A stretch of DNA of 45,955 nucleotides from Rhodospirillaceae bacterium (lineage in GTDB: Bacteria > Pseudomonadota > Alphaproteobacteria > GCA-2746255), in assembly GCA_002746255.1 (NCBI GenBank), contig NVWO01000002.1, positions 21,427 to 67,381 of the forward strand. The letters run 5' to 3'. The translations under genes and the position numbers were made by a program. This document shows, in pieces, positions 1-45,955 of this stretch (position 1 is the stretch's first letter; each line of letters begins with the position of its first letter). The notes beneath the pieces were generated by a model that was given only the letters and a program-made list of their open reading frames with translations, was not told the origin of the DNA and searched no databases.

Positions 1-876
1 GACAAAAGCCTGCTTTACAATCGCTTTCTTCGCCATGTCCAGCTTCGCTGGGTGCGCGCCATTGGCGAGGCGGGGTTCGATGCCGTTTACATGAAGGGCT
101 TTGCAAATGCGCATCTTTTTTACGACGATCCCGATGCGCGTGTGATTGGCGATCTTGATCTTTTGGTGCACGCACAGGACCTTGACCCGCTCATTCATTT
201 TCTATCCGGGCGCGGGTTTCGTTTCAGCGGCGAGGCGCGTTCGCCCTGGGGATTTATTTCCGACACCAGTTTTCTTCCTTTTGTTTCCGAAGATGCCAGC
301 GCCAATCTTGATCTTCATATCGCCCCAGACGCGTATCCAGCAACGCGTGTGCTGTCGACGGGAGCGGTTTTTGCCGCCTCGCGCTGGTTGAACATCGAGG
401 GTTTGCGCTTGCGCGTGCCCTGCCCGGAGCATGGTTTTTTTCTTATGTTGACGAACGCGGCCAAGCTTTCCTTTGGGCCGGCGAGCGTGCGCAAGACCGT
501 CGATGCGTTGCGCATGCTTGAAAAGGCGAAAGCCCTTGACTGGCGTGAAATCGGGGCTTTGGCGCAGGCGGGCCGGTCCGGCAAAGCGCTTCGCAGTTTT
601 TTGCAATTGCTCCAACATCTTGGAGCAAATCTTGGCGATGTTCCGGCACATCTTCGCAGGCCTTTTCACGGGCTTGCGGCGCGCGAATTTGCATCCCTTG
701 CGGTTGATACCGACGCCCTTTTTCCGGTGGTGCCGGGCCTTTTCACGGCCTTGCGCCGCGAGCTTCTTCTGGCGACGGATATGCGCGTCGCTCTCTATCG
801 AAACTGGCGTCGTGTGCGCGGCCTCGTCCGTCCCCATGGCGGCTTGCCGCCGGGACATGAAAAGCCAAGCCCTTGA
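1..876 (+). CDS. Nucleotidyltransferase-fold protein (NTP_transf_5-like), 5' end outside window
   Basis: The frame is open from the first base, so the start probably lies upstream; the first in-window start is GTG at 52. The protein has the pattern of the uncharacterised nucleotidyltransferase family (Pfam NTP_transf_5): a KG pair, then Y-x-D-P, then R-x-x-G-D-L-D-L-L-V around bases 91-168, where the GD-x-D acids would bind metal. Members commonly occur in polysaccharide loci and near HprK-related kinases and PqqD-like proteins. The substrate is unknown. Here it is followed after 66 bases by a flippase gene on the same strand, and an HprK-like gene lies at 13844. Family assignment is good; function is not known. 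Confidence 0.8.
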   Translation, partial: DKSLLYNRFLRHVQLRWVRAIGEAGFDAVYMKGFANAHLFYDDPDARVIGDLDLLVHAQDLDPLIHFLSGRGFRFSGEARSPWGFISDTSFLPFVSEDASANLDLHIAPDAYPATRVLSTGAVFAASRWLNIEGLRLRVPCPEHGFFLMLTNAAKLSFGPASVRKTVDALRMLEKAKALDWREIGALAQAGRSGKALRSFLQLLQHLGANLGDVPAHLRRPFHGLAAREFASLAVDTDALFPVVPGLFTALRRELLLATDMRVALYRNWRRVRGLVRPHGGLPPGHEKPSP

Positions 877-942
877 TGCTAAGGTGGCGCGCCTTTAATG
901 CAAGGCGGCGGCTTAAGGGATTTGCAAGCCGGGGGGCTTGGA

Positions 943-2202
943 ATGCGCGACCGAATTTTCGGAATGGTCAAACGTCACCGTCATGTGAACTGGGCGCTGA
1001 CGGATCAGGGAATGGTGAGCGGCGCGAATTTTCTCACCACCATTTTGATTGCCCGTCATTTGGGCATTGAGGAATTCGGGCGGTTTACCCTGGCCTGGCT
1101 GGTCGTTCTTTTTACGACGAGCCTGCAGATGGCGGTGATTGTCTCGCCGATGATGAGCATCGGCCCCAAGCAGAAGCCGGAAGATGTGCCCGCTTATTTT
1201 GGGGCTCTTTTTCTTCAGCTGCTTGTCTTTGTCGCGATCACCTTTTTTCTTATTTTCGCAGGCGTGCATCTTGTGGCAGAGATCCGTCCCGAATGGGATT
1301 TGCGTCCCCTGGCCATTCCCCTGGCCGTGACGGCGGTTCTTTTTCAACTGCGCGATTTTTTGCGGCGTTATTTTTTCACACGCCGCCGCCCGGCCATCGC
1401 CTTTGCGGGCGACGCCGTTGCCTATCTTGGCCTGCTTTTTTTGCTGTTCCTGCTGCTGCCGTTTTTTCATTTTGATGGCGCCGATATTCTTTGGCTTATC
1501 GGTGGCGCGTCCGCTGCGGCGGTTCTGATTGCGCCGCCCTTTCTTGGGCATGTTGCCTGGCGGATGGGGGCCTTTACCGGTGTTTGCAGGCGGCACTGGC
1601 ATTTTTCAAAATGGATGGGGGCCTCCGCCTTGTTTCAATGGGCCTCGACTTACCTTTTCTACATTGCCGTAGGCGGCATATTGGGTGCGGCTGCGCTCGG
1701 CGGCCTTCGCGCCGCGCAAACGCTGATCGGCATCAATCATATTTTTCTCCAGGGGCTTGAAAACATCGTGCCGCCCCATGCTGCCGAGCATCTAACGGGC
1801 GGGGGAAGGCGTGCGCTTGCCGCCTATCTTCGCCGGGTTGCCTGGGCGATTGGGCTGGCGACGGCGGCGCTTGGTATCGTTGCCGCCGCCGCGCCTTCCT
1901 TCTGGCTACAACTCGTTTTCGGAGCATCCTATGCTGCCTATGGCGACGTGCTTCGCTGGTGGGCTCTTATTTATGTGGTTGTGGCGCTGACGCTTCCGCT
2001 TCGCGCCGGTCTGCGTGCGCTGGAACGCACGCGCCCGATTTTTCGAAGCTATGCGTGTGCCGCGTTGTTTACTCTGCTTGCCGTGTATCCGCTATTGACA
2101 GGCTTTGAGCTGACGGGTGCGATGATTGGGCTTTTCGGCGCACAATTAACGGCGTTGGTTGTCCTTTTGAGAGCGCTTAGAGTGGAACTTGCAAATGCTT
2201 GA
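943..2202 (+). CDS. Polysaccharide flippase, Wzx/MATE-like membrane protein
   Basis: A 419-residue, very hydrophobic protein with roughly twelve predicted membrane segments and short charged loops, matching the length and character of Wzx/RfbX lipid-linked oligosaccharide flippases. It would move undecaprenyl-diphosphate-linked sugar units across the inner membrane. The N-terminal region (VNWALTDQGMVSGANFL, then ARHLGIEEFG) is typical of the family. The frame also offers ATG at 898, but the start at 943 has a G6 Shine-Dalgarno run at 931-936 and avoids a non-protein-like Gly-rich stretch, so I prefer 943. It lies in a surface-glycan locus with an O-antigen ligase and several glycosyltransferases. 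No single motif proves transport specificity. Confidence 0.85.
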   Translation: MRDRIFGMVKRHRHVNWALTDQGMVSGANFLTTILIARHLGIEEFGRFTLAWLVVLFTTSLQMAVIVSPMMSIGPKQKPEDVPAYFGALFLQLLVFVAITFFLIFAGVHLVAEIRPEWDLRPLAIPLAVTAVLFQLRDFLRRYFFTRRRPAIAFAGDAVAYLGLLFLLFLLLPFFHFDGADILWLIGGASAAAVLIAPPFLGHVAWRMGAFTGVCRRHWHFSKWMGASALFQWASTYLFYIAVGGILGAAALGGLRAAQTLIGINHIFLQGLENIVPPHAAEHLTGGGRRALAAYLRRVAWAIGLATAALGIVAAAAPSFWLQLVFGASYAAYGDVLRWWALIYVVVALTLPLRAGLRALERTRPIFRSYACAALFTLLAVYPLLTGFELTGAMIGLFGAQLTALVVLLRALRVELANA

Positions 2203-2256
2203 ACATAAAATGGATGTCACATCGTAAGGCTAGCTTAGGCTGAAAGGAGACCCGGG

Positions 2257-2937
2257 ATGCATGAATCTCTGGTGCCAAGCGAATTTCTTGACGGCGATAC
2301 CGCGATTCTTGAAATCGCCCGGTCGAAGAAGGTCCTTCATCTGGGTTGCGTCGGACACACGGACCTTACATCCGAAGCGCGTATAGAACTCATAAAGAAG
2401 ACGCTTCACTGGAAACTTAGCAAAATTGCCAATGTCACTGGTGTCGACTATAGCAAAGACGTAATTGGTGAGTTGGATCGTTTTGGAATATTCAGCAACA
2501 TCGTCTACGGCAACGTGGAACGTTTAGAAGAGATTGATCTTGATGAAAAATTCGACGTTGTGATCGCCGCGGATATCATCGAGCATCTCGCTCTACCGGG
2601 TGCGCTGCTAGGGGGGATTAGACGTTTTTGTCGCCCGGATACACAGGTCATTCTTACGACGCCAAATGCCTTCGCATTGCCAAACTACCTTCGGTTTTTA
2701 TTCGGCACCTTCGAAGAAGGAGAAGAGCATGTAATGACCTTTAGTGTTTACAGCCTATTTAATCTTCTACGTCGCTATGACTACAAGATTGACCATGTGG
2801 CAACCTGTTACCGAGTGCATACCAAGGTGCATGGGATTCTATTTAAACTAGGAAAGGTTTTTTTGTCACTGGCCCCAAGATTCGGTGGCACGCTTTTTCT
2901 GGTCATGCATGCGCAATCGCTGGATTCGCCAGGATGA
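2257..2937 (+). CDS. Class I SAM-dependent methyltransferase
   Basis: 226 residues with a Rossmann methyltransferase core: motif I KVLHLGCVGHTD at residues 25-36, an acidic ribose-binding residue in VTGVDYS, and a motif VVIAADIIEHL like the VDAVxxxHVLEH region of Methyltransf_11/23 proteins. AAGGAGA lies 8-10 bases before the ATG. Such enzymes in glycan loci usually methylate a sugar or a chain end; the acceptor here is not visible. Codon use and base composition are clearly more AT-rich than the flanking flippase and galE genes, and this gene opens a four-gene cassette that looks acquired. The 3' end converges on the CDP-glycerol transferase gene. Confidence 0.85.
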   Translation: MHESLVPSEFLDGDTAILEIARSKKVLHLGCVGHTDLTSEARIELIKKTLHWKLSKIANVTGVDYSKDVIGELDRFGIFSNIVYGNVERLEEIDLDEKFDVVIAADIIEHLALPGALLGGIRRFCRPDTQVILTTPNAFALPNYLRFLFGTFEEGEEHVMTFSVYSLFNLLRRYDYKIDHVATCYRVHTKVHGILFKLGKVFLSLAPRFGGTLFLVMHAQSLDSPG

Positions 2938-2970
2938 ACGCCTGGCCGTATCGATAGGGTCTGTCTGCGG

Positions 2971-4128
2971 CTAGTTCTCCATGTCCAACGCTCTTATCAA
3001 CTCGCAGCAACTGTTTTTATGATCCGCGTGCAGGAGCTTAAGAAGCGAGGGATATAAGTTTTTCTCCCCGATGCGATCCAGATATTTTTTTACGGCTTCG
3101 ACCAGTTCTTTTTGGCGGACAACCAGGGGAATACCATGTTCCGTCGGATCAAAATCCCAAATCAGTCCCCGGCTTTTTTTGTAGGCAGCCATGTCGGGAA
3201 AATGGCACAGGATCGGCCTATCCAAGAGTAGGTAATCAACCAGAACGGACGATATATCCGTAATAAGCATGTCCGACATGGAAAGCAGTTCGTACAACGT
3301 TGTTTCCGATTGCCCCAGCCATTCTTCGTCGATCATGCGAATGTTTGACAGGCTTTCTGGGTTAAAATCTGCCTCCAGCCTGGCGGCCATCGGGTGCGGC
3401 TTCACAAGAACAATAAGGCCCAGATCTTTGAAGGCGCCGTCCAATGCGTCGATATCCAGATCCGGTAGATTAAAGATATTCTCGGCTTGTCTGCCATCCA
3501 GCCTTTTTTCGCCCAAGGCCACTTTCCGGTAGGTTGGCAGCCATATGGCCAATTTTTGGTCGCCACAGATTTTCTTTTTTAAATCTCTATTTTGCGCTTT
3601 GAGCAGAATATCGTTTCGGGGCAGCCCAACTTCCAAAATCCTCTCTTCCGGCGTGGCGAAGGCGGTGGAAAGGACTTTTGAAAAGAAGGGCGACGTTGAA
3701 ATTGTATATGTCGAGAAAGGCATTCTTTGGTTTTTCTCCAGATAGCAGCCAATTTTTTTTATAGGCATTCCATGCCAGACGTTCACTGTAATTTGCTTTT
3801 GAACCGGTCGGATCGAGGCAAAGCATCCATGGGTAAAGAAAACGTACTTCGATCTCAAATATGCCCAAATACCCCGCGCGGACAATTTTCTGTATTGCCG
3901 CACATGGGCACGGTTTTCCTTTATCCATTTAGGCGTTTTCACAAGCGTATGCGTCAAAATGACGATCTGAAATGCAACGGCGCTTTTCGAAAGCCCGTCT
4001 AACAAGCCTCTTGTCATATCGTCATAATCGGGGAACGAATGGATGCAAACCTGATTTGCCCGCTTGGGCACTATGAAATTCAGTGCTTGGAAGATTCCTT
4101 TTAGGCAGGAGGGGCCAATACGAAGCAT
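2971..4128 (-). CDS. CDP-glycerol glycerophosphotransferase (TagB/TagF family)
   Basis: 385 residues with family hallmarks in order: NVWHGMPIKKIG (residues 116-127), VGLPRND (167-173), VKPHP in the middle, and the C-terminal DMLITDISSVLVDYLLLDRP, which in TagF is the nucleotide-binding part of a GT-B fold. The enzyme transfers glycerol-phosphate from CDP-glycerol to a glycan or lipid acceptor. The gene is 10 bases downstream of a glycerol-3-phosphate cytidylyltransferase gene on the same strand, so donor synthesis and transfer are coupled. In a Gram-negative the likely product is a glycerol-phosphate substituent on O-antigen or capsule, by inference. Both genes face against the surrounding locus and are AT-richer than it. 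Confidence 0.88.
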   Translation of the reverse strand: MLRIGPSCLKGIFQALNFIVPKRANQVCIHSFPDYDDMTRGLLDGLSKSAVAFQIVILTHTLVKTPKWIKENRAHVRQYRKLSARGIWAYLRSKYVFFTHGCFASIRPVQKQITVNVWHGMPIKKIGCYLEKNQRMPFSTYTISTSPFFSKVLSTAFATPEERILEVGLPRNDILLKAQNRDLKKKICGDQKLAIWLPTYRKVALGEKRLDGRQAENIFNLPDLDIDALDGAFKDLGLIVLVKPHPMAARLEADFNPESLSNIRMIDEEWLGQSETTLYELLSMSDMLITDISSVLVDYLLLDRPILCHFPDMAAYKKSRGLIWDFDPTEHGIPLVVRQKELVEAVKKYLDRIGEKNLYPSLLKLLHADHKNSCCELIRALDMEN

Positions 4129-4138
4129 CGCAAGATCG

Positions 4139-4675
4139 CTATTTTAAATCGGCAAGAAGCCGGTGAAGAATTTCATATTGAATCGCCAGTTCTTTGGGGC
4201 TCAATTTATGGATTGATTCCAGGGCGTGCTTTACATCGGTTGATGATACGCAGGCGGTTCTTGGAAGGTATCGGACCTCGCAATACGCTTCCAGATCATC
4301 AAATTTCCCGCGCCAATCATCGCCCATGGCAAAAATATCGACGCCATATTTTTTGATGTCATCAACTTTTTGCGACCAGCTGCTTTCCGCAATGACAAGG
4401 TCGACGCACGATAATGACTCGATGATTTCGGCCCTTTGGGGAAAGGGGACAATCGTTCGCTTTCCCTTTACCGCATTGAATTCATCCGTGGAAACGCCGA
4501 CGATCAATCGATCGCCAAGATCTTTCAACCGCTTAAACAACCGAAGATGCCCAACATGAAACAGATCGTAGGTTCCATAGGTAAGGACCGTTTTATGTTG
4601 GGCGGCTTTTCGTTTGTTCAATGCTGCAATGGCCCCTGTCCAATGTTCTCCAGATGATCTTTGGACCGAATGCAA
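4139..4675 (-). CDS. Glycerol-3-phosphate cytidylyltransferase (TagD-like)
   Basis: Makes CDP-glycerol from CTP and glycerol-3-phosphate. The nucleotidylyltransferase signature GTYDLFHVGH (residues 34-43) binds CTP, followed by DRLIVGVSTDEF and GDDWRGKFDDL, as in TagD. TagD proteins usually start a few residues before the signature, whereas this frame begins with TTG at 4675 and adds about 28 residues; an internal TTG at 4621 behind AGGGG would give 160 residues, so the start is uncertain. The usual RTxGISTT stretch is replaced by RTIVPFPQRAEI, which leaves some room for another polyol phosphate as substrate. It probably forms an operon with the glycerophosphotransferase at 2971-4128. Confidence 0.85.
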   Translation of the reverse strand: MHSVQRSSGEHWTGAIAALNKRKAAQHKTVLTYGTYDLFHVGHLRLFKRLKDLGDRLIVGVSTDEFNAVKGKRTIVPFPQRAEIIESLSCVDLVIAESSWSQKVDDIKKYGVDIFAMGDDWRGKFDDLEAYCEVRYLPRTACVSSTDVKHALESIHKLSPKELAIQYEILHRLLADLK

Positions 4676-4989
4676 TCCTATCCAATTTGAAGAATTTACA
4701 CAATGATAGGGGGATATCTATTCGGCTTCTGAAGCGGGCTGGATATAAGGGCTGACGGCATCTGCCGTTGTTCCGGTCGGTTTTTTGGGGGAAGGTTTCT
4801 GTGGGCGGCTTCATCTGGAAGCGGAGGATTCGAACCGTATTTCGAAATTCTATCGCTGCGCTATGATAGTGACTGGGGCGATGCAAAGTATGGGCTATCA
4901 GGACTGCCTGCTCTCTTCATTGGAGCCGGAATAAGGAAACGTTCCCCTCATGGGGTGGGCGAGGGATTTATGCAGAAATTGGATGTTCC
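4676..4989. other. Divergent intergenic region of the AT-richer cassette
   Basis: 314 bases between the cytidylyltransferase (minus) and the second methyltransferase (plus), which must hold both promoters. I see no convincing -35/-10 pair. A plus-strand frame without stops runs from about 4735 to 5004, ending inside the next gene, without a good start or Shine-Dalgarno sequence. It may be decayed coding sequence or chance. Confidence 0.4.
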
Positions 4990-5712
4990 ATGCGTGTGCT
5001 GAATCTGGGCTGTGGCTCGAAGACCTCCAGTCGATGCATTAACATCGACTGGTCTCCCTATCTTCGGGTAAAGAAAAATAAGCTTTTACGTGTGCTCGTT
5101 GCACCATTCCTTAATGAGGAGCGGCGGCATCGCCTGATCATGCTATCGGACAACGTAATGGCTTGGAATCTGAGAAAAGGTATCCCTTTTCCAGATGAAA
5201 GCGTCGATGCAGTTTATCATTCGCATATTCTTGAACATATCGATCGCAAGGATGTCGCTTCCTTTCAAAAAGAAATTTATCGTGTGCTGAAATCGGGCGG
5301 CACGCAGAGAATTTGTGTGCCGAATTTAGAAGCGCTCGCGCGGGATTATCTCAGCAGCTTGGAGCGTTGTAGAGTGGACGAAACGGCGCTCGATCACCAT
5401 GATAATTGTATTGCAGAGATGATTGAGCAGTGCGTTCGGCGAGAGCCCTTTGGAACGCAGCATCAACCGCCCGTGCGGCGATATTTGGAAAACCTGATCT
5501 TGGGCGACGCGCGCAAGCGTGGAGAGACGCATCAATGGATGTATGATGAATGCAATTTAAAATTTATCCTAAGGCAGGCCGGGTTTCATGGCATTGCCAT
5601 TCGCCGTTTCAACGAAAGCAATATTCCAGATTGGCAATCTTTTGGCCTTGAGGTGGATGAAGAAGGCAACGAGTATAAGCCGGGATCTTTATACGTTGAC
5701 TGTATGAAGTAG
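4990..5712 (+). CDS. Class I SAM-dependent methyltransferase
   Basis: 240 residues. Motif I is at the extreme N terminus (RVLNLGCGS, residues 2-10), D20 is the likely ribose-binding acid, and VDAVYHSHILEHI (72-84) is the motif typical of Methyltransf_11 enzymes in glycan clusters. VYRVLKSGG-type text follows (YRVLKSGG, 97-104). The very early motif I is common for small sugar-locus methyltransferases. No strong Shine-Dalgarno precedes ATG 4990, but no other in-frame start keeps motif I intact. Composition is AT-richer than the downstream ligase gene, grouping it with the 2257-4675 cassette. The acceptor is unknown; methylation of a terminal sugar is a reasonable guess. Confidence 0.83.
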   Translation: MRVLNLGCGSKTSSRCINIDWSPYLRVKKNKLLRVLVAPFLNEERRHRLIMLSDNVMAWNLRKGIPFPDESVDAVYHSHILEHIDRKDVASFQKEIYRVLKSGGTQRICVPNLEALARDYLSSLERCRVDETALDHHDNCIAEMIEQCVRREPFGTQHQPPVRRYLENLILGDARKRGETHQWMYDECNLKFILRQAGFHGIAIRRFNESNIPDWQSFGLEVDEEGNEYKPGSLYVDCMK

Positions 5713-5837
5713 AATAGAGTCGTGAGGTTGGATCATTGCAACGAAGGGCCGGGATGCCAAGGCAATGATTGCAGGCTTGGCGCGGGCGCTCCATTTGCGG
5801 GTGTCGTCACAACGTTGCTGTTCGGAAGGAGGCAGTC

Positions 5838-7169
5838 TTGACTCTCGCAAACGCTCGAGACCGGCTGGCTCTTTTCATCCTCGCCTGTTATCTGATCCTG
5901 AATTACGGCGTCATGATCTTGCGTGTGCCGCCGGGAATTGGGGCGCCGTTCGGCGAGCTGTTGCTGCTGGGCTATCTTCTATGGCTTGCCGATGTGCGAT
6001 TTTTACCGCGCTTTTCACGTACAATCATGCTGCTGCCTTTTCTTGTTTGGTGGGGGCTCGGGTTTGGACAGCTCTTCATCAACCTTCCAGAGCATGGAAT
6101 GTGGGCGTTTCGCGACGCGACCCATATGATCGAATCCCTTTTCCTGTGGGTTGGCTTTGTCTTTGCGGCCAGGGAAGCAAATATTGAGCGGTTCTTCCGG
6201 TGGCTTCCAACGCTGCTTGCAATCGGCGTTGTTTTCGGCCTGACTTATCCTTTCAGGGACTTTTTCCAAAGTCTTTCGCCGGCGATCATTTCACCCTCTG
6301 GAAACGATGTTACAATCTTCTTCCAGTACATAAACACGTCGGTGATGGTATTGATGGCCGCGGCCTATCTGATGATTGTCCGGCCCAAAACATTTGTTGT
6401 TGGGCCTTTGTTGCTGGCACCTCTGCTTCTGGCCTATGCCGTCGCCTTTTTTCAGGCGCGCACGGTCTACCTTCAGGTGATCGCGATGCTGTTGCTGTTC
6501 GCGTGGCAATATCGTGGCTCTTTCGTAAAGATGTCGTCCTCACTGGTTGTGGGCATGGTGGCCTTTCTCATTGTTTCTGCGTTTGGCATTCAGCTTACCG
6601 GCCGTCTCGGTGGTGCCATCTCCTTTGACTTCGTGATTGCGCATTTTGGTACGATCATGGGGGAAGGCAGCGGCGAATTTGCGGGGGCGGCCGGGGGCGT
6701 AGATCTCCGCATTGGATGGTGGATCGATATCTGGCAGCGGGTCACGTCCAGTTTGGATAGCTTGCTCTTTGGTCTTGGCTATGGCGAGCCGCTGGTCGAT
6801 TTCGTCAACCGGGAAGGCTCGGTCGTTCGCGAGCCGCATAATTCCTATATTTCAATTTTTGCTCGCACAGGACTCTTTGGTCTTTTTGCCTTTATCTGGA
6901 TGCACGCGGTTTTACTGACCGTCTGGTTTCGCGCCATGCGCCTTTGCCGGCGGGCGAAATACCGCGTTGGTCAGGAGAGGCTCCTGGTGCTTTTTGTCTT
7001 TTTCCTGCTGGTGTGGATTTTTGGCATTGGGGAAGATGCGTTCGAGAAGCCCTTTAATACGATCCCCTATTATTTTTTCTGGGGCATCGTTCTGCATTAT
7101 TCCTTATATTTACGCGCGAAGTTGAAAGCGCCTCTGGTTACCAGGCGTCCACTTCGCAGCCGCATTTAA
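5838..7169 (+). CDS. O-antigen ligase/polymerase family membrane protein (WaaL/Wzy)
   Basis: 443 residues, largely hydrophobic with about ten to twelve membrane segments, a long periplasmic loop (residues about 245-335) and the Wzy_C signature HNSYISIFARTGLFG starting at H334. Such proteins either polymerise O-units or ligate finished chains to lipid A-core in the periplasm; sequence alone does not separate the two. I chose TTG at 5838 because AAGGAGG lies at 5826-5832 with five-base spacing; the longer frame from 5769 has no such site and adds a non-membrane, Arg-rich stretch. The gene is 10 bases upstream of a GT4 glycosyltransferase and is probably co-transcribed with it. Confidence 0.85.
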   Translation: MTLANARDRLALFILACYLILNYGVMILRVPPGIGAPFGELLLLGYLLWLADVRFLPRFSRTIMLLPFLVWWGLGFGQLFINLPEHGMWAFRDATHMIESLFLWVGFVFAAREANIERFFRWLPTLLAIGVVFGLTYPFRDFFQSLSPAIISPSGNDVTIFFQYINTSVMVLMAAAYLMIVRPKTFVVGPLLLAPLLLAYAVAFFQARTVYLQVIAMLLLFAWQYRGSFVKMSSSLVVGMVAFLIVSAFGIQLTGRLGGAISFDFVIAHFGTIMGEGSGEFAGAAGGVDLRIGWWIDIWQRVTSSLDSLLFGLGYGEPLVDFVNREGSVVREPHNSYISIFARTGLFGLFAFIWMHAVLLTVWFRAMRLCRRAKYRVGQERLLVLFVFFLLVWIFGIGEDAFEKPFNTIPYYFFWGIVLHYSLYLRAKLKAPLVTRRPLRSRI

Positions 7170-7179
7170 GGCCAGGCCC

Positions 7180-8346
7180 ATGCGCGTTCTTCTCGTCCAT
7201 AATTTTTACCGCCACGCGGGTGGCGAAGACGCCGTGTTCGGACACGAAGGCGAATTGCTGGCTACCCATGGTCATGACGTTCGGGAGTTTACGATTGCGA
7301 ATGATGCCATTGCGGGGCCGCTTGGGGCTTTTCGTACCGCCCTGGCGGTGCCCTATTCGGTGCGTGCTCGCGGGCATATGGCGCGTGCGTTGGCGGAACA
7401 CGCGCCGGACCTCGTTCACGTTCATAATTTCTTTCCGCTGCTGACGCCGTCCATTTTCGATGCCTGCCGGGCCGCGCGCGTCGCCTCGGTGATGACACTG
7501 CACAATTACCGGCTGATCTGTCCGGCGGCGACCCTGTATCGTGGCGGCCGGATTTGCGAGGAATGCGTGACGGGCTCGCCCTATCGCGCCGTTTTGCACG
7601 GATGCTATCGCGGCTCGCGCTCCGGATCCCTTGCCGTTGCGCGCATGGTCGCCCGCCATCGCAGGCGTGGCACCTGGGCAACCCGGCCCGATCGCTTCAT
7701 TGCGCTGACTGAATTCGCCAGACGCAAATTCATCGAAGGCGGTCTGCCGGGCGCGCATATACGGGTGAAGGCAAACTTTCTTCCCGACAATCGCGCGGCT
7801 GGTGAACATGTTGCGGCGCGGTGCGGCGGCCTTTTTGTCGGGCGTCTTAGCCCGGAGAAGGGCATTGGTACACTGCTTGACGCCTGGCAGGGTCTGGACG
7901 TCCCGTTGCGGGTGATTGGCGAGGGGCCGCTTCTGGAAGAGGCGCGCCGTCGCAAGGGTCCGGCGGTCACGGTGTCTGGCGCGGTGGCGAAAGAAGACGT
8001 TGCGGCGGCAATGGCGCGCGCCGCTTTTCTCGTCCTGCCATCGCAATGGTACGAAGGCTTTCCGATGGTGTTGGTGGAAGCCTTTCGGGCCGGGCTTCCG
8101 GTGATCGCATCAAAACTGGGCGCGATGGCGGAAATCGTGGAGGATGGAAAAACCGGCCTGCATTTTGAACCGGGGGACGCGTCGGATCTGGCGGCGAAAG
8201 TGCGCTTCGCCGTGGCCAATCCGGACGCGATGCGCGCCATGGGCGTAAATGCCCGAAAGATCTATGCGGAAAACTACACGGCGGACGTAAACTATACGCG
8301 CCTGATGGAAATTTATGACGAGGCGCGCCGCGTGAAGCGGACATAA
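7180..8346 (+). CDS. Glycosyltransferase family 4
   Basis: 388 residues of GT-B fold. The N-terminal acceptor domain begins MRVLLVHNFYRHAGGEDAVF, a common start for GT4 proteins, with HVHNFFPLLTP after about 80 residues. The C-terminal donor domain has GRLSPEKGIGTLLDAW (about 219-234), VIGEGPL, and the E-x7-E donor motif in YEGFPMVLVEAFRAGLPVIAS (about residue 290). It transfers a sugar from a nucleotide-sugar to a growing glycan on the cytoplasmic face; donor and linkage cannot be read. galE follows 14 bases downstream, hinting at UDP-galactose or UDP-GalNAc supply, but this is only context. Confidence 0.88.
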   Translation: MRVLLVHNFYRHAGGEDAVFGHEGELLATHGHDVREFTIANDAIAGPLGAFRTALAVPYSVRARGHMARALAEHAPDLVHVHNFFPLLTPSIFDACRAARVASVMTLHNYRLICPAATLYRGGRICEECVTGSPYRAVLHGCYRGSRSGSLAVARMVARHRRRGTWATRPDRFIALTEFARRKFIEGGLPGAHIRVKANFLPDNRAAGEHVAARCGGLFVGRLSPEKGIGTLLDAWQGLDVPLRVIGEGPLLEEARRRKGPAVTVSGAVAKEDVAAAMARAAFLVLPSQWYEGFPMVLVEAFRAGLPVIASKLGAMAEIVEDGKTGLHFEPGDASDLAAKVRFAVANPDAMRAMGVNARKIYAENYTADVNYTRLMEIYDEARRVKRT

Positions 8347-8360
8347 AAGAGGCGTTACAA

Positions 8361-9353
8361 ATGCGCATATTGGTCACCGGGGGTGCCGGCTATATCGGCA
8401 GCCACACGGTTTTGGAACTTGCAGGCGCCGGTCACGATCTGGTCGTCGTCGATAATCTTTCGGCGGGCCATGCCTGGGCGGTGCTTGCCGGCAAGCTGGT
8501 GATCGCGGATTTGGCCGATGACATGGCGATGGAGGCGCTTTTTAAAGAACATGCCTTCGATGCCGTCGTCCATTTCGCCGCCCATATCGAGGTTGCCGAA
8601 TCGGTTGCCGATCCGCTGAAATATTACCGAAACAACACGCGGAACACGCTGGCGCTGCTGGAACGCTGCCTCCGCTTCGGCGTCAAATCGTTCGTCTTTT
8701 CCTCGACGGCGGCGGTTTATGGCATGCCTTCGAACCCGGTGGTTTCCGAGGAAGATGCCCTGCTTCCCATCAATCCTTATGGCGCATCGAAAATGATGAG
8801 CGAGCGTGTGTTGCAGGACGCGAGCCATGCGTCAGATTTGCGTTACGTCATCCTGCGCTATTTCAACGCCGCTGGGGCCGATTCAGGTGCCAGGATCGGC
8901 GAAGCCCACGACCCGGAAAGCCACCTTATTCCCATCGCTGTGCAGACGGCCCTCGGCCGCCGTCCAAAAATAAAAATTTTTGGTACCGATCACACAACAC
9001 CGGATGGCACTTGTGTGCGTGATTACATTCACGTCTCGGATCTGGCGGCAGCGCATCGGGCCGCCCTAGACCATCTGGGCGCAGGGGGTGCGTCGCTGGT
9101 TCTCAATTGCGGCTATGGCCATGGGGCAAGTGTGCGTGAGGTCATCGCGATGGTAAAGCAGGTGTCCGGTATCGATTTCTGCGTTGAGGAAGGCCCCCGG
9201 CGTGCGGGCGATCCGCCGGAACTGGTGGCCGATGCGTCACGCATTCGCACGGCCCTCGACTGGAAACCGCAATATGACGATTTGCAGTTCATCGTCGAGA
9301 CGGCCTTTAACTGGGAACGCACCTATCGGGACGGCGGCGCTGGACATGCCTGA
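8361..9353 (+). CDS. galE: UDP-glucose 4-epimerase
   Basis: 330 residues, the usual GalE length. It interconverts UDP-glucose and UDP-galactose (some homologues also the N-acetyl forms) using bound NAD. Visible features are the NAD motif GGAGYIGSH (residues 7-15), the VVVDNLSAGH turn, VVHFAAHIEVAES, the catalytic FSSTAAVYG serine region, Y140 with K144 (YGASK), RYFNAAGAD and a C-terminal RRAGDPPELVAD. It begins 14 bases after the GT4 gene, and its last eight bases overlap the start of the GT26 gene, indicating translational coupling and one operon. Confidence 0.95.
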   Translation: MRILVTGGAGYIGSHTVLELAGAGHDLVVVDNLSAGHAWAVLAGKLVIADLADDMAMEALFKEHAFDAVVHFAAHIEVAESVADPLKYYRNNTRNTLALLERCLRFGVKSFVFSSTAAVYGMPSNPVVSEEDALLPINPYGASKMMSERVLQDASHASDLRYVILRYFNAAGADSGARIGEAHDPESHLIPIAVQTALGRRPKIKIFGTDHTTPDGTCVRDYIHVSDLAAAHRAALDHLGAGGASLVLNCGYGHGASVREVIAMVKQVSGIDFCVEEGPRRAGDPPELVADASRIRTALDWKPQYDDLQFIVETAFNWERTYRDGGAGHA

Positions 9354-10104
9354 AAAGGGTGCCGTGATTGGCGCACCGGTGACGGTGGGTGACGTTGATG
9401 CCGCGGCGGCAACGATCCTTGCCGCAGCCGAGGCGGGCAAGGGCGGCTATGTCTGCGTCGCGAATGTGCACATGGTGACGACGGCAAAAAAGGACCCGGG
9501 CCTGCTGGCGGCCATGGAAGGCGCGCTTTGGGTAACCAGCGACGGCATGCCGCTTGTCTGGGCGCTGCGGCGTCACGGCCATGAAAAGGCGCGCCGGGTA
9601 GCAGGCCCGGATCTGATGCGGCATTTGCTGCAAAAAGCGGAGACGGCGCGTGTGCCAGTCTATTTTTTCGGTGGCAATGTGGCGACCGTTGCTGCCTTGA
9701 AGGCCGCATTGGAAACGCAGTTTCCAGCCCTTGTTCTGGCTGGAATCGAGGCACCACCGCTGCTGCCCCTTGCGCCAGAGGTGGATTCCGGGACGGTTGC
9801 GCGCATCAATGGCACAGGTGCCCGCCTTGTCTTTGTGGGCCTTGGCTGTCCAAAACAGGAATACTGGATGGCGGCGTACGCGCCGCATCTTACGGGCGTG
9901 CAGATCGGCGTCGGCGCGGCGTTTGATTTTTTTGCCGGCACGCTTGTACGCGCGCCGCGCTGGATGCAGGCGGCCGGCCTTGAATGGCTGTTTCGGTTAT
10001 GGGCGGAGCCACGGCGTCTCTGGCGGCGCTATTTGGTCACAAACAGCCAATTTATCTGGTACGTTCTCGCTTCATGGTTGCTATCAAAGACGGGACGCGT
10101 TTGA
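9346..10104 (+). CDS. WecG/TagA/CpsF family glycosyltransferase (GT26)
   Basis: 252 residues from ATG 9346, inside the last codons of galE. Family features: VCVANVHMVTTAKKDP, the SDGMPLVWALRRHG motif holding the catalytic Asp, RVAGPDLM, FFGGN, a CPKQEYWM stretch, and the C-terminal FFAGTLVRAPRWMQAAGLEWLFRL signature. Members add UDP-ManNAcA, UDP-ManNAc or related sugars as the second residue on undecaprenyl-linked intermediates (WecG, TagA). The partner TagD/TagF-like genes in the same locus fit a teichoic-acid-like linkage chemistry, but the donor here is unknown. A longer upstream frame exists only as an antisense-like extension over galE and is not used. Confidence 0.9.
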   Translation: MPEKGAVIGAPVTVGDVDAAAATILAAAEAGKGGYVCVANVHMVTTAKKDPGLLAAMEGALWVTSDGMPLVWALRRHGHEKARRVAGPDLMRHLLQKAETARVPVYFFGGNVATVAALKAALETQFPALVLAGIEAPPLLPLAPEVDSGTVARINGTGARLVFVGLGCPKQEYWMAAYAPHLTGVQIGVGAAFDFFAGTLVRAPRWMQAAGLEWLFRLWAEPRRLWRRYLVTNSQFIWYVLASWLLSKTGRV

Positions 10105-10108
10105 GCCG

Positions 10109-10696
10109 ATGACGAAAGACCCGCTTCAGACCTTCTTTGACGGCGAATTCGCCGAACACGCCGCCGTCGCCACGGCGACGGAACGGGCGCTTTACGCGCC
10201 CTTTCAACGTCTTCTTGAAACTTCAGCGGCGGCCATCCGCGATGGTGGCAAGCTGCTCTTCTTCGGTAATGGCGGCAGCGCTTCCGATGCCCAGCATCTG
10301 GCAACGGAACTGACCGTTCGTTTTTCAGAAAACCGCAAGGCGATTGCTGCGATTGCGCTGACGGCGGACACGTCGACCCTGACGGCAATCGGCAACGATT
10401 TCGGCTTTGATGCGCTTTTCGCCCGCCAGGTAGAGGCGCTTGGCCGGCCGGGTGATGTGGCCATCGGCATCAGCACCTCCGGTCAAAGTCCGAACGTTCT
10501 TCTTGGGCTGAAACAGGCCCGCAAAATGGGTCTTGTCGCCGCAGCGTTTGGGGGCAAAGACGGCGGCCGGCTGAACGAATATGCCGACCCGCTTTTGATT
10601 GTGCCCAGCGATCGCACGTCGCGCATTCAGGAAATGCATATTATGCTTGGCCACATGTTTTGTGCGGCGCTGGAGCAGGAACTCGGCCTCGTCTAG
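10109..10696 (+). CDS. gmhA: Sedoheptulose-7-phosphate isomerase (phosphoheptose isomerase)
   Basis: 195 residues, the family length. A SIS-domain protein that converts sedoheptulose-7-phosphate to D-glycero-D-manno-heptose-7-phosphate, the first step to ADP- or GDP-heptose for LPS core. Motifs: LLFFGNGGSASDAQHLATEL (about 48-67), GDVAIGISTSGQSPNVL, and the C-terminal IQEMHIMLGHMFCAALEQEL helix with the conserved histidine and glutamates. ATG 10109 is five bases after the GT26 stop. It is directly followed by hldE, the next enzymes of the pathway. The phosphatase gmhB and epimerase hldD are not in the window. Confidence 0.93.
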   Translation: MTKDPLQTFFDGEFAEHAAVATATERALYAPFQRLLETSAAAIRDGGKLLFFGNGGSASDAQHLATELTVRFSENRKAIAAIALTADTSTLTAIGNDFGFDALFARQVEALGRPGDVAIGISTSGQSPNVLLGLKQARKMGLVAAAFGGKDGGRLNEYADPLLIVPSDRTSRIQEMHIMLGHMFCAALEQELGLV

Positions 10697-10707
10697 GAGG
10701 GCGTCAG

Positions 10708-12192
10708 ATGAAGAAGAAAACGGGCGCGGCCCCAGATCCATCCGCATTCGTAGCCGAAGTAGAATCCTTTCATGATGCGCGCGTAATCTGCGTTGGCGAC
10801 GTCATGCTGGACCGCTTCGTCTATGGGGATGTGGAACGCGTTTCACCGGAAGCCCCCATTCCGGTTCTTTGCATTCGCCGGGAAACGACGGTTCTTGGCG
10901 GTGCGGGAAACGTGCTTCGGAATCTCATCGCCTATGGGGCCAAGCCGCGCTTCTTTGCGGTCGTCGGCAAGGATGCGGCGGGTAGTGAATTGCGCGAGCT
11001 TGTTCACGCGTCGGGTGCTGGCAATGACGGCATCTTTATCGAGGACGGCGGCCAGACGACGGTCAAGAATCGTTTTATTGCAGCAAGCCAGCAACTTCTG
11101 CGGGCCGATCTGGAGGCACCGACCGCCCTTGACGAGGTCATGCGCAGCAAACTTCTAAGCGGCATAGAAGACGCCCTTCAGGCAGCGGATATGCTGCTGC
11201 TTTCGGATTATGGAAAGGGTCTGCTGGCTGGCGACATGGTGCCGCGCATTCTCGACATGGCCAGGCAGGCGAAGGTGCCGACCATCGTTGATCCAAAAGG
11301 GTTTGACTATTCACGCTATCGCGGGTCAACGCTGCTGACGCCTAATTTGCGCGAACTTCACGAAGCCACGCGGATGCCGGTTGCAACGGATGGGGACGTG
11401 GTTACGGCAGCGGAAAGCCTGCTGAAGACGGTTGCGGTCGATGCCGTCCTGGTCACGCGAAGTGCCAGCGGCATGACGTTGGTGACGAAGGAAAAAGAGA
11501 TCACGCATCTGTCAGCCCGCGCGCAGGAAGTCTTTGATGTTTCCGGGGCCGGTGACACGGTTGTTGCAACCCTTGCCACCGCCCTTGCCGGCGGCGCGAC
11601 CCTTGCGGATGCCGCCTATCTCGCAAATATTGCGGCCGGCATTGTCGTTGGCAAGGTGGGCACCGCCGTTGTGCGTCCGGACGACCTGATTGCGGCCCTG
11701 CATGAACGCGACCTGCTTGCCAATGCGGACAACTGCGTTTCACTGGAACATGCGAACGAGGCGGTTGAGCGCTGGCGCCGACAGGGCTTGCGCATCGGGT
11801 TTACAAATGGCTGTTTTGACCTGCTGCATCCCGGGCATGTGTCGCTGCTGCGTCAGGCGAAGGCCGCCTGCGACCGGTTGGTCATCGGTTTGAACAGCGA
11901 TGCTTCCGTTGCGCGCCTTAAAGGCCCTGACCGCCCGGTGCAGGCGGAGATGGCCCGGGCGACGGTGTTGGGCTCCCTTGCCGATGTGGATCTGGTTGTT
12001 CTGTTTGCGGAAGATACCCCGGTCCGGCTTTTAAAGGCGCTTCGTCCGGACGTGCTTGTGAAGGGGGCGGATTACCGGGTGGATGAAGTGGTCGGCGCGG
12101 ATTTTGTGAAGAGCTATGGCGGCAAAATTCTGCTGGCCGATCTCACGCCCGGGCATAGCACGACGTCTACCATCACCCGGATCTCGAAATAA
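10708..12192 (+). CDS. hldE: Bifunctional heptose-7-phosphate kinase / heptose-1-phosphate adenylyltransferase
   Basis: 494 residues with both domains of HldE (RfaE). The N-terminal ribokinase-like domain (about 20-335) has LGGAGNVLRNL and the catalytic SGAGDTVVATLA; it phosphorylates heptose-7-phosphate at C1. The C-terminal cytidylyltransferase-like domain (about 360-494) has GFTNGCFDLLHPGHVSLL (from residue 363) and LKGPDRPVQ; it adds AMP to give ADP-heptose. AGGAGG at 10695-10700 precedes ATG 10708. It follows gmhA by 11 bases. Heptose is needed for LPS inner core or can be incorporated in surface glycans, as this locus suggests. Confidence 0.95.
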   Translation: MKKKTGAAPDPSAFVAEVESFHDARVICVGDVMLDRFVYGDVERVSPEAPIPVLCIRRETTVLGGAGNVLRNLIAYGAKPRFFAVVGKDAAGSELRELVHASGAGNDGIFIEDGGQTTVKNRFIAASQQLLRADLEAPTALDEVMRSKLLSGIEDALQAADMLLLSDYGKGLLAGDMVPRILDMARQAKVPTIVDPKGFDYSRYRGSTLLTPNLRELHEATRMPVATDGDVVTAAESLLKTVAVDAVLVTRSASGMTLVTKEKEITHLSARAQEVFDVSGAGDTVVATLATALAGGATLADAAYLANIAAGIVVGKVGTAVVRPDDLIAALHERDLLANADNCVSLEHANEAVERWRRQGLRIGFTNGCFDLLHPGHVSLLRQAKAACDRLVIGLNSDASVARLKGPDRPVQAEMARATVLGSLADVDLVVLFAEDTPVRLLKALRPDVLVKGADYRVDEVVGADFVKSYGGKILLADLTPGHSTTSTITRISK

Positions 12193-12203
12193 GGGAAAGC
12201 GGC

Positions 12204-13322
12204 GTGCCGCCACCGAAGCAATCTTCGGAATCATCGTCGGACACCGGAGACGCGGTGCGTCTCTATCATCTTGCCGGGCAGCAGCAAAAGGCTGGCCGGG
12301 TCGCGCAGGCAATCTCGCTTTACCGTGAACTTCTTCGCATGGCACCGCGGCATCTTGCGGCTATGGCGGCGCTGGCAATCCTGCTGGAGGGCCAGGGCAG
12401 CAAGGAAGAAGCGCGCGTCCTTGGCCGCCGCCGCACAGGGCTTGAGGCGCAGAATGCGTACGCAATCGGAAAGGCGCTGGCAAGGGAAGGTCAACATGCG
12501 CGCGCCGTGCCTTTCTTCGAACGCGCAATTGGGTTGAAGCCGGATTATCTGAAAGCCACTTGGCGGCTTGGCGAAGCGTTCAGCCACCTAAAGCGGACGC
12601 CGGAGGCGCTTCGCTGTTATCGACGCTGCCTGGAATTAAGCCCGGACGATGTTGAATTGCACTTCATGATTGCCGCCCTTGGGGGCGAGAACGCGCCCGC
12701 CTGTGCGCCGGAAGCCTATGTGCGGAGTTATTTTGACAATTATGCCGAAAGTTTTGACGAGCATCTTTGCGAAAGTCTGGATTATCGCGGGCCGGAAATT
12801 CTCTTTGCCCATGCCCGGCGCTTCCTTGGCCAGGGGCGGGCCCGCTTCGACATTCTCGACATTGGTTGTGGGACGGGCCTTGCCGGTCAAAAATTTCACG
12901 GCCTTGCGCGCAGCCTGACGGGTGTCGATCTTTCCCCGGGAATGATTGCGCAGGCAAAAGCGCGCAGCCTTTACGACGCCCTTCACATTGCCGAGGCGGT
13001 GATGTTTTTGGCCGAGGCCCCCGCAGGCCGGTACGACCTTCTGATAGCCTGTGATTCGCTCGTCTATATCGGCGATCTTGAACCCCTGATTGCTGCCGCC
13101 GTCCAGGCGTTGCGGCCAGGCGGGTTTTTCGTCCTCTCCCTTGAAAAGGGCCGTGCGCCGGGCTTTGTTTTGCAGACATCCGGCCGCTATGCGCATCATC
13201 CGGATTATTTGTCGGGGCTGGTTGCGGACCGGTTTCGCATTCGCGCTGCGGACGAGGCGGTCCTGCGGCGTGAATTTGGCGCGCCCGTCGTCGAACGGGT
13301 TTATGTGCTTGAAAGGCTATGA
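12204..13322 (+). CDS. TPR-repeat SAM-dependent methyltransferase (COG4976-like)
   Basis: 372 residues. Residues about 15-160 are three to four TPR-like helical pairs; the C-terminal half is a class I methyltransferase with motif I FDILDIGCGTGLAG (215-228), TGVDLSPGMIAQA, and LIACDSLVYIGDL. The linker YVRSYFDNYAESFDEHL (172-188) is characteristic of the predicted methyltransferases of COG4976. The start is GTG 12204 behind AGGGAAAG, 11 bases after hldE, so it closes the polysaccharide operon. The substrate is unknown; TPRs suggest a protein or peptide partner. It is separated from the repeat-protein gene by 171 AT-rich bases. Confidence 0.85.
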   Translation: MPPPKQSSESSSDTGDAVRLYHLAGQQQKAGRVAQAISLYRELLRMAPRHLAAMAALAILLEGQGSKEEARVLGRRRTGLEAQNAYAIGKALAREGQHARAVPFFERAIGLKPDYLKATWRLGEAFSHLKRTPEALRCYRRCLELSPDDVELHFMIAALGGENAPACAPEAYVRSYFDNYAESFDEHLCESLDYRGPEILFAHARRFLGQGRARFDILDIGCGTGLAGQKFHGLARSLTGVDLSPGMIAQAKARSLYDALHIAEAVMFLAEAPAGRYDLLIACDSLVYIGDLEPLIAAAVQALRPGGFFVLSLEKGRAPGFVLQTSGRYAHHPDYLSGLVADRFRIRAADEAVLRREFGAPVVERVYVLERL

Positions 13323-13493
13323 CGGCACGAGCCTTCTAGGCTGTTGATTTTAAACAGGAAAATGTAAATTTTTTTGATCAGGTTTTCCTGATTATTGAAA
13401 TCGGCTAGGATAAGGCCCATATTTTCAAGATAAGGCATGGGTCCATGCTGGCCTTGATAAAGGGCGGAAGCATTTGGGCCAGGGAAGGGTGTG
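13323..13493. promoter_or_regulatory. AT-rich intergenic region with two small hairpins
   Basis: It separates the polysaccharide operon from the repeat-protein gene. A 5-bp hairpin AGCCT-TCT-AGGCT (13330-13342) followed by TGTTGATTTT could be a weak terminator of the upstream operon. A 6-bp inverted repeat ATCAGG-TTTT-CCTGAT lies at 13377-13392. The AT-rich stretch 13340-13420 is a likely promoter for the next gene, but I cannot assign boxes. Confidence 0.4.
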
Positions 13494-13799
13494 ATGAGCA
13501 AAGCGTCGAGACCGAAAATGGTTAGCCGCCGCAAGGCGCTGGCCCGGCTTGGACTGGGTGCCGCCGCTGTTTATACGGTGCCGGTGCTGCTGCATCTTGA
13601 TGGCAGCGCCATGGCGAAGATCAAACCTTCTCCCTGCGGCAAAGGAAAAGGAAAGGGGCATTGTCCGAGTGGACCGTCGCGGCCTTCCGGACCCTCTGGG
13701 CCTTCCGGGCCTTCGCGGCCTTCCAGACCCTCTGGGCCTTCGCGGCCTTCCAGACCCTCTGGGCCTTCGCGGCCATCTGGGCCTTCGCGACCGTCATAG
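13494..13799 (+). CDS. Tat-like signal protein with Ser-(Gly/Arg)-Pro tandem repeats
   Basis: 101 residues from ATG 13494, with AGGGAAGGG at 13481-13489; GTG 13491 is an alternative one codon earlier. The N terminus has a twin-arginine-like motif SRRKAL (11-16), a hydrophobic stretch (about 19-35) and a possible cleavage site after AMA (39-41), so export is predicted. A short basic linker holds two cysteines (C48, C57) and Lys-Gly pairs. Residues 59-101 are 14 perfect triplets S-x-P with x = Gly or Arg, ending in Ser. I do not recognise a characterised family, though small alphaproteobacterial proteins of the type RRKALxRLG... followed by Gly/Ser repeats are familiar. An HprK-like kinase gene begins 44 bases downstream. 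It could be a modified secreted peptide or a surface filament; unproven. Confidence 0.75.
   Translation: MSKASRPKMVSRRKALARLGLGAAAVYTVPVLLHLDGSAMAKIKPSPCGKGKGKGHCPSGPSRPSGPSGPSGPSRPSRPSGPSRPSRPSGPSRPSGPSRPS
13668..13796 (+). repeat. 9-bp-periodic coding repeat with two exact 27-bp copies
   Basis: Every nine bases encode one Ser-(Gly/Arg)-Pro triplet, 14 times. Units 13712-13738 and 13739-13765 are identical 27-mers, and the next unit (from 13766) starts the same way. All periods are multiples of three, so copy changes would keep the reading frame. Confidence 0.95.
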
Positions 13800-13843
13800 G
13801 TTTCAAGGCCTTTCCGTTGACCCTCATGGGCCGGTAAGAATTC

Positions 13844-14689
13844 ATGCGGCTTCATTTCGAAGGCATTCCTCGTCCCGTTTCTTTTCAGGGATGCGATGAC
13901 CTTCTTCCCTTTCTGAACCCACCGATTTCAGCCTGGCCCCATGCGGTCGAGGAAGCTGCTGTCGGGGAAGCCGAGGCGTCCAAGCCGATCCTGACCCTTG
14001 CCCGGACGGCGGCAGGGTATCGCGTTTCGTCCTGCGTTCATGACGTCACGTCCTATGATTATGCGGATGCCTATGAGGCCGTCGCGGGGTTTTTTTCCGA
14101 ACTCTACATTGCGTTCATTGCCGCCAACCCAGGCCTTCTTTGTATTCATGCGGCAGCTCTACGTTTTAAAAGTGGCCTGTTCGTCTTTCCAGCCAGCGGC
14201 AAGGCTGGCAAAAGCACGCTGGCGGTCCATGGGGCGGCGGCGGGGGCTGTTCTTTTTACCGACGATGTGCTGCCCATTCGCGACGACGAGGGGCTTGGTC
14301 TTTCTTTGGGCGTCGCGCCCAGGCTTCGTCTGCCGCTGCCCGCAAATGTGACGGCGGATTTTCGCGCCTTTCTCAAGGATCGGTCTGTCTTGGAAAATGA
14401 TTACGGACAATTCGTCGGCCTGAAATCCGGTGAAATCGCCAGCTTTGGTTCGGTGGCGCCGATTGCAGCCATCGTGTTGCTTGATCGCATCGAACACGGC
14501 ACGCCTGCTCTCGAGAAAACAGGAAAAAGTGAGGTTCTCCGCGACCTCATGAAGCGAAATTTTACACAAGGCATTGATGCCGAGGCGAAAGTCCGACGCC
14601 TTTTGCAAATTGCAAAATCGGGCATCTGTTACCGGCTGCGCTATGTGACCTGTGATTCAGGCCTTGCGCTTTTGCGCGAAATTTCCTGA
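13844..14689 (+). CDS. HprK-like (HPr serine kinase-related) protein
   Basis: 281 residues. An N-terminal region (1-95) of no recognised family is followed by an HprK-type kinase core: IHAAALRF (101-108), a P-loop ASGKAGKST (117-125) and the acidic pair in LFTDDVLPI (137-145), which in HprK binds metal and phosphate. The first P-loop glycine is Ala117. Relatives occur in natural-product and polysaccharide loci, where some phosphorylate serine in a peptide (for example the lasso-peptide kinases). This gene follows the Ser-rich repeat protein on the same strand, so that protein is the obvious candidate substrate. It is distinct from the true hprK at 27328. Kinase fold is well supported; target is inference. 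Confidence 0.8.
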   Translation: MRLHFEGIPRPVSFQGCDDLLPFLNPPISAWPHAVEEAAVGEAEASKPILTLARTAAGYRVSSCVHDVTSYDYADAYEAVAGFFSELYIAFIAANPGLLCIHAAALRFKSGLFVFPASGKAGKSTLAVHGAAAGAVLFTDDVLPIRDDEGLGLSLGVAPRLRLPLPANVTADFRAFLKDRSVLENDYGQFVGLKSGEIASFGSVAPIAAIVLLDRIEHGTPALEKTGKSEVLRDLMKRNFTQGIDAEAKVRRLLQIAKSGICYRLRYVTCDSGLALLREIS

Positions 14690-14718
14690 AGCGGCGCGCG
14701 CGTGACGGGTCGTGTCCG

Positions 14719-16518
14719 TTACCCGGCGGCCAGTTTCAGGGAAATATACCGGCAATCGTGCTGTGCCAGAACTTGACAGGCTTCGCCGGTTTGCACCCGT
14801 CGCGGTGCCGCTTCAAGGTAGATTGCCTGGCGCCAGTGGGTGTCGTCTTCGCGCGGCTTTGTTTCAAGGGTGATGGTGTCCGTCAGGTTCAGCCGGAACC
14901 ACAGAAGCACGGCGTGGCAAACGCCGTCCGCCGTAACGGGGATCGCAATTTCCTTTGCTTCGGGTTTTTGGGTGGCATCCAGAAAATCGAAGGAAAAGAC
15001 CTCGACCGAATCAGAAAGCATTTTATGTGGATAGGCGTTGATGCGTTTTGTCAGATATTCGGCGCTTGCAAATTCGTTGAAAAGCCGCATGTCGAACCCG
15101 CAGGCTTCGCTTGTGCGGTCTTCTTCAAAAAGACGCTCGCTTTCGACCAGCATCGCATAGACGGTGCCGCCTTTTGGAAGGATGGTCGCATTTGGTTTTA
15201 GAAGATTTGCGCGTGCATGCGCGATGACTTGCAGGATGCCTTCGCCAAGAAAACCGGCGTTTAGCAATTCCGTCACCAGCACATCGGCACGTTCCGGCAG
15301 GTCGTCGCCGATTTTTAAGTTGTAGGAATGTTTCGGCAGGATCGTTATGCGTTCGGCAAGGTCGTTTTTATGGACGATGCGGCCCGCCATTTTTGCAATC
15401 GGTTCGACGGTTTCACACGCCGTGACATGCGACGCCCCGGCGCGTGCGGCCATCATCGACAGCAGGCCCGCCCCGGCGCCGATGTCGAGAACGGTGGTGT
15501 CGTTTGAAACGCATTCCCGGATTGCCTGATCGTAGGCTTCGTTGCGCGCGCGATCGTTCATCATGGCAAAATGCCAGCGCGGCACCTGGCGTTGCTGGGC
15601 CTCGGAAAGGCCGGCGCGGGCATTTTCAAGATCGGGGTTCAGGGAAAGCGCCTTCTTGAAGGCGTCTGCCGAAGCCTCAATGCGTCCCGTCGCCAAATAG
15701 GCATTGCCCAGATTGTAATGGGCTTCGGCAAATCCGGGGTGCAGCCGGACGGCCTGCTCAAAATGCGGGATGGCGTCTTCGACGTTGCCTTCCGCCTTGC
15801 GGATGTTGCCAAGATTGTTATGCCCCTCGGCAAAGTCGGGATTGGTGCGCAGCGCGTTTTCGATATGCCGGGCGGCGCCTTCGATATCGCCCTCGTTCCG
15901 CAGAATGGTGGCAAGATTGTTTGCGGCCTCGGGAAAATCGTGGCGGATCTCCAGCGCTTTTTCAAGGGCGGCCTTGGCACCGGCAATGTCATTTTGAATG
16001 CGGAGCGTGTCGCCAAGGTTGTAATGGGCTTCCGCATAATCGGGGTGTTTTGCAACCGCTTCGCGAAGCTGGCTGATGGCTTTTTCCATGTTGCCATCGG
16101 CGCGATAGGCGACGCCGAGGCTGATCTGTGCTTCGGCAAAATCGGGACGCAGCGAAAGGGCGCTTTGAAAACGCGCGATCGCCGCCGCCGTCTTTCCCTG
16201 GGCCAGCAGGATATCGGCAAGGTTGTAGAGGGTGTCCGGTGAGGATGGGACTTGTTCGAGTGCGCGTTCAAGAAGTTCACGGGCTTCCTCGCTGGCGCCG
16301 CATTGGTGGCGGAGAACGCCAAGAAGATGCAGCGCGTCCGTATGATCCGGCTGCTGGCGCAGCACGTTTCGATAGATGGCTTCCGCGCGTTCGAATTCGC
16401 CGCGTTGGTGCAGGCGAAGGGCATCGTCCAGGCGGCGCTCTGAAGTGGCGTCCCCCTGGGGCTGGCCCTCGCGGTGTCGCGATCTGTGGGCCTGGCGGCG
16501 GCGTTGTTGTCGGTTCAT
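14719..16518 (-). CDS. TPR protein with PRMT-type arginine methyltransferase domain
   Basis: 599 residues. After a basic Arg/Gln-rich N terminus, about eight TPRs of 34 residues fill 31-308. The rest is a protein arginine methyltransferase-like domain: PRWHFAMMND (313-322), SAM motif I TVLDIGAGAGLLSMMAARAGA (342-362), acidic E369, a double-E loop with E417 and E426 spaced eight residues apart (TELLNAGFLGEG), and a C-terminal THW loop at 560-562. These are the catalytic hallmarks of PRMT7/PRMT9; the TPR-plus-PRMT layout resembles PRMT9. GAGGGA lies five bases before ATG 16518. It converges on the HprK-like gene. Arginine methylation is likely by fold; the substrate is unknown, with the Arg-containing repeat protein nearby as one possibility. 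Confidence 0.85.
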   Translation of the reverse strand: MNRQQRRRQAHRSRHREGQPQGDATSERRLDDALRLHQRGEFERAEAIYRNVLRQQPDHTDALHLLGVLRHQCGASEEARELLERALEQVPSSPDTLYNLADILLAQGKTAAAIARFQSALSLRPDFAEAQISLGVAYRADGNMEKAISQLREAVAKHPDYAEAHYNLGDTLRIQNDIAGAKAALEKALEIRHDFPEAANNLATILRNEGDIEGAARHIENALRTNPDFAEGHNNLGNIRKAEGNVEDAIPHFEQAVRLHPGFAEAHYNLGNAYLATGRIEASADAFKKALSLNPDLENARAGLSEAQQRQVPRWHFAMMNDRARNEAYDQAIRECVSNDTTVLDIGAGAGLLSMMAARAGASHVTACETVEPIAKMAGRIVHKNDLAERITILPKHSYNLKIGDDLPERADVLVTELLNAGFLGEGILQVIAHARANLLKPNATILPKGGTVYAMLVESERLFEEDRTSEACGFDMRLFNEFASAEYLTKRINAYPHKMLSDSVEVFSFDFLDATQKPEAKEIAIPVTADGVCHAVLLWFRLNLTDTITLETKPREDDTHWRQAIYLEAAPRRVQTGEACQVLAQHDCRYISLKLAAG

Positions 16519-16799
16519 CTTGTCCCTCGCTTGGATATGGCCGGACCAGCGCCTTTTGGCGGCTGTGAGGGCCAGGGCGAGTGTGGGCCAGCACGCGGCC
16601 TCGCTTCAACTGAAAAATGCACCGCCGAAATGTGGTTGAATGGGCAGGAGGGCGGCTGAATTCCAGCGGCCCTGTGGTCTGGAAAATAGGGTTGGCAGCC
16701 AATTAAGAAGGCGGCATCATGGGGAGCCCGCCGAAGCGGCGGCAACCGTCGATAAAAACGGTCGGCGGGAAAAAATCATGAAAACGATGGGGAGCATCC
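16519..16799. promoter_or_regulatory. Divergent upstream region with a long inverted repeat before the PQQ dehydrogenase
   Basis: 281 bases between the PRMT-like gene and the PQQ dehydrogenase. CCCGCCGA (16727-16734) pairs with TCGGCGGG (16762-16769), and inside it ACCGT (16745-16749) pairs with ACGGT (16758-16762). The structure ends 30 bases before the ATG, so it could be an operator or a folded 5' leader. I cannot place -35/-10 boxes. Confidence 0.5.
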
Positions 16800-18599
16800 A
16801 TGAAATCTAAGAAAAGTGCAAAGAGCTGGCCCTGGCTTCTGGCGGTTGCGGGGGTTGTTCTGCTGGCGGTCGTGCTCTTCGTCGAAAGCGGTGAGCAGAA
16901 CGTCGCCATCGCGCAGGTGACAAACGAACGGCTCATGAACACCTACAAAGAGCCGGAGAACTGGATCACCCATCATGGCAATTACAACGCCCATCGTTTT
17001 TCCGGCCTTGACGAAATCACCAGCAAGAATGTCAGCAAACTTCAGGTGACCGGTACGGTCGCCCTTGGGGGAATCGAGGCGGGCGGCATCTGGCCTTTTG
17101 CAGGGTATGAGGGCACGCCCCTTGTTGAAGACGGCTATCTGTACCTGCCCGATGGCTGGGGCACCGTCTACAAATATGACGTTCGTGAGGGCGTCCCTAA
17201 ACTGGTCTGGAAATACGATCCGGAAATTGATCGCGACTGGGCGGGGAATGTCACCTGCTGTGGCGTGAACAATCGTGGCGTCGCACTCTGGAAAGACAAG
17301 GTTGTTTCCCACGTTCTCGATGGCCGTTTGCTGGTTCTCGATAAGGAGACCGGCGAGCTTCTATGGGAGCGGACGGTTGCCGACCCCGACGATTCCGAAA
17401 CGATTACGGGCGCACCGCTGATCGTCCGGGACTTGGCGATTACCGGGGTTGCCGGTGGCGAATACGGCATTCGTGGCTGGCTGGCGGCGACGAATTTGAA
17501 TAGTGGCAAGGAAATCTGGCGCACCTACACCGTCCCGGCGCCGGGCGAACCGGGCCATGAAACCTGGAAGGACGACCACGAAGCCTGGAAGACCGGCGGC
17601 GGGCCGACCTGGGTCACGGGGTCCTATGACGCCGAGTTGAATCTCATTTATTGGGGTGTCGGCAATCCTGGCCCCGATTGGGACAATGCCTATCGTCCCG
17701 GCGACAATTTATATACGGAAAGTGTGCTGGCTCTGGACGCGACAACCGGCGAGATCAAGTGGCACTTCCAGTACACGCCAAACGATCCCTATGACTATGA
17801 CTCGGTTTCCGAACATATCCTGGTGGATCTTGAAAACGCCAAGGGTGCGTCGAAGCTGGCCTTCCATGCCAACCGCAACGGTTATCTCTATGCGCTGGAT
17901 CGTACGAACGGGAAGTTTCAATGGGCGACCCAGTTTGTCAAAAAAGTAACCTGGACGAAGGGCCTGGACCCCAAAACGGGCCGGCCAAATTCCTATGACC
18001 CCGATGTTGACGTTCAGAAATACGAGCCCGGCACGGCGCCAACGCGTGAGGACAAAACGGGCCGCACCTGCCCGGGCAACATGGGCGGCAAAAACTGGCC
18101 GCCGATGGCGTACAACCCCGATCGCAAGGTCGTCTACATCCCGGTGATTGAAAGCTGCAACCAGATCGACAATCAGCCGGTTGAACCCGGCAGTCGGAAG
18201 GTTCGCGACTGGTTCACCGGCGGCGGGCCTTCGCAGTTTCAGCCAATCACCGGCAGCGTGACGGCCATTGATGTGACGACCGGCAAGGTTGTTGCCAAGC
18301 AGGAAACGAAATACCCGATGCTGGGTGGCGTTCTGGCGACGGCGGGCGACCTTGTCTTTGTCGGCTATCCGGAAGGGGCTTTTGTGGCCCTTGACGGAAA
18401 AACCCTGAAAGAGCTGTGGCGGTTTGAAACCGGCGCCGGCATTAATGCGCCACCCATTACCTATGAAGTGGCCGGTAAGCAATATGTTGCCGTGGCCGTT
18501 GGCCTTGGCGGTGCGTGGCCAAAATGGTTTATCGATGGCACGAAGGGGTTGGAGGACATCAACCCTGGGAGCATGCTTTTTATCTTTGCCCTGCAATAA
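16800..18599 (+). CDS. PQQ-dependent alcohol dehydrogenase (methanol/ethanol family)
   Basis: 599 residues: a hydrophobic N-terminal signal or anchor (11-28), then an eight-bladed quinoprotein propeller with repeated W-docking motifs. It oxidises alcohols in the periplasm and passes electrons to cytochrome c. Visible features: the vicinal disulfide pair C153-C154, metal ligands E221 (GGEYG) and N288 (GVGNPGP), and the catalytic Asp in YDYDSVSE, D332 followed by D334. The extra Asp two residues after the catalytic Asp marks XoxF/PedH-type lanthanide enzymes. GGGGAGC precedes the ATG. The signal lacks an evident cleavage site before residue 39 (AQV), so it may be cleaved after AIA or stay anchored. 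Substrate is uncertain; no PQQ synthesis genes are in the window. Confidence 0.9.
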   Translation: MKSKKSAKSWPWLLAVAGVVLLAVVLFVESGEQNVAIAQVTNERLMNTYKEPENWITHHGNYNAHRFSGLDEITSKNVSKLQVTGTVALGGIEAGGIWPFAGYEGTPLVEDGYLYLPDGWGTVYKYDVREGVPKLVWKYDPEIDRDWAGNVTCCGVNNRGVALWKDKVVSHVLDGRLLVLDKETGELLWERTVADPDDSETITGAPLIVRDLAITGVAGGEYGIRGWLAATNLNSGKEIWRTYTVPAPGEPGHETWKDDHEAWKTGGGPTWVTGSYDAELNLIYWGVGNPGPDWDNAYRPGDNLYTESVLALDATTGEIKWHFQYTPNDPYDYDSVSEHILVDLENAKGASKLAFHANRNGYLYALDRTNGKFQWATQFVKKVTWTKGLDPKTGRPNSYDPDVDVQKYEPGTAPTREDKTGRTCPGNMGGKNWPPMAYNPDRKVVYIPVIESCNQIDNQPVEPGSRKVRDWFTGGGPSQFQPITGSVTAIDVTTGKVVAKQETKYPMLGGVLATAGDLVFVGYPEGAFVALDGKTLKELWRFETGAGINAPPITYEVAGKQYVAVAVGLGGAWPKWFIDGTKGLEDINPGSMLFIFALQ

Positions 18600-18621
18600 A
18601 GGGTCAAAGCGTTCAGGGGGG

Positions 18622-18657
18622 AAAGGATGCCCTGTCAGCGATGGCAGGGCATCCTTT
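18622..18657 (+). terminator. 13-bp perfect hairpin downstream of the PQQ dehydrogenase
   Basis: AAAGGATGCCCTG (18622-18634) pairs perfectly with CAGGGCATCCTTT (18645-18657) around a 10-base loop, 22 bases after the stop codon. No long U-run follows beyond the stem TTT, so it may protect the 3' end or act as a partial terminator. Confidence 0.65.
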
Positions 18658-18665
18658 GCTCTTCC

Positions 18666-18689
18666 AGCGGGTTTGAACCCGCTATTTTT
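18666..18689 (+). terminator. Rho-independent terminator before the cytochrome gene
   Basis: AGCGGGTT (18666-18673) pairs with AACCCGCT (18676-18683), followed by ATTTTT. It ends only 17 bases before the cytochrome start, leaving room for the AAGGA Shine-Dalgarno. With the preceding hairpin it would make cytochrome expression depend on read-through or an internal promoter. Confidence 0.6.
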
Positions 18690-18706
18690 AAAAGGAATGT
18701 GACCCG

Positions 18707-19267
18707 ATGAATTTCCGCAATTTTTTCCCCTCGCTTGCCGCCGTTTTTCTGGCCTTTGGGGTCTTGGGTCTGTTTTGGTTCGGAAATAATTCCGAGGCAA
18801 GTTCCGCCCCCGAGGCCGCATCGGCGAAACCGGCGGCAGCCCCGGCGGACAGCGGCGCCACCTCCGATCTTGCCCTAGGGAAGAAAATCTACAAAAAAGC
18901 GAATTGCATCGGCTGTCACAAATGGCATGGCGATGGCGGCGGCGGGTATGGCGGCGCGGCGCTCTCGCTTCGCGAGACGTTTCTAGACCAGGAACAACTG
19001 GTCGAGGTTATTGCTTGTGGACGGCCGACGACCGGCATGCCGGCTTTCCACCGCAAGGCGTATAAAACATACAATTGCTATGACATGACAATGGACGACC
19101 TTGGCGAGGACAAACCGCCGAAACCGGTGAAGCGCCTACGCGACGCCGACATTGCCCGGGTCGCGGCCTATGTTTTTGCAAAAATCAAAGGCCAGGGCGA
19201 CATGACAAAAGCCCAATGCACCGATTTCTGGGGCGATGGTGCCCGCGAGTGCAACCGCTTTAAGTAA
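18707..19267 (+). CDS. Periplasmic c-type cytochrome, probable partner of the PQQ dehydrogenase
   Basis: 186 residues. An N-terminal hydrophobic segment (9-26) is a signal or anchor, followed by an Ala/Pro/Ser-rich linker (30-52). The heme site is CIGCH (67-71), and M111 in TGMPAF is the likely sixth iron ligand, giving a mono-heme class I cytochrome. Extra cysteines (C104, C123, C172, C181) may form disulfides. The gene follows a PQQ dehydrogenase, matching the XoxF/XoxG or ExaA/ExaB arrangement in which the cytochrome accepts the electrons. AAGGA lies about ten bases before the ATG. The last codons and stop fall within a 14-bp direct repeat that is found again beside tRNA-Arg. Confidence 0.9.
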   Translation: MNFRNFFPSLAAVFLAFGVLGLFWFGNNSEASSAPEAASAKPAAAPADSGATSDLALGKKIYKKANCIGCHKWHGDGGGGYGGAALSLRETFLDQEQLVEVIACGRPTTGMPAFHRKAYKTYNCYDMTMDDLGEDKPPKPVKRLRDADIARVAAYVFAKIKGQGDMTKAQCTDFWGDGARECNRFK

Positions 19268-19268
19268 A
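19255..19268. repeat. Direct repeat, left copy (possible att-like site)
   Basis: CCGCTTTAAGTAAA, spanning the last codons and stop of the cytochrome gene. It is identical to 20935-20948 next to tRNA-Arg, and both copies are followed within a few bases by CTGG and then TGCA. It marks the left edge of a lower-GC segment of about 1.68 kb. Confidence 0.8.
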
Positions 19269-19345
19269 GGCTGGTTGGTGCATAGCAGGGCCGCACGGGG
19301 TGGGCTGCTGTACAAGGTGTTGGCTTCGGAACAGTTGGAGGCCGC

Positions 19346-20005
19346 ATGATAAACGGGGGAACAGGTTTTATGGACTGGGTTTATCAGCATGAAACCCTGA
19401 CAGCCGGTTTGGCGGCACTCCTTGCGGCTTTGTTCACTATTATTGCGTTGGTTTGCCAAATTAGGCAATCGGACCGTCATAACAAGGACCGGCGCAGCAG
19501 AAAATTTGAATCGGCGCGTGCAATATTGCCATTGGCTCTGAACCGCCTGGTTGATTATGCCGAGCACGCGCTAGATTTTTCCCTGATTGGTCAAGACAAG
19601 TTCGACAAGTCTGAAACGTATGAGGATGCTTTTCCACAGCTTCCTGATGATGTTGTTCCCGTTTTGCGGGAAGTCATTGAATATGCTGACGACGATAAAG
19701 TCGGGCATGCCCTGCGCGATCTGATTTCAGATGTTCAGGTGCATCACGCGAGAATGCTTAATTTGCCGAGGCAGGAGGTAACGGTAGAGGCAACTGGCCG
19801 CCATTGCATCAATATGCCAAGAAGGTATGAGCGGGCGATTTGGGACGCCGTTTGCTTTTTTATTCACGCTTCGAAGCTCTTCGATTATGCGCGTTCTAGA
19901 ACGGATGCGCTGCCGGAAAAACCGACGGATGAAGAGGTTCGCGCGCGGATGGTAATTTTAGACATTCCGATTCCAGCCGGTTACACCGAGGCTGAGCGGC
20001 CATAA
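19346..20005 (+). CDS. Hypothetical protein with one N-terminal membrane segment
   Basis: 219 residues. TTGGAGG at 19335-19341 gives a clear start at ATG 19346. A single membrane helix (about residues 17-38) is followed by a charged, mostly helical soluble region starting QIRQSDRHNKDRR, which would face the cytoplasm by the positive-inside rule. I recognise no family; similar one-helix proteins of 150-220 residues are common in accessory regions. It lies inside the segment bounded by the 14-bp direct repeats and is not needed by the neighbouring PQQ genes. No function is proposed. Confidence 0.7.
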   Translation: MINGGTGFMDWVYQHETLTAGLAALLAALFTIIALVCQIRQSDRHNKDRRSRKFESARAILPLALNRLVDYAEHALDFSLIGQDKFDKSETYEDAFPQLPDDVVPVLREVIEYADDDKVGHALRDLISDVQVHHARMLNLPRQEVTVEATGRHCINMPRRYERAIWDAVCFFIHASKLFDYARSRTDALPEKPTDEEVRARMVILDIPIPAGYTEAERP

Positions 20006-20298
20006 TTTTACAGCATGCTTTGATCTATTCTGCCGCCGCCTGCTTGGTCTTTCGCTGCACGAGGCGTTGGAACCGGCCGCGGATATGAGGGAGGTTGCGT
20101 GACCATCAAACGCCGCACAATAGTTTATCCCGGCCTTCAGATTGAATAGCGGTGAGTATCAACTTCATAATCGCCGTCACGGATGACGATTGGTTTGAGA
20201 TGCTGCGGAGGCTGGAGCATAGCGTAAACCATAGATACTGGATGGCAATAGTGGCCAAGTTCTAACTTAAAAACTGAGCCTCTTAATGTGGGCAGGTC
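20006..20298. other. Intergenic region with apparent gene remnants
   Basis: No intact gene. On the minus strand a 26-codon open stretch (20025-20105) ends in a natural-looking basic C terminus (PHIRGRFQRLVQRKTKQAAAE and stop at 20025-20027). On the plus strand a short frame at 20152-20265 resembles the N terminus of an HNH-type endonuclease. Both fit decayed accessory DNA. Confidence 0.4.
20152..20265 (+). pseudogene. Truncated fragment resembling an HNH-endonuclease N terminus
   Basis: A 37-codon frame from GTG 20152. The segment FIIAVTDDDWFEMLRR resembles, from memory, the first residues of HNH/restriction-type endonucleases that begin with a VAVTDxDWFxxLR stretch. The frame then stops at 20263 after about 20 unrelated residues, with no HNH motif. 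It is best read as a degraded remnant in the inserted segment, but the match is short and unverified. Confidence 0.4.
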
Positions 20299-20727
20299 AT
20301 GTGTAGGGACTTCATAAATAAGATGTATATAAAAATGCTTCTTAGATATTTGATTATTTTTGCGGTTTTGCCGATGCTATCCGGTTGTTTGAGCCACCCA
20401 AACTTGGCTGGGCCTCGCGGAAACGCACACCTTACGGCGGTTTCTTTGAAAGAGCAGAGAGAAGCGCGACTTACAGTAAAAGTTTATCAACAAATCCCTG
20501 ATGCGGCTTTTGATGTGCGGGATATTCAAGTCCAGAGGTGTCATCAATATCTGGGTGATGATGCTCCTTCCGATGAGACACTTACCGATGATCTAATTCT
20601 CGCCGCTTATACTCATGGCCTAGATGGAGTGAGTGAGATCCATTTCGAAAAAAAAGGCGGTTTATTGCAAAACTGCTGGTATGTGAAAAGAGCAATTGCA
20701 AAAAGTTTCCGTATTAAGGCGGAATAG
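20299..20727 (+). CDS. Hypothetical lipoprotein
   Basis: 142 residues from ATG 20299; ATG 20323 and ATG 20335 are in-frame alternatives that also leave a full signal peptide. The sequence has a hydrophobic core (about 14-26) and a lipobox LSGC with C30 as the lipidated cysteine, so a membrane-anchored lipoprotein facing the periplasm is predicted. The mature part has two cysteines (QRCHQY and QNCWYV) that could form a disulfide. No family recognised. Base composition is clearly AT-richer than surrounding chromosomal genes, consistent with the segment being acquired. Confidence 0.65.
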   Translation: MCRDFINKMYIKMLLRYLIIFAVLPMLSGCLSHPNLAGPRGNAHLTAVSLKEQREARLTVKVYQQIPDAAFDVRDIQVQRCHQYLGDDAPSDETLTDDLILAAYTHGLDGVSEIHFEKKGGLLQNCWYVKRAIAKSFRIKAE

Positions 20728-20876
20728 ATGCTGTCACTGAGTTTTCCCATGTACCGGCTGTGGCGAGACAGGAACTGGAGCGGGCGGAGTCAGGCCGCCT
20801 TGAACTGCCGACGCGCTTTCTTCCCGATCAGATCTTTCTGGAAAGGCACCGGCAGGCTTTTTTTGAGAAAGCGTAA
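20718..20876 (+). pseudogene. Orphan C-terminal coding fragment next to tRNA-Arg
   Basis: An open frame of 52 codons, with GTG 20760 as the only plausible start, ending at TAA 20874. Its tail (LELPTRFLPDQIFLERHR, then QAFFEKA) has protein-like composition, unlike the competing frames. No start signal fits, so it may be the 3' remnant of a gene lost on insertion or deletion. Identity unknown. Confidence 0.3.
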
Positions 20877-20934
20877 GACATCGGATAGGCAAAGCCTGCT
20901 TGTCGGTGGTGATTGAAGCTGCGCTGACAAAAGG

Positions 20935-20948
20935 CCGCTTTAAGTAAA
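20935..20948. repeat. Direct repeat, right copy (possible att-like site)
   Basis: Second perfect copy of CCGCTTTAAGTAAA, ending three bases before the tRNA-Arg CCA end. With the copy at 19255-19268 it brackets the segment carrying the membrane protein, the lipoprotein and the gene fragments. Confidence 0.8.
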
Positions 20949-20951
20949 AAC

Positions 20952-21028
<77 letters not shown>

Positions 21029-21165
21029 CATGCCTGACCTGTCGGGTCGGGCCAGAAAACCTACTCCAAAGCCGCCGCCGCCGCAAACGCCGCGCAAATT
21101 GCGCTCGCGCGCGAAATCGGTGGGGAAAATCAGGGTGCGAGGCCCCGAAAACGGCTTCTTTTTTT

Positions 21166-22200
21166 TCAGGCCCCGGCGACCGTTCCGGCAGCTGTTTCGG
21201 CGGACGGTTTCTGGTCGGGCGTCCGTCGCGTCAATTGCAGGAAAAGGTCCTGGAGGTCGCTTTCGCGTGTTGTTAAATCGGCCACCGTTAGCCCCGCTTC
21301 GCGCACGGCGCTCAGGATATCGCCAATGCTGGTTTTGCTGGTTCGAAACGCAAAATGCAGGCACCGGGGCGGTTGCAGGGTGGCGCGAAAGCGCAGCAAC
21401 GTTTCCGGCACCGCGTGCAGGTCTTCGGCCACGGTGACCACCATTTCCCGTTTGTCCATCCGGCGCAGCAGATTTTCCGTCCGGTCGCAGGCGACAAGGC
21501 GGCCATGGTTGACGATGGCGATCTGTTCGCAAAGCTGTTCGGCTTCTTCCAGATAATGGGTCGTCAGCAGGATCGTCGTGCCCTTTGCATTTAATTCGCG
21601 GAGCAGGTTCCAGAGCTGCTGGCGGAGTTCGACATCGACGCCGGCGGTCGGTTCGTCCAGAACCAGGATGGGCGGGTTGTGCACCATCGCCTTGGCGATC
21701 AACAGGCGGCGCTGCATGCCGCCGGAAAGCGTGCGCGCATACGCGTCCGCCTTGTCTTCAAGGTGCAGGGCGCGCAGGATTTCGTCCGTGTGCCGCGCCC
21801 GCCGGGGCACGCCGTAAAACCCGGCCTGAACTTCCAGCGCCTGATGCGGGGTCAGAAAGGGGTCGATGTTCAATTCCTGGGGCACGACGCCGATGGCGGC
21901 GCGGGTCCGCCGTGACTCGCCGTCGATGTCATAGCCCCAGATGTTTACCGTGCCCGCGGTTTTGATGGCTAGGCCGGCAAGGATGTTGATCAGGGTCGAT
22001 TTTCCGGCCCCATTGGGTCCCAGCAGGCCAAAGAAGCTGCCGCGCGGGATCGTCAGATCAAAATCTTCAAGGGCGCACACGCCACCGCGATAGACTTTCT
22101 TCAGGCTCCGGATTTCGATGGCGTTTTCAGTGGCGTTTTCACGCGGCGGTGCGGCCGCAGATTCGACGCTGGTTGCGGATTTTTTATGGGTTTTGTTCAT
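21166..22200 (-). CDS. ABC transporter ATP-binding protein
   Basis: 344 residues from ATG 22200. After a Ser/Ala-rich N terminus the ATPase has Walker A GPNGAGKST (61-69), a Q-loop in GVVPQEL, signature LSGGMQRRL, Walker B ILVLDEPTAGVD and the H-loop in TTHYLEEAEQLC. The LEEAEQLC and C-terminal extension resemble ATPases of the ABC-2 (YadG/NodI/DrrA) group that power export of drugs, polysaccharides or lipids. No permease gene is next to it in the window; it may lie elsewhere. The frame runs further upstream to 22515 but the extra part is antisense to the zinc-protein gene, so ATG 22200 is preferred. Confidence 0.9.
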   Translation of the reverse strand: MNKTHKKSATSVESAAAPPRENATENAIEIRSLKKVYRGGVCALEDFDLTIPRGSFFGLLGPNGAGKSTLINILAGLAIKTAGTVNIWGYDIDGESRRTRAAIGVVPQELNIDPFLTPHQALEVQAGFYGVPRRARHTDEILRALHLEDKADAYARTLSGGMQRRLLIAKAMVHNPPILVLDEPTAGVDVELRQQLWNLLRELNAKGTTILLTTHYLEEAEQLCEQIAIVNHGRLVACDRTENLLRRMDKREMVVTVAEDLHAVPETLLRFRATLQPPRCLHFAFRTSKTSIGDILSAVREAGLTVADLTTRESDLQDLFLQLTRRTPDQKPSAETAAGTVAGA

Positions 22201-22323
22201 TTTGCCGGAATTGAAAGGACGGACGGTTGATTGGGCGCTTCCAATCGCTATCATCCGTCGAAAGGCTCGCAAGAGCAAGGTTTGCTGGCTTAAGGCTGGC
22301 TGGATAAAAGAAAGCATGCGCGT

Positions 22324-22485
22324 ATGGAAGACGAAACGATTGTTGTAACGACGCCGAGCATTGCCTGCGATGGCGGCGATGGGGCCGCTGGCCACCCGCG
22401 TGTTTTTCTTGATGTGAAGAAGCGCGGCGAAATTGCCTGTCCCTATTGTTCGCGCTATTTTGTTCTGGAAAAGAAAAACAGCTAG
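22324..22485 (+). CDS. Small zinc-finger protein (zf-CHCC family)
   Basis: 53 residues, easy to miss. C15, H24, C39 and C42 form the C-x8-H-x14-C-x2-C pattern of the zf-CHCC family (Pfam zinc-finger domain also found in mitochondrial NDUFS6), ending in the typical ACPYCSRYFVLE. Bacterial members are common in alphaproteobacteria as stand-alone proteins of this size; their role is not established. It lies just upstream of polA, and the Shine-Dalgarno AGAAAGG of polA overlaps its stop codon, so the two are probably co-transcribed. It is divergent from the ABC ATPase gene. Confidence 0.88.
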   Translation: MEDETIVVTTPSIACDGGDGAAGHPRVFLDVKKRGEIACPYCSRYFVLEKKNS

Positions 22486-22499
22486 AAAGGCGCAGCACC

Positions 22500-25268
22500 T
22501 TGGGCGCCGTTCCAAAACATTTTTTTCTTGTCGATGGCTCGGGGTTTATCTTCCGCGCCTATCACGCGTTGCCGCCGCTAACCCGGTCGGACGGTACGCC
22601 GGTCGGTGCCGTCTATGGCTTCATCCAGATGTTGATGAAGCTGATTGATGATACGGATGCTGATCACATCGCCATTGTTTTTGATTCAGGCCGCATCACC
22701 TTTCGCAACGACATTTACCCGGAATACAAAGCCAACCGGTCGGAAACGCCGGAAGATCTGATCCCGCAATTTGCCTTGATCCGCGAGGCGACGGCGGCGT
22801 TCGGCCTGGCATCTGTCGAATTGCAGGGGTTCGAAGCGGATGATTTGATTGCGACTTACGCACGCGCTGCCGCGCGCGACGGCGCGGAAGTAACCATCGT
22901 GTCTTCGGACAAGGACCTGATGCAGCTTGTCGACGCCAACATCACGATGTTCGATGCGATGCGCAATCGTCGCATTGGCCCAAAAGAAGTGAAAGAAAAA
23001 TTCGGCGTCGCGCCCGATCGCGTGGTTGAGGTTCAGGCGCTGGCGGGGGATAGCAGCGACAACGTGCCGGGAGTTCCGGGGATCGGCATCAAGACGGCGG
23101 CCGAACTTATTTTGAAATATGGGGACGTTGAAAACCTGCTGGCCCATGCCGACGAGATTAAACAGCCGGTCCGGCGCGAACGCTTAAAAGCGAATGCCGA
23201 GATGGCGCGACTTTCGCATCGGCTGGTTCAGCTTCGCGACGACGTAGCCGTTCCGGCCCCCATCGCATCGTTCAAAGTCCGTGCGCCGGACCCGTCGAAG
23301 CTGTTGGAATTCTTAAGGTTTCAGGGCTTTAAGACCCTGGCCGCGCGGGTGGAAAGCCGCCTGGCCGTGGGCGATGGCCCAGGCCCCGGCGCGCCGGTTT
23401 CGCCGCAAGAAACGCCCCATGCTTACGAGCTTGTCCAGACGGCGCCGCGATTGCAGGCCTGGCTTGATGAAATCAGCGAAGCGGGCGTCGTCGCCTTTGA
23501 TACGGAAACGACAAGCCTAAACGCCATGGCGGCGGAACTTGTCGGCTTTTCCCTGTCCGTTGCATCGGGCAAGGCCTGCTATGTCCCCCTTGCCCATTGT
23601 CGGTCGGATGCGGGCACGCTGGCCCTTGATGCGCCATCAGAAGAAAATTTTTCCCAGATCGATTTTGACGAGGCCATGGCTTTGCTAAAGCCGATGCTTG
23701 AGAACGAACATGTCCTGAAAATCGGCCAGAATCTGAAATACGACATGGTGGTGATGGCGCGCCATGGCATTTCCATCGCCCCCTTTGACGACACGATGCT
23801 GATGTCCTACGTCCTTGAGGGCGGCCTGCATGGCCATGGCATGGACGAACTGGCGCGCCTGCATCTGGGGATCGAGACGATCACGTACAAAGACGTTGTT
23901 GGCAGCGGCAAAAAGAAGCTTCGCTTTGATGCGGTGCCCCTTGCACCGGCCTGCGAATACGCCGCCGAAGACGCCGACGTGACGGGCCGGCTTTACCGCT
24001 TTCTAAAGCCCAGGCTGGCCCCGGCCCATGTCACAACGGTCTATGAAACGATCGAACGTCCCCTTGTGCCGGTCCTTGTTGCGATGGAACGCGTCGGTAT
24101 TCTTCTCGACAAGGCGCAATTGCGAAAATTAAGCGCCGATTTCGCGGGCCGTATGGCTGCGCTGGAAGCAAAAATTCATGAGGCGGCCGGCCACCCGTTC
24201 AACGTCGCGTCGCCAAAGCAGCTTGGTGAAGTGCTGTTCGAGGAAATGGGTTTTGCGGGTGGCAAGAAGGGCAAGGCGGGGGCCTATGGCACCGGCGCGG
24301 ACGTGCTGGATCGTCTGGCGGCTGAGGGCCATGGGTTTCCGGAACTTGTTCTGGAATGGCGGCAACTGGCCAAGCTGAAAAGCACCTATACCGACAGCCT
24401 GGCCGAGCAGATCAACCCCGAAACGGGCCGCGTGCATACGTCCTTTGCGATGGCGGTAACGTCAACGGGAAGGCTGTCTTCGTCGGACCCGAATTTGCAG
24501 AACATTCCCATTCGCACGGAAGAAGGCCGCAAAATCCGCAAGGCCTTCATTGCCAAAAAAGGAATGCGGCTTCTTTCCGCCGATTATTCACAGATTGAGC
24601 TGCGCCTGCTTGCGGAAATGGCAAACATCACGGCCCTGCGCGAGGCGTTTCAGGATGGGGTCGATGTGCACGCCCTGACCGCCTCCCAGGTCTTCGGCGT
24701 GCCGGTTGAAGGCATGGATCCGATGATCCGCCGCCAGGCAAAGGCGATCAATTTCGGCATCATTTATGGCATCAGCCCCTTTGGGTTGGCCCGCCAGCTT
24801 GGCATCGCCCAGGGGGAGGCGACGGCCTATATCGAAGCCTATTTCGCGCGCTACCCAGGCATTCGCGCCTATATGGAAGAAACAAAGGAATTTGCGCGGA
24901 GCCACGGCTTTGTCGAAACGCTTTTCGGGCGGCGCTGTTACGTCCCCGGCATTAAGGACAAGAACCCGGCGCGGCGCAATTTTTCCGAACGCGCGGCGAT
25001 CAATGCGCCCCTTCAGGGGTCCGCCGCCGATTTAATCAAGCGGGCGATGATCCGCCTGGGCCCCGCACTTCAGGCCGCGTCGCTTTCCGCGCGCATGCTG
25101 TTGCAGGTCCATGATGAACTTATTTTAGAAGTACCCGAGGCTGAGGCCGAGGAAACGGCGCGCCTCGTCGCCGATGTAATGGAAACGGCGGCGGCGCCTG
25201 CCGTGACGATTTCCGTGCCGATTGTTGTTGAAACAAATTTTGCTTTGAACTGGGCCGAGGCCCATTAA
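22500..25268 (+). CDS. polA: DNA polymerase I
   Basis: 922 residues from TTG 22500, behind AGAAAGG (22484-22490). Domains in order: 5'-3' exonuclease (1 to about 280; VDGSGFIFRAYHALPP, EADDLI, SSDKDLMQL, GDSSDNVPG), 3'-5' exonuclease with the intact FDTETTSL site near residue 333 (proofreading likely active), and the polymerase domain with motif A SADYSQIELRLLAEM (about 692), O-helix RRQAKAINFGIIYG (about 744) and motif C QVHDELILEVP (about 870). It removes Okazaki primers and fills repair gaps. TTG fits the usual N terminus better than a longer frame from 22446. A strong terminator follows directly. Confidence 0.96.
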   Translation: MGAVPKHFFLVDGSGFIFRAYHALPPLTRSDGTPVGAVYGFIQMLMKLIDDTDADHIAIVFDSGRITFRNDIYPEYKANRSETPEDLIPQFALIREATAAFGLASVELQGFEADDLIATYARAAARDGAEVTIVSSDKDLMQLVDANITMFDAMRNRRIGPKEVKEKFGVAPDRVVEVQALAGDSSDNVPGVPGIGIKTAAELILKYGDVENLLAHADEIKQPVRRERLKANAEMARLSHRLVQLRDDVAVPAPIASFKVRAPDPSKLLEFLRFQGFKTLAARVESRLAVGDGPGPGAPVSPQETPHAYELVQTAPRLQAWLDEISEAGVVAFDTETTSLNAMAAELVGFSLSVASGKACYVPLAHCRSDAGTLALDAPSEENFSQIDFDEAMALLKPMLENEHVLKIGQNLKYDMVVMARHGISIAPFDDTMLMSYVLEGGLHGHGMDELARLHLGIETITYKDVVGSGKKKLRFDAVPLAPACEYAAEDADVTGRLYRFLKPRLAPAHVTTVYETIERPLVPVLVAMERVGILLDKAQLRKLSADFAGRMAALEAKIHEAAGHPFNVASPKQLGEVLFEEMGFAGGKKGKAGAYGTGADVLDRLAAEGHGFPELVLEWRQLAKLKSTYTDSLAEQINPETGRVHTSFAMAVTSTGRLSSSDPNLQNIPIRTEEGRKIRKAFIAKKGMRLLSADYSQIELRLLAEMANITALREAFQDGVDVHALTASQVFGVPVEGMDPMIRRQAKAINFGIIYGISPFGLARQLGIAQGEATAYIEAYFARYPGIRAYMEETKEFARSHGFVETLFGRRCYVPGIKDKNPARRNFSERAAINAPLQGSAADLIKRAMIRLGPALQAASLSARMLLQVHDELILEVPEAEAEETARLVADVMETAAAPAVTISVPIVVETNFALNWAEAH

Positions 25269-25300
25269 AAAGCCGGCCCCAGGGGGGCCGGCTTTTCTTT
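25268..25300 (+). terminator. Strong terminator after polA
   Basis: AAAAGCCGGCCCC (25268-25280) pairs perfectly with GGGGCCGGCTTTT (25284-25296), with a three-base loop, overlapping the polA stop and followed by CTTT. Being symmetric with A and T flanks, it can also act on the minus strand for pckA. Confidence 0.85.
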
Positions 25301-25315
25301 CCGTCGCCTTCCGAA

Positions 25316-25341
25316 AAACCGTGAAAGACGGTTTGTTTTTT
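25316..25341. terminator. Second hairpin between polA and pckA
   Basis: AAACCGT (25316-25322) pairs with ACGGTTT (25328-25334) around GAAAG, followed by GTTTTTT on the plus strand. On the minus strand it lies just after the pckA stop and is followed by TT, so it may serve both genes. Confidence 0.6.
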
Positions 25342-26947
25342 AGGCCGCGCGGATCGAGGCGGCTTTTACCTTGTCGTCCACATGTTCTTCGAACTGCTTG
25401 AAATTTTTCTCGAAACGTTGGGTCAGGTCGCGGGCCGTCGTGTCATAGTCCTGCTTGTCTGCCCAAGTATCCCGTGGATTTAGAACGCCATCGGGGACGT
25501 CCGGGCAGCTTTCCGGTACGGCCATGCCGAAGTTTGGATCCGTGGTCATGGGGGCTTTCGCCAGCCGGCCATCCAGGGCGGCATGAACCATGGCGCGCGT
25601 GTGCCCGATTGCCATCCGTTTGCCGACGCCATAGACGCCGCCGCTCCAGCCTGTGTTGACAAGCCAGCAATCGACCTTGTGTTTCGCGATCTTTTCGCGC
25701 AGCAACTCGGCGTAAACGGTCGGTTGGCGCGGCATGAAGGGCGCTCCGAAGCAGGCCGAGAAGGTGGCCTGAGGTTCGGCCCCGACGCCCTTTTCCGTGC
25801 CGGCGACGCGTGCCGTATAGCCGGACAGAAAATGATACATCGCCTGTTCCGGTGAAAGACGGCTGATTGGGGGCAACACCCCAAAGGCGTCCGCCGTCAG
25901 CATGATGATTGTTTTTGGATGCTTGCCGGTGCCCGTCTCGCTGGCATTGGGGATGAAGTCGATGGGGTAGGAGGCGCGCGTGTTTTCCGTCAGCGTCGCG
26001 TCGTCCAGGTCCAGGATCCGGCTGCCTTCGTTGAAGACAACGTTTTCCAGAATCGTGCCGAAACGCTGGGTGGTGGCAAAAATTTCCGGCTCGGCTTCCT
26101 GGCTCAGGCGAATGACTTTCGCATAGCAGCCGCCCTCGAAATTAAAAACGCCATTGTCCCCCCAGCCATGCTCGTCATCGCCGATAAGCGTGCGCGACGC
26201 ATCTGCGGACAGGGTCGTCTTGCCGGTTCCGGAAAGGCCGAAGAAGATCGCTGAATCGCCTTCGGGCCCGATATTTGCTGAACAGTGCATCGGCAGGACG
26301 CCGCGTTCCGGCAGCAGATAGTTCAGGATGCTGAAGACGGATTTTTTGATTTCACCGGCATAGCTTGAACCGCCGATAAGGATCAGGCGTTTCGAGAAAT
26401 CGACAACAACAAAAACGTCCGAATTCGTCCCATCGATCTCCGGCATGGCCTGAAAAGAGGGCGCGTGCAGGATGGTAAATTGCGGTGTGAAATTGCGTAG
26501 CGCATCCTCGGTCGGCTGAATAAACATGTTGCGAGCGAAAAGGTTGTGCCATGCCGTCTCCGTGACGACGCGCACATGCAACTGGAAGGTGGGGTCGGCC
26601 CCGGCATAACAATCCTGAACAAAGAGTTCGCGGCCCTCGAAATAGGCAAGCATGCGTGCATAGAGACCGTCGAATTGTGCCGGTTTCATAGGCCGGTTGA
26701 CATTGCCCCAGTTGATGTTGGCTTCGCTTCCCGGTTCTTTCGTGAAGAACTTGTCGTTCGGCGAGCGGCCCGTATGGATGCCGGTGTGCGCGATAAACGC
26801 GCCGCCATGACCAAGATGGCCTTCGCCGCGCCGGATGGCCTCTTCGTAAAGCGAAGCGGTCGTGTGGTTCCAATGGGCGGTTGAAACGTTCCGGATGCCA
26901 TGCTTCTCAAGTCCATGGCTGCTTTGTACGGGGCCAGTTTGCTGCAA
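25340..26947 (-). CDS. pckA: Phosphoenolpyruvate carboxykinase (ATP)
   Basis: 535 residues. It converts oxaloacetate and ATP to phosphoenolpyruvate, ADP and CO2, the entry to gluconeogenesis. Visible features: [10 protein letters not shown] (58-67, with R61), the kinase P-loop [13 protein letters not shown] (237-249), FGDDEHGW-like metal site (IGDDEHGW), and [14 protein letters not shown] with the adenine-binding arginine. The start is TTG 26947 with AGAGGA eight bases upstream, and the N terminus aligns with family length. Upstream and divergent are the PTS-type regulators hprK, rapZ, EIIA and HPr, the usual alphaproteobacterial setting for carbon control, but the ChvG/ChvI sensor pair commonly found here is missing. 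Confidence 0.96.
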
Positions 26948-27327
26948 GGTTTTGTCCTCTTTGGCGGGTGTTTCTTTTGGAAGGTGCTGTTACCGTTCGG
27001 GGGCTTTTTCGGCTACATGCGACCCCCCTCTCCAATGCCGTGTATCATGCCGGAAGCAGTCATTCTAATCAAATTGACAACCCTGCTGAAAAGCAACCTT
27101 TTTTGTGGCATTTGGGAGGGAGCCTCCCGGATTTTTGGTGGTTTGCCACGGGCTTTCATGGGCCGCTGGGTTCCGGCGGGTCTCCGGCACAGATCAGGTT
27201 CGTGCGCCGGCGACCCTGGGCTTGCGGGTTTTCCACAATCCTGCGATCCTCCCGGTGTCTTCAAGCCCCTTTTGAGGCCGCCGATTTGCCGTCAGGCAAA
27301 AAAAGATCGGCGAGGGTTCACCGCCGA
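26948..27327. promoter_or_regulatory. Divergent pckA-hprK intergenic region
   Basis: 380 bases with no gene I can support. TTGACA occurs at 27074-27079 but no good -10 box follows. A nested inverted repeat spans 27105-27149: outer GTGGCA/TGCCAC around inner GGGAGG-GAG-CCTCCC followed by GGATTTTT; it could be a leader structure of either gene. A TTTGCC-GTCA-GGCAAA repeat lies at 27285-27300, just before hprK. Confidence 0.45.
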
Positions 27328-27759
27328 ATGCTCCAGGTTCACGGTACCAGCATCGTTTGGAAGGGCGCGGCCCTTCTTTTGCGCGGCCCGTCGGGCAGCG
27401 GCAAATCCGATCTGGCCTTGCGCCTGGTCGAGGCCGGAGGCGCGCTGATTGCTGACGATCGGACCATCCTTGAAATTCAGGCGGGGCGGCTTATCGCGTC
27501 CGCCCCGCCGCCGATTTCCGGCCTGCTCGAAATTCGCGGCATTGGCATTGTCAAGGTGGCAAGCGCCCGGCCAGCCGTACTCGAACTGGTTGTGGATCTT
27601 GTGCGGCCCGAGGCGGTCGTGCGCATGCCGGAAAAAGCGTGCTGCGTCTATCTGGGGATAACGCTGCCGCAGGTTTTCATTGCGCCCTTTGAGGGTTCGG
27701 CGGTGGTGAAACTGCGTTACGCAATCGAAGCAGCCCGCAACGACGGTCGTGCGGCGTGA
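27328..27759 (+). CDS. hprK: HPr kinase/phosphorylase, short alphaproteobacterial form
   Basis: 143 residues, containing only the kinase domain, as usual in alphaproteobacteria. P-loop GPSGSGKSDLA (20-30) and the acidic pair in LIADDRT (40-46) bind nucleotide, metal and phosphate; GLLEIRGIGIV is the HprK signature. It phosphorylates or dephosphorylates a serine of HPr, here encoded 1.3 kb downstream. ATG 27328 is chosen because it places MLQVHGTSIV, the normal start of this family, at the N terminus; a longer upstream frame is low quality. The stop overlaps the rapZ start by four bases (GTGA), so they are translationally coupled. Confidence 0.93.
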   Translation: MLQVHGTSIVWKGAALLLRGPSGSGKSDLALRLVEAGGALIADDRTILEIQAGRLIASAPPPISGLLEIRGIGIVKVASARPAVLELVVDLVRPEAVVRMPEKACCVYLGITLPQVFIAPFEGSAVVKLRYAIEAARNDGRAA

Positions 27760-28661
27760 CGGCGCACAGGAAAAAAACGGCGGCCGCCTCGGATCGGCGC
27801 GTTCTTCTGGTCACCGGCCTTTCCGGTGCCGGTCACACGACGTCGCTTCGTGCGCTGGAGGATTTTGGCTTTGAAGCAATCGACAATTTGCCGCTTTCGC
27901 TTCTCCGGCATCTTCTGCATTCCCCGGATAGTTTTGTGCGCCCCCTGGCCATTGGGGTGGACATTCGCACGCGGGATTTCGAAGCTGCAAACCTGTTGGA
28001 GGAAATCGAATCGCTGGGTGCGTTCGATGGGTTTGATCTACAGCTTCTTTTCCTCGACTGTGACGACGACGTGTTGTTGCGTCGCTTTACGGAAACGCGT
28101 CGGCGGCATCCGCTGGGCGGCGATCGGCCGGTGCTGGACGAAATTACCCATGAGCGTCAGTTGCTTGCCCCCATCCGTGAGCGTGCGGATATTGCCATTG
28201 ATACGACGCGGCTTTCGCCTCGGGAACTTTGCCGGCAGTTGAAAGAAATCTTTGTTGACGGCACCACGCACAAATTGCGGCTTTTTGTCACGTCTTTTGC
28301 CTACGCAAACGGACTTCCCCGTGAGGCGGACCTGGTGTTCGACGTTCGTTTTCTGGCCAATCCCCATTATGTGCCTGCGTTGCGACCGCTTAGCGGCTGT
28401 GATAGGGAGGTTGGGGAATGCATTGCAAAAGATCCGGGTTTTGATTTGTTCTTCGATGGGATGACGGCCATGCTGGCCATGTTGCTTCCCCGCTTCGAAG
28501 AAGAAGGAAAAAATTATCTGACGATTGCGATCGGCTGCACAGGTGGCCGGCACCGTTCGGTTTTTGTCGCCGAAAAACTTTATGCATGGTTGTCGAAGGA
28601 AGGCCGGAAAGTATCCCTTCGGCATCGGGATCTCGGTGTTTTGCCGGCGGAATTTTCTTAA
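27756..28661 (+). CDS. rapZ: RNase adapter protein RapZ (YvcJ family), with altered P-loop
   Basis: 301 residues from GTG 27756. RapZ binds nucleotides and, in enterobacteria, glucosamine-synthesis small RNAs; the role in alphaproteobacteria is less clear. The N-terminal ATPase region has GLSGAGHTTSLRALEDFGFEA, DNLPL; the C-terminal domain has TIAIGCTGGRHRSVFVAE, a strong family signature. The P-loop lysine of GxxxxGK[ST] is replaced by His27, which would weaken ordinary ATP binding. It sits between hprK and the EIIA gene, the standard PTS-linked position. Confidence 0.92.
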   Translation: MTAHRKKTAAASDRRVLLVTGLSGAGHTTSLRALEDFGFEAIDNLPLSLLRHLLHSPDSFVRPLAIGVDIRTRDFEAANLLEEIESLGAFDGFDLQLLFLDCDDDVLLRRFTETRRRHPLGGDRPVLDEITHERQLLAPIRERADIAIDTTRLSPRELCRQLKEIFVDGTTHKLRLFVTSFAYANGLPREADLVFDVRFLANPHYVPALRPLSGCDREVGECIAKDPGFDLFFDGMTAMLAMLLPRFEEEGKNYLTIAIGCTGGRHRSVFVAEKLYAWLSKEGRKVSLRHRDLGVLPAEFS

Positions 28662-28670
28662 GAGGGCCAG

Positions 28671-29081
28671 ATGATAGGACTCGTACTCGTAACCCATGGT
28701 TGCCTGGCGGATGAATTTGCCAAAGCGCTTGAGCATATTGTCGGGCCGCAAAAGCAGCTTCAAACCGTTTGCATTCATCCGGAAGATGATATGGAAAAAC
28801 GCCGTGAGGAAATCCTGGCGCGCGTTGCGGACGTTGACACGGGCGATGGTGTCGTTGTTTTGACGGACATGTTTGGTGGCACGCCGTCAAACCTGGCCAT
28901 CTCGACCATGGATCACGCCGGCGCTGAAGTGATTGCCGGGTTGAACCTGCCGATGCTGATCAAGCTTGCGAGCGTTCGTGCAAAAACCGACGTTGTGACG
29001 GCAGTGGCGGCGGCACAGGACGCGGGCCGCAAATACATCAACGTTGCTTCGCATTTTCTCGCCGAAGAAGAAAACACCTAG
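28671..29081 (+). CDS. PTS system EIIA component, mannose/fructose type
   Basis: 136 residues of the EIIA-Man fold. H9 in LVTHG is the site that receives phosphate from HPr; LTDMFGGTPSNLA is the family signature around residue 65-77. With no EIIB or membrane EIIC in the window, it probably serves regulation rather than sugar uptake, as in other alphaproteobacterial HprK-RapZ-EIIA-HPr operons. AAGAGGGCC precedes ATG 28671, and the gene starts ten bases after rapZ. Confidence 0.9.
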   Translation: MIGLVLVTHGCLADEFAKALEHIVGPQKQLQTVCIHPEDDMEKRREEILARVADVDTGDGVVVLTDMFGGTPSNLAISTMDHAGAEVIAGLNLPMLIKLASVRAKTDVVTAVAAAQDAGRKYINVASHFLAEEENT

Positions 29082-29094
29082 CGGAGCGAAGCCA

Positions 29095-29388
29095 GTGGGG
29101 CGGGAAACCGAATCAGGGGATGGCCTGTGTCAACATCTCCGGATCCAGAATGAGCGCGGCCTGCATGCCAGGGCGGCGGCGAAATTTGTTCGCTGCGTGG
29201 CGCGCTTCGAAGCGGAAATTGTCGTCGCCTGTCGGGGGAATAGCGTTTCCGGGCTTTCGATCATGGGCTTGTTGACCCTTGCGGCCAGTCGCGGCACATG
29301 GATCGAGGTCAAGGCTTCTGGCCAGGAGGCGGCGGCGGCGCTGGCGGCGCTGGCGGCGCTGGTGCGGGATAAATTTGAGGAAAGCTGA
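29095..29388 (+). CDS. ptsH: Phosphocarrier protein HPr
   Basis: 97 residues from GTG 29095, behind CGGAG (29082-29086). H24 in GLHARAAAKF is the phosphoryl-carrying histidine (His15 of classic HPr) and S55 in SGLSIMGLL is the regulatory serine (Ser46) targeted by HprK. Both are intact, so HPr can be controlled by both kinase systems. The N terminus is about nine residues longer than typical HPr, so an internal start is conceivable but none has a better Shine-Dalgarno. Enzyme I is not in the window. A GGGGCG-CGCCCC hairpin follows the stop. Confidence 0.93.
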   Translation: MGRETESGDGLCQHLRIQNERGLHARAAAKFVRCVARFEAEIVVACRGNSVSGLSIMGLLTLAASRGTWIEVKASGQEAAAALAALAALVRDKFEES

Positions 29389-29396
29389 CGCATGCC

Positions 29397-29410
29397 GGGG
29401 CGTTCGCCCC
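29397..29410 (+). terminator. Short GC hairpin after ptsH
   Basis: GGGGCGTTCGCCCC folds into a compact stem just after the ptsH stop, followed only by TTGATT. It is a weak terminator candidate at the end of the hprK-ptsH operon. A possible promoter (TTGATT 29411-29416, then TATGTC 29435-29440) for ahcY begins immediately after. Confidence 0.35.
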
Positions 29411-29515
29411 TTGATTGCCGTGTAAAAATACTGCTATGTCGAGGCCCACTCTCCGGTACCGTGCCGGTGCTTTCAGACGGAAACATCCGGCGGCAACAGA
29501 AGGATTCGGCGTTCC

Positions 29516-30814
<1,299 letters not shown>

Positions 30815-31010
30815 CGTTCCTGGCAATCGGCTCTCTTGATCTTCGATGCTTTCGGGCGATGCTTTCGGGATGTCTTGTTCGCGCCTTTTTTCGCGCTTAA
30901 ACTCATCGCCATGTGGAAATCGGGGATAGGCTGCGGCCTCTCGCCGGCCGGCCGCTGCGGAATCTTTTTACCATGACGCCGCCCGCCGGAGGGTCTGGGG
31001 GAAAGGGGGC
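30815..31010. other. Intergenic region between ahcY and the PAS kinase, with a tandem 13-mer
   Basis: 196 bases without a gene. CGATGCTTTCGGG is repeated head to tail at 30844-30856 and 30857-30869. The stretch ends with AAAGGGGGC just before the kinase ATG. Confidence 0.6.
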
Positions 31011-33467
31011 ATGTTGAACGTGGCATTGGACCCTGTTTTTCAAGGCGCGGCTTTGCTGGCTGTCGGGCTGGCCTTTGGCTATTTTCTTTTTGTGCGGCCC
31101 CTGCGGCGGCGGCTAGGGGCCACGCGACGGATCGCAAAGCGGGCCGTGGCGGATGTGGCTTGCCTGCGCGCATTTCTTGGCGCCGCTTCGGGCGGCTTCT
31201 TCTTTTGGCGGGCAGGTGGTGAGGCGGAGACAGCCTTCGGCGATTTTTCGGAATTTTTGACGTTGCCGGCAAATCAGCCAACCCGCTTCGATGGCGTGCT
31301 GGCCTGCCTCGATCCGGCTATGGCCGAGGCGCTTCGCAACGCGGTTGCAAAACTTCGCACGACGGGCAAGAGCTTTTCCCTGGATGTTGCGACGGTGGAT
31401 GGGTGCAAGCTGAAAGCCCATGGCCGGCGGATTGAAGCGCCGGGTCGAAGCGGCCTTGATGAGGGCAGTCTTGGGGAAGGCGTCTGGTTCGAGGACGTGA
31501 CGGAAGCCGCTGCCCACGCGGCGGAATTTTCCGAACAAACGGCAAGGCTTTCTCAGGATCGGGACCAGCTTCGGTTTCTTCTCGATCAGATTCCCTTTCC
31601 GGTGTGGCGGCGGGGAAAGGATTTGGCGATTGCCTTTGCCAACCGCGCTTATGCATCCGTCCTCGGCGTGCGTCCCGACGAGGTTGTTGCGCACAAGCGG
31701 GAACTTGCCGCAGGGGTCGTTGGTGACGGCGGTCAGGAGGTGGCAAGGCGTGCCCAGCGTGTCGGTTCGCCGCAATCGGAGAGCCACCATTTTGTCGTCG
31801 CAGGCTTCCGCCGTCTTCTTGAAATTACCGAAATTCCCCTGCTGGATCAGGGCGGGATGGCCGGCTATGCCCAGGACTTTACGGAAATCGAGCGCGTCCA
31901 GGATGAGCTTGGCCGTCACGTCGACGCCCAGGCAAAGGTGCTGGGTGCGCTGGCAATCGCGATTGCCATCTATGGGCCGGACATGCGGCTGAAATTCTTC
32001 AACCAGGCCTTCGCTTCGCTCTGGGGGCTGAACGAAAGCTGGCTGAAGAAAGAACCGATGCAGGGCGAAGTTCTGGAAACGTTGCGCGCTAGAAGACGGT
32101 TGCCGGAAACGGTCGATTTCCCTGCCTATAAGAACGAGCAACTTGCCCGTTTCACCTCGTTGATCGACCCTGTCGAAGAACTTTTGCACCTTCCCGATGG
32201 CGCGACGCTGCGCTCGACGGTTTTGCCGCATCCCTTTGGGGGGCTGCTCTGCACCTATGAGGATGTGACAAACAAACTGGCCCTTGAGCGCTCCTACAAC
32301 ACCTTGATCAAGGTTCAGCAGCAATCCCTGGACAACCTCTACGAAGGCGTGGCTGTCTTTGGCAGCGACGGGCGTCTGAAGCTCAGCAACCCGGCCTATG
32401 CGCGGATCTGGGAGCTTTCGCCGGATGACCTTGATGGCGACCCGCATGTCTCCCAATTGGTGGATGGGATAAAGGAATTTACCTGTGCGAGCGACTGGCC
32501 GACGTTGCGTGAAAAGATCGTCGTTGGCACCTGCGCGCGCGTCTCAAAGCGTGGCCGCTTCCACCGCCAAGACGGCACGACGGTGGATTTTGCCAGCCTG
32601 CCGCTTACCGACGGCGGGGTTTTGTGGCGCTACATTGATGTGACGGACAGCACACGGGTGGAACGCGCCCTGCGCGAGCGCAACGAAGCACTGGAAGCGG
32701 CGGATAAATTGATGTCGGAATTTGTTGCGCATGTTTCGTATGAATTCCGCACCCCCCTGAATACGATCATCGGTTTTACCCAGATGCTCGAACAACGTTA
32801 TTTTGGCGAGCTTACGGATCAGCAGACAATTTATGTGGGTGGGATTCTCGATTCTTCACAAGTGCTGCTTTCGCTTATCAACGACATTCTGGACATGGCG
32901 ATGATCGAGGCTGGCCAATTGGAGCCAAAATGGGAAGATGTGGCCGTTCGTCCCCTGCTGGAAGACGTGCTTGGGCTCGTTCAGCAAAGGGCAAATGAAA
33001 AAAATGTGATTGTCGTGATGGATTGCGTGCCAAATTTAACGCCGATCCATGCTGACAAGCAGCGCCTGAAGCAGGCGCTCTTCAAACTTCTGAACAACGC
33101 GATCAAATTTAGCATGCCGGGCGGAAAGATTTCGCTTTCCGCGCGCCAGGAAAAGAAGGCGCTCGTCCTGCAAATATCGGATGCGGGCATTGGTGTTCCG
33201 CCGGAGGAGCAAGAACGCATCTTCGATCGGTTTGAACGCGGCAGCGCAAGCAAGGGCCTTGGTTTGGGCCTTGGCCTGCCGCTGGTTAGGAAGTTCATTG
33301 AATTAAGCGGCGGCCGGGTCGTGCTTGAATCCACGCCTGGCAAAGGCACGACCGTTCGCTGCTACCTGCCCTATGATCGGCCGGTTGCCAGGCCTCTGGT
33401 TGGTGGGGAAAGGCTTGCGTCTGCGCAGGGGCAGGTCACGGACCCGTCTTTGAAGCGCGACAGCTGA
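31011..33467 (+). CDS. PAS-domain sensor histidine kinase
   Basis: 818 residues. One membrane segment (about 11-29) anchors the protein, with the rest in the cytoplasm. Several PAS-like domains follow, with LLDQIPFPVWRRGKDLAIAFANRAYASVLGV (about 190-220) and two more around 325 and 450, before the kinase core. H574 in the H-box (FVAHVSYEFRTPLNTIIGF) is the autophosphorylation site; the ATPase has LLNNAIKFS, DAGIGVPPEEQERIFDRF and GLGLGLGLPLVRKF. No response regulator is adjacent. Such kinases are regularly found between ahcY and tsaE in Rhodospirillales; the signal is unknown. Confidence 0.9.
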   Translation: MLNVALDPVFQGAALLAVGLAFGYFLFVRPLRRRLGATRRIAKRAVADVACLRAFLGAASGGFFFWRAGGEAETAFGDFSEFLTLPANQPTRFDGVLACLDPAMAEALRNAVAKLRTTGKSFSLDVATVDGCKLKAHGRRIEAPGRSGLDEGSLGEGVWFEDVTEAAAHAAEFSEQTARLSQDRDQLRFLLDQIPFPVWRRGKDLAIAFANRAYASVLGVRPDEVVAHKRELAAGVVGDGGQEVARRAQRVGSPQSESHHFVVAGFRRLLEITEIPLLDQGGMAGYAQDFTEIERVQDELGRHVDAQAKVLGALAIAIAIYGPDMRLKFFNQAFASLWGLNESWLKKEPMQGEVLETLRARRRLPETVDFPAYKNEQLARFTSLIDPVEELLHLPDGATLRSTVLPHPFGGLLCTYEDVTNKLALERSYNTLIKVQQQSLDNLYEGVAVFGSDGRLKLSNPAYARIWELSPDDLDGDPHVSQLVDGIKEFTCASDWPTLREKIVVGTCARVSKRGRFHRQDGTTVDFASLPLTDGGVLWRYIDVTDSTRVERALRERNEALEAADKLMSEFVAHVSYEFRTPLNTIIGFTQMLEQRYFGELTDQQTIYVGGILDSSQVLLSLINDILDMAMIEAGQLEPKWEDVAVRPLLEDVLGLVQQRANEKNVIVVMDCVPNLTPIHADKQRLKQALFKLLNNAIKFSMPGGKISLSARQEKKALVLQISDAGIGVPPEEQERIFDRFERGSASKGLGLGLGLPLVRKFIELSGGRVVLESTPGKGTTVRCYLPYDRPVARPLVGGERLASAQGQVTDPSLKRDS

Positions 33468-33500
33468 CATCTGGCGGCAAGGCGGCGTGCCGCGATCGGT

Positions 33501-34052
33501 ATGACGGGAAACGGATTTATGGCTGAAAAAGATTTTCCAAGCCGGGTTGTAAAACTGGATCTTCCCGACCTTGCAGCGACGGAAACCCTTGCCCGATTTG
33601 TTGCCCATCACGTTTGCCGTGGCGACGTAATCGGCCTTGGCGGGGAGTTGGGCGCGGGCAAGACGGCTTTTGCGCGTGCGTTCATTCATGCGCGTGCCGG
33701 GGGCGTGAAAGAGGATGTGCCATCGCCGACCTTTACGCTTGCGCAAATTTACGACCTTGCCGAATTTCCTGTCTGGCATTTTGATCTCTATCGGCTTGCG
33801 AAGGCAGAAGACGCCGTGGAACTTGGCATTGAGGACGCCTTTGCCGACGGGGTTTCCCTCATCGAATGGCCAGGGCGGCTTGGGCCCTTGCTGCCCAGGG
33901 ACCGACTCGACATCCTGTTGACGCAAGGGGTGGCTGTGGACGCTCGCCAGGCCGTGCTGGTGGGTCATGGCAGTTGGGTGATGCGGCTGGAAGCCCTGGA
34001 CGCTGCCGACGCGCTTGTGGAATTTGAAGCCCGGGCGGGCAGCGATGACTGA
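33501..34052 (+). CDS. tsaE: tRNA threonylcarbamoyladenosine biosynthesis ATPase TsaE
   Basis: 183 residues. TsaE works with TsaB and TsaD to add the t6A modification at A37 of ANN-decoding tRNAs. Walker A GELGAGKT (48-55), SPTFTLAQIY and the WHFDLYRL motif with IEWPGRLG are family signatures. ATG 33501 has little Shine-Dalgarno; ATG 33519 (six codons later) follows GGGAAACGG and is an equally likely start. The end overlaps the AmgK-like gene by eight bases, which indicates coupling. The C terminus has a longer tail than minimal TsaE. Confidence 0.94.
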   Translation: MTGNGFMAEKDFPSRVVKLDLPDLAATETLARFVAHHVCRGDVIGLGGELGAGKTAFARAFIHARAGGVKEDVPSPTFTLAQIYDLAEFPVWHFDLYRLAKAEDAVELGIEDAFADGVSLIEWPGRLGPLLPRDRLDILLTQGVAVDARQAVLVGHGSWVMRLEALDAADALVEFEARAGSDD

Positions 34053-35052
34053 ACGAAGCGGATTGCAGCAGGGCTTTCTGGCGTCGTGCGGGCTGGGGGA
34101 TGCGGCTGTGACGCCGCTTGCAAGCGACGCGTCCTTCCGCCGTTATGCGCGCGTTGCTGGCAGGGACGGCGGTTTTATTCTGATGGACGCGCCGCACGAT
34201 TGCGAAGATGTGCGTCCGTTTGTGGCAATCGCCCGGCATCTTCAGGGCCTTGGTTACAGCGCGCCGGAAGTGTTTTCCGTCGATGCAGAAAACGGCTTTC
34301 TGCTTCTCGAAGATTTGGGCGAGGCGACCTATGCGCGCATGCTTGCCGACGCGGAAATGGAAGAACCCCTCTACAGCCTTGCGGTCGATCTTTTAATCAA
34401 CCTTCACCGGCACCCTTTGGAAATTGCGGTGCCGGAAAAACTTCCGGCCTATACGAATGCACGCTTTCTTGAAGAAGCCATGCTGCTGGTGGATTGGTAT
34501 CTGCCGGCGATGACGGGCGACATGCCTTCGCCGGAAACACGTGCAGCCTTTGCCGCGCTCTGGCCGCCATTGCTTGACCTGGCGCGCACAGGCTCAGAAA
34601 CGCTTGTCCTGCGCGACTACCATGTGGACAACCTTCTCTACCTGCCGGACCGGGACGGGGTTGGCGCGTGCGGCCTTCTTGATTTTCAGGACGCGCTTTG
34701 CGGCCCGGCGGTCTATGATGTTGTCTCCCTTCTTGGGGATGCGCGCCGCGATGTTGCGCTTGCCTGTGTCGAACGGATGAAGGCGCGTTACCTTGCCGCC
34801 TTTCCGGATCTGGACCATCAGGCGTTTGCACGCGCTTACGCCATTTTAGGCGCCCAGCGAAATTGCAAGATCCTCGGCATCTTTACGCGTCTTTTCCGGC
34901 GTGACGGGAAGGCGCTTTATCTTTCGCACATCCCGCGTGTCTGGCGGTTGCTGGAAGAAAATCTGGCCGCGCGCGAACTGGCACCGTTGCGCGATTGGCT
35001 GGACGCGAATTTGCCGCCGGCGTTGCGGAACGCCCCAGAGGCGAAATCTTGA
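34045..35052 (+). CDS. amgK: AmgK-like N-acetylmuramate/N-acetylglucosamine kinase
   Basis: 335 residues of the aminoglycoside phosphotransferase fold. SDASFRRYARV (27-37) is the nucleotide loop, DYHVDNLL (191-198) the catalytic loop, and LLDFQDALCGP (211-221) the metal-binding Asp motif. In Pseudomonas and many alphaproteobacteria AmgK phosphorylates MurNAc or GlcNAc at C1 and MurU adds UMP, bypassing MurA/MurB in wall recycling. The MurU-like gene follows by two bases, supporting the pair. The assignment rests on this pairing as well as fold; other APH-fold kinases cannot be excluded from sequence alone. ATG 34045 overlaps the end of tsaE. Confidence 0.88.
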   Translation: MTERSGLQQGFLASCGLGDAAVTPLASDASFRRYARVAGRDGGFILMDAPHDCEDVRPFVAIARHLQGLGYSAPEVFSVDAENGFLLLEDLGEATYARMLADAEMEEPLYSLAVDLLINLHRHPLEIAVPEKLPAYTNARFLEEAMLLVDWYLPAMTGDMPSPETRAAFAALWPPLLDLARTGSETLVLRDYHVDNLLYLPDRDGVGACGLLDFQDALCGPAVYDVVSLLGDARRDVALACVERMKARYLAAFPDLDHQAFARAYAILGAQRNCKILGIFTRLFRRDGKALYLSHIPRVWRLLEENLAARELAPLRDWLDANLPPALRNAPEAKS

Positions 35053-35054
35053 AG

Positions 35055-35789
35055 ATGGCACAAGGCGCACCCTCGCAGGCAATACCCTTTCGGGCGATGG
35101 TATTGGCGGCGGGGCGCGGCGAACGCCTGCGCCCGCTTACGGACAGCCTGCCAAAGCCCCTTGTTCCCATTGCCGGGCGCAGCCTTCTCGATCGCACACT
35201 GGACCGGCTGGTGGTGGCGGGCATCGAAGACGTCGTTGTTAACCTGCATTATCTGGGCGCGCAGATTCGCACACAGCTTGCCCCCCGGCGTGACCTGAAG
35301 ATCACCTATTCCGAAGAGGCCGAAGCCCTTGAAACCGGCGGCGGTCTGGCCCATGCGCTGGCCCATTTTCAGGGCCGGAATTTTTTTGCCATCAATGGCG
35401 ACGTGCTTTGGCAGGACTTTGGGCCCCCGGCGCTGGCCCGGCTGGCGGCGGCCTGGGACGACGCGAAGATGGATGGGCTTCTCCTGCTTCAGCCCGTTGC
35501 GCGTGCCGTCGGCTACGACGGTGCGGGGGATTTTGAAATGGCGGCGGATGGGTGCCTAGAACGCCGCCAGGGGTCCTCGGCCCCCTTCGTCTTTACCGGC
35601 GTGCAGCTTCTTCATCCAAGGCTTTTTGACACGGCACCGGAAGGGCGTTTTTCCCTCAACCTTCTATACGATCAGGCCCTGTCAAAGGGACGCCTTTTCG
35701 GCCTGGCTCATAAAGGCGCATGGTTTCATATTGGCACCCTGTCCGGCCTGGCCATGGTCGAAGAAAACTTTCAGGAAGGCCAGCCATGA
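35055..35789 (+). CDS. murU: MurU-like N-acetylmuramate-1-phosphate uridylyltransferase
   Basis: 244 residues. Nucleotidyltransferase fold: RAMVLAAGRGERLRPLTD (13-30) with the G-x-G-x-R loop, LPKPLVPI (32-39) with the catalytic lysine, AEALETGGGLAHAL, and FAINGDVLW with the metal-binding Asp. It makes UDP-MurNAc from MurNAc-1-phosphate and UTP, the second step of the anabolic recycling route that follows AmgK. ATG 35055 lies two bases after the amgK stop; TTG 35049 is in frame but overlaps the stop. The gene sits between amgK and addB as in many alphaproteobacteria. Confidence 0.88.
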   Translation: MAQGAPSQAIPFRAMVLAAGRGERLRPLTDSLPKPLVPIAGRSLLDRTLDRLVVAGIEDVVVNLHYLGAQIRTQLAPRRDLKITYSEEAEALETGGGLAHALAHFQGRNFFAINGDVLWQDFGPPALARLAAAWDDAKMDGLLLLQPVARAVGYDGAGDFEMAADGCLERRQGSSAPFVFTGVQLLHPRLFDTAPEGRFSLNLLYDQALSKGRLFGLAHKGAWFHIGTLSGLAMVEENFQEGQP

Positions 35790-35799
35790 TCGGGCAAGC

Positions 35800-38781
35800 A
35801 TGACCACGCGGCCGAAGGTTTTGTCGATTGCGCCCGGCAAGGGTTTTGTCGATGCGCTTGCTGCCGGCATTCTGGACGAAATTGGCGAGGACGTTTTCCG
35901 TCTTGCCGATTACCGCATTCTTCTTCCGACCCGTCGCGCCGTTCGCGCCCTTCGTGAAGCGTTTCTGCGTTTGCGTGGCGGGCAGCCGATGGTGCTTCCA
36001 GCCATGCTGCCAATCGGCGACGTGGATGAAGAGGCCTTTCTTTTTCAGGAAAGCCCGTTCGCCAAAGACGCCCTGAACCTGCCCCCGGCAATTTCGGAGC
36101 TGCGCCGCCGCCTGCTTTTAAGCGAACTTTTGATGCATGAGGGCCTGCTCCGCAAGGACGGGCGCGATCGCCCAACGCCAGAGCAGGCCGCCACCCTTGC
36201 CGCCGAACTGGCCCGTTTCCTCGACCGGGTGGAGACGGAACGCCTGTCTCTCGACAAGCTGGCCCGACTGGTGCCAGAGGATTACGCCGTCCATTGGCAG
36301 GAGACGCTTCGTTTCCTGCAAATCCTGACGGATTATTGGCCGGGAATTCTGGTCCAGGAAGGTTGCATTGATCCGGCGGACCGCCGCAACCGGCTGCTGG
36401 AAGCGCAGGTAAAAATGTGGCTGGCCTCGCCGCCAAAGGGTCCGGTCATCGCGGCGGGTTCGACCGGCAGCATTCCGGCGACGGCGGATCTTTTAAGCCT
36501 GGTTGCCTGTCTGCCGAAAGGGCGGCTGGTGCTGGCCGGTCTGGACCGTTCCATGGACGCGGAAAGCTGGCAGGCGCTAAACGCCACCCACCCCCAGTTT
36601 GGGCTGAAACGCCTGCTCGAACAGCTTGACCTTGCGCGCGACGACGTTGGCGACTGGTCCGCCGACGTTCCCGAAACCTGCGCAGAACGGGCCGAGCTTG
36701 CCTCGGAATTGATGCGGCCTGCGGAAACGACCCATCTCTGGCATCGCTCAGAGCGGCCTTGGGACAAGGCGTTGCAGGATGTGCGCCGCATTGAATGTGC
36801 AGACCCGGCGGAGGAGGCGGGTGTGATCGCCCTTTTGCTGCGCCAGTCCCTTGAGGAAGACGGCACCCGGGCGGCGCTGGTGACGCCGGATCGCAACCTT
36901 GCGCGCCGCGTGGCGGCCGAGCTTCGCCGGTGGAACATCGAAGTCGATGATTCGGGGGGCACATCCCTTGATACGACGGCCCCCGGCACATTTTTACGCC
37001 TGACGGCCCGTCTGATGGCCGAGAACATATCGCCGGTGGCGCTGATGGCCTGTTTCAAACACCCGCTTGCGGCGGGCGGGCTGTCGCCGGCGGATTTCCG
37101 CAGGCGGACCCGTCAACTCGAAGTGGCAGCCTTGCGCGGCCCGCGTCCGGCCCCCGGTTTTTCAGGCTTGAAGGAGGCCTTGAAGGCACCGCACCGCGTC
37201 GGCAATGGGGCAGAACGTGACGCGTTGGTGGCCTGGGTTGCGGGGCTTGAAAAGATGGCGGGTCCGTTTGCCAGGGCAATGGCGAAAACCAGCGTCAGCC
37301 TTGGCGAGCTTCTCGATCTTCACGTCGCCTTTTCAGAGGCGCTGGCCATGACGGACGCCATGACGGAAAGTTCGGCTGCGGGAGAGCGGCTTTGGGCCAC
37401 GCCGGCGGGCGAAGCGCTTGCCGAATTCATTGCCGATTTGCGTGCTGCGGCGCGTGGCTTTCCGCGATTGGCGGGGGCGGATTACGCGGCCCTTTTCGAA
37501 TCCCTTCTTACAGGCCAGGTTGTGCGCCCCTATGGGGGCCAGCATCCGAGAATTCATATCTGGGGCCCCCTTGAGGCCCGCCTCCAGCAGGCGGAGCTGC
37601 TGATTCTTGGTGGGCTGAACGAGGGTGTCTGGCCACCTTCGAGCGAGACGGACCCCTGGATGAGCCGACCGATGCGCGAGAAATTCGGCCTGCCCCTGCC
37701 GGAACGACGCATCGGCCTTTCCGCTCATGATTTTGCGCAAGGCTTTTCCAGCCCGCGCGTTGTGTTGACGCGCGCTGCCCGCGCCGATGGGGCGCCGACG
37801 GTGCCTTCGCGCTGGTTGCTGCGTCTTGAAAGCCTGGCCGGGTCCGACACGGCGGACGGTGTGAAAAATCCGTTGCGTTGGCGCGCCCTGCTTCAGATGC
37901 CCGCGAAGAAAATTCAAATCGGGGCGCCGAAACCCTGCCCGCCGCTGGCGGCTCGGCCGCGCAAATTGTCGGTAACGGCCATCGAAACCTGGATGCGGGA
38001 CCCTTACGCGATTTACGCTCGCCATATTTTGCGGCTAAGGCCGTTGGATCCGATGGACGCCGATCCGGGTGCGGCAGATCGCGGGCGTTTCATTCATGCC
38101 GCGCTTGATCGTTTTGTGCGTGCCTATCCGGATCAACTGCCGAAGGATGCCGTCGAAAAACTTCTGAAAATCGGCAAGGACGTGTTTGGTGAGGCGCTTT
38201 CCTATCCGGGGGTGGCGACGTTTTGGTGGCCACGCTTTGTGCACATTGCGGCGTGGTTTGTCGATCAGGAGCGCGCGCGGCGGAAAGAAATTCTGCTCAT
38301 CCATACCGAGACAAAGGGCGCGTGGATTTTTGCCGGTGCCGGTGGCGATTTTACCCTGACGGCGCGTGCCGACCGCATCGATCATTTGCGCAGTGGTGGC
38401 CTTGCCGTTCTTGATTACAAGACCGGCGCGGTTCCAAAGACCAAGGATGTGACGGCGGGGGTTGCGCCACAACTGGCCCTGGAAGCCATTCTCGCCGGGG
38501 CGGGCGGCTTTGAAGGCATTCCTGAAGAAACGGTCCGTGAACTGCTTTATTTGCAGTTAAGCGGCGGCGCGTTGCCGGGGAAGCGCGTGTTGTTAAAAGA
38601 CACGGAAATTCTGGTGGCAGAGGCCCGGGCCGGCCTTCAATGCCTGATTGCCGCCTTTGATGATCCGGCGACGCCGTACCTGTCCGAACCCCGGCCCGCA
38701 ATGGCCCCGACCTACAGCGATTATAAACATCTAGCCCGGGTTCAGGAATGGACGGACATGCGCGAAGAGGGCGATTCGTGA
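35800..38781 (+). CDS. addB: Double-strand break repair protein AddB
   Basis: 993 residues, matching alphaproteobacterial AddB. Part of the AddAB helicase-nuclease that processes double-strand breaks and loads RecA. The N terminus (LADYRILLPTRRAVRALREAF) and the interior RLNILGLNEGVWP-type stretch (LILGGLNEGVWPPSSETDPWM) are typical. The C-terminal RecB/Cas4-like nuclease domain has ETWMRDPYAIYARHIL, RGRFIHAALDRF and the D872-Y-K874 motif in VLDYKTG. ATG 35800 is used; it starts ten bases after murU. The final four bases overlap the addA start (GTGA). Confidence 0.94.
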   Translation: MTTRPKVLSIAPGKGFVDALAAGILDEIGEDVFRLADYRILLPTRRAVRALREAFLRLRGGQPMVLPAMLPIGDVDEEAFLFQESPFAKDALNLPPAISELRRRLLLSELLMHEGLLRKDGRDRPTPEQAATLAAELARFLDRVETERLSLDKLARLVPEDYAVHWQETLRFLQILTDYWPGILVQEGCIDPADRRNRLLEAQVKMWLASPPKGPVIAAGSTGSIPATADLLSLVACLPKGRLVLAGLDRSMDAESWQALNATHPQFGLKRLLEQLDLARDDVGDWSADVPETCAERAELASELMRPAETTHLWHRSERPWDKALQDVRRIECADPAEEAGVIALLLRQSLEEDGTRAALVTPDRNLARRVAAELRRWNIEVDDSGGTSLDTTAPGTFLRLTARLMAENISPVALMACFKHPLAAGGLSPADFRRRTRQLEVAALRGPRPAPGFSGLKEALKAPHRVGNGAERDALVAWVAGLEKMAGPFARAMAKTSVSLGELLDLHVAFSEALAMTDAMTESSAAGERLWATPAGEALAEFIADLRAAARGFPRLAGADYAALFESLLTGQVVRPYGGQHPRIHIWGPLEARLQQAELLILGGLNEGVWPPSSETDPWMSRPMREKFGLPLPERRIGLSAHDFAQGFSSPRVVLTRAARADGAPTVPSRWLLRLESLAGSDTADGVKNPLRWRALLQMPAKKIQIGAPKPCPPLAARPRKLSVTAIETWMRDPYAIYARHILRLRPLDPMDADPGAADRGRFIHAALDRFVRAYPDQLPKDAVEKLLKIGKDVFGEALSYPGVATFWWPRFVHIAAWFVDQERARRKEILLIHTETKGAWIFAGAGGDFTLTARADRIDHLRSGGLAVLDYKTGAVPKTKDVTAGVAPQLALEAILAGAGGFEGIPEETVRELLYLQLSGGALPGKRVLLKDTEILVAEARAGLQCLIAAFDDPATPYLSEPRPAMAPTYSDYKHLARVQEWTDMREEGDS

Positions 38782-41700
38782 AGAAACCCGTGAAGAAGTC
38801 TATGACGAAAACGGCAGAGCAAAAGACGGGGTCGAACCCGGAGATTTCCGTCTGGGTGCGCGCCAATGCCGGCACCGGCAAGACGCGGGTGCTGACAGAT
38901 CGCGTATTGCGGCTTCTTCTCGGCAAGACGCCGCCGTCGCGTATTCTTTGTCTGACTTTTACGAAGGCGGCGGCGGCCGAGATGGCAACGCGTGTCTATA
39001 ACGAATTGGGTGCCTGGACCAAAATGACGGATGGGGCGCTTTCCGAAGCGTTGCTGCATTTGCACGGCATGGAGGTGGCTGCGGAAGATCTGGACGAGGC
39101 GCGACGGCTGTTTGCACAGGCCCTCGACGTGCCGGGCGGTCTGAAAATTCAAACGATCCACAGCTTTTGCGAATCCCTTCTTTCCCGTTTTCCGATAGAG
39201 GCGGGGATCGCCCCGCATTTTCGTGTGATGGACGAACGCACGGCGGCAGAACTATTGCAAGATGCGCGCGAGGCCGTTTACTGGCGGGCCAGTAAGGACA
39301 AGGATGGACACCTTGCCAAGGCCCTTGAAATTATCACCGCCCATGTTGCCGAAGGCACGTTCACCGATGTGCTCGATGCGCTGCTTCGGGACCGGGGAAA
39401 GTTTCGCCGTGGTCTAAGCCGCCATGGTGGCTCTGATGGCATGGCGTTGGTGACGCGCGCGCATCTTGGCCTTGCCCCCGGCGAGACGGAAAAAACGATC
39501 CTTGATGCGGCGGCCTGCGAGGCCGCCTTTGATGGCGCGGGGTTGCGCAAAGTTGTCACAGTGTTGCTGGAGGGCGACAAAAAAGATGCTGCGCATGGGG
39601 AAATCATCGCTAACTGGCTGGCGAAACCGGATCGGCGGGTGGCAGGTTTTGATACCTATCTCGGCGCGTTCTTTAAGGATGGCGGCGTGGGGAAACGGTT
39701 CAAAACGCTGGCCTATGCCAAGACGGTCAAACGCTGCCCCGATGCGATCGACATCCTTGGGGCAGAGGCTGACCGCCTGGAAGCCGTGCGCGACCGGCGC
39801 AACGCGGCCATCCTGGCGGTGGCGACCCAGGCTTTGCTGCAATTCGGCAGCGCCCTTCTCGAGGCCTTCGACGGCTTGAAGCAGAAGGCCGCGCTTCTTG
39901 ATTACGACGACCTGATTTTTGAAGCCCGAAACCTTCTGGAACGCGAGGGAATTGCCCCCTGGGTCCTTTTCAAACTGGATGGCGGCATCGACCACATTCT
40001 GGTGGACGAGGCCCAGGATACAAATCCGGATCAGTGGCGGGTGATTGCCATGCTGGCGTCGGAATTCTTTTCTGGCGAGTCTGCGCGCGCAGAAAAGCGC
40101 ACAATTTTTTCAGTCGGCGATGTCAAGCAGTCGATTTTTAGTTTCCAGCGCGCCGATCCGCTTTTCTTTGGAAAAATGCGCGATCATTTTTCGGGCCGTG
40201 TGCAACGGGCCGGCGAGGGATGGCGCGACGTGCCGCTTGAACGTTCTTTTCGTTCCGCGCCGGTCATCCTGCAAGCGGTCGATGCCGTCTTTTCCCAGGC
40301 CGATGCGCGCGATGGCGTTTCTCTGGAAGGCGAAAAAATTGAACATGACGCCGCGCGCAAGGGTCAGGCAGGCCTGGTTGAAATCTGGCCGGTGGAAGCC
40401 CAGGGCGAGAAATCCACCGTTGCGCCCTGGACGCTGCCGCTTACGCAGGGCCACGCGGATTGGCCGGAAAAACGTCTGGCGCAGAAAATTGCCTGGCAAA
40501 TTGGAAAATGGAGGGACAGCAAGGAAGTGCTTTCTTCCCGTGGGCGGGCAATCCGTCCGGGGGATATTCTTATTCTGGTGCGCCGCCGTGGGCGCTTCTT
40601 CGAAGAAATCGTGCGCGCGTTGAAACGCCACAGCATTCCGGTGGCCGGGATGGATCGCATGGTCCTGACGGACCATATGGCCGTGCGCGATCTGATTGCT
40701 CTTGGCCGGTTTGTTCTTTTGCCGGAGGACGACCTGACCCTGGCCATTGTGTTGAAAAGCCCCCTTGTCGGTCTGGATGAGACGGCGCTTTTCGACCTTG
40801 CCTATGGGCGTAAAGGATCTTTGTGGGACGCGCTGCGCATTCGTTGCAACGAATGTGAGGCGTTTGCCGCCGCCTACGACATGTTGTCGGCAAGTCTGGC
40901 CCGGGCGGATTACGTGCCGCCTTTCGAGTTTTATGCGGCGCTTCTTGGTCCGCTTGGCGCGCGCGAACGCCTGATCGCGCGTTTGGGGAATGAGGCAAAC
41001 GACCCGATCGACGAATTTTTAAATCTCGGCTTTGCGTATGAAAAGATGCATGTGCCCTCGATGGAAGGTTTCCTGCATTGGATCGAGGCCGGCAAGGCGC
41101 AAATAAAACGCGACCTTGAACATGGCCGCGATGAAGTTCGCGTGATGACGGTCCATGGTGCAAAAGGGCTGGAGGCACCAATTGTCTTTTTGCCGGACAC
41201 CTGTCAGGTGCCGGATAAAGATTCGCCCCTTTTCTGGTTTGGCGACGAAGGCGCGGACGAGGCAGGGGCAGGCGTGCTGTGGGTGCCGCGCCGCGCCCAT
41301 GAGGAAAAAGCGGCGATCTCGCTGCGCGAGGCACAAGGCCGGCATCGTGAACGCGAATACCGACGGCTTTTATATGTGGCGATGACCCGGGCCGAGGACC
41401 GGCTTTACATCGCCGGGTGGGAGCAGAAAAAGTCGCGGACGGCGGGCTGCTGGTACGACCTCATCGACAAGGGGCTGGCGACGCTCGGCCTCCCCGTGCT
41501 CCTTGCCATTGGCGGCGATGGGCGACGGTTCGAAGCGGGTCAAGAGGCCCCCGCCGACAGGGGCGACAAAATAGCCGAAGGGTCCGCAATCGCGGCGGTC
41601 GTGCCTCCCCACGTCGATGTCGACACCGATGTCGATACCGATGGTGGCCTGCCCGATTGGGCGCGCTCGCCGGCACCCCCCGTCCCGCTCCGGCTGCGGG

Positions 41701-42263
41701 CCCTTAGCCCGTCGTCGATGGAAGGCGACGCGCCAGCCATCCGTTCCCCCATCGGGGCGGATCAGGGGCGGGGTTTTCAGCGCGGCCGCATCGTGCACAG
41801 CCTGCTTCAGTTTTTGCCGGATGTGGCCATTCAGGCCCGTCTGGCAGCCTGCCGACGCTATCTTTCCCAAAAGAATTTCGGCCTTGATCCCGCGACCCAG
41901 GATGCGCTTTCCGGTGAGGTGCTGGCCGTCCTTCAGGAAAAAGAATTTGCACCGCTTTTTGGTCCAAACAGCCGCGCCGAGGTGCCGATTGTCGGCGAAA
42001 TAAACGGGCGCGTCATTTCCGGCCAGATCGATCGCCTGCTTGTCACGGAAACGTCCGTTTTCGTTATCGATTACAAAACCCAGCGTGCGCCGCCCGCGAC
42101 GCCTTCGGCGACGCCTGAAATTTACCTGCGCCAGATGGCGGCCTATGTCGCATTGCTTGAAAAAATCTATCCGGAACGCCGCGTTGTGGCGGCGCTGTTG
42201 TGGACGGATGGGCCTAACCTCGTGCCATTAAAGGAAAAATTGCTTCGTCCTTATGCACCTTGA
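38778..42263 (+). CDS. addA: Double-strand break repair helicase AddA
   Basis: 1161 residues. UvrD-type helicase plus C-terminal nuclease that partners AddB. Walker A ANAGTGKT (29-36), LCLTFTKAAAAEMATRV, TIHSFCESLL, Walker B in ILVDEAQDTNP, FSVGDVKQSIF, MTVHGAKGLEAPIVF, VAMTRAEDRLY, and the nuclease D1098-Y-K1100 in VIDYKTQ. GTG 38778 overlaps the addB stop and is preceded by GAGGG; ATG 38802 is an in-frame alternative. A short acidic Asp-repeat linker (VDVDTDVDTD, about residues 946-955) separates the helicase from the nuclease and is unusual. Confidence 0.95.
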   Translation: MKKPVKKSMTKTAEQKTGSNPEISVWVRANAGTGKTRVLTDRVLRLLLGKTPPSRILCLTFTKAAAAEMATRVYNELGAWTKMTDGALSEALLHLHGMEVAAEDLDEARRLFAQALDVPGGLKIQTIHSFCESLLSRFPIEAGIAPHFRVMDERTAAELLQDAREAVYWRASKDKDGHLAKALEIITAHVAEGTFTDVLDALLRDRGKFRRGLSRHGGSDGMALVTRAHLGLAPGETEKTILDAAACEAAFDGAGLRKVVTVLLEGDKKDAAHGEIIANWLAKPDRRVAGFDTYLGAFFKDGGVGKRFKTLAYAKTVKRCPDAIDILGAEADRLEAVRDRRNAAILAVATQALLQFGSALLEAFDGLKQKAALLDYDDLIFEARNLLEREGIAPWVLFKLDGGIDHILVDEAQDTNPDQWRVIAMLASEFFSGESARAEKRTIFSVGDVKQSIFSFQRADPLFFGKMRDHFSGRVQRAGEGWRDVPLERSFRSAPVILQAVDAVFSQADARDGVSLEGEKIEHDAARKGQAGLVEIWPVEAQGEKSTVAPWTLPLTQGHADWPEKRLAQKIAWQIGKWRDSKEVLSSRGRAIRPGDILILVRRRGRFFEEIVRALKRHSIPVAGMDRMVLTDHMAVRDLIALGRFVLLPEDDLTLAIVLKSPLVGLDETALFDLAYGRKGSLWDALRIRCNECEAFAAAYDMLSASLARADYVPPFEFYAALLGPLGARERLIARLGNEANDPIDEFLNLGFAYEKMHVPSMEGFLHWIEAGKAQIKRDLEHGRDEVRVMTVHGAKGLEAPIVFLPDTCQVPDKDSPLFWFGDEGADEAGAGVLWVPRRAHEEKAAISLREAQGRHREREYRRLLYVAMTRAEDRLYIAGWEQKKSRTAGCWYDLIDKGLATLGLPVLLAIGGDGRRFEAGQEAPADRGDKIAEGSAIAAVVPPHVDVDTDVDTDGGLPDWARSPAPPVPLRLRALSPSSMEGDAPAIRSPIGADQGRGFQRGRIVHSLLQFLPDVAIQARLAACRRYLSQKNFGLDPATQDALSGEVLAVLQEKEFAPLFGPNSRAEVPIVGEINGRVISGQIDRLLVTETSVFVIDYKTQRAPPATPSATPEIYLRQMAAYVALLEKIYPERRVVAALLWTDGPNLVPLKEKLLRPYAP

Positions 42264-42318
42264 CGGTTTGTCGGGCACTACCTAGATTTCAGCTACCGAA
42301 ACGCTACAGGATAAAAGA

Positions 42319-42639
42319 ATGACAATTACCCATGTGACGGATACTTCTTTCGAGAAGGACGTTCTTCAGGCCACAGGTCCGGTCCTTGTGGATTTCTGGG
42401 CAGAGTGGTGCGGCCCCTGCAAGCAGATTGCGCCTTTTCTGGAAGAAATCTCACAGGAAATGCCGGATTGTATAGCGGTTGCAAAGGTCGATATCGATGG
42501 CAATCCGCAAACGCCAACGCGTTATGGCGTGCGTGGGATTCCAACCCTTATGATTTTCAAGGATGGCGAAGTTGCCGGCGTGCGCGTCGGGGCCATGACG
42601 AAAAGCAAAATCGAAGAATGGATTCAGTCGATCCTTTAA
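42319..42639 (+). CDS. trxA: Thioredoxin
   Basis: 106 residues, standard thioredoxin 1. The active site WCGPC (30-34) carries the two redox cysteines that reduce protein disulfides, such as ribonucleotide reductase and peroxiredoxins. DFWAEWCGPCKQ, RYGVRGIPTLMIF and FKDGEVAG-type text (FKDGEVAGVRVGA) match the family, with P74-type cis-proline in GIPT. It follows addA after 55 bases and ends shortly before a strong bidirectional terminator. Confidence 0.97.
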   Translation: MTITHVTDTSFEKDVLQATGPVLVDFWAEWCGPCKQIAPFLEEISQEMPDCIAVAKVDIDGNPQTPTRYGVRGIPTLMIFKDGEVAGVRVGAMTKSKIEEWIQSIL

Positions 42640-42678
42640 GCCCGCAGCAGCGCTTTTCGGAAAGACGTTGTCCGTATC

Positions 42679-42711
42679 AAAAAAACCTCGCCAGTCTTGC
42701 GGGGTTTTTTT
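42679..42711. terminator. Bidirectional terminator between trxA and the MarR gene
   Basis: AAAAAAACCTCGC (42679-42691) pairs with GCGGGGTTTTTTT (42699-42711) around CAGTCTT, with one G-U pair. The A-run and T-run flank the stem, so it works for both the plus-strand trxA transcript and the minus-strand MarR gene, whose stop lies in the right arm. Confidence 0.88.
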
Positions 42712-43153
42712 ATGGGTCGCGCTGCCCGCTGCCGGAGGCGGCAAGGATGGCGTCGGCAAATTCCCGTAGATGGACCGACCCTTTGACGGTCCGTTGGACA
42801 AGCACGTTGCGCCCATCGTCCACGTCGCGCTTGCGGCGCGTAAAACCCAGCATGCCAAGCCGGTCCAGCGCGCGGGTTACCGCCGGTTTTGAAATGTTCA
42901 GGCTTTTTGCCAGGCCGCGCACCGTGTGCGGTGGGGGCGCCAGATAAACCGTCAGCAGAATGGCCATCTGGCGTGTCGTCAGGTCCGGGGTTTCGTGGCG
43001 CAGGCGATGAACGATGATTTTGTGCCAGAAATTCAGGGCTTCGACGGGGTCGATCTCAATCGCCATGGGGTGCATCACAGTCGTTTCGGTTGCGGAATTT
43101 ATTTCATCACAAAGCCTGCCTTCGGACAAGCGGAGAGCCATATGCTGGCGCAC
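42710..43153 (-). CDS. MarR-family transcriptional regulator
   Basis: 147 residues from GTG 43153; ATG 43141, 43075 and 43066 are in-frame alternatives and none has a clear Shine-Dalgarno, so the start is uncertain. The winged helix-turn-helix has LTTRQMAILLTVY, TVRGLAKSLNISKPAVTRALDRLGMLGF (recognition helix) and a wing RKRDVDDGRNVLVQRTVKG. The type starting IDPVEALNFWHKIIVHRLR is conserved in alphaproteobacteria. It is divergent from the CoA-transferase gene over about 46 bases, so it may control that gene and itself. Ligand unknown. Confidence 0.85.
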   Translation of the reverse strand: MRQHMALRLSEGRLCDEINSATETTVMHPMAIEIDPVEALNFWHKIIVHRLRHETPDLTTRQMAILLTVYLAPPPHTVRGLAKSLNISKPAVTRALDRLGMLGFTRRKRDVDDGRNVLVQRTVKGSVHLREFADAILAASGSGQRDP

Positions 43154-43199
43154 GCTATGTTAGGCTGTCCGCAAGTCTGGACAAGGAGGGCAAACTGCC

Positions 43200-44405
43200 A
43201 TGGGGGAAGAAAAGTTCGACCCGGATTTTCCCTTTGCCGGGTTGAGGGTGCTGGAAGTGACCCAGGGGATTGCCGCCCCCGGTGCCGGGGCGCTGCTTGC
43301 CGTATACGGCGCCGATGTCGTGAAGGTGGAAGGTTTGGCGGGCGACTGGGCGCGCCATCTTGGGCGTTGCTTCGACGGCATGTGCGCAAGTTTTGTCGCC
43401 AACAACCGGGGAAAGCGTGCCCTGGCGCTGAATTTGCGCTCATCGGAGGGGCGCGCCATTCTCGGCAGTCTTGCCAAAAAAGCAGATGTTCTGGTGGAGA
43501 ATTTTCGCCCCGGCATTGTCGCGAAAATGGGCATCGATTACGCGGCGGTGGCAAAGAAAAATCCCGGCTGCATCTACGTTTCCCTGACCGGCTTCGGGCA
43601 AGAAGGACCTTACCGGGACCGTGCGGCGACAGATTCAATCGTCCAGGCCCTTAGCGGCCTGATCGCAACCAACCGGGGTGCCGACAACACGCCGCACAAG
43701 GTGGCGATCCCGATTGTCGATCTGGCGGCCGGGATGAATGCCTTTCAGGCCATTGCCGTGGCCCTTTACGCGCGTGAAAAAACCGGGCGCGGCCGCCATG
43801 TTTCGGTGACGCTTCTGCAAAGTGCGGCGATGTTGCAGGGGGGGCGCATTGTTGAAGACGTCGTGACCGGCGGCAACCCGCCACAACAGCTAACCGTGCC
43901 GTCGAACGTGTTTTCGACGAAGGCGGGCCAGATGATTGTGGTCGCGTTGAACAACGATCAGTTTCAGCGCCTATGCGCCCTGCTTGGTGCGGTGGCTTTG
44001 GCTGATGACCCGCGTTTTGCAAGCCCGGAAAACCGCATCGCCAACGAGGCGGAATTGTTGCCATTGCTGGCGCCGTTGTTTGTCGAAAAGACAGCGGCGG
44101 CCTGGTCGGCAATTTTTGAGGCCGGCGATATTCTCCATGCCCGGGTGAACGATCACGGCGAATTTCTGGAAGATCCCCAGGTCAAGGCCATGGACCTTTT
44201 CGTCTGGACGGAGCAGCCCGGCATGGGGCGCATCCCGCTTCCCCAGGTGATTGGTGCCGCGCCCTTGCAGGCGAACACGTCCAAAACCCGAACGCCGCGT
44301 CTTGGCGAGGACAGTGCCGAAATCCTGCGCGAGCTTGGCCTTGCCGAAGACGAAATTGTAAAGCTGCATAAAGACGGCATTGTCCGTTCGCCGGAAATTT
44401 CTTAA
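43200..44405 (+). CDS. Class III CoA-transferase (CaiB/BaiF family)
   Basis: 401 residues. These enzymes exchange CoA between carboxylic acids through a covalent Asp-acyl intermediate; the Asp is D145 in ATDSIVQALSGL. GLRVLEVTQGIAAPGAGALLA, GADVVKVEG, RGKRALALNLRS, ENFRPGIVAKMG and SLTGFGQEGPY are family text. AAGGAGGG lies ten bases before ATG 43200. Substrate cannot be predicted; relatives act on carnitine, formate/oxalate, bile acids and others. It is divergent from a MarR gene and its stop overlaps the convergent permease gene by four bases. Confidence 0.9.
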   Translation: MGEEKFDPDFPFAGLRVLEVTQGIAAPGAGALLAVYGADVVKVEGLAGDWARHLGRCFDGMCASFVANNRGKRALALNLRSSEGRAILGSLAKKADVLVENFRPGIVAKMGIDYAAVAKKNPGCIYVSLTGFGQEGPYRDRAATDSIVQALSGLIATNRGADNTPHKVAIPIVDLAAGMNAFQAIAVALYAREKTGRGRHVSVTLLQSAAMLQGGRIVEDVVTGGNPPQQLTVPSNVFSTKAGQMIVVALNNDQFQRLCALLGAVALADDPRFASPENRIANEAELLPLLAPLFVEKTAAAWSAIFEAGDILHARVNDHGEFLEDPQVKAMDLFVWTEQPGMGRIPLPQVIGAAPLQANTSKTRTPRLGEDSAEILRELGLAEDEIVKLHKDGIVRSPEIS

Positions 44406-45637
44406 CTGGCGATTTTGCCGATCAGGCGGAAAAGGATGAAGCCGAGACAGGCGAATCCGCCAAGAAGGGGCACCCATGGCCAAACCGTCCAGGTGCCGTC
44501 CGGTGCCGGCTGCAACCGCTTGAGCCGGAAAAGCGAAAAATTCACCAAGGAAAAAATGATGAGGGTCACGATGGCCGTGATTTCGGCAAGGGTAATCAGC
44601 GGCAGCCACAGGGCCAGTGCCATCAAAAGCACCATGATGAGCCCCGTCGCGCGCAACGGCGTGCGGGTTACGGGGTGGACCCGGCCAAGGGTCGCAGTAA
44701 TCCACCCCCGGGCGGCAAGGCCGTACAGCACGCGCGCCGCCATGACGATCTGGATAAGCGCACCATTGAGGACGGCGAGGATGGCAATGAGGCTGATTGG
44801 CGTCGAAGAAGCCCCGGTCGTCCGTTCAAACAGGCGGGCAAGTGGCGCGCGCGCTTCGGCCAGTTCGTCGGGCGGCAGGGCGGCGACGGCGATGAAGGCA
44901 ATGACGGTGTAAAGCAGCGTTGTGATGCCAAGGGTCAGCACGATGGCAAGGGGCAGATTGCGGCGAACGTTCTTTACTTCCTCGGCGACGTTCACCATGT
45001 CCTCGAACCCGATGAAGGCATAGAAGGCGAGCACGGATCCGAAAAAGATGCCGAGCCAGGCCCCGCCTTCGAAGGGCGGCCAAAAATCCGGCAGATGCGT
45101 CATCGCTTCCGGCAGCACGTTGATGCCGCCGCCGATGATGAAAAAAAGCCCGCCGATTTCCACCAGGGTGATGATTGCGGCGGCGGTTACGGATTCGACA
45201 ATTCCCCAGGCGGCAAGGCCGCCCAGGCCAAGAACGATCCCGACAATGATCAGCCAGTCGGGGGCGGTGATGAATTCCTGAAAATAGCCGACGAAGCCAT
45301 GAACGATGGCGGCGCTGGAAACCAGCCCGGTGGTGACGACAAGCAGGCCGACAAAGGTGGCCAGCCTGCGCGAACCGGTGGCGGTGTGCACGTAAACCGC
45401 TTCGCCGGCGCTGAACGGCAGGCGACCGGCAAGCTCGGCGAAGGAAAAGGCGCTAAGGCCGGCAAGCAGCGAGGCGATCAGGAAGGAAATCGGCGCATAA
45501 AGGCCAGCCGCGCCCGCCACCTTGCCAATCAGCACATAGATACCTGCGCCGATGGTGGTGCCAAGCCCATAGAGCACAATCAGCGGCAGCGAAAGGCTGC
45601 GCTTCAGGCTGGGTGTTTTACAATCGGTCGATTTCAT
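44402..45637 (-). CDS. Amino acid permease, APC superfamily
   Basis: 411 residues with about twelve membrane segments. LYGLGTTIGAGIYVLIG near residue 20-36 is the APC signature in TM1, and FAFIGFEDMVNVAEEVKN is the conserved TM6-TM7 loop (FIGFD/EDxxNxAEE). It probably imports an amino acid or polyamine with protons. ATG 45637 follows GAGGAAT and leaves the normal short N terminus; a longer frame to 45754 overlaps the DUF3775-like gene and is rejected. The start overlaps the end of that gene by 20 bases, suggesting coupling. Confidence 0.88.
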   Translation of the reverse strand: MKSTDCKTPSLKRSLSLPLIVLYGLGTTIGAGIYVLIGKVAGAAGLYAPISFLIASLLAGLSAFSFAELAGRLPFSAGEAVYVHTATGSRRLATFVGLLVVTTGLVSSAAIVHGFVGYFQEFITAPDWLIIVGIVLGLGGLAAWGIVESVTAAAIITLVEIGGLFFIIGGGINVLPEAMTHLPDFWPPFEGGAWLGIFFGSVLAFYAFIGFEDMVNVAEEVKNVRRNLPLAIVLTLGITTLLYTVIAFIAVAALPPDELAEARAPLARLFERTTGASSTPISLIAILAVLNGALIQIVMAARVLYGLAARGWITATLGRVHPVTRTPLRATGLIMVLLMALALWLPLITLAEITAIVTLIIFSLVNFSLFRLKRLQPAPDGTWTVWPWVPLLGGFACLGFILFRLIGKIAS

Positions 45638-45955
45638 ATTCCTCAATGGAATAGCCGAGCTGGGAAAGGCCTTCCTCAAGATAATCGCCAAGCAACGGCG
45701 TGCCGACGAGGTAGGCAACCGCCTTTTCGTCATGGGCGTCGCGCGCCTGTTCAAGAATGTCCGGCCAGTCGTCGACGGTGTAGTCGTCGCGGCCCAGCCA
45801 TACCAGCGCCAGAACTTCTACGATTTCGTCGTCGTTCAGATTCTCCAGCGCACTGACCAGCTCGACATAGGTGGGGTCGTCCGCGTAGTCCTCAAGAATC
45901 TCAAGGTCCTTGTTGTCGATTGGATTGTCGCCGGTATCGAGGCCTCCCGGCGGCA
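45618..45955 (-). CDS. DUF3775-like protein, 5' end outside window
   Basis: At least 112 residues on the minus strand, open to the window edge, stop at 45618-45620. The visible text DDEIVEVLALVWLGRDDYTVDDW and YLVGTPLLGDYLEEGLSQLGYS matches what I recall of DUF3775 proteins: an acidic helical domain ending in PLLGDYLEEGL. Function is not known. No in-frame start is visible, so the N terminus is outside the window. It overlaps the permease start by 20 bases. Confidence 0.8.
   Translation of the reverse strand, partial: PPGGLDTGDNPIDNKDLEILEDYADDPTYVELVSALENLNDDEIVEVLALVWLGRDDYTVDDWPDILEQARDAHDEKAVAYLVGTPLLGDYLEEGLSQLGYSIEEYEIDRL

Follow-up and report, generated by a model that had tools for sequence, protein, structure and literature searches.

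The two adjoining genes for a Tat-like small protein (P0001) and an HprK-like kinase (P0002) in the 45,955-nucleotide stretch of DNA analysed here (the window) probably belong to an RRE-guided, RiPP-like phosphopeptide pathway, which resembles the LPP system (PMC13381572) outside the Bacillota, carries its leader within a Tat signal and has its genes inside an exopolysaccharide locus. This reading is based on the gene set and its conservation, on the leader motif, on intact catalytic residues, on the folds and on the genomic context.

The small protein, the kinase and their locus

The original prediction had described P0001 as a Tat-like protein of 101 residues ending in 14 S-(G/R)-P triplets, with an HprK-like kinase encoded next on the same strand, and both descriptions hold (Table 1). 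The arginine pair, the hydrophobic stretch that follows it and the AMA site, which looks like a cleavage site, fit a Tat-type signal; the match to TIGR01409 (13.8 bits) falls slightly below the cut-off of 16.7, and TatC is encoded in the window's genome. An alternative start of P0001 is a GTG located one codon upstream. Between the AMA site and the triplets lies a short Lys/Gly/Cys stretch, KIKPSPCGKGKGKGHC. When the window was searched with a degenerate SGP-SGP DNA pattern, one mismatch being allowed, 11 matches were obtained, 10 of them within P0001, against a mean of 0.45 and a maximum of 3 in shuffled sequences. The DNA of the tail also includes a perfect tandem repeat of 27 bp (13707-13774). 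Upstream of the gene there is an AT-rich gap (13340-13395), with an inverted repeat that was read by eye (CAGGAAAA...TTTTCCTG), as well as a single and weak promoter-like site (13395-13423).

Table 1. Features of the window, with their position, strand and basis
Feature	Position	Strand	Basis
NTP_transf_5 (PF14907) nucleotidyltransferase, 5′ end beyond the window	1..876	+	73.7 bits against a cut-off of 31.2
Polysaccharide gene block	898..10696	+	
Flippase	898-2202	+	
O-antigen ligase/polymerase-like (Wzy_C)	5769-7169	+	
GT4	7180-8346	+	
Epimerase	8361-9353	+	
WecG/TagA	9355-10104	+	
SIS (GmhA-like)	10130-10696	+	
HldE-type ADP-heptose synthesis protein	10708..12192	+	PfkB and cytidylyltransferase
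TPR-methyltransferase directly upstream of P0001	12204..13322	+	Pfam; in several loci a related protein lies near the small protein
P0001, precursor-like small secreted protein, 101 aa	13494..13799	+	49-member family, N-terminus conserved, tail variable
P0001 twin-arginine pair R12-R13 of signal/leader	13527..13532	+	RR invariant in the family alignment
P0001 YTVPVL (Y27-L32), YxxPx[L/V/I] of RRE-bound leaders, inside the hydrophobic stretch	13572..13589	+	49/49 family members
P0001 AMA (39-41), signal-peptidase-like cleavage site	13608..13616	+	From sequence; most relatives AxA-like
P0001 S46 in PSPC, the first serine of the core and proposed as main phosphoacceptor	13629..13631	+	Recurrent position and analogy with LppA S3 (PMC13381572)
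P0001 low-complexity tail, residues 59-101, 14 S-(G/R)-P triplets	13668..13796	+	
P0002, HprK-like kinase, 281 aa	13844..14689	+	TIGR04352 28.7 bits; profile match to 1ko7; fold of the model
P0002 H102, catalytic His of the His-Lys-Asp-Asp set	14147..14149	+	Kept in 33/34 relatives
P0002 P-loop, residues 117-125 (ASGKAGKST), with K123	14192..14218	+	Alignment of relatives
P0002 D140-D141	14261..14266	+	Kept in 33/34 relatives

The kinase gene starts 44 nt downstream of P0001, and each of the other three genomes in the genus has an orthologue that supports its reading frame. No Pfam family matches P0002 at E 0.1, while the NCBIfam models HprK_rel_A and HprK_rel_B match it below threshold; for TIGR04352, only 51 residues are matched and the curated cut-off of 200 is not reached. 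A profile of 34 kinase relatives matches the sequence of the solved HprK/P 1ko7 at 7e-7, and the AlphaFold model of P0002 (pLDDT 94.3) matches PEP carboxykinases and HprK/P, two branches of one fold. The P-loop and the Asp pair are where they had been predicted, and the His-Lys-Asp-Asp set, reported to be essential in lasso-peptide kinases (review, PMC9266682), is complete in P0002 as in 33 of the 34 relatives. The sole exception is the kinase of genome G106 (L067:9324-10238), in which the catalytic His, the Lys and both Asp residues are replaced; that genome lacks the small protein, and this is likely a decayed or re-purposed copy. In the P-loop, Ala takes the place of the usual Gly, as it does in 12 of the 34 relatives. 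A kinase tree, in which the deep branches lacked resolution, was left out of the evidence.

P0002 shares with HPr(Ser) kinase/phosphorylase the fold, the P-loop, the catalytic His and the Asp pair; it differs in an xRLPLP motif of its own and in not matching PF07475. Because an ordinary HprK that does match PF07475 is encoded elsewhere in the window (26881-27759), P0002 is an additional kinase. A different neighbourhood was observed in the f104 family (L050, L055, L058), where the kinase lies directly downstream of genes of sensor-kinase/response-regulator type.

The pair is preceded by a block of polysaccharide genes and by an HldE-type gene, the latter being conserved close to the small protein in most large loci. 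Two different TPR-plus-methyltransferase proteins, encoded on opposite strands, flank the pair, and the second one (14719-16518) gives a PRMT_C match. Further downstream (16800-19267), a gene for a PQQ-dependent alcohol dehydrogenase (16800-18599) is followed by a c-type cytochrome-like gene.

Distribution of the pair and its partner genes

Co-occurrence was evaluated in 385 genomes of the class Alphaproteobacteria, the small protein being searched with an independent profile made of 47 columns of its N-terminus and a confident kinase match being defined as one of 69 bits or more. The kinase was matched in 42 genomes and the small protein in 34. Every one of the 30 genomes with a confident kinase also encodes the small protein, and so do 32 of all 42 kinase-positive genomes; conversely, the kinase is matched in 32 of the 34 genomes that have the small protein (Fisher 1e-35, a value that ignores relatedness, though the pairs span many families). 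The window's order was represented by four genomes of one genus, and the pair is present in all four. A kinase found mostly without such a protein, which would have spoken against the original prediction, is not what these counts show. In several genomes, however, the small protein lies about 25-40 kb from the kinase or on another contig. Among the 12 genomes with a weak kinase match just two contain the small protein, and the idea that every kinase relative is paired with the peptide was dropped. Genomes G116 and G375, the only two in which the small protein occurs and the kinase does not, were likewise dropped as carriers of the family kinase, as their weak kinase matches correspond to ordinary HprK beside RapZ. 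Scans of the contigs of the whole collection with the kinase yielded no match at first, and then two near relatives.

Outside the class, in the f201 family, the small protein is found immediately before a kinase-RRE fusion. The tails adjoining these fusions (L138-L141) are repeats of the SRPSYSRP type, which shows that Ser-Arg-Pro repeats also occur in lineages distant from that of the window. The pair is found as well on plasmids from Shinella and Paracoccus, where the annotations read 'hypothetical protein' and 'PqqD family protein'. In both plasmids a subtilase (PF00082) is encoded directly upstream of the small protein (L161:2001-3338 in Shinella, L162:1969-3234 in Paracoccus), and that of Shinella shows an RR...YAAPALL leader, as in the small protein, together with a Ser/Gly/Arg-rich stretch before the protease domain. 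The plasmid subtilase might be a processing protease; alternatively, the system could handle it as a larger cargo.

A PqqD-like protein (the RRE) accompanies the kinase at most loci, encoded by the next gene or as a C-terminal fusion, and a PF14907 nucleotidyltransferase is often near. The latter is the fourth member of the cassette in relatives: compact cassettes consisting of small protein, kinase, RRE and PF14907 protein, the last adjoining the kinase or RRE, occur in five genomes (G062, G115, G140, G217 and G381), with surroundings that are mostly unrelated. Kinase-RRE fusions adjoin the small protein in G018, G161, G229, G318 and G684, in addition to the f201 family and both plasmids. In six other genomes (G031, G070, G089, G218, G298 and G382) kinase and RRE stand together, next to genes for an ABC-2 transporter, an ABC/HlyD exporter or polysaccharide export, and the small protein is encoded elsewhere; in most of these, as well as in G211, G300 and G377, it is located beside HldE-type heptose genes. 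In the window's genome the RRE gene (C2:6959-7270; PF05402 above cut-off) is found about 28 kb upstream of the kinase, and the PF14907 gene about 13 kb from it. Since split kinase-RRE loci elsewhere keep the small protein by HldE-type genes, the arrangement in the window's genus looks like the large-locus form, with the kinase beside the peptide gene and the RRE left behind. A protein with ABC_membrane and ABC_tran domains and its HlyD partner are encoded beside the RRE both here and in seven other genomes, and constitute a candidate peptide exporter, which may correspond to the MsbA-like transporter of LPP.

The PqqD-like protein might instead belong to PQQ biosynthesis and be unrelated to the pair. 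It is a member of the PqqD superfamily (PF05402), and the window does encode a PQQ dehydrogenase; however, the PQQ-specific model TIGR03859 does not match it, in relatives it adjoins the kinase or forms part of the same protein, and the solved structures closest to it are RREs from lasso and LPP systems. We therefore judge a role in PQQ biosynthesis to be very improbable.

Leader motif, RRE and candidate phosphoacceptor

The conserved part of the small-protein family is the N-terminus, which in the alignment reads RR..L..LG followed by an invariant Y..P. The motif YxxPx[L/V/I], the one for RRE binding in precursors of lasso peptides and LPPs (PMC13381572), is present in all 49 small proteins (Y27, P30 and L32 in P0001), and YxxP was found in none of 13 other RR-signal ORFs of the same loci, a small control set. 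On the side of the RRE, the profile matches the solved chains TbiB1 (5v1u, 4e-12), LppB (9x8z, 3e-9) and TfuB1 (6jx3, 9e-6), as well as PbaB1, and the model superposes on the TbiB1-leader and TfuB1-leader complexes at 1.4-1.9 A. LppB D70, which hydrogen-bonds the leader Tyr, aligns with D75 of the RRE, an Asp kept in 25 of 27 RREs; at the site equivalent to LppB N33, the residue that holds the kink of the leader at its Pro, 26 of 27 have Asp or Asn. As alanine changes in the YxxPxL of BsfA left phosphorylation going (PMC10368454), the motif alone need not guide the kinase.

A further alternative takes the small protein as an ordinary Tat-exported structural peptide, the kinase regulating polysaccharide synthesis, much as HprK controls carbon use, and not acting on the peptide. 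The HprK/PEPCK fold of the kinase and a locus that makes polysaccharide would both agree with this. Against it, compact cassettes free of polysaccharide genes still hold the small protein, the kinase and the RRE, the genome has its separate standard HprK, and neither the RRE nor the invariant YxxP leader would be left with a role; we consider this explanation improbable.

Within the small proteins, conservation is lowest in the tails, which include SGP/SRP (here), GSR, SKE-SKP, SRPSY, Arg-rich, NPDP and LP types, besides short PSPC-x-C forms. At least one Ser is present in 48 of the 49 tails and at least three in 27, Ser amounting to 14.7% of tail residues; one tail is devoid of Ser and some have just one. 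Conservation of the serine array across the family is thus not supported. More regular is the position of the first Ser past the signal, which lies 16 to 20 residues after the Tyr in 36 of 49 members, and just past the leader a P-[S/T]-x-C motif occurs in 21 of 49 tails, its serine being S46 in P0001. In genome G001 (L011:8823-9881) the small-protein gene is present in three tandem copies, two of which have apparently lost part of the leader or the frame; one of these retains an S-x-P tail.

In the LPP consensus, modification is confined to a single phosphorylated Ser, S3, placed 18 residues past the Tyr (PMC13381572), and BsfK phosphorylates only Ser3 of the core (PMC10368454). Taking into account both these precedents, in which the single modified serine is near the leader, and the recurrence of the first post-leader Ser at 16-20 residues from the Tyr, S46 appears by analogy likelier as acceptor than the tail, which might be phosphorylated too. 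The array could itself be the substrate, with many tail serines phosphorylated and/or glycosylated so as to give a multiply charged surface peptide or a point of polysaccharide attachment. The serine content of the tails, the many sugar-transfer genes at the locus and the repeats of S-[R/K/G]-P type in distant lineages (the window's genus, G140, G277 and the f201 family) speak in favor of it; the free divergence of the tails, and the restriction of LppK and BsfK to one serine, speak against it, and on balance we hold it to be rather unlikely.

Proposed pathway and relation to known systems

From these data we infer a pathway in which the small protein would be a precursor whose N-terminus serves both as twin-arginine export signal and as leader. 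The RRE would hold the YxxPx[L/V/I] of the leader and present the still-cytoplasmic precursor to the HprK-like kinase, which would phosphorylate a serine, most likely S46 of PSPC first and possibly tail serines too. The PF14907 nucleotidyltransferase may then elaborate the phosphoserine, as reported for PsmN, which adds a hexose to phosphoserine in pseudomycoidin (PMC9266682); LppN had no activity in its test host (PMC13381572). Export would proceed via Tat or via the ABC/HlyD exporter encoded next to the RRE, the leader would be removed by signal peptidase, and the modified Ser/Pro-rich peptide may act at the cell surface together with the exopolysaccharide of the same locus. Tat export would suit the model, because ATP-dependent modification would be possible before the membrane is crossed. 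The central idea of the original prediction, a kinase that serves an exported peptide and is kin to lasso-precursor kinases, stands and is much strengthened by the RRE, the leader motif, the PF14907 gene and the co-occurrence, the modification itself being proposed on these grounds.

The likeness to LPP (LppA-K-B-S-D-N of Paenibacillus alginolyticus; PMC13381572) comprises a small precursor with a conserved leader and a variable tail, YxxPx[V/L/I], an RRE with the Tyr-binding Asp, an HprK-like kinase, the setting in a polysaccharide locus, the lack of a cyclase and the serine-Tyr spacing (mostly 16-20 residues here, 18 in LPP). The PF14907 protein is a candidate counterpart of the LPP NTP transferase, LppN. 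In contrast, the full LPP consensus YxxPxVLxHQxIxFETxxS is not found: YxxPx[LVI] is followed here by LHLDGSAMA, and the leader, which takes the form of a twin-arginine signal and has an AxA site, lacks HQxIxFETxxS. The RRE is a discrete protein of LppB type in the window's genome and is fused to the kinase in some relatives. No archaeal SpI leader peptidase of LppS type was found, the best match to TIGR02228 in the genome reaching 21.6 bits, against 51.85, on another contig. LPPs are stated to be restricted to Bacillota; the present gene set occurs in Alphaproteobacteria and, beyond that class, in a further family of the phylum. As neither the SpI peptidase nor the second half of the leader was found, we describe a system that works like LPP and do not file it as LPP.

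Further precedents are PadeK/PsmK/PsmN (PMC9266682), and the phosphorylated lasso peptides (paeninodin, pseudomycoidin, Bsf; PMC9266682, PMC10368454) share with the present system the His-Lys-Asp-Asp kinase, the RRE and the [Y/W]xxPxL leader; the pseudomycoidin cluster also has a nucleotidyltransferase (PMC9266682). A lasso pathway whose cyclase and leader peptidase are encoded at other genomic sites would agree with these common elements, and Asn_synthase-family genes do exist, only on other contigs. It is contradicted by the long low-complexity tails without a ring-forming pattern, by the lack of a cyclase at the locus and by the lack of any match to the lasso B2 peptidase (PF13471) in the genome; being scarcely credible on this evidence, it was rejected. 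The HPr-rel-A system (kinase A, TIGR04352; PqqD-rel-X, TIGR04353) shows the same pairing of an HprK-related kinase with a PqqD-family protein. The kinase stays far from the cut-off (28.7 against 200) and the RRE of this genome does not match TIGR04353; judged by these curated sequence models, the system is not HPr-rel-A.

Within the collection of papers searched, none was retrieved on HprK together with PqqD and exopolysaccharide, on HprK-related kinases or on Tat together with PqqD RiPPs. A broader reading, which we offer tentatively and with less than even confidence, is that Alphaproteobacteria widely possess an undescribed family of phospho- or phosphoglyco-peptides exported by Tat, in which the leader is the export signal and the modified Ser-rich tail links or organises the exopolysaccharide. 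With one segment acting both as export signal and as RRE leader, cytoplasmic modification would therefore be coupled to export.

The May 2026 paper on LPPs describes them as restricted to Bacillota and their role as unknown (PMC13381572). That class would be greatly widened by a related gene set, with a different leader and no dedicated peptidase, in many alphaproteobacterial families and in one or more further families of the phylum. The polysaccharide-locus setting repeats the pattern of Bacillota in another phylum and strengthens the link between phosphopeptide and extracellular matrix, a link that can thereby be tested in Gram-negative relatives amenable to culture. If the leader does double as a Tat signal, this would be a new way of coupling peptide modification to export.
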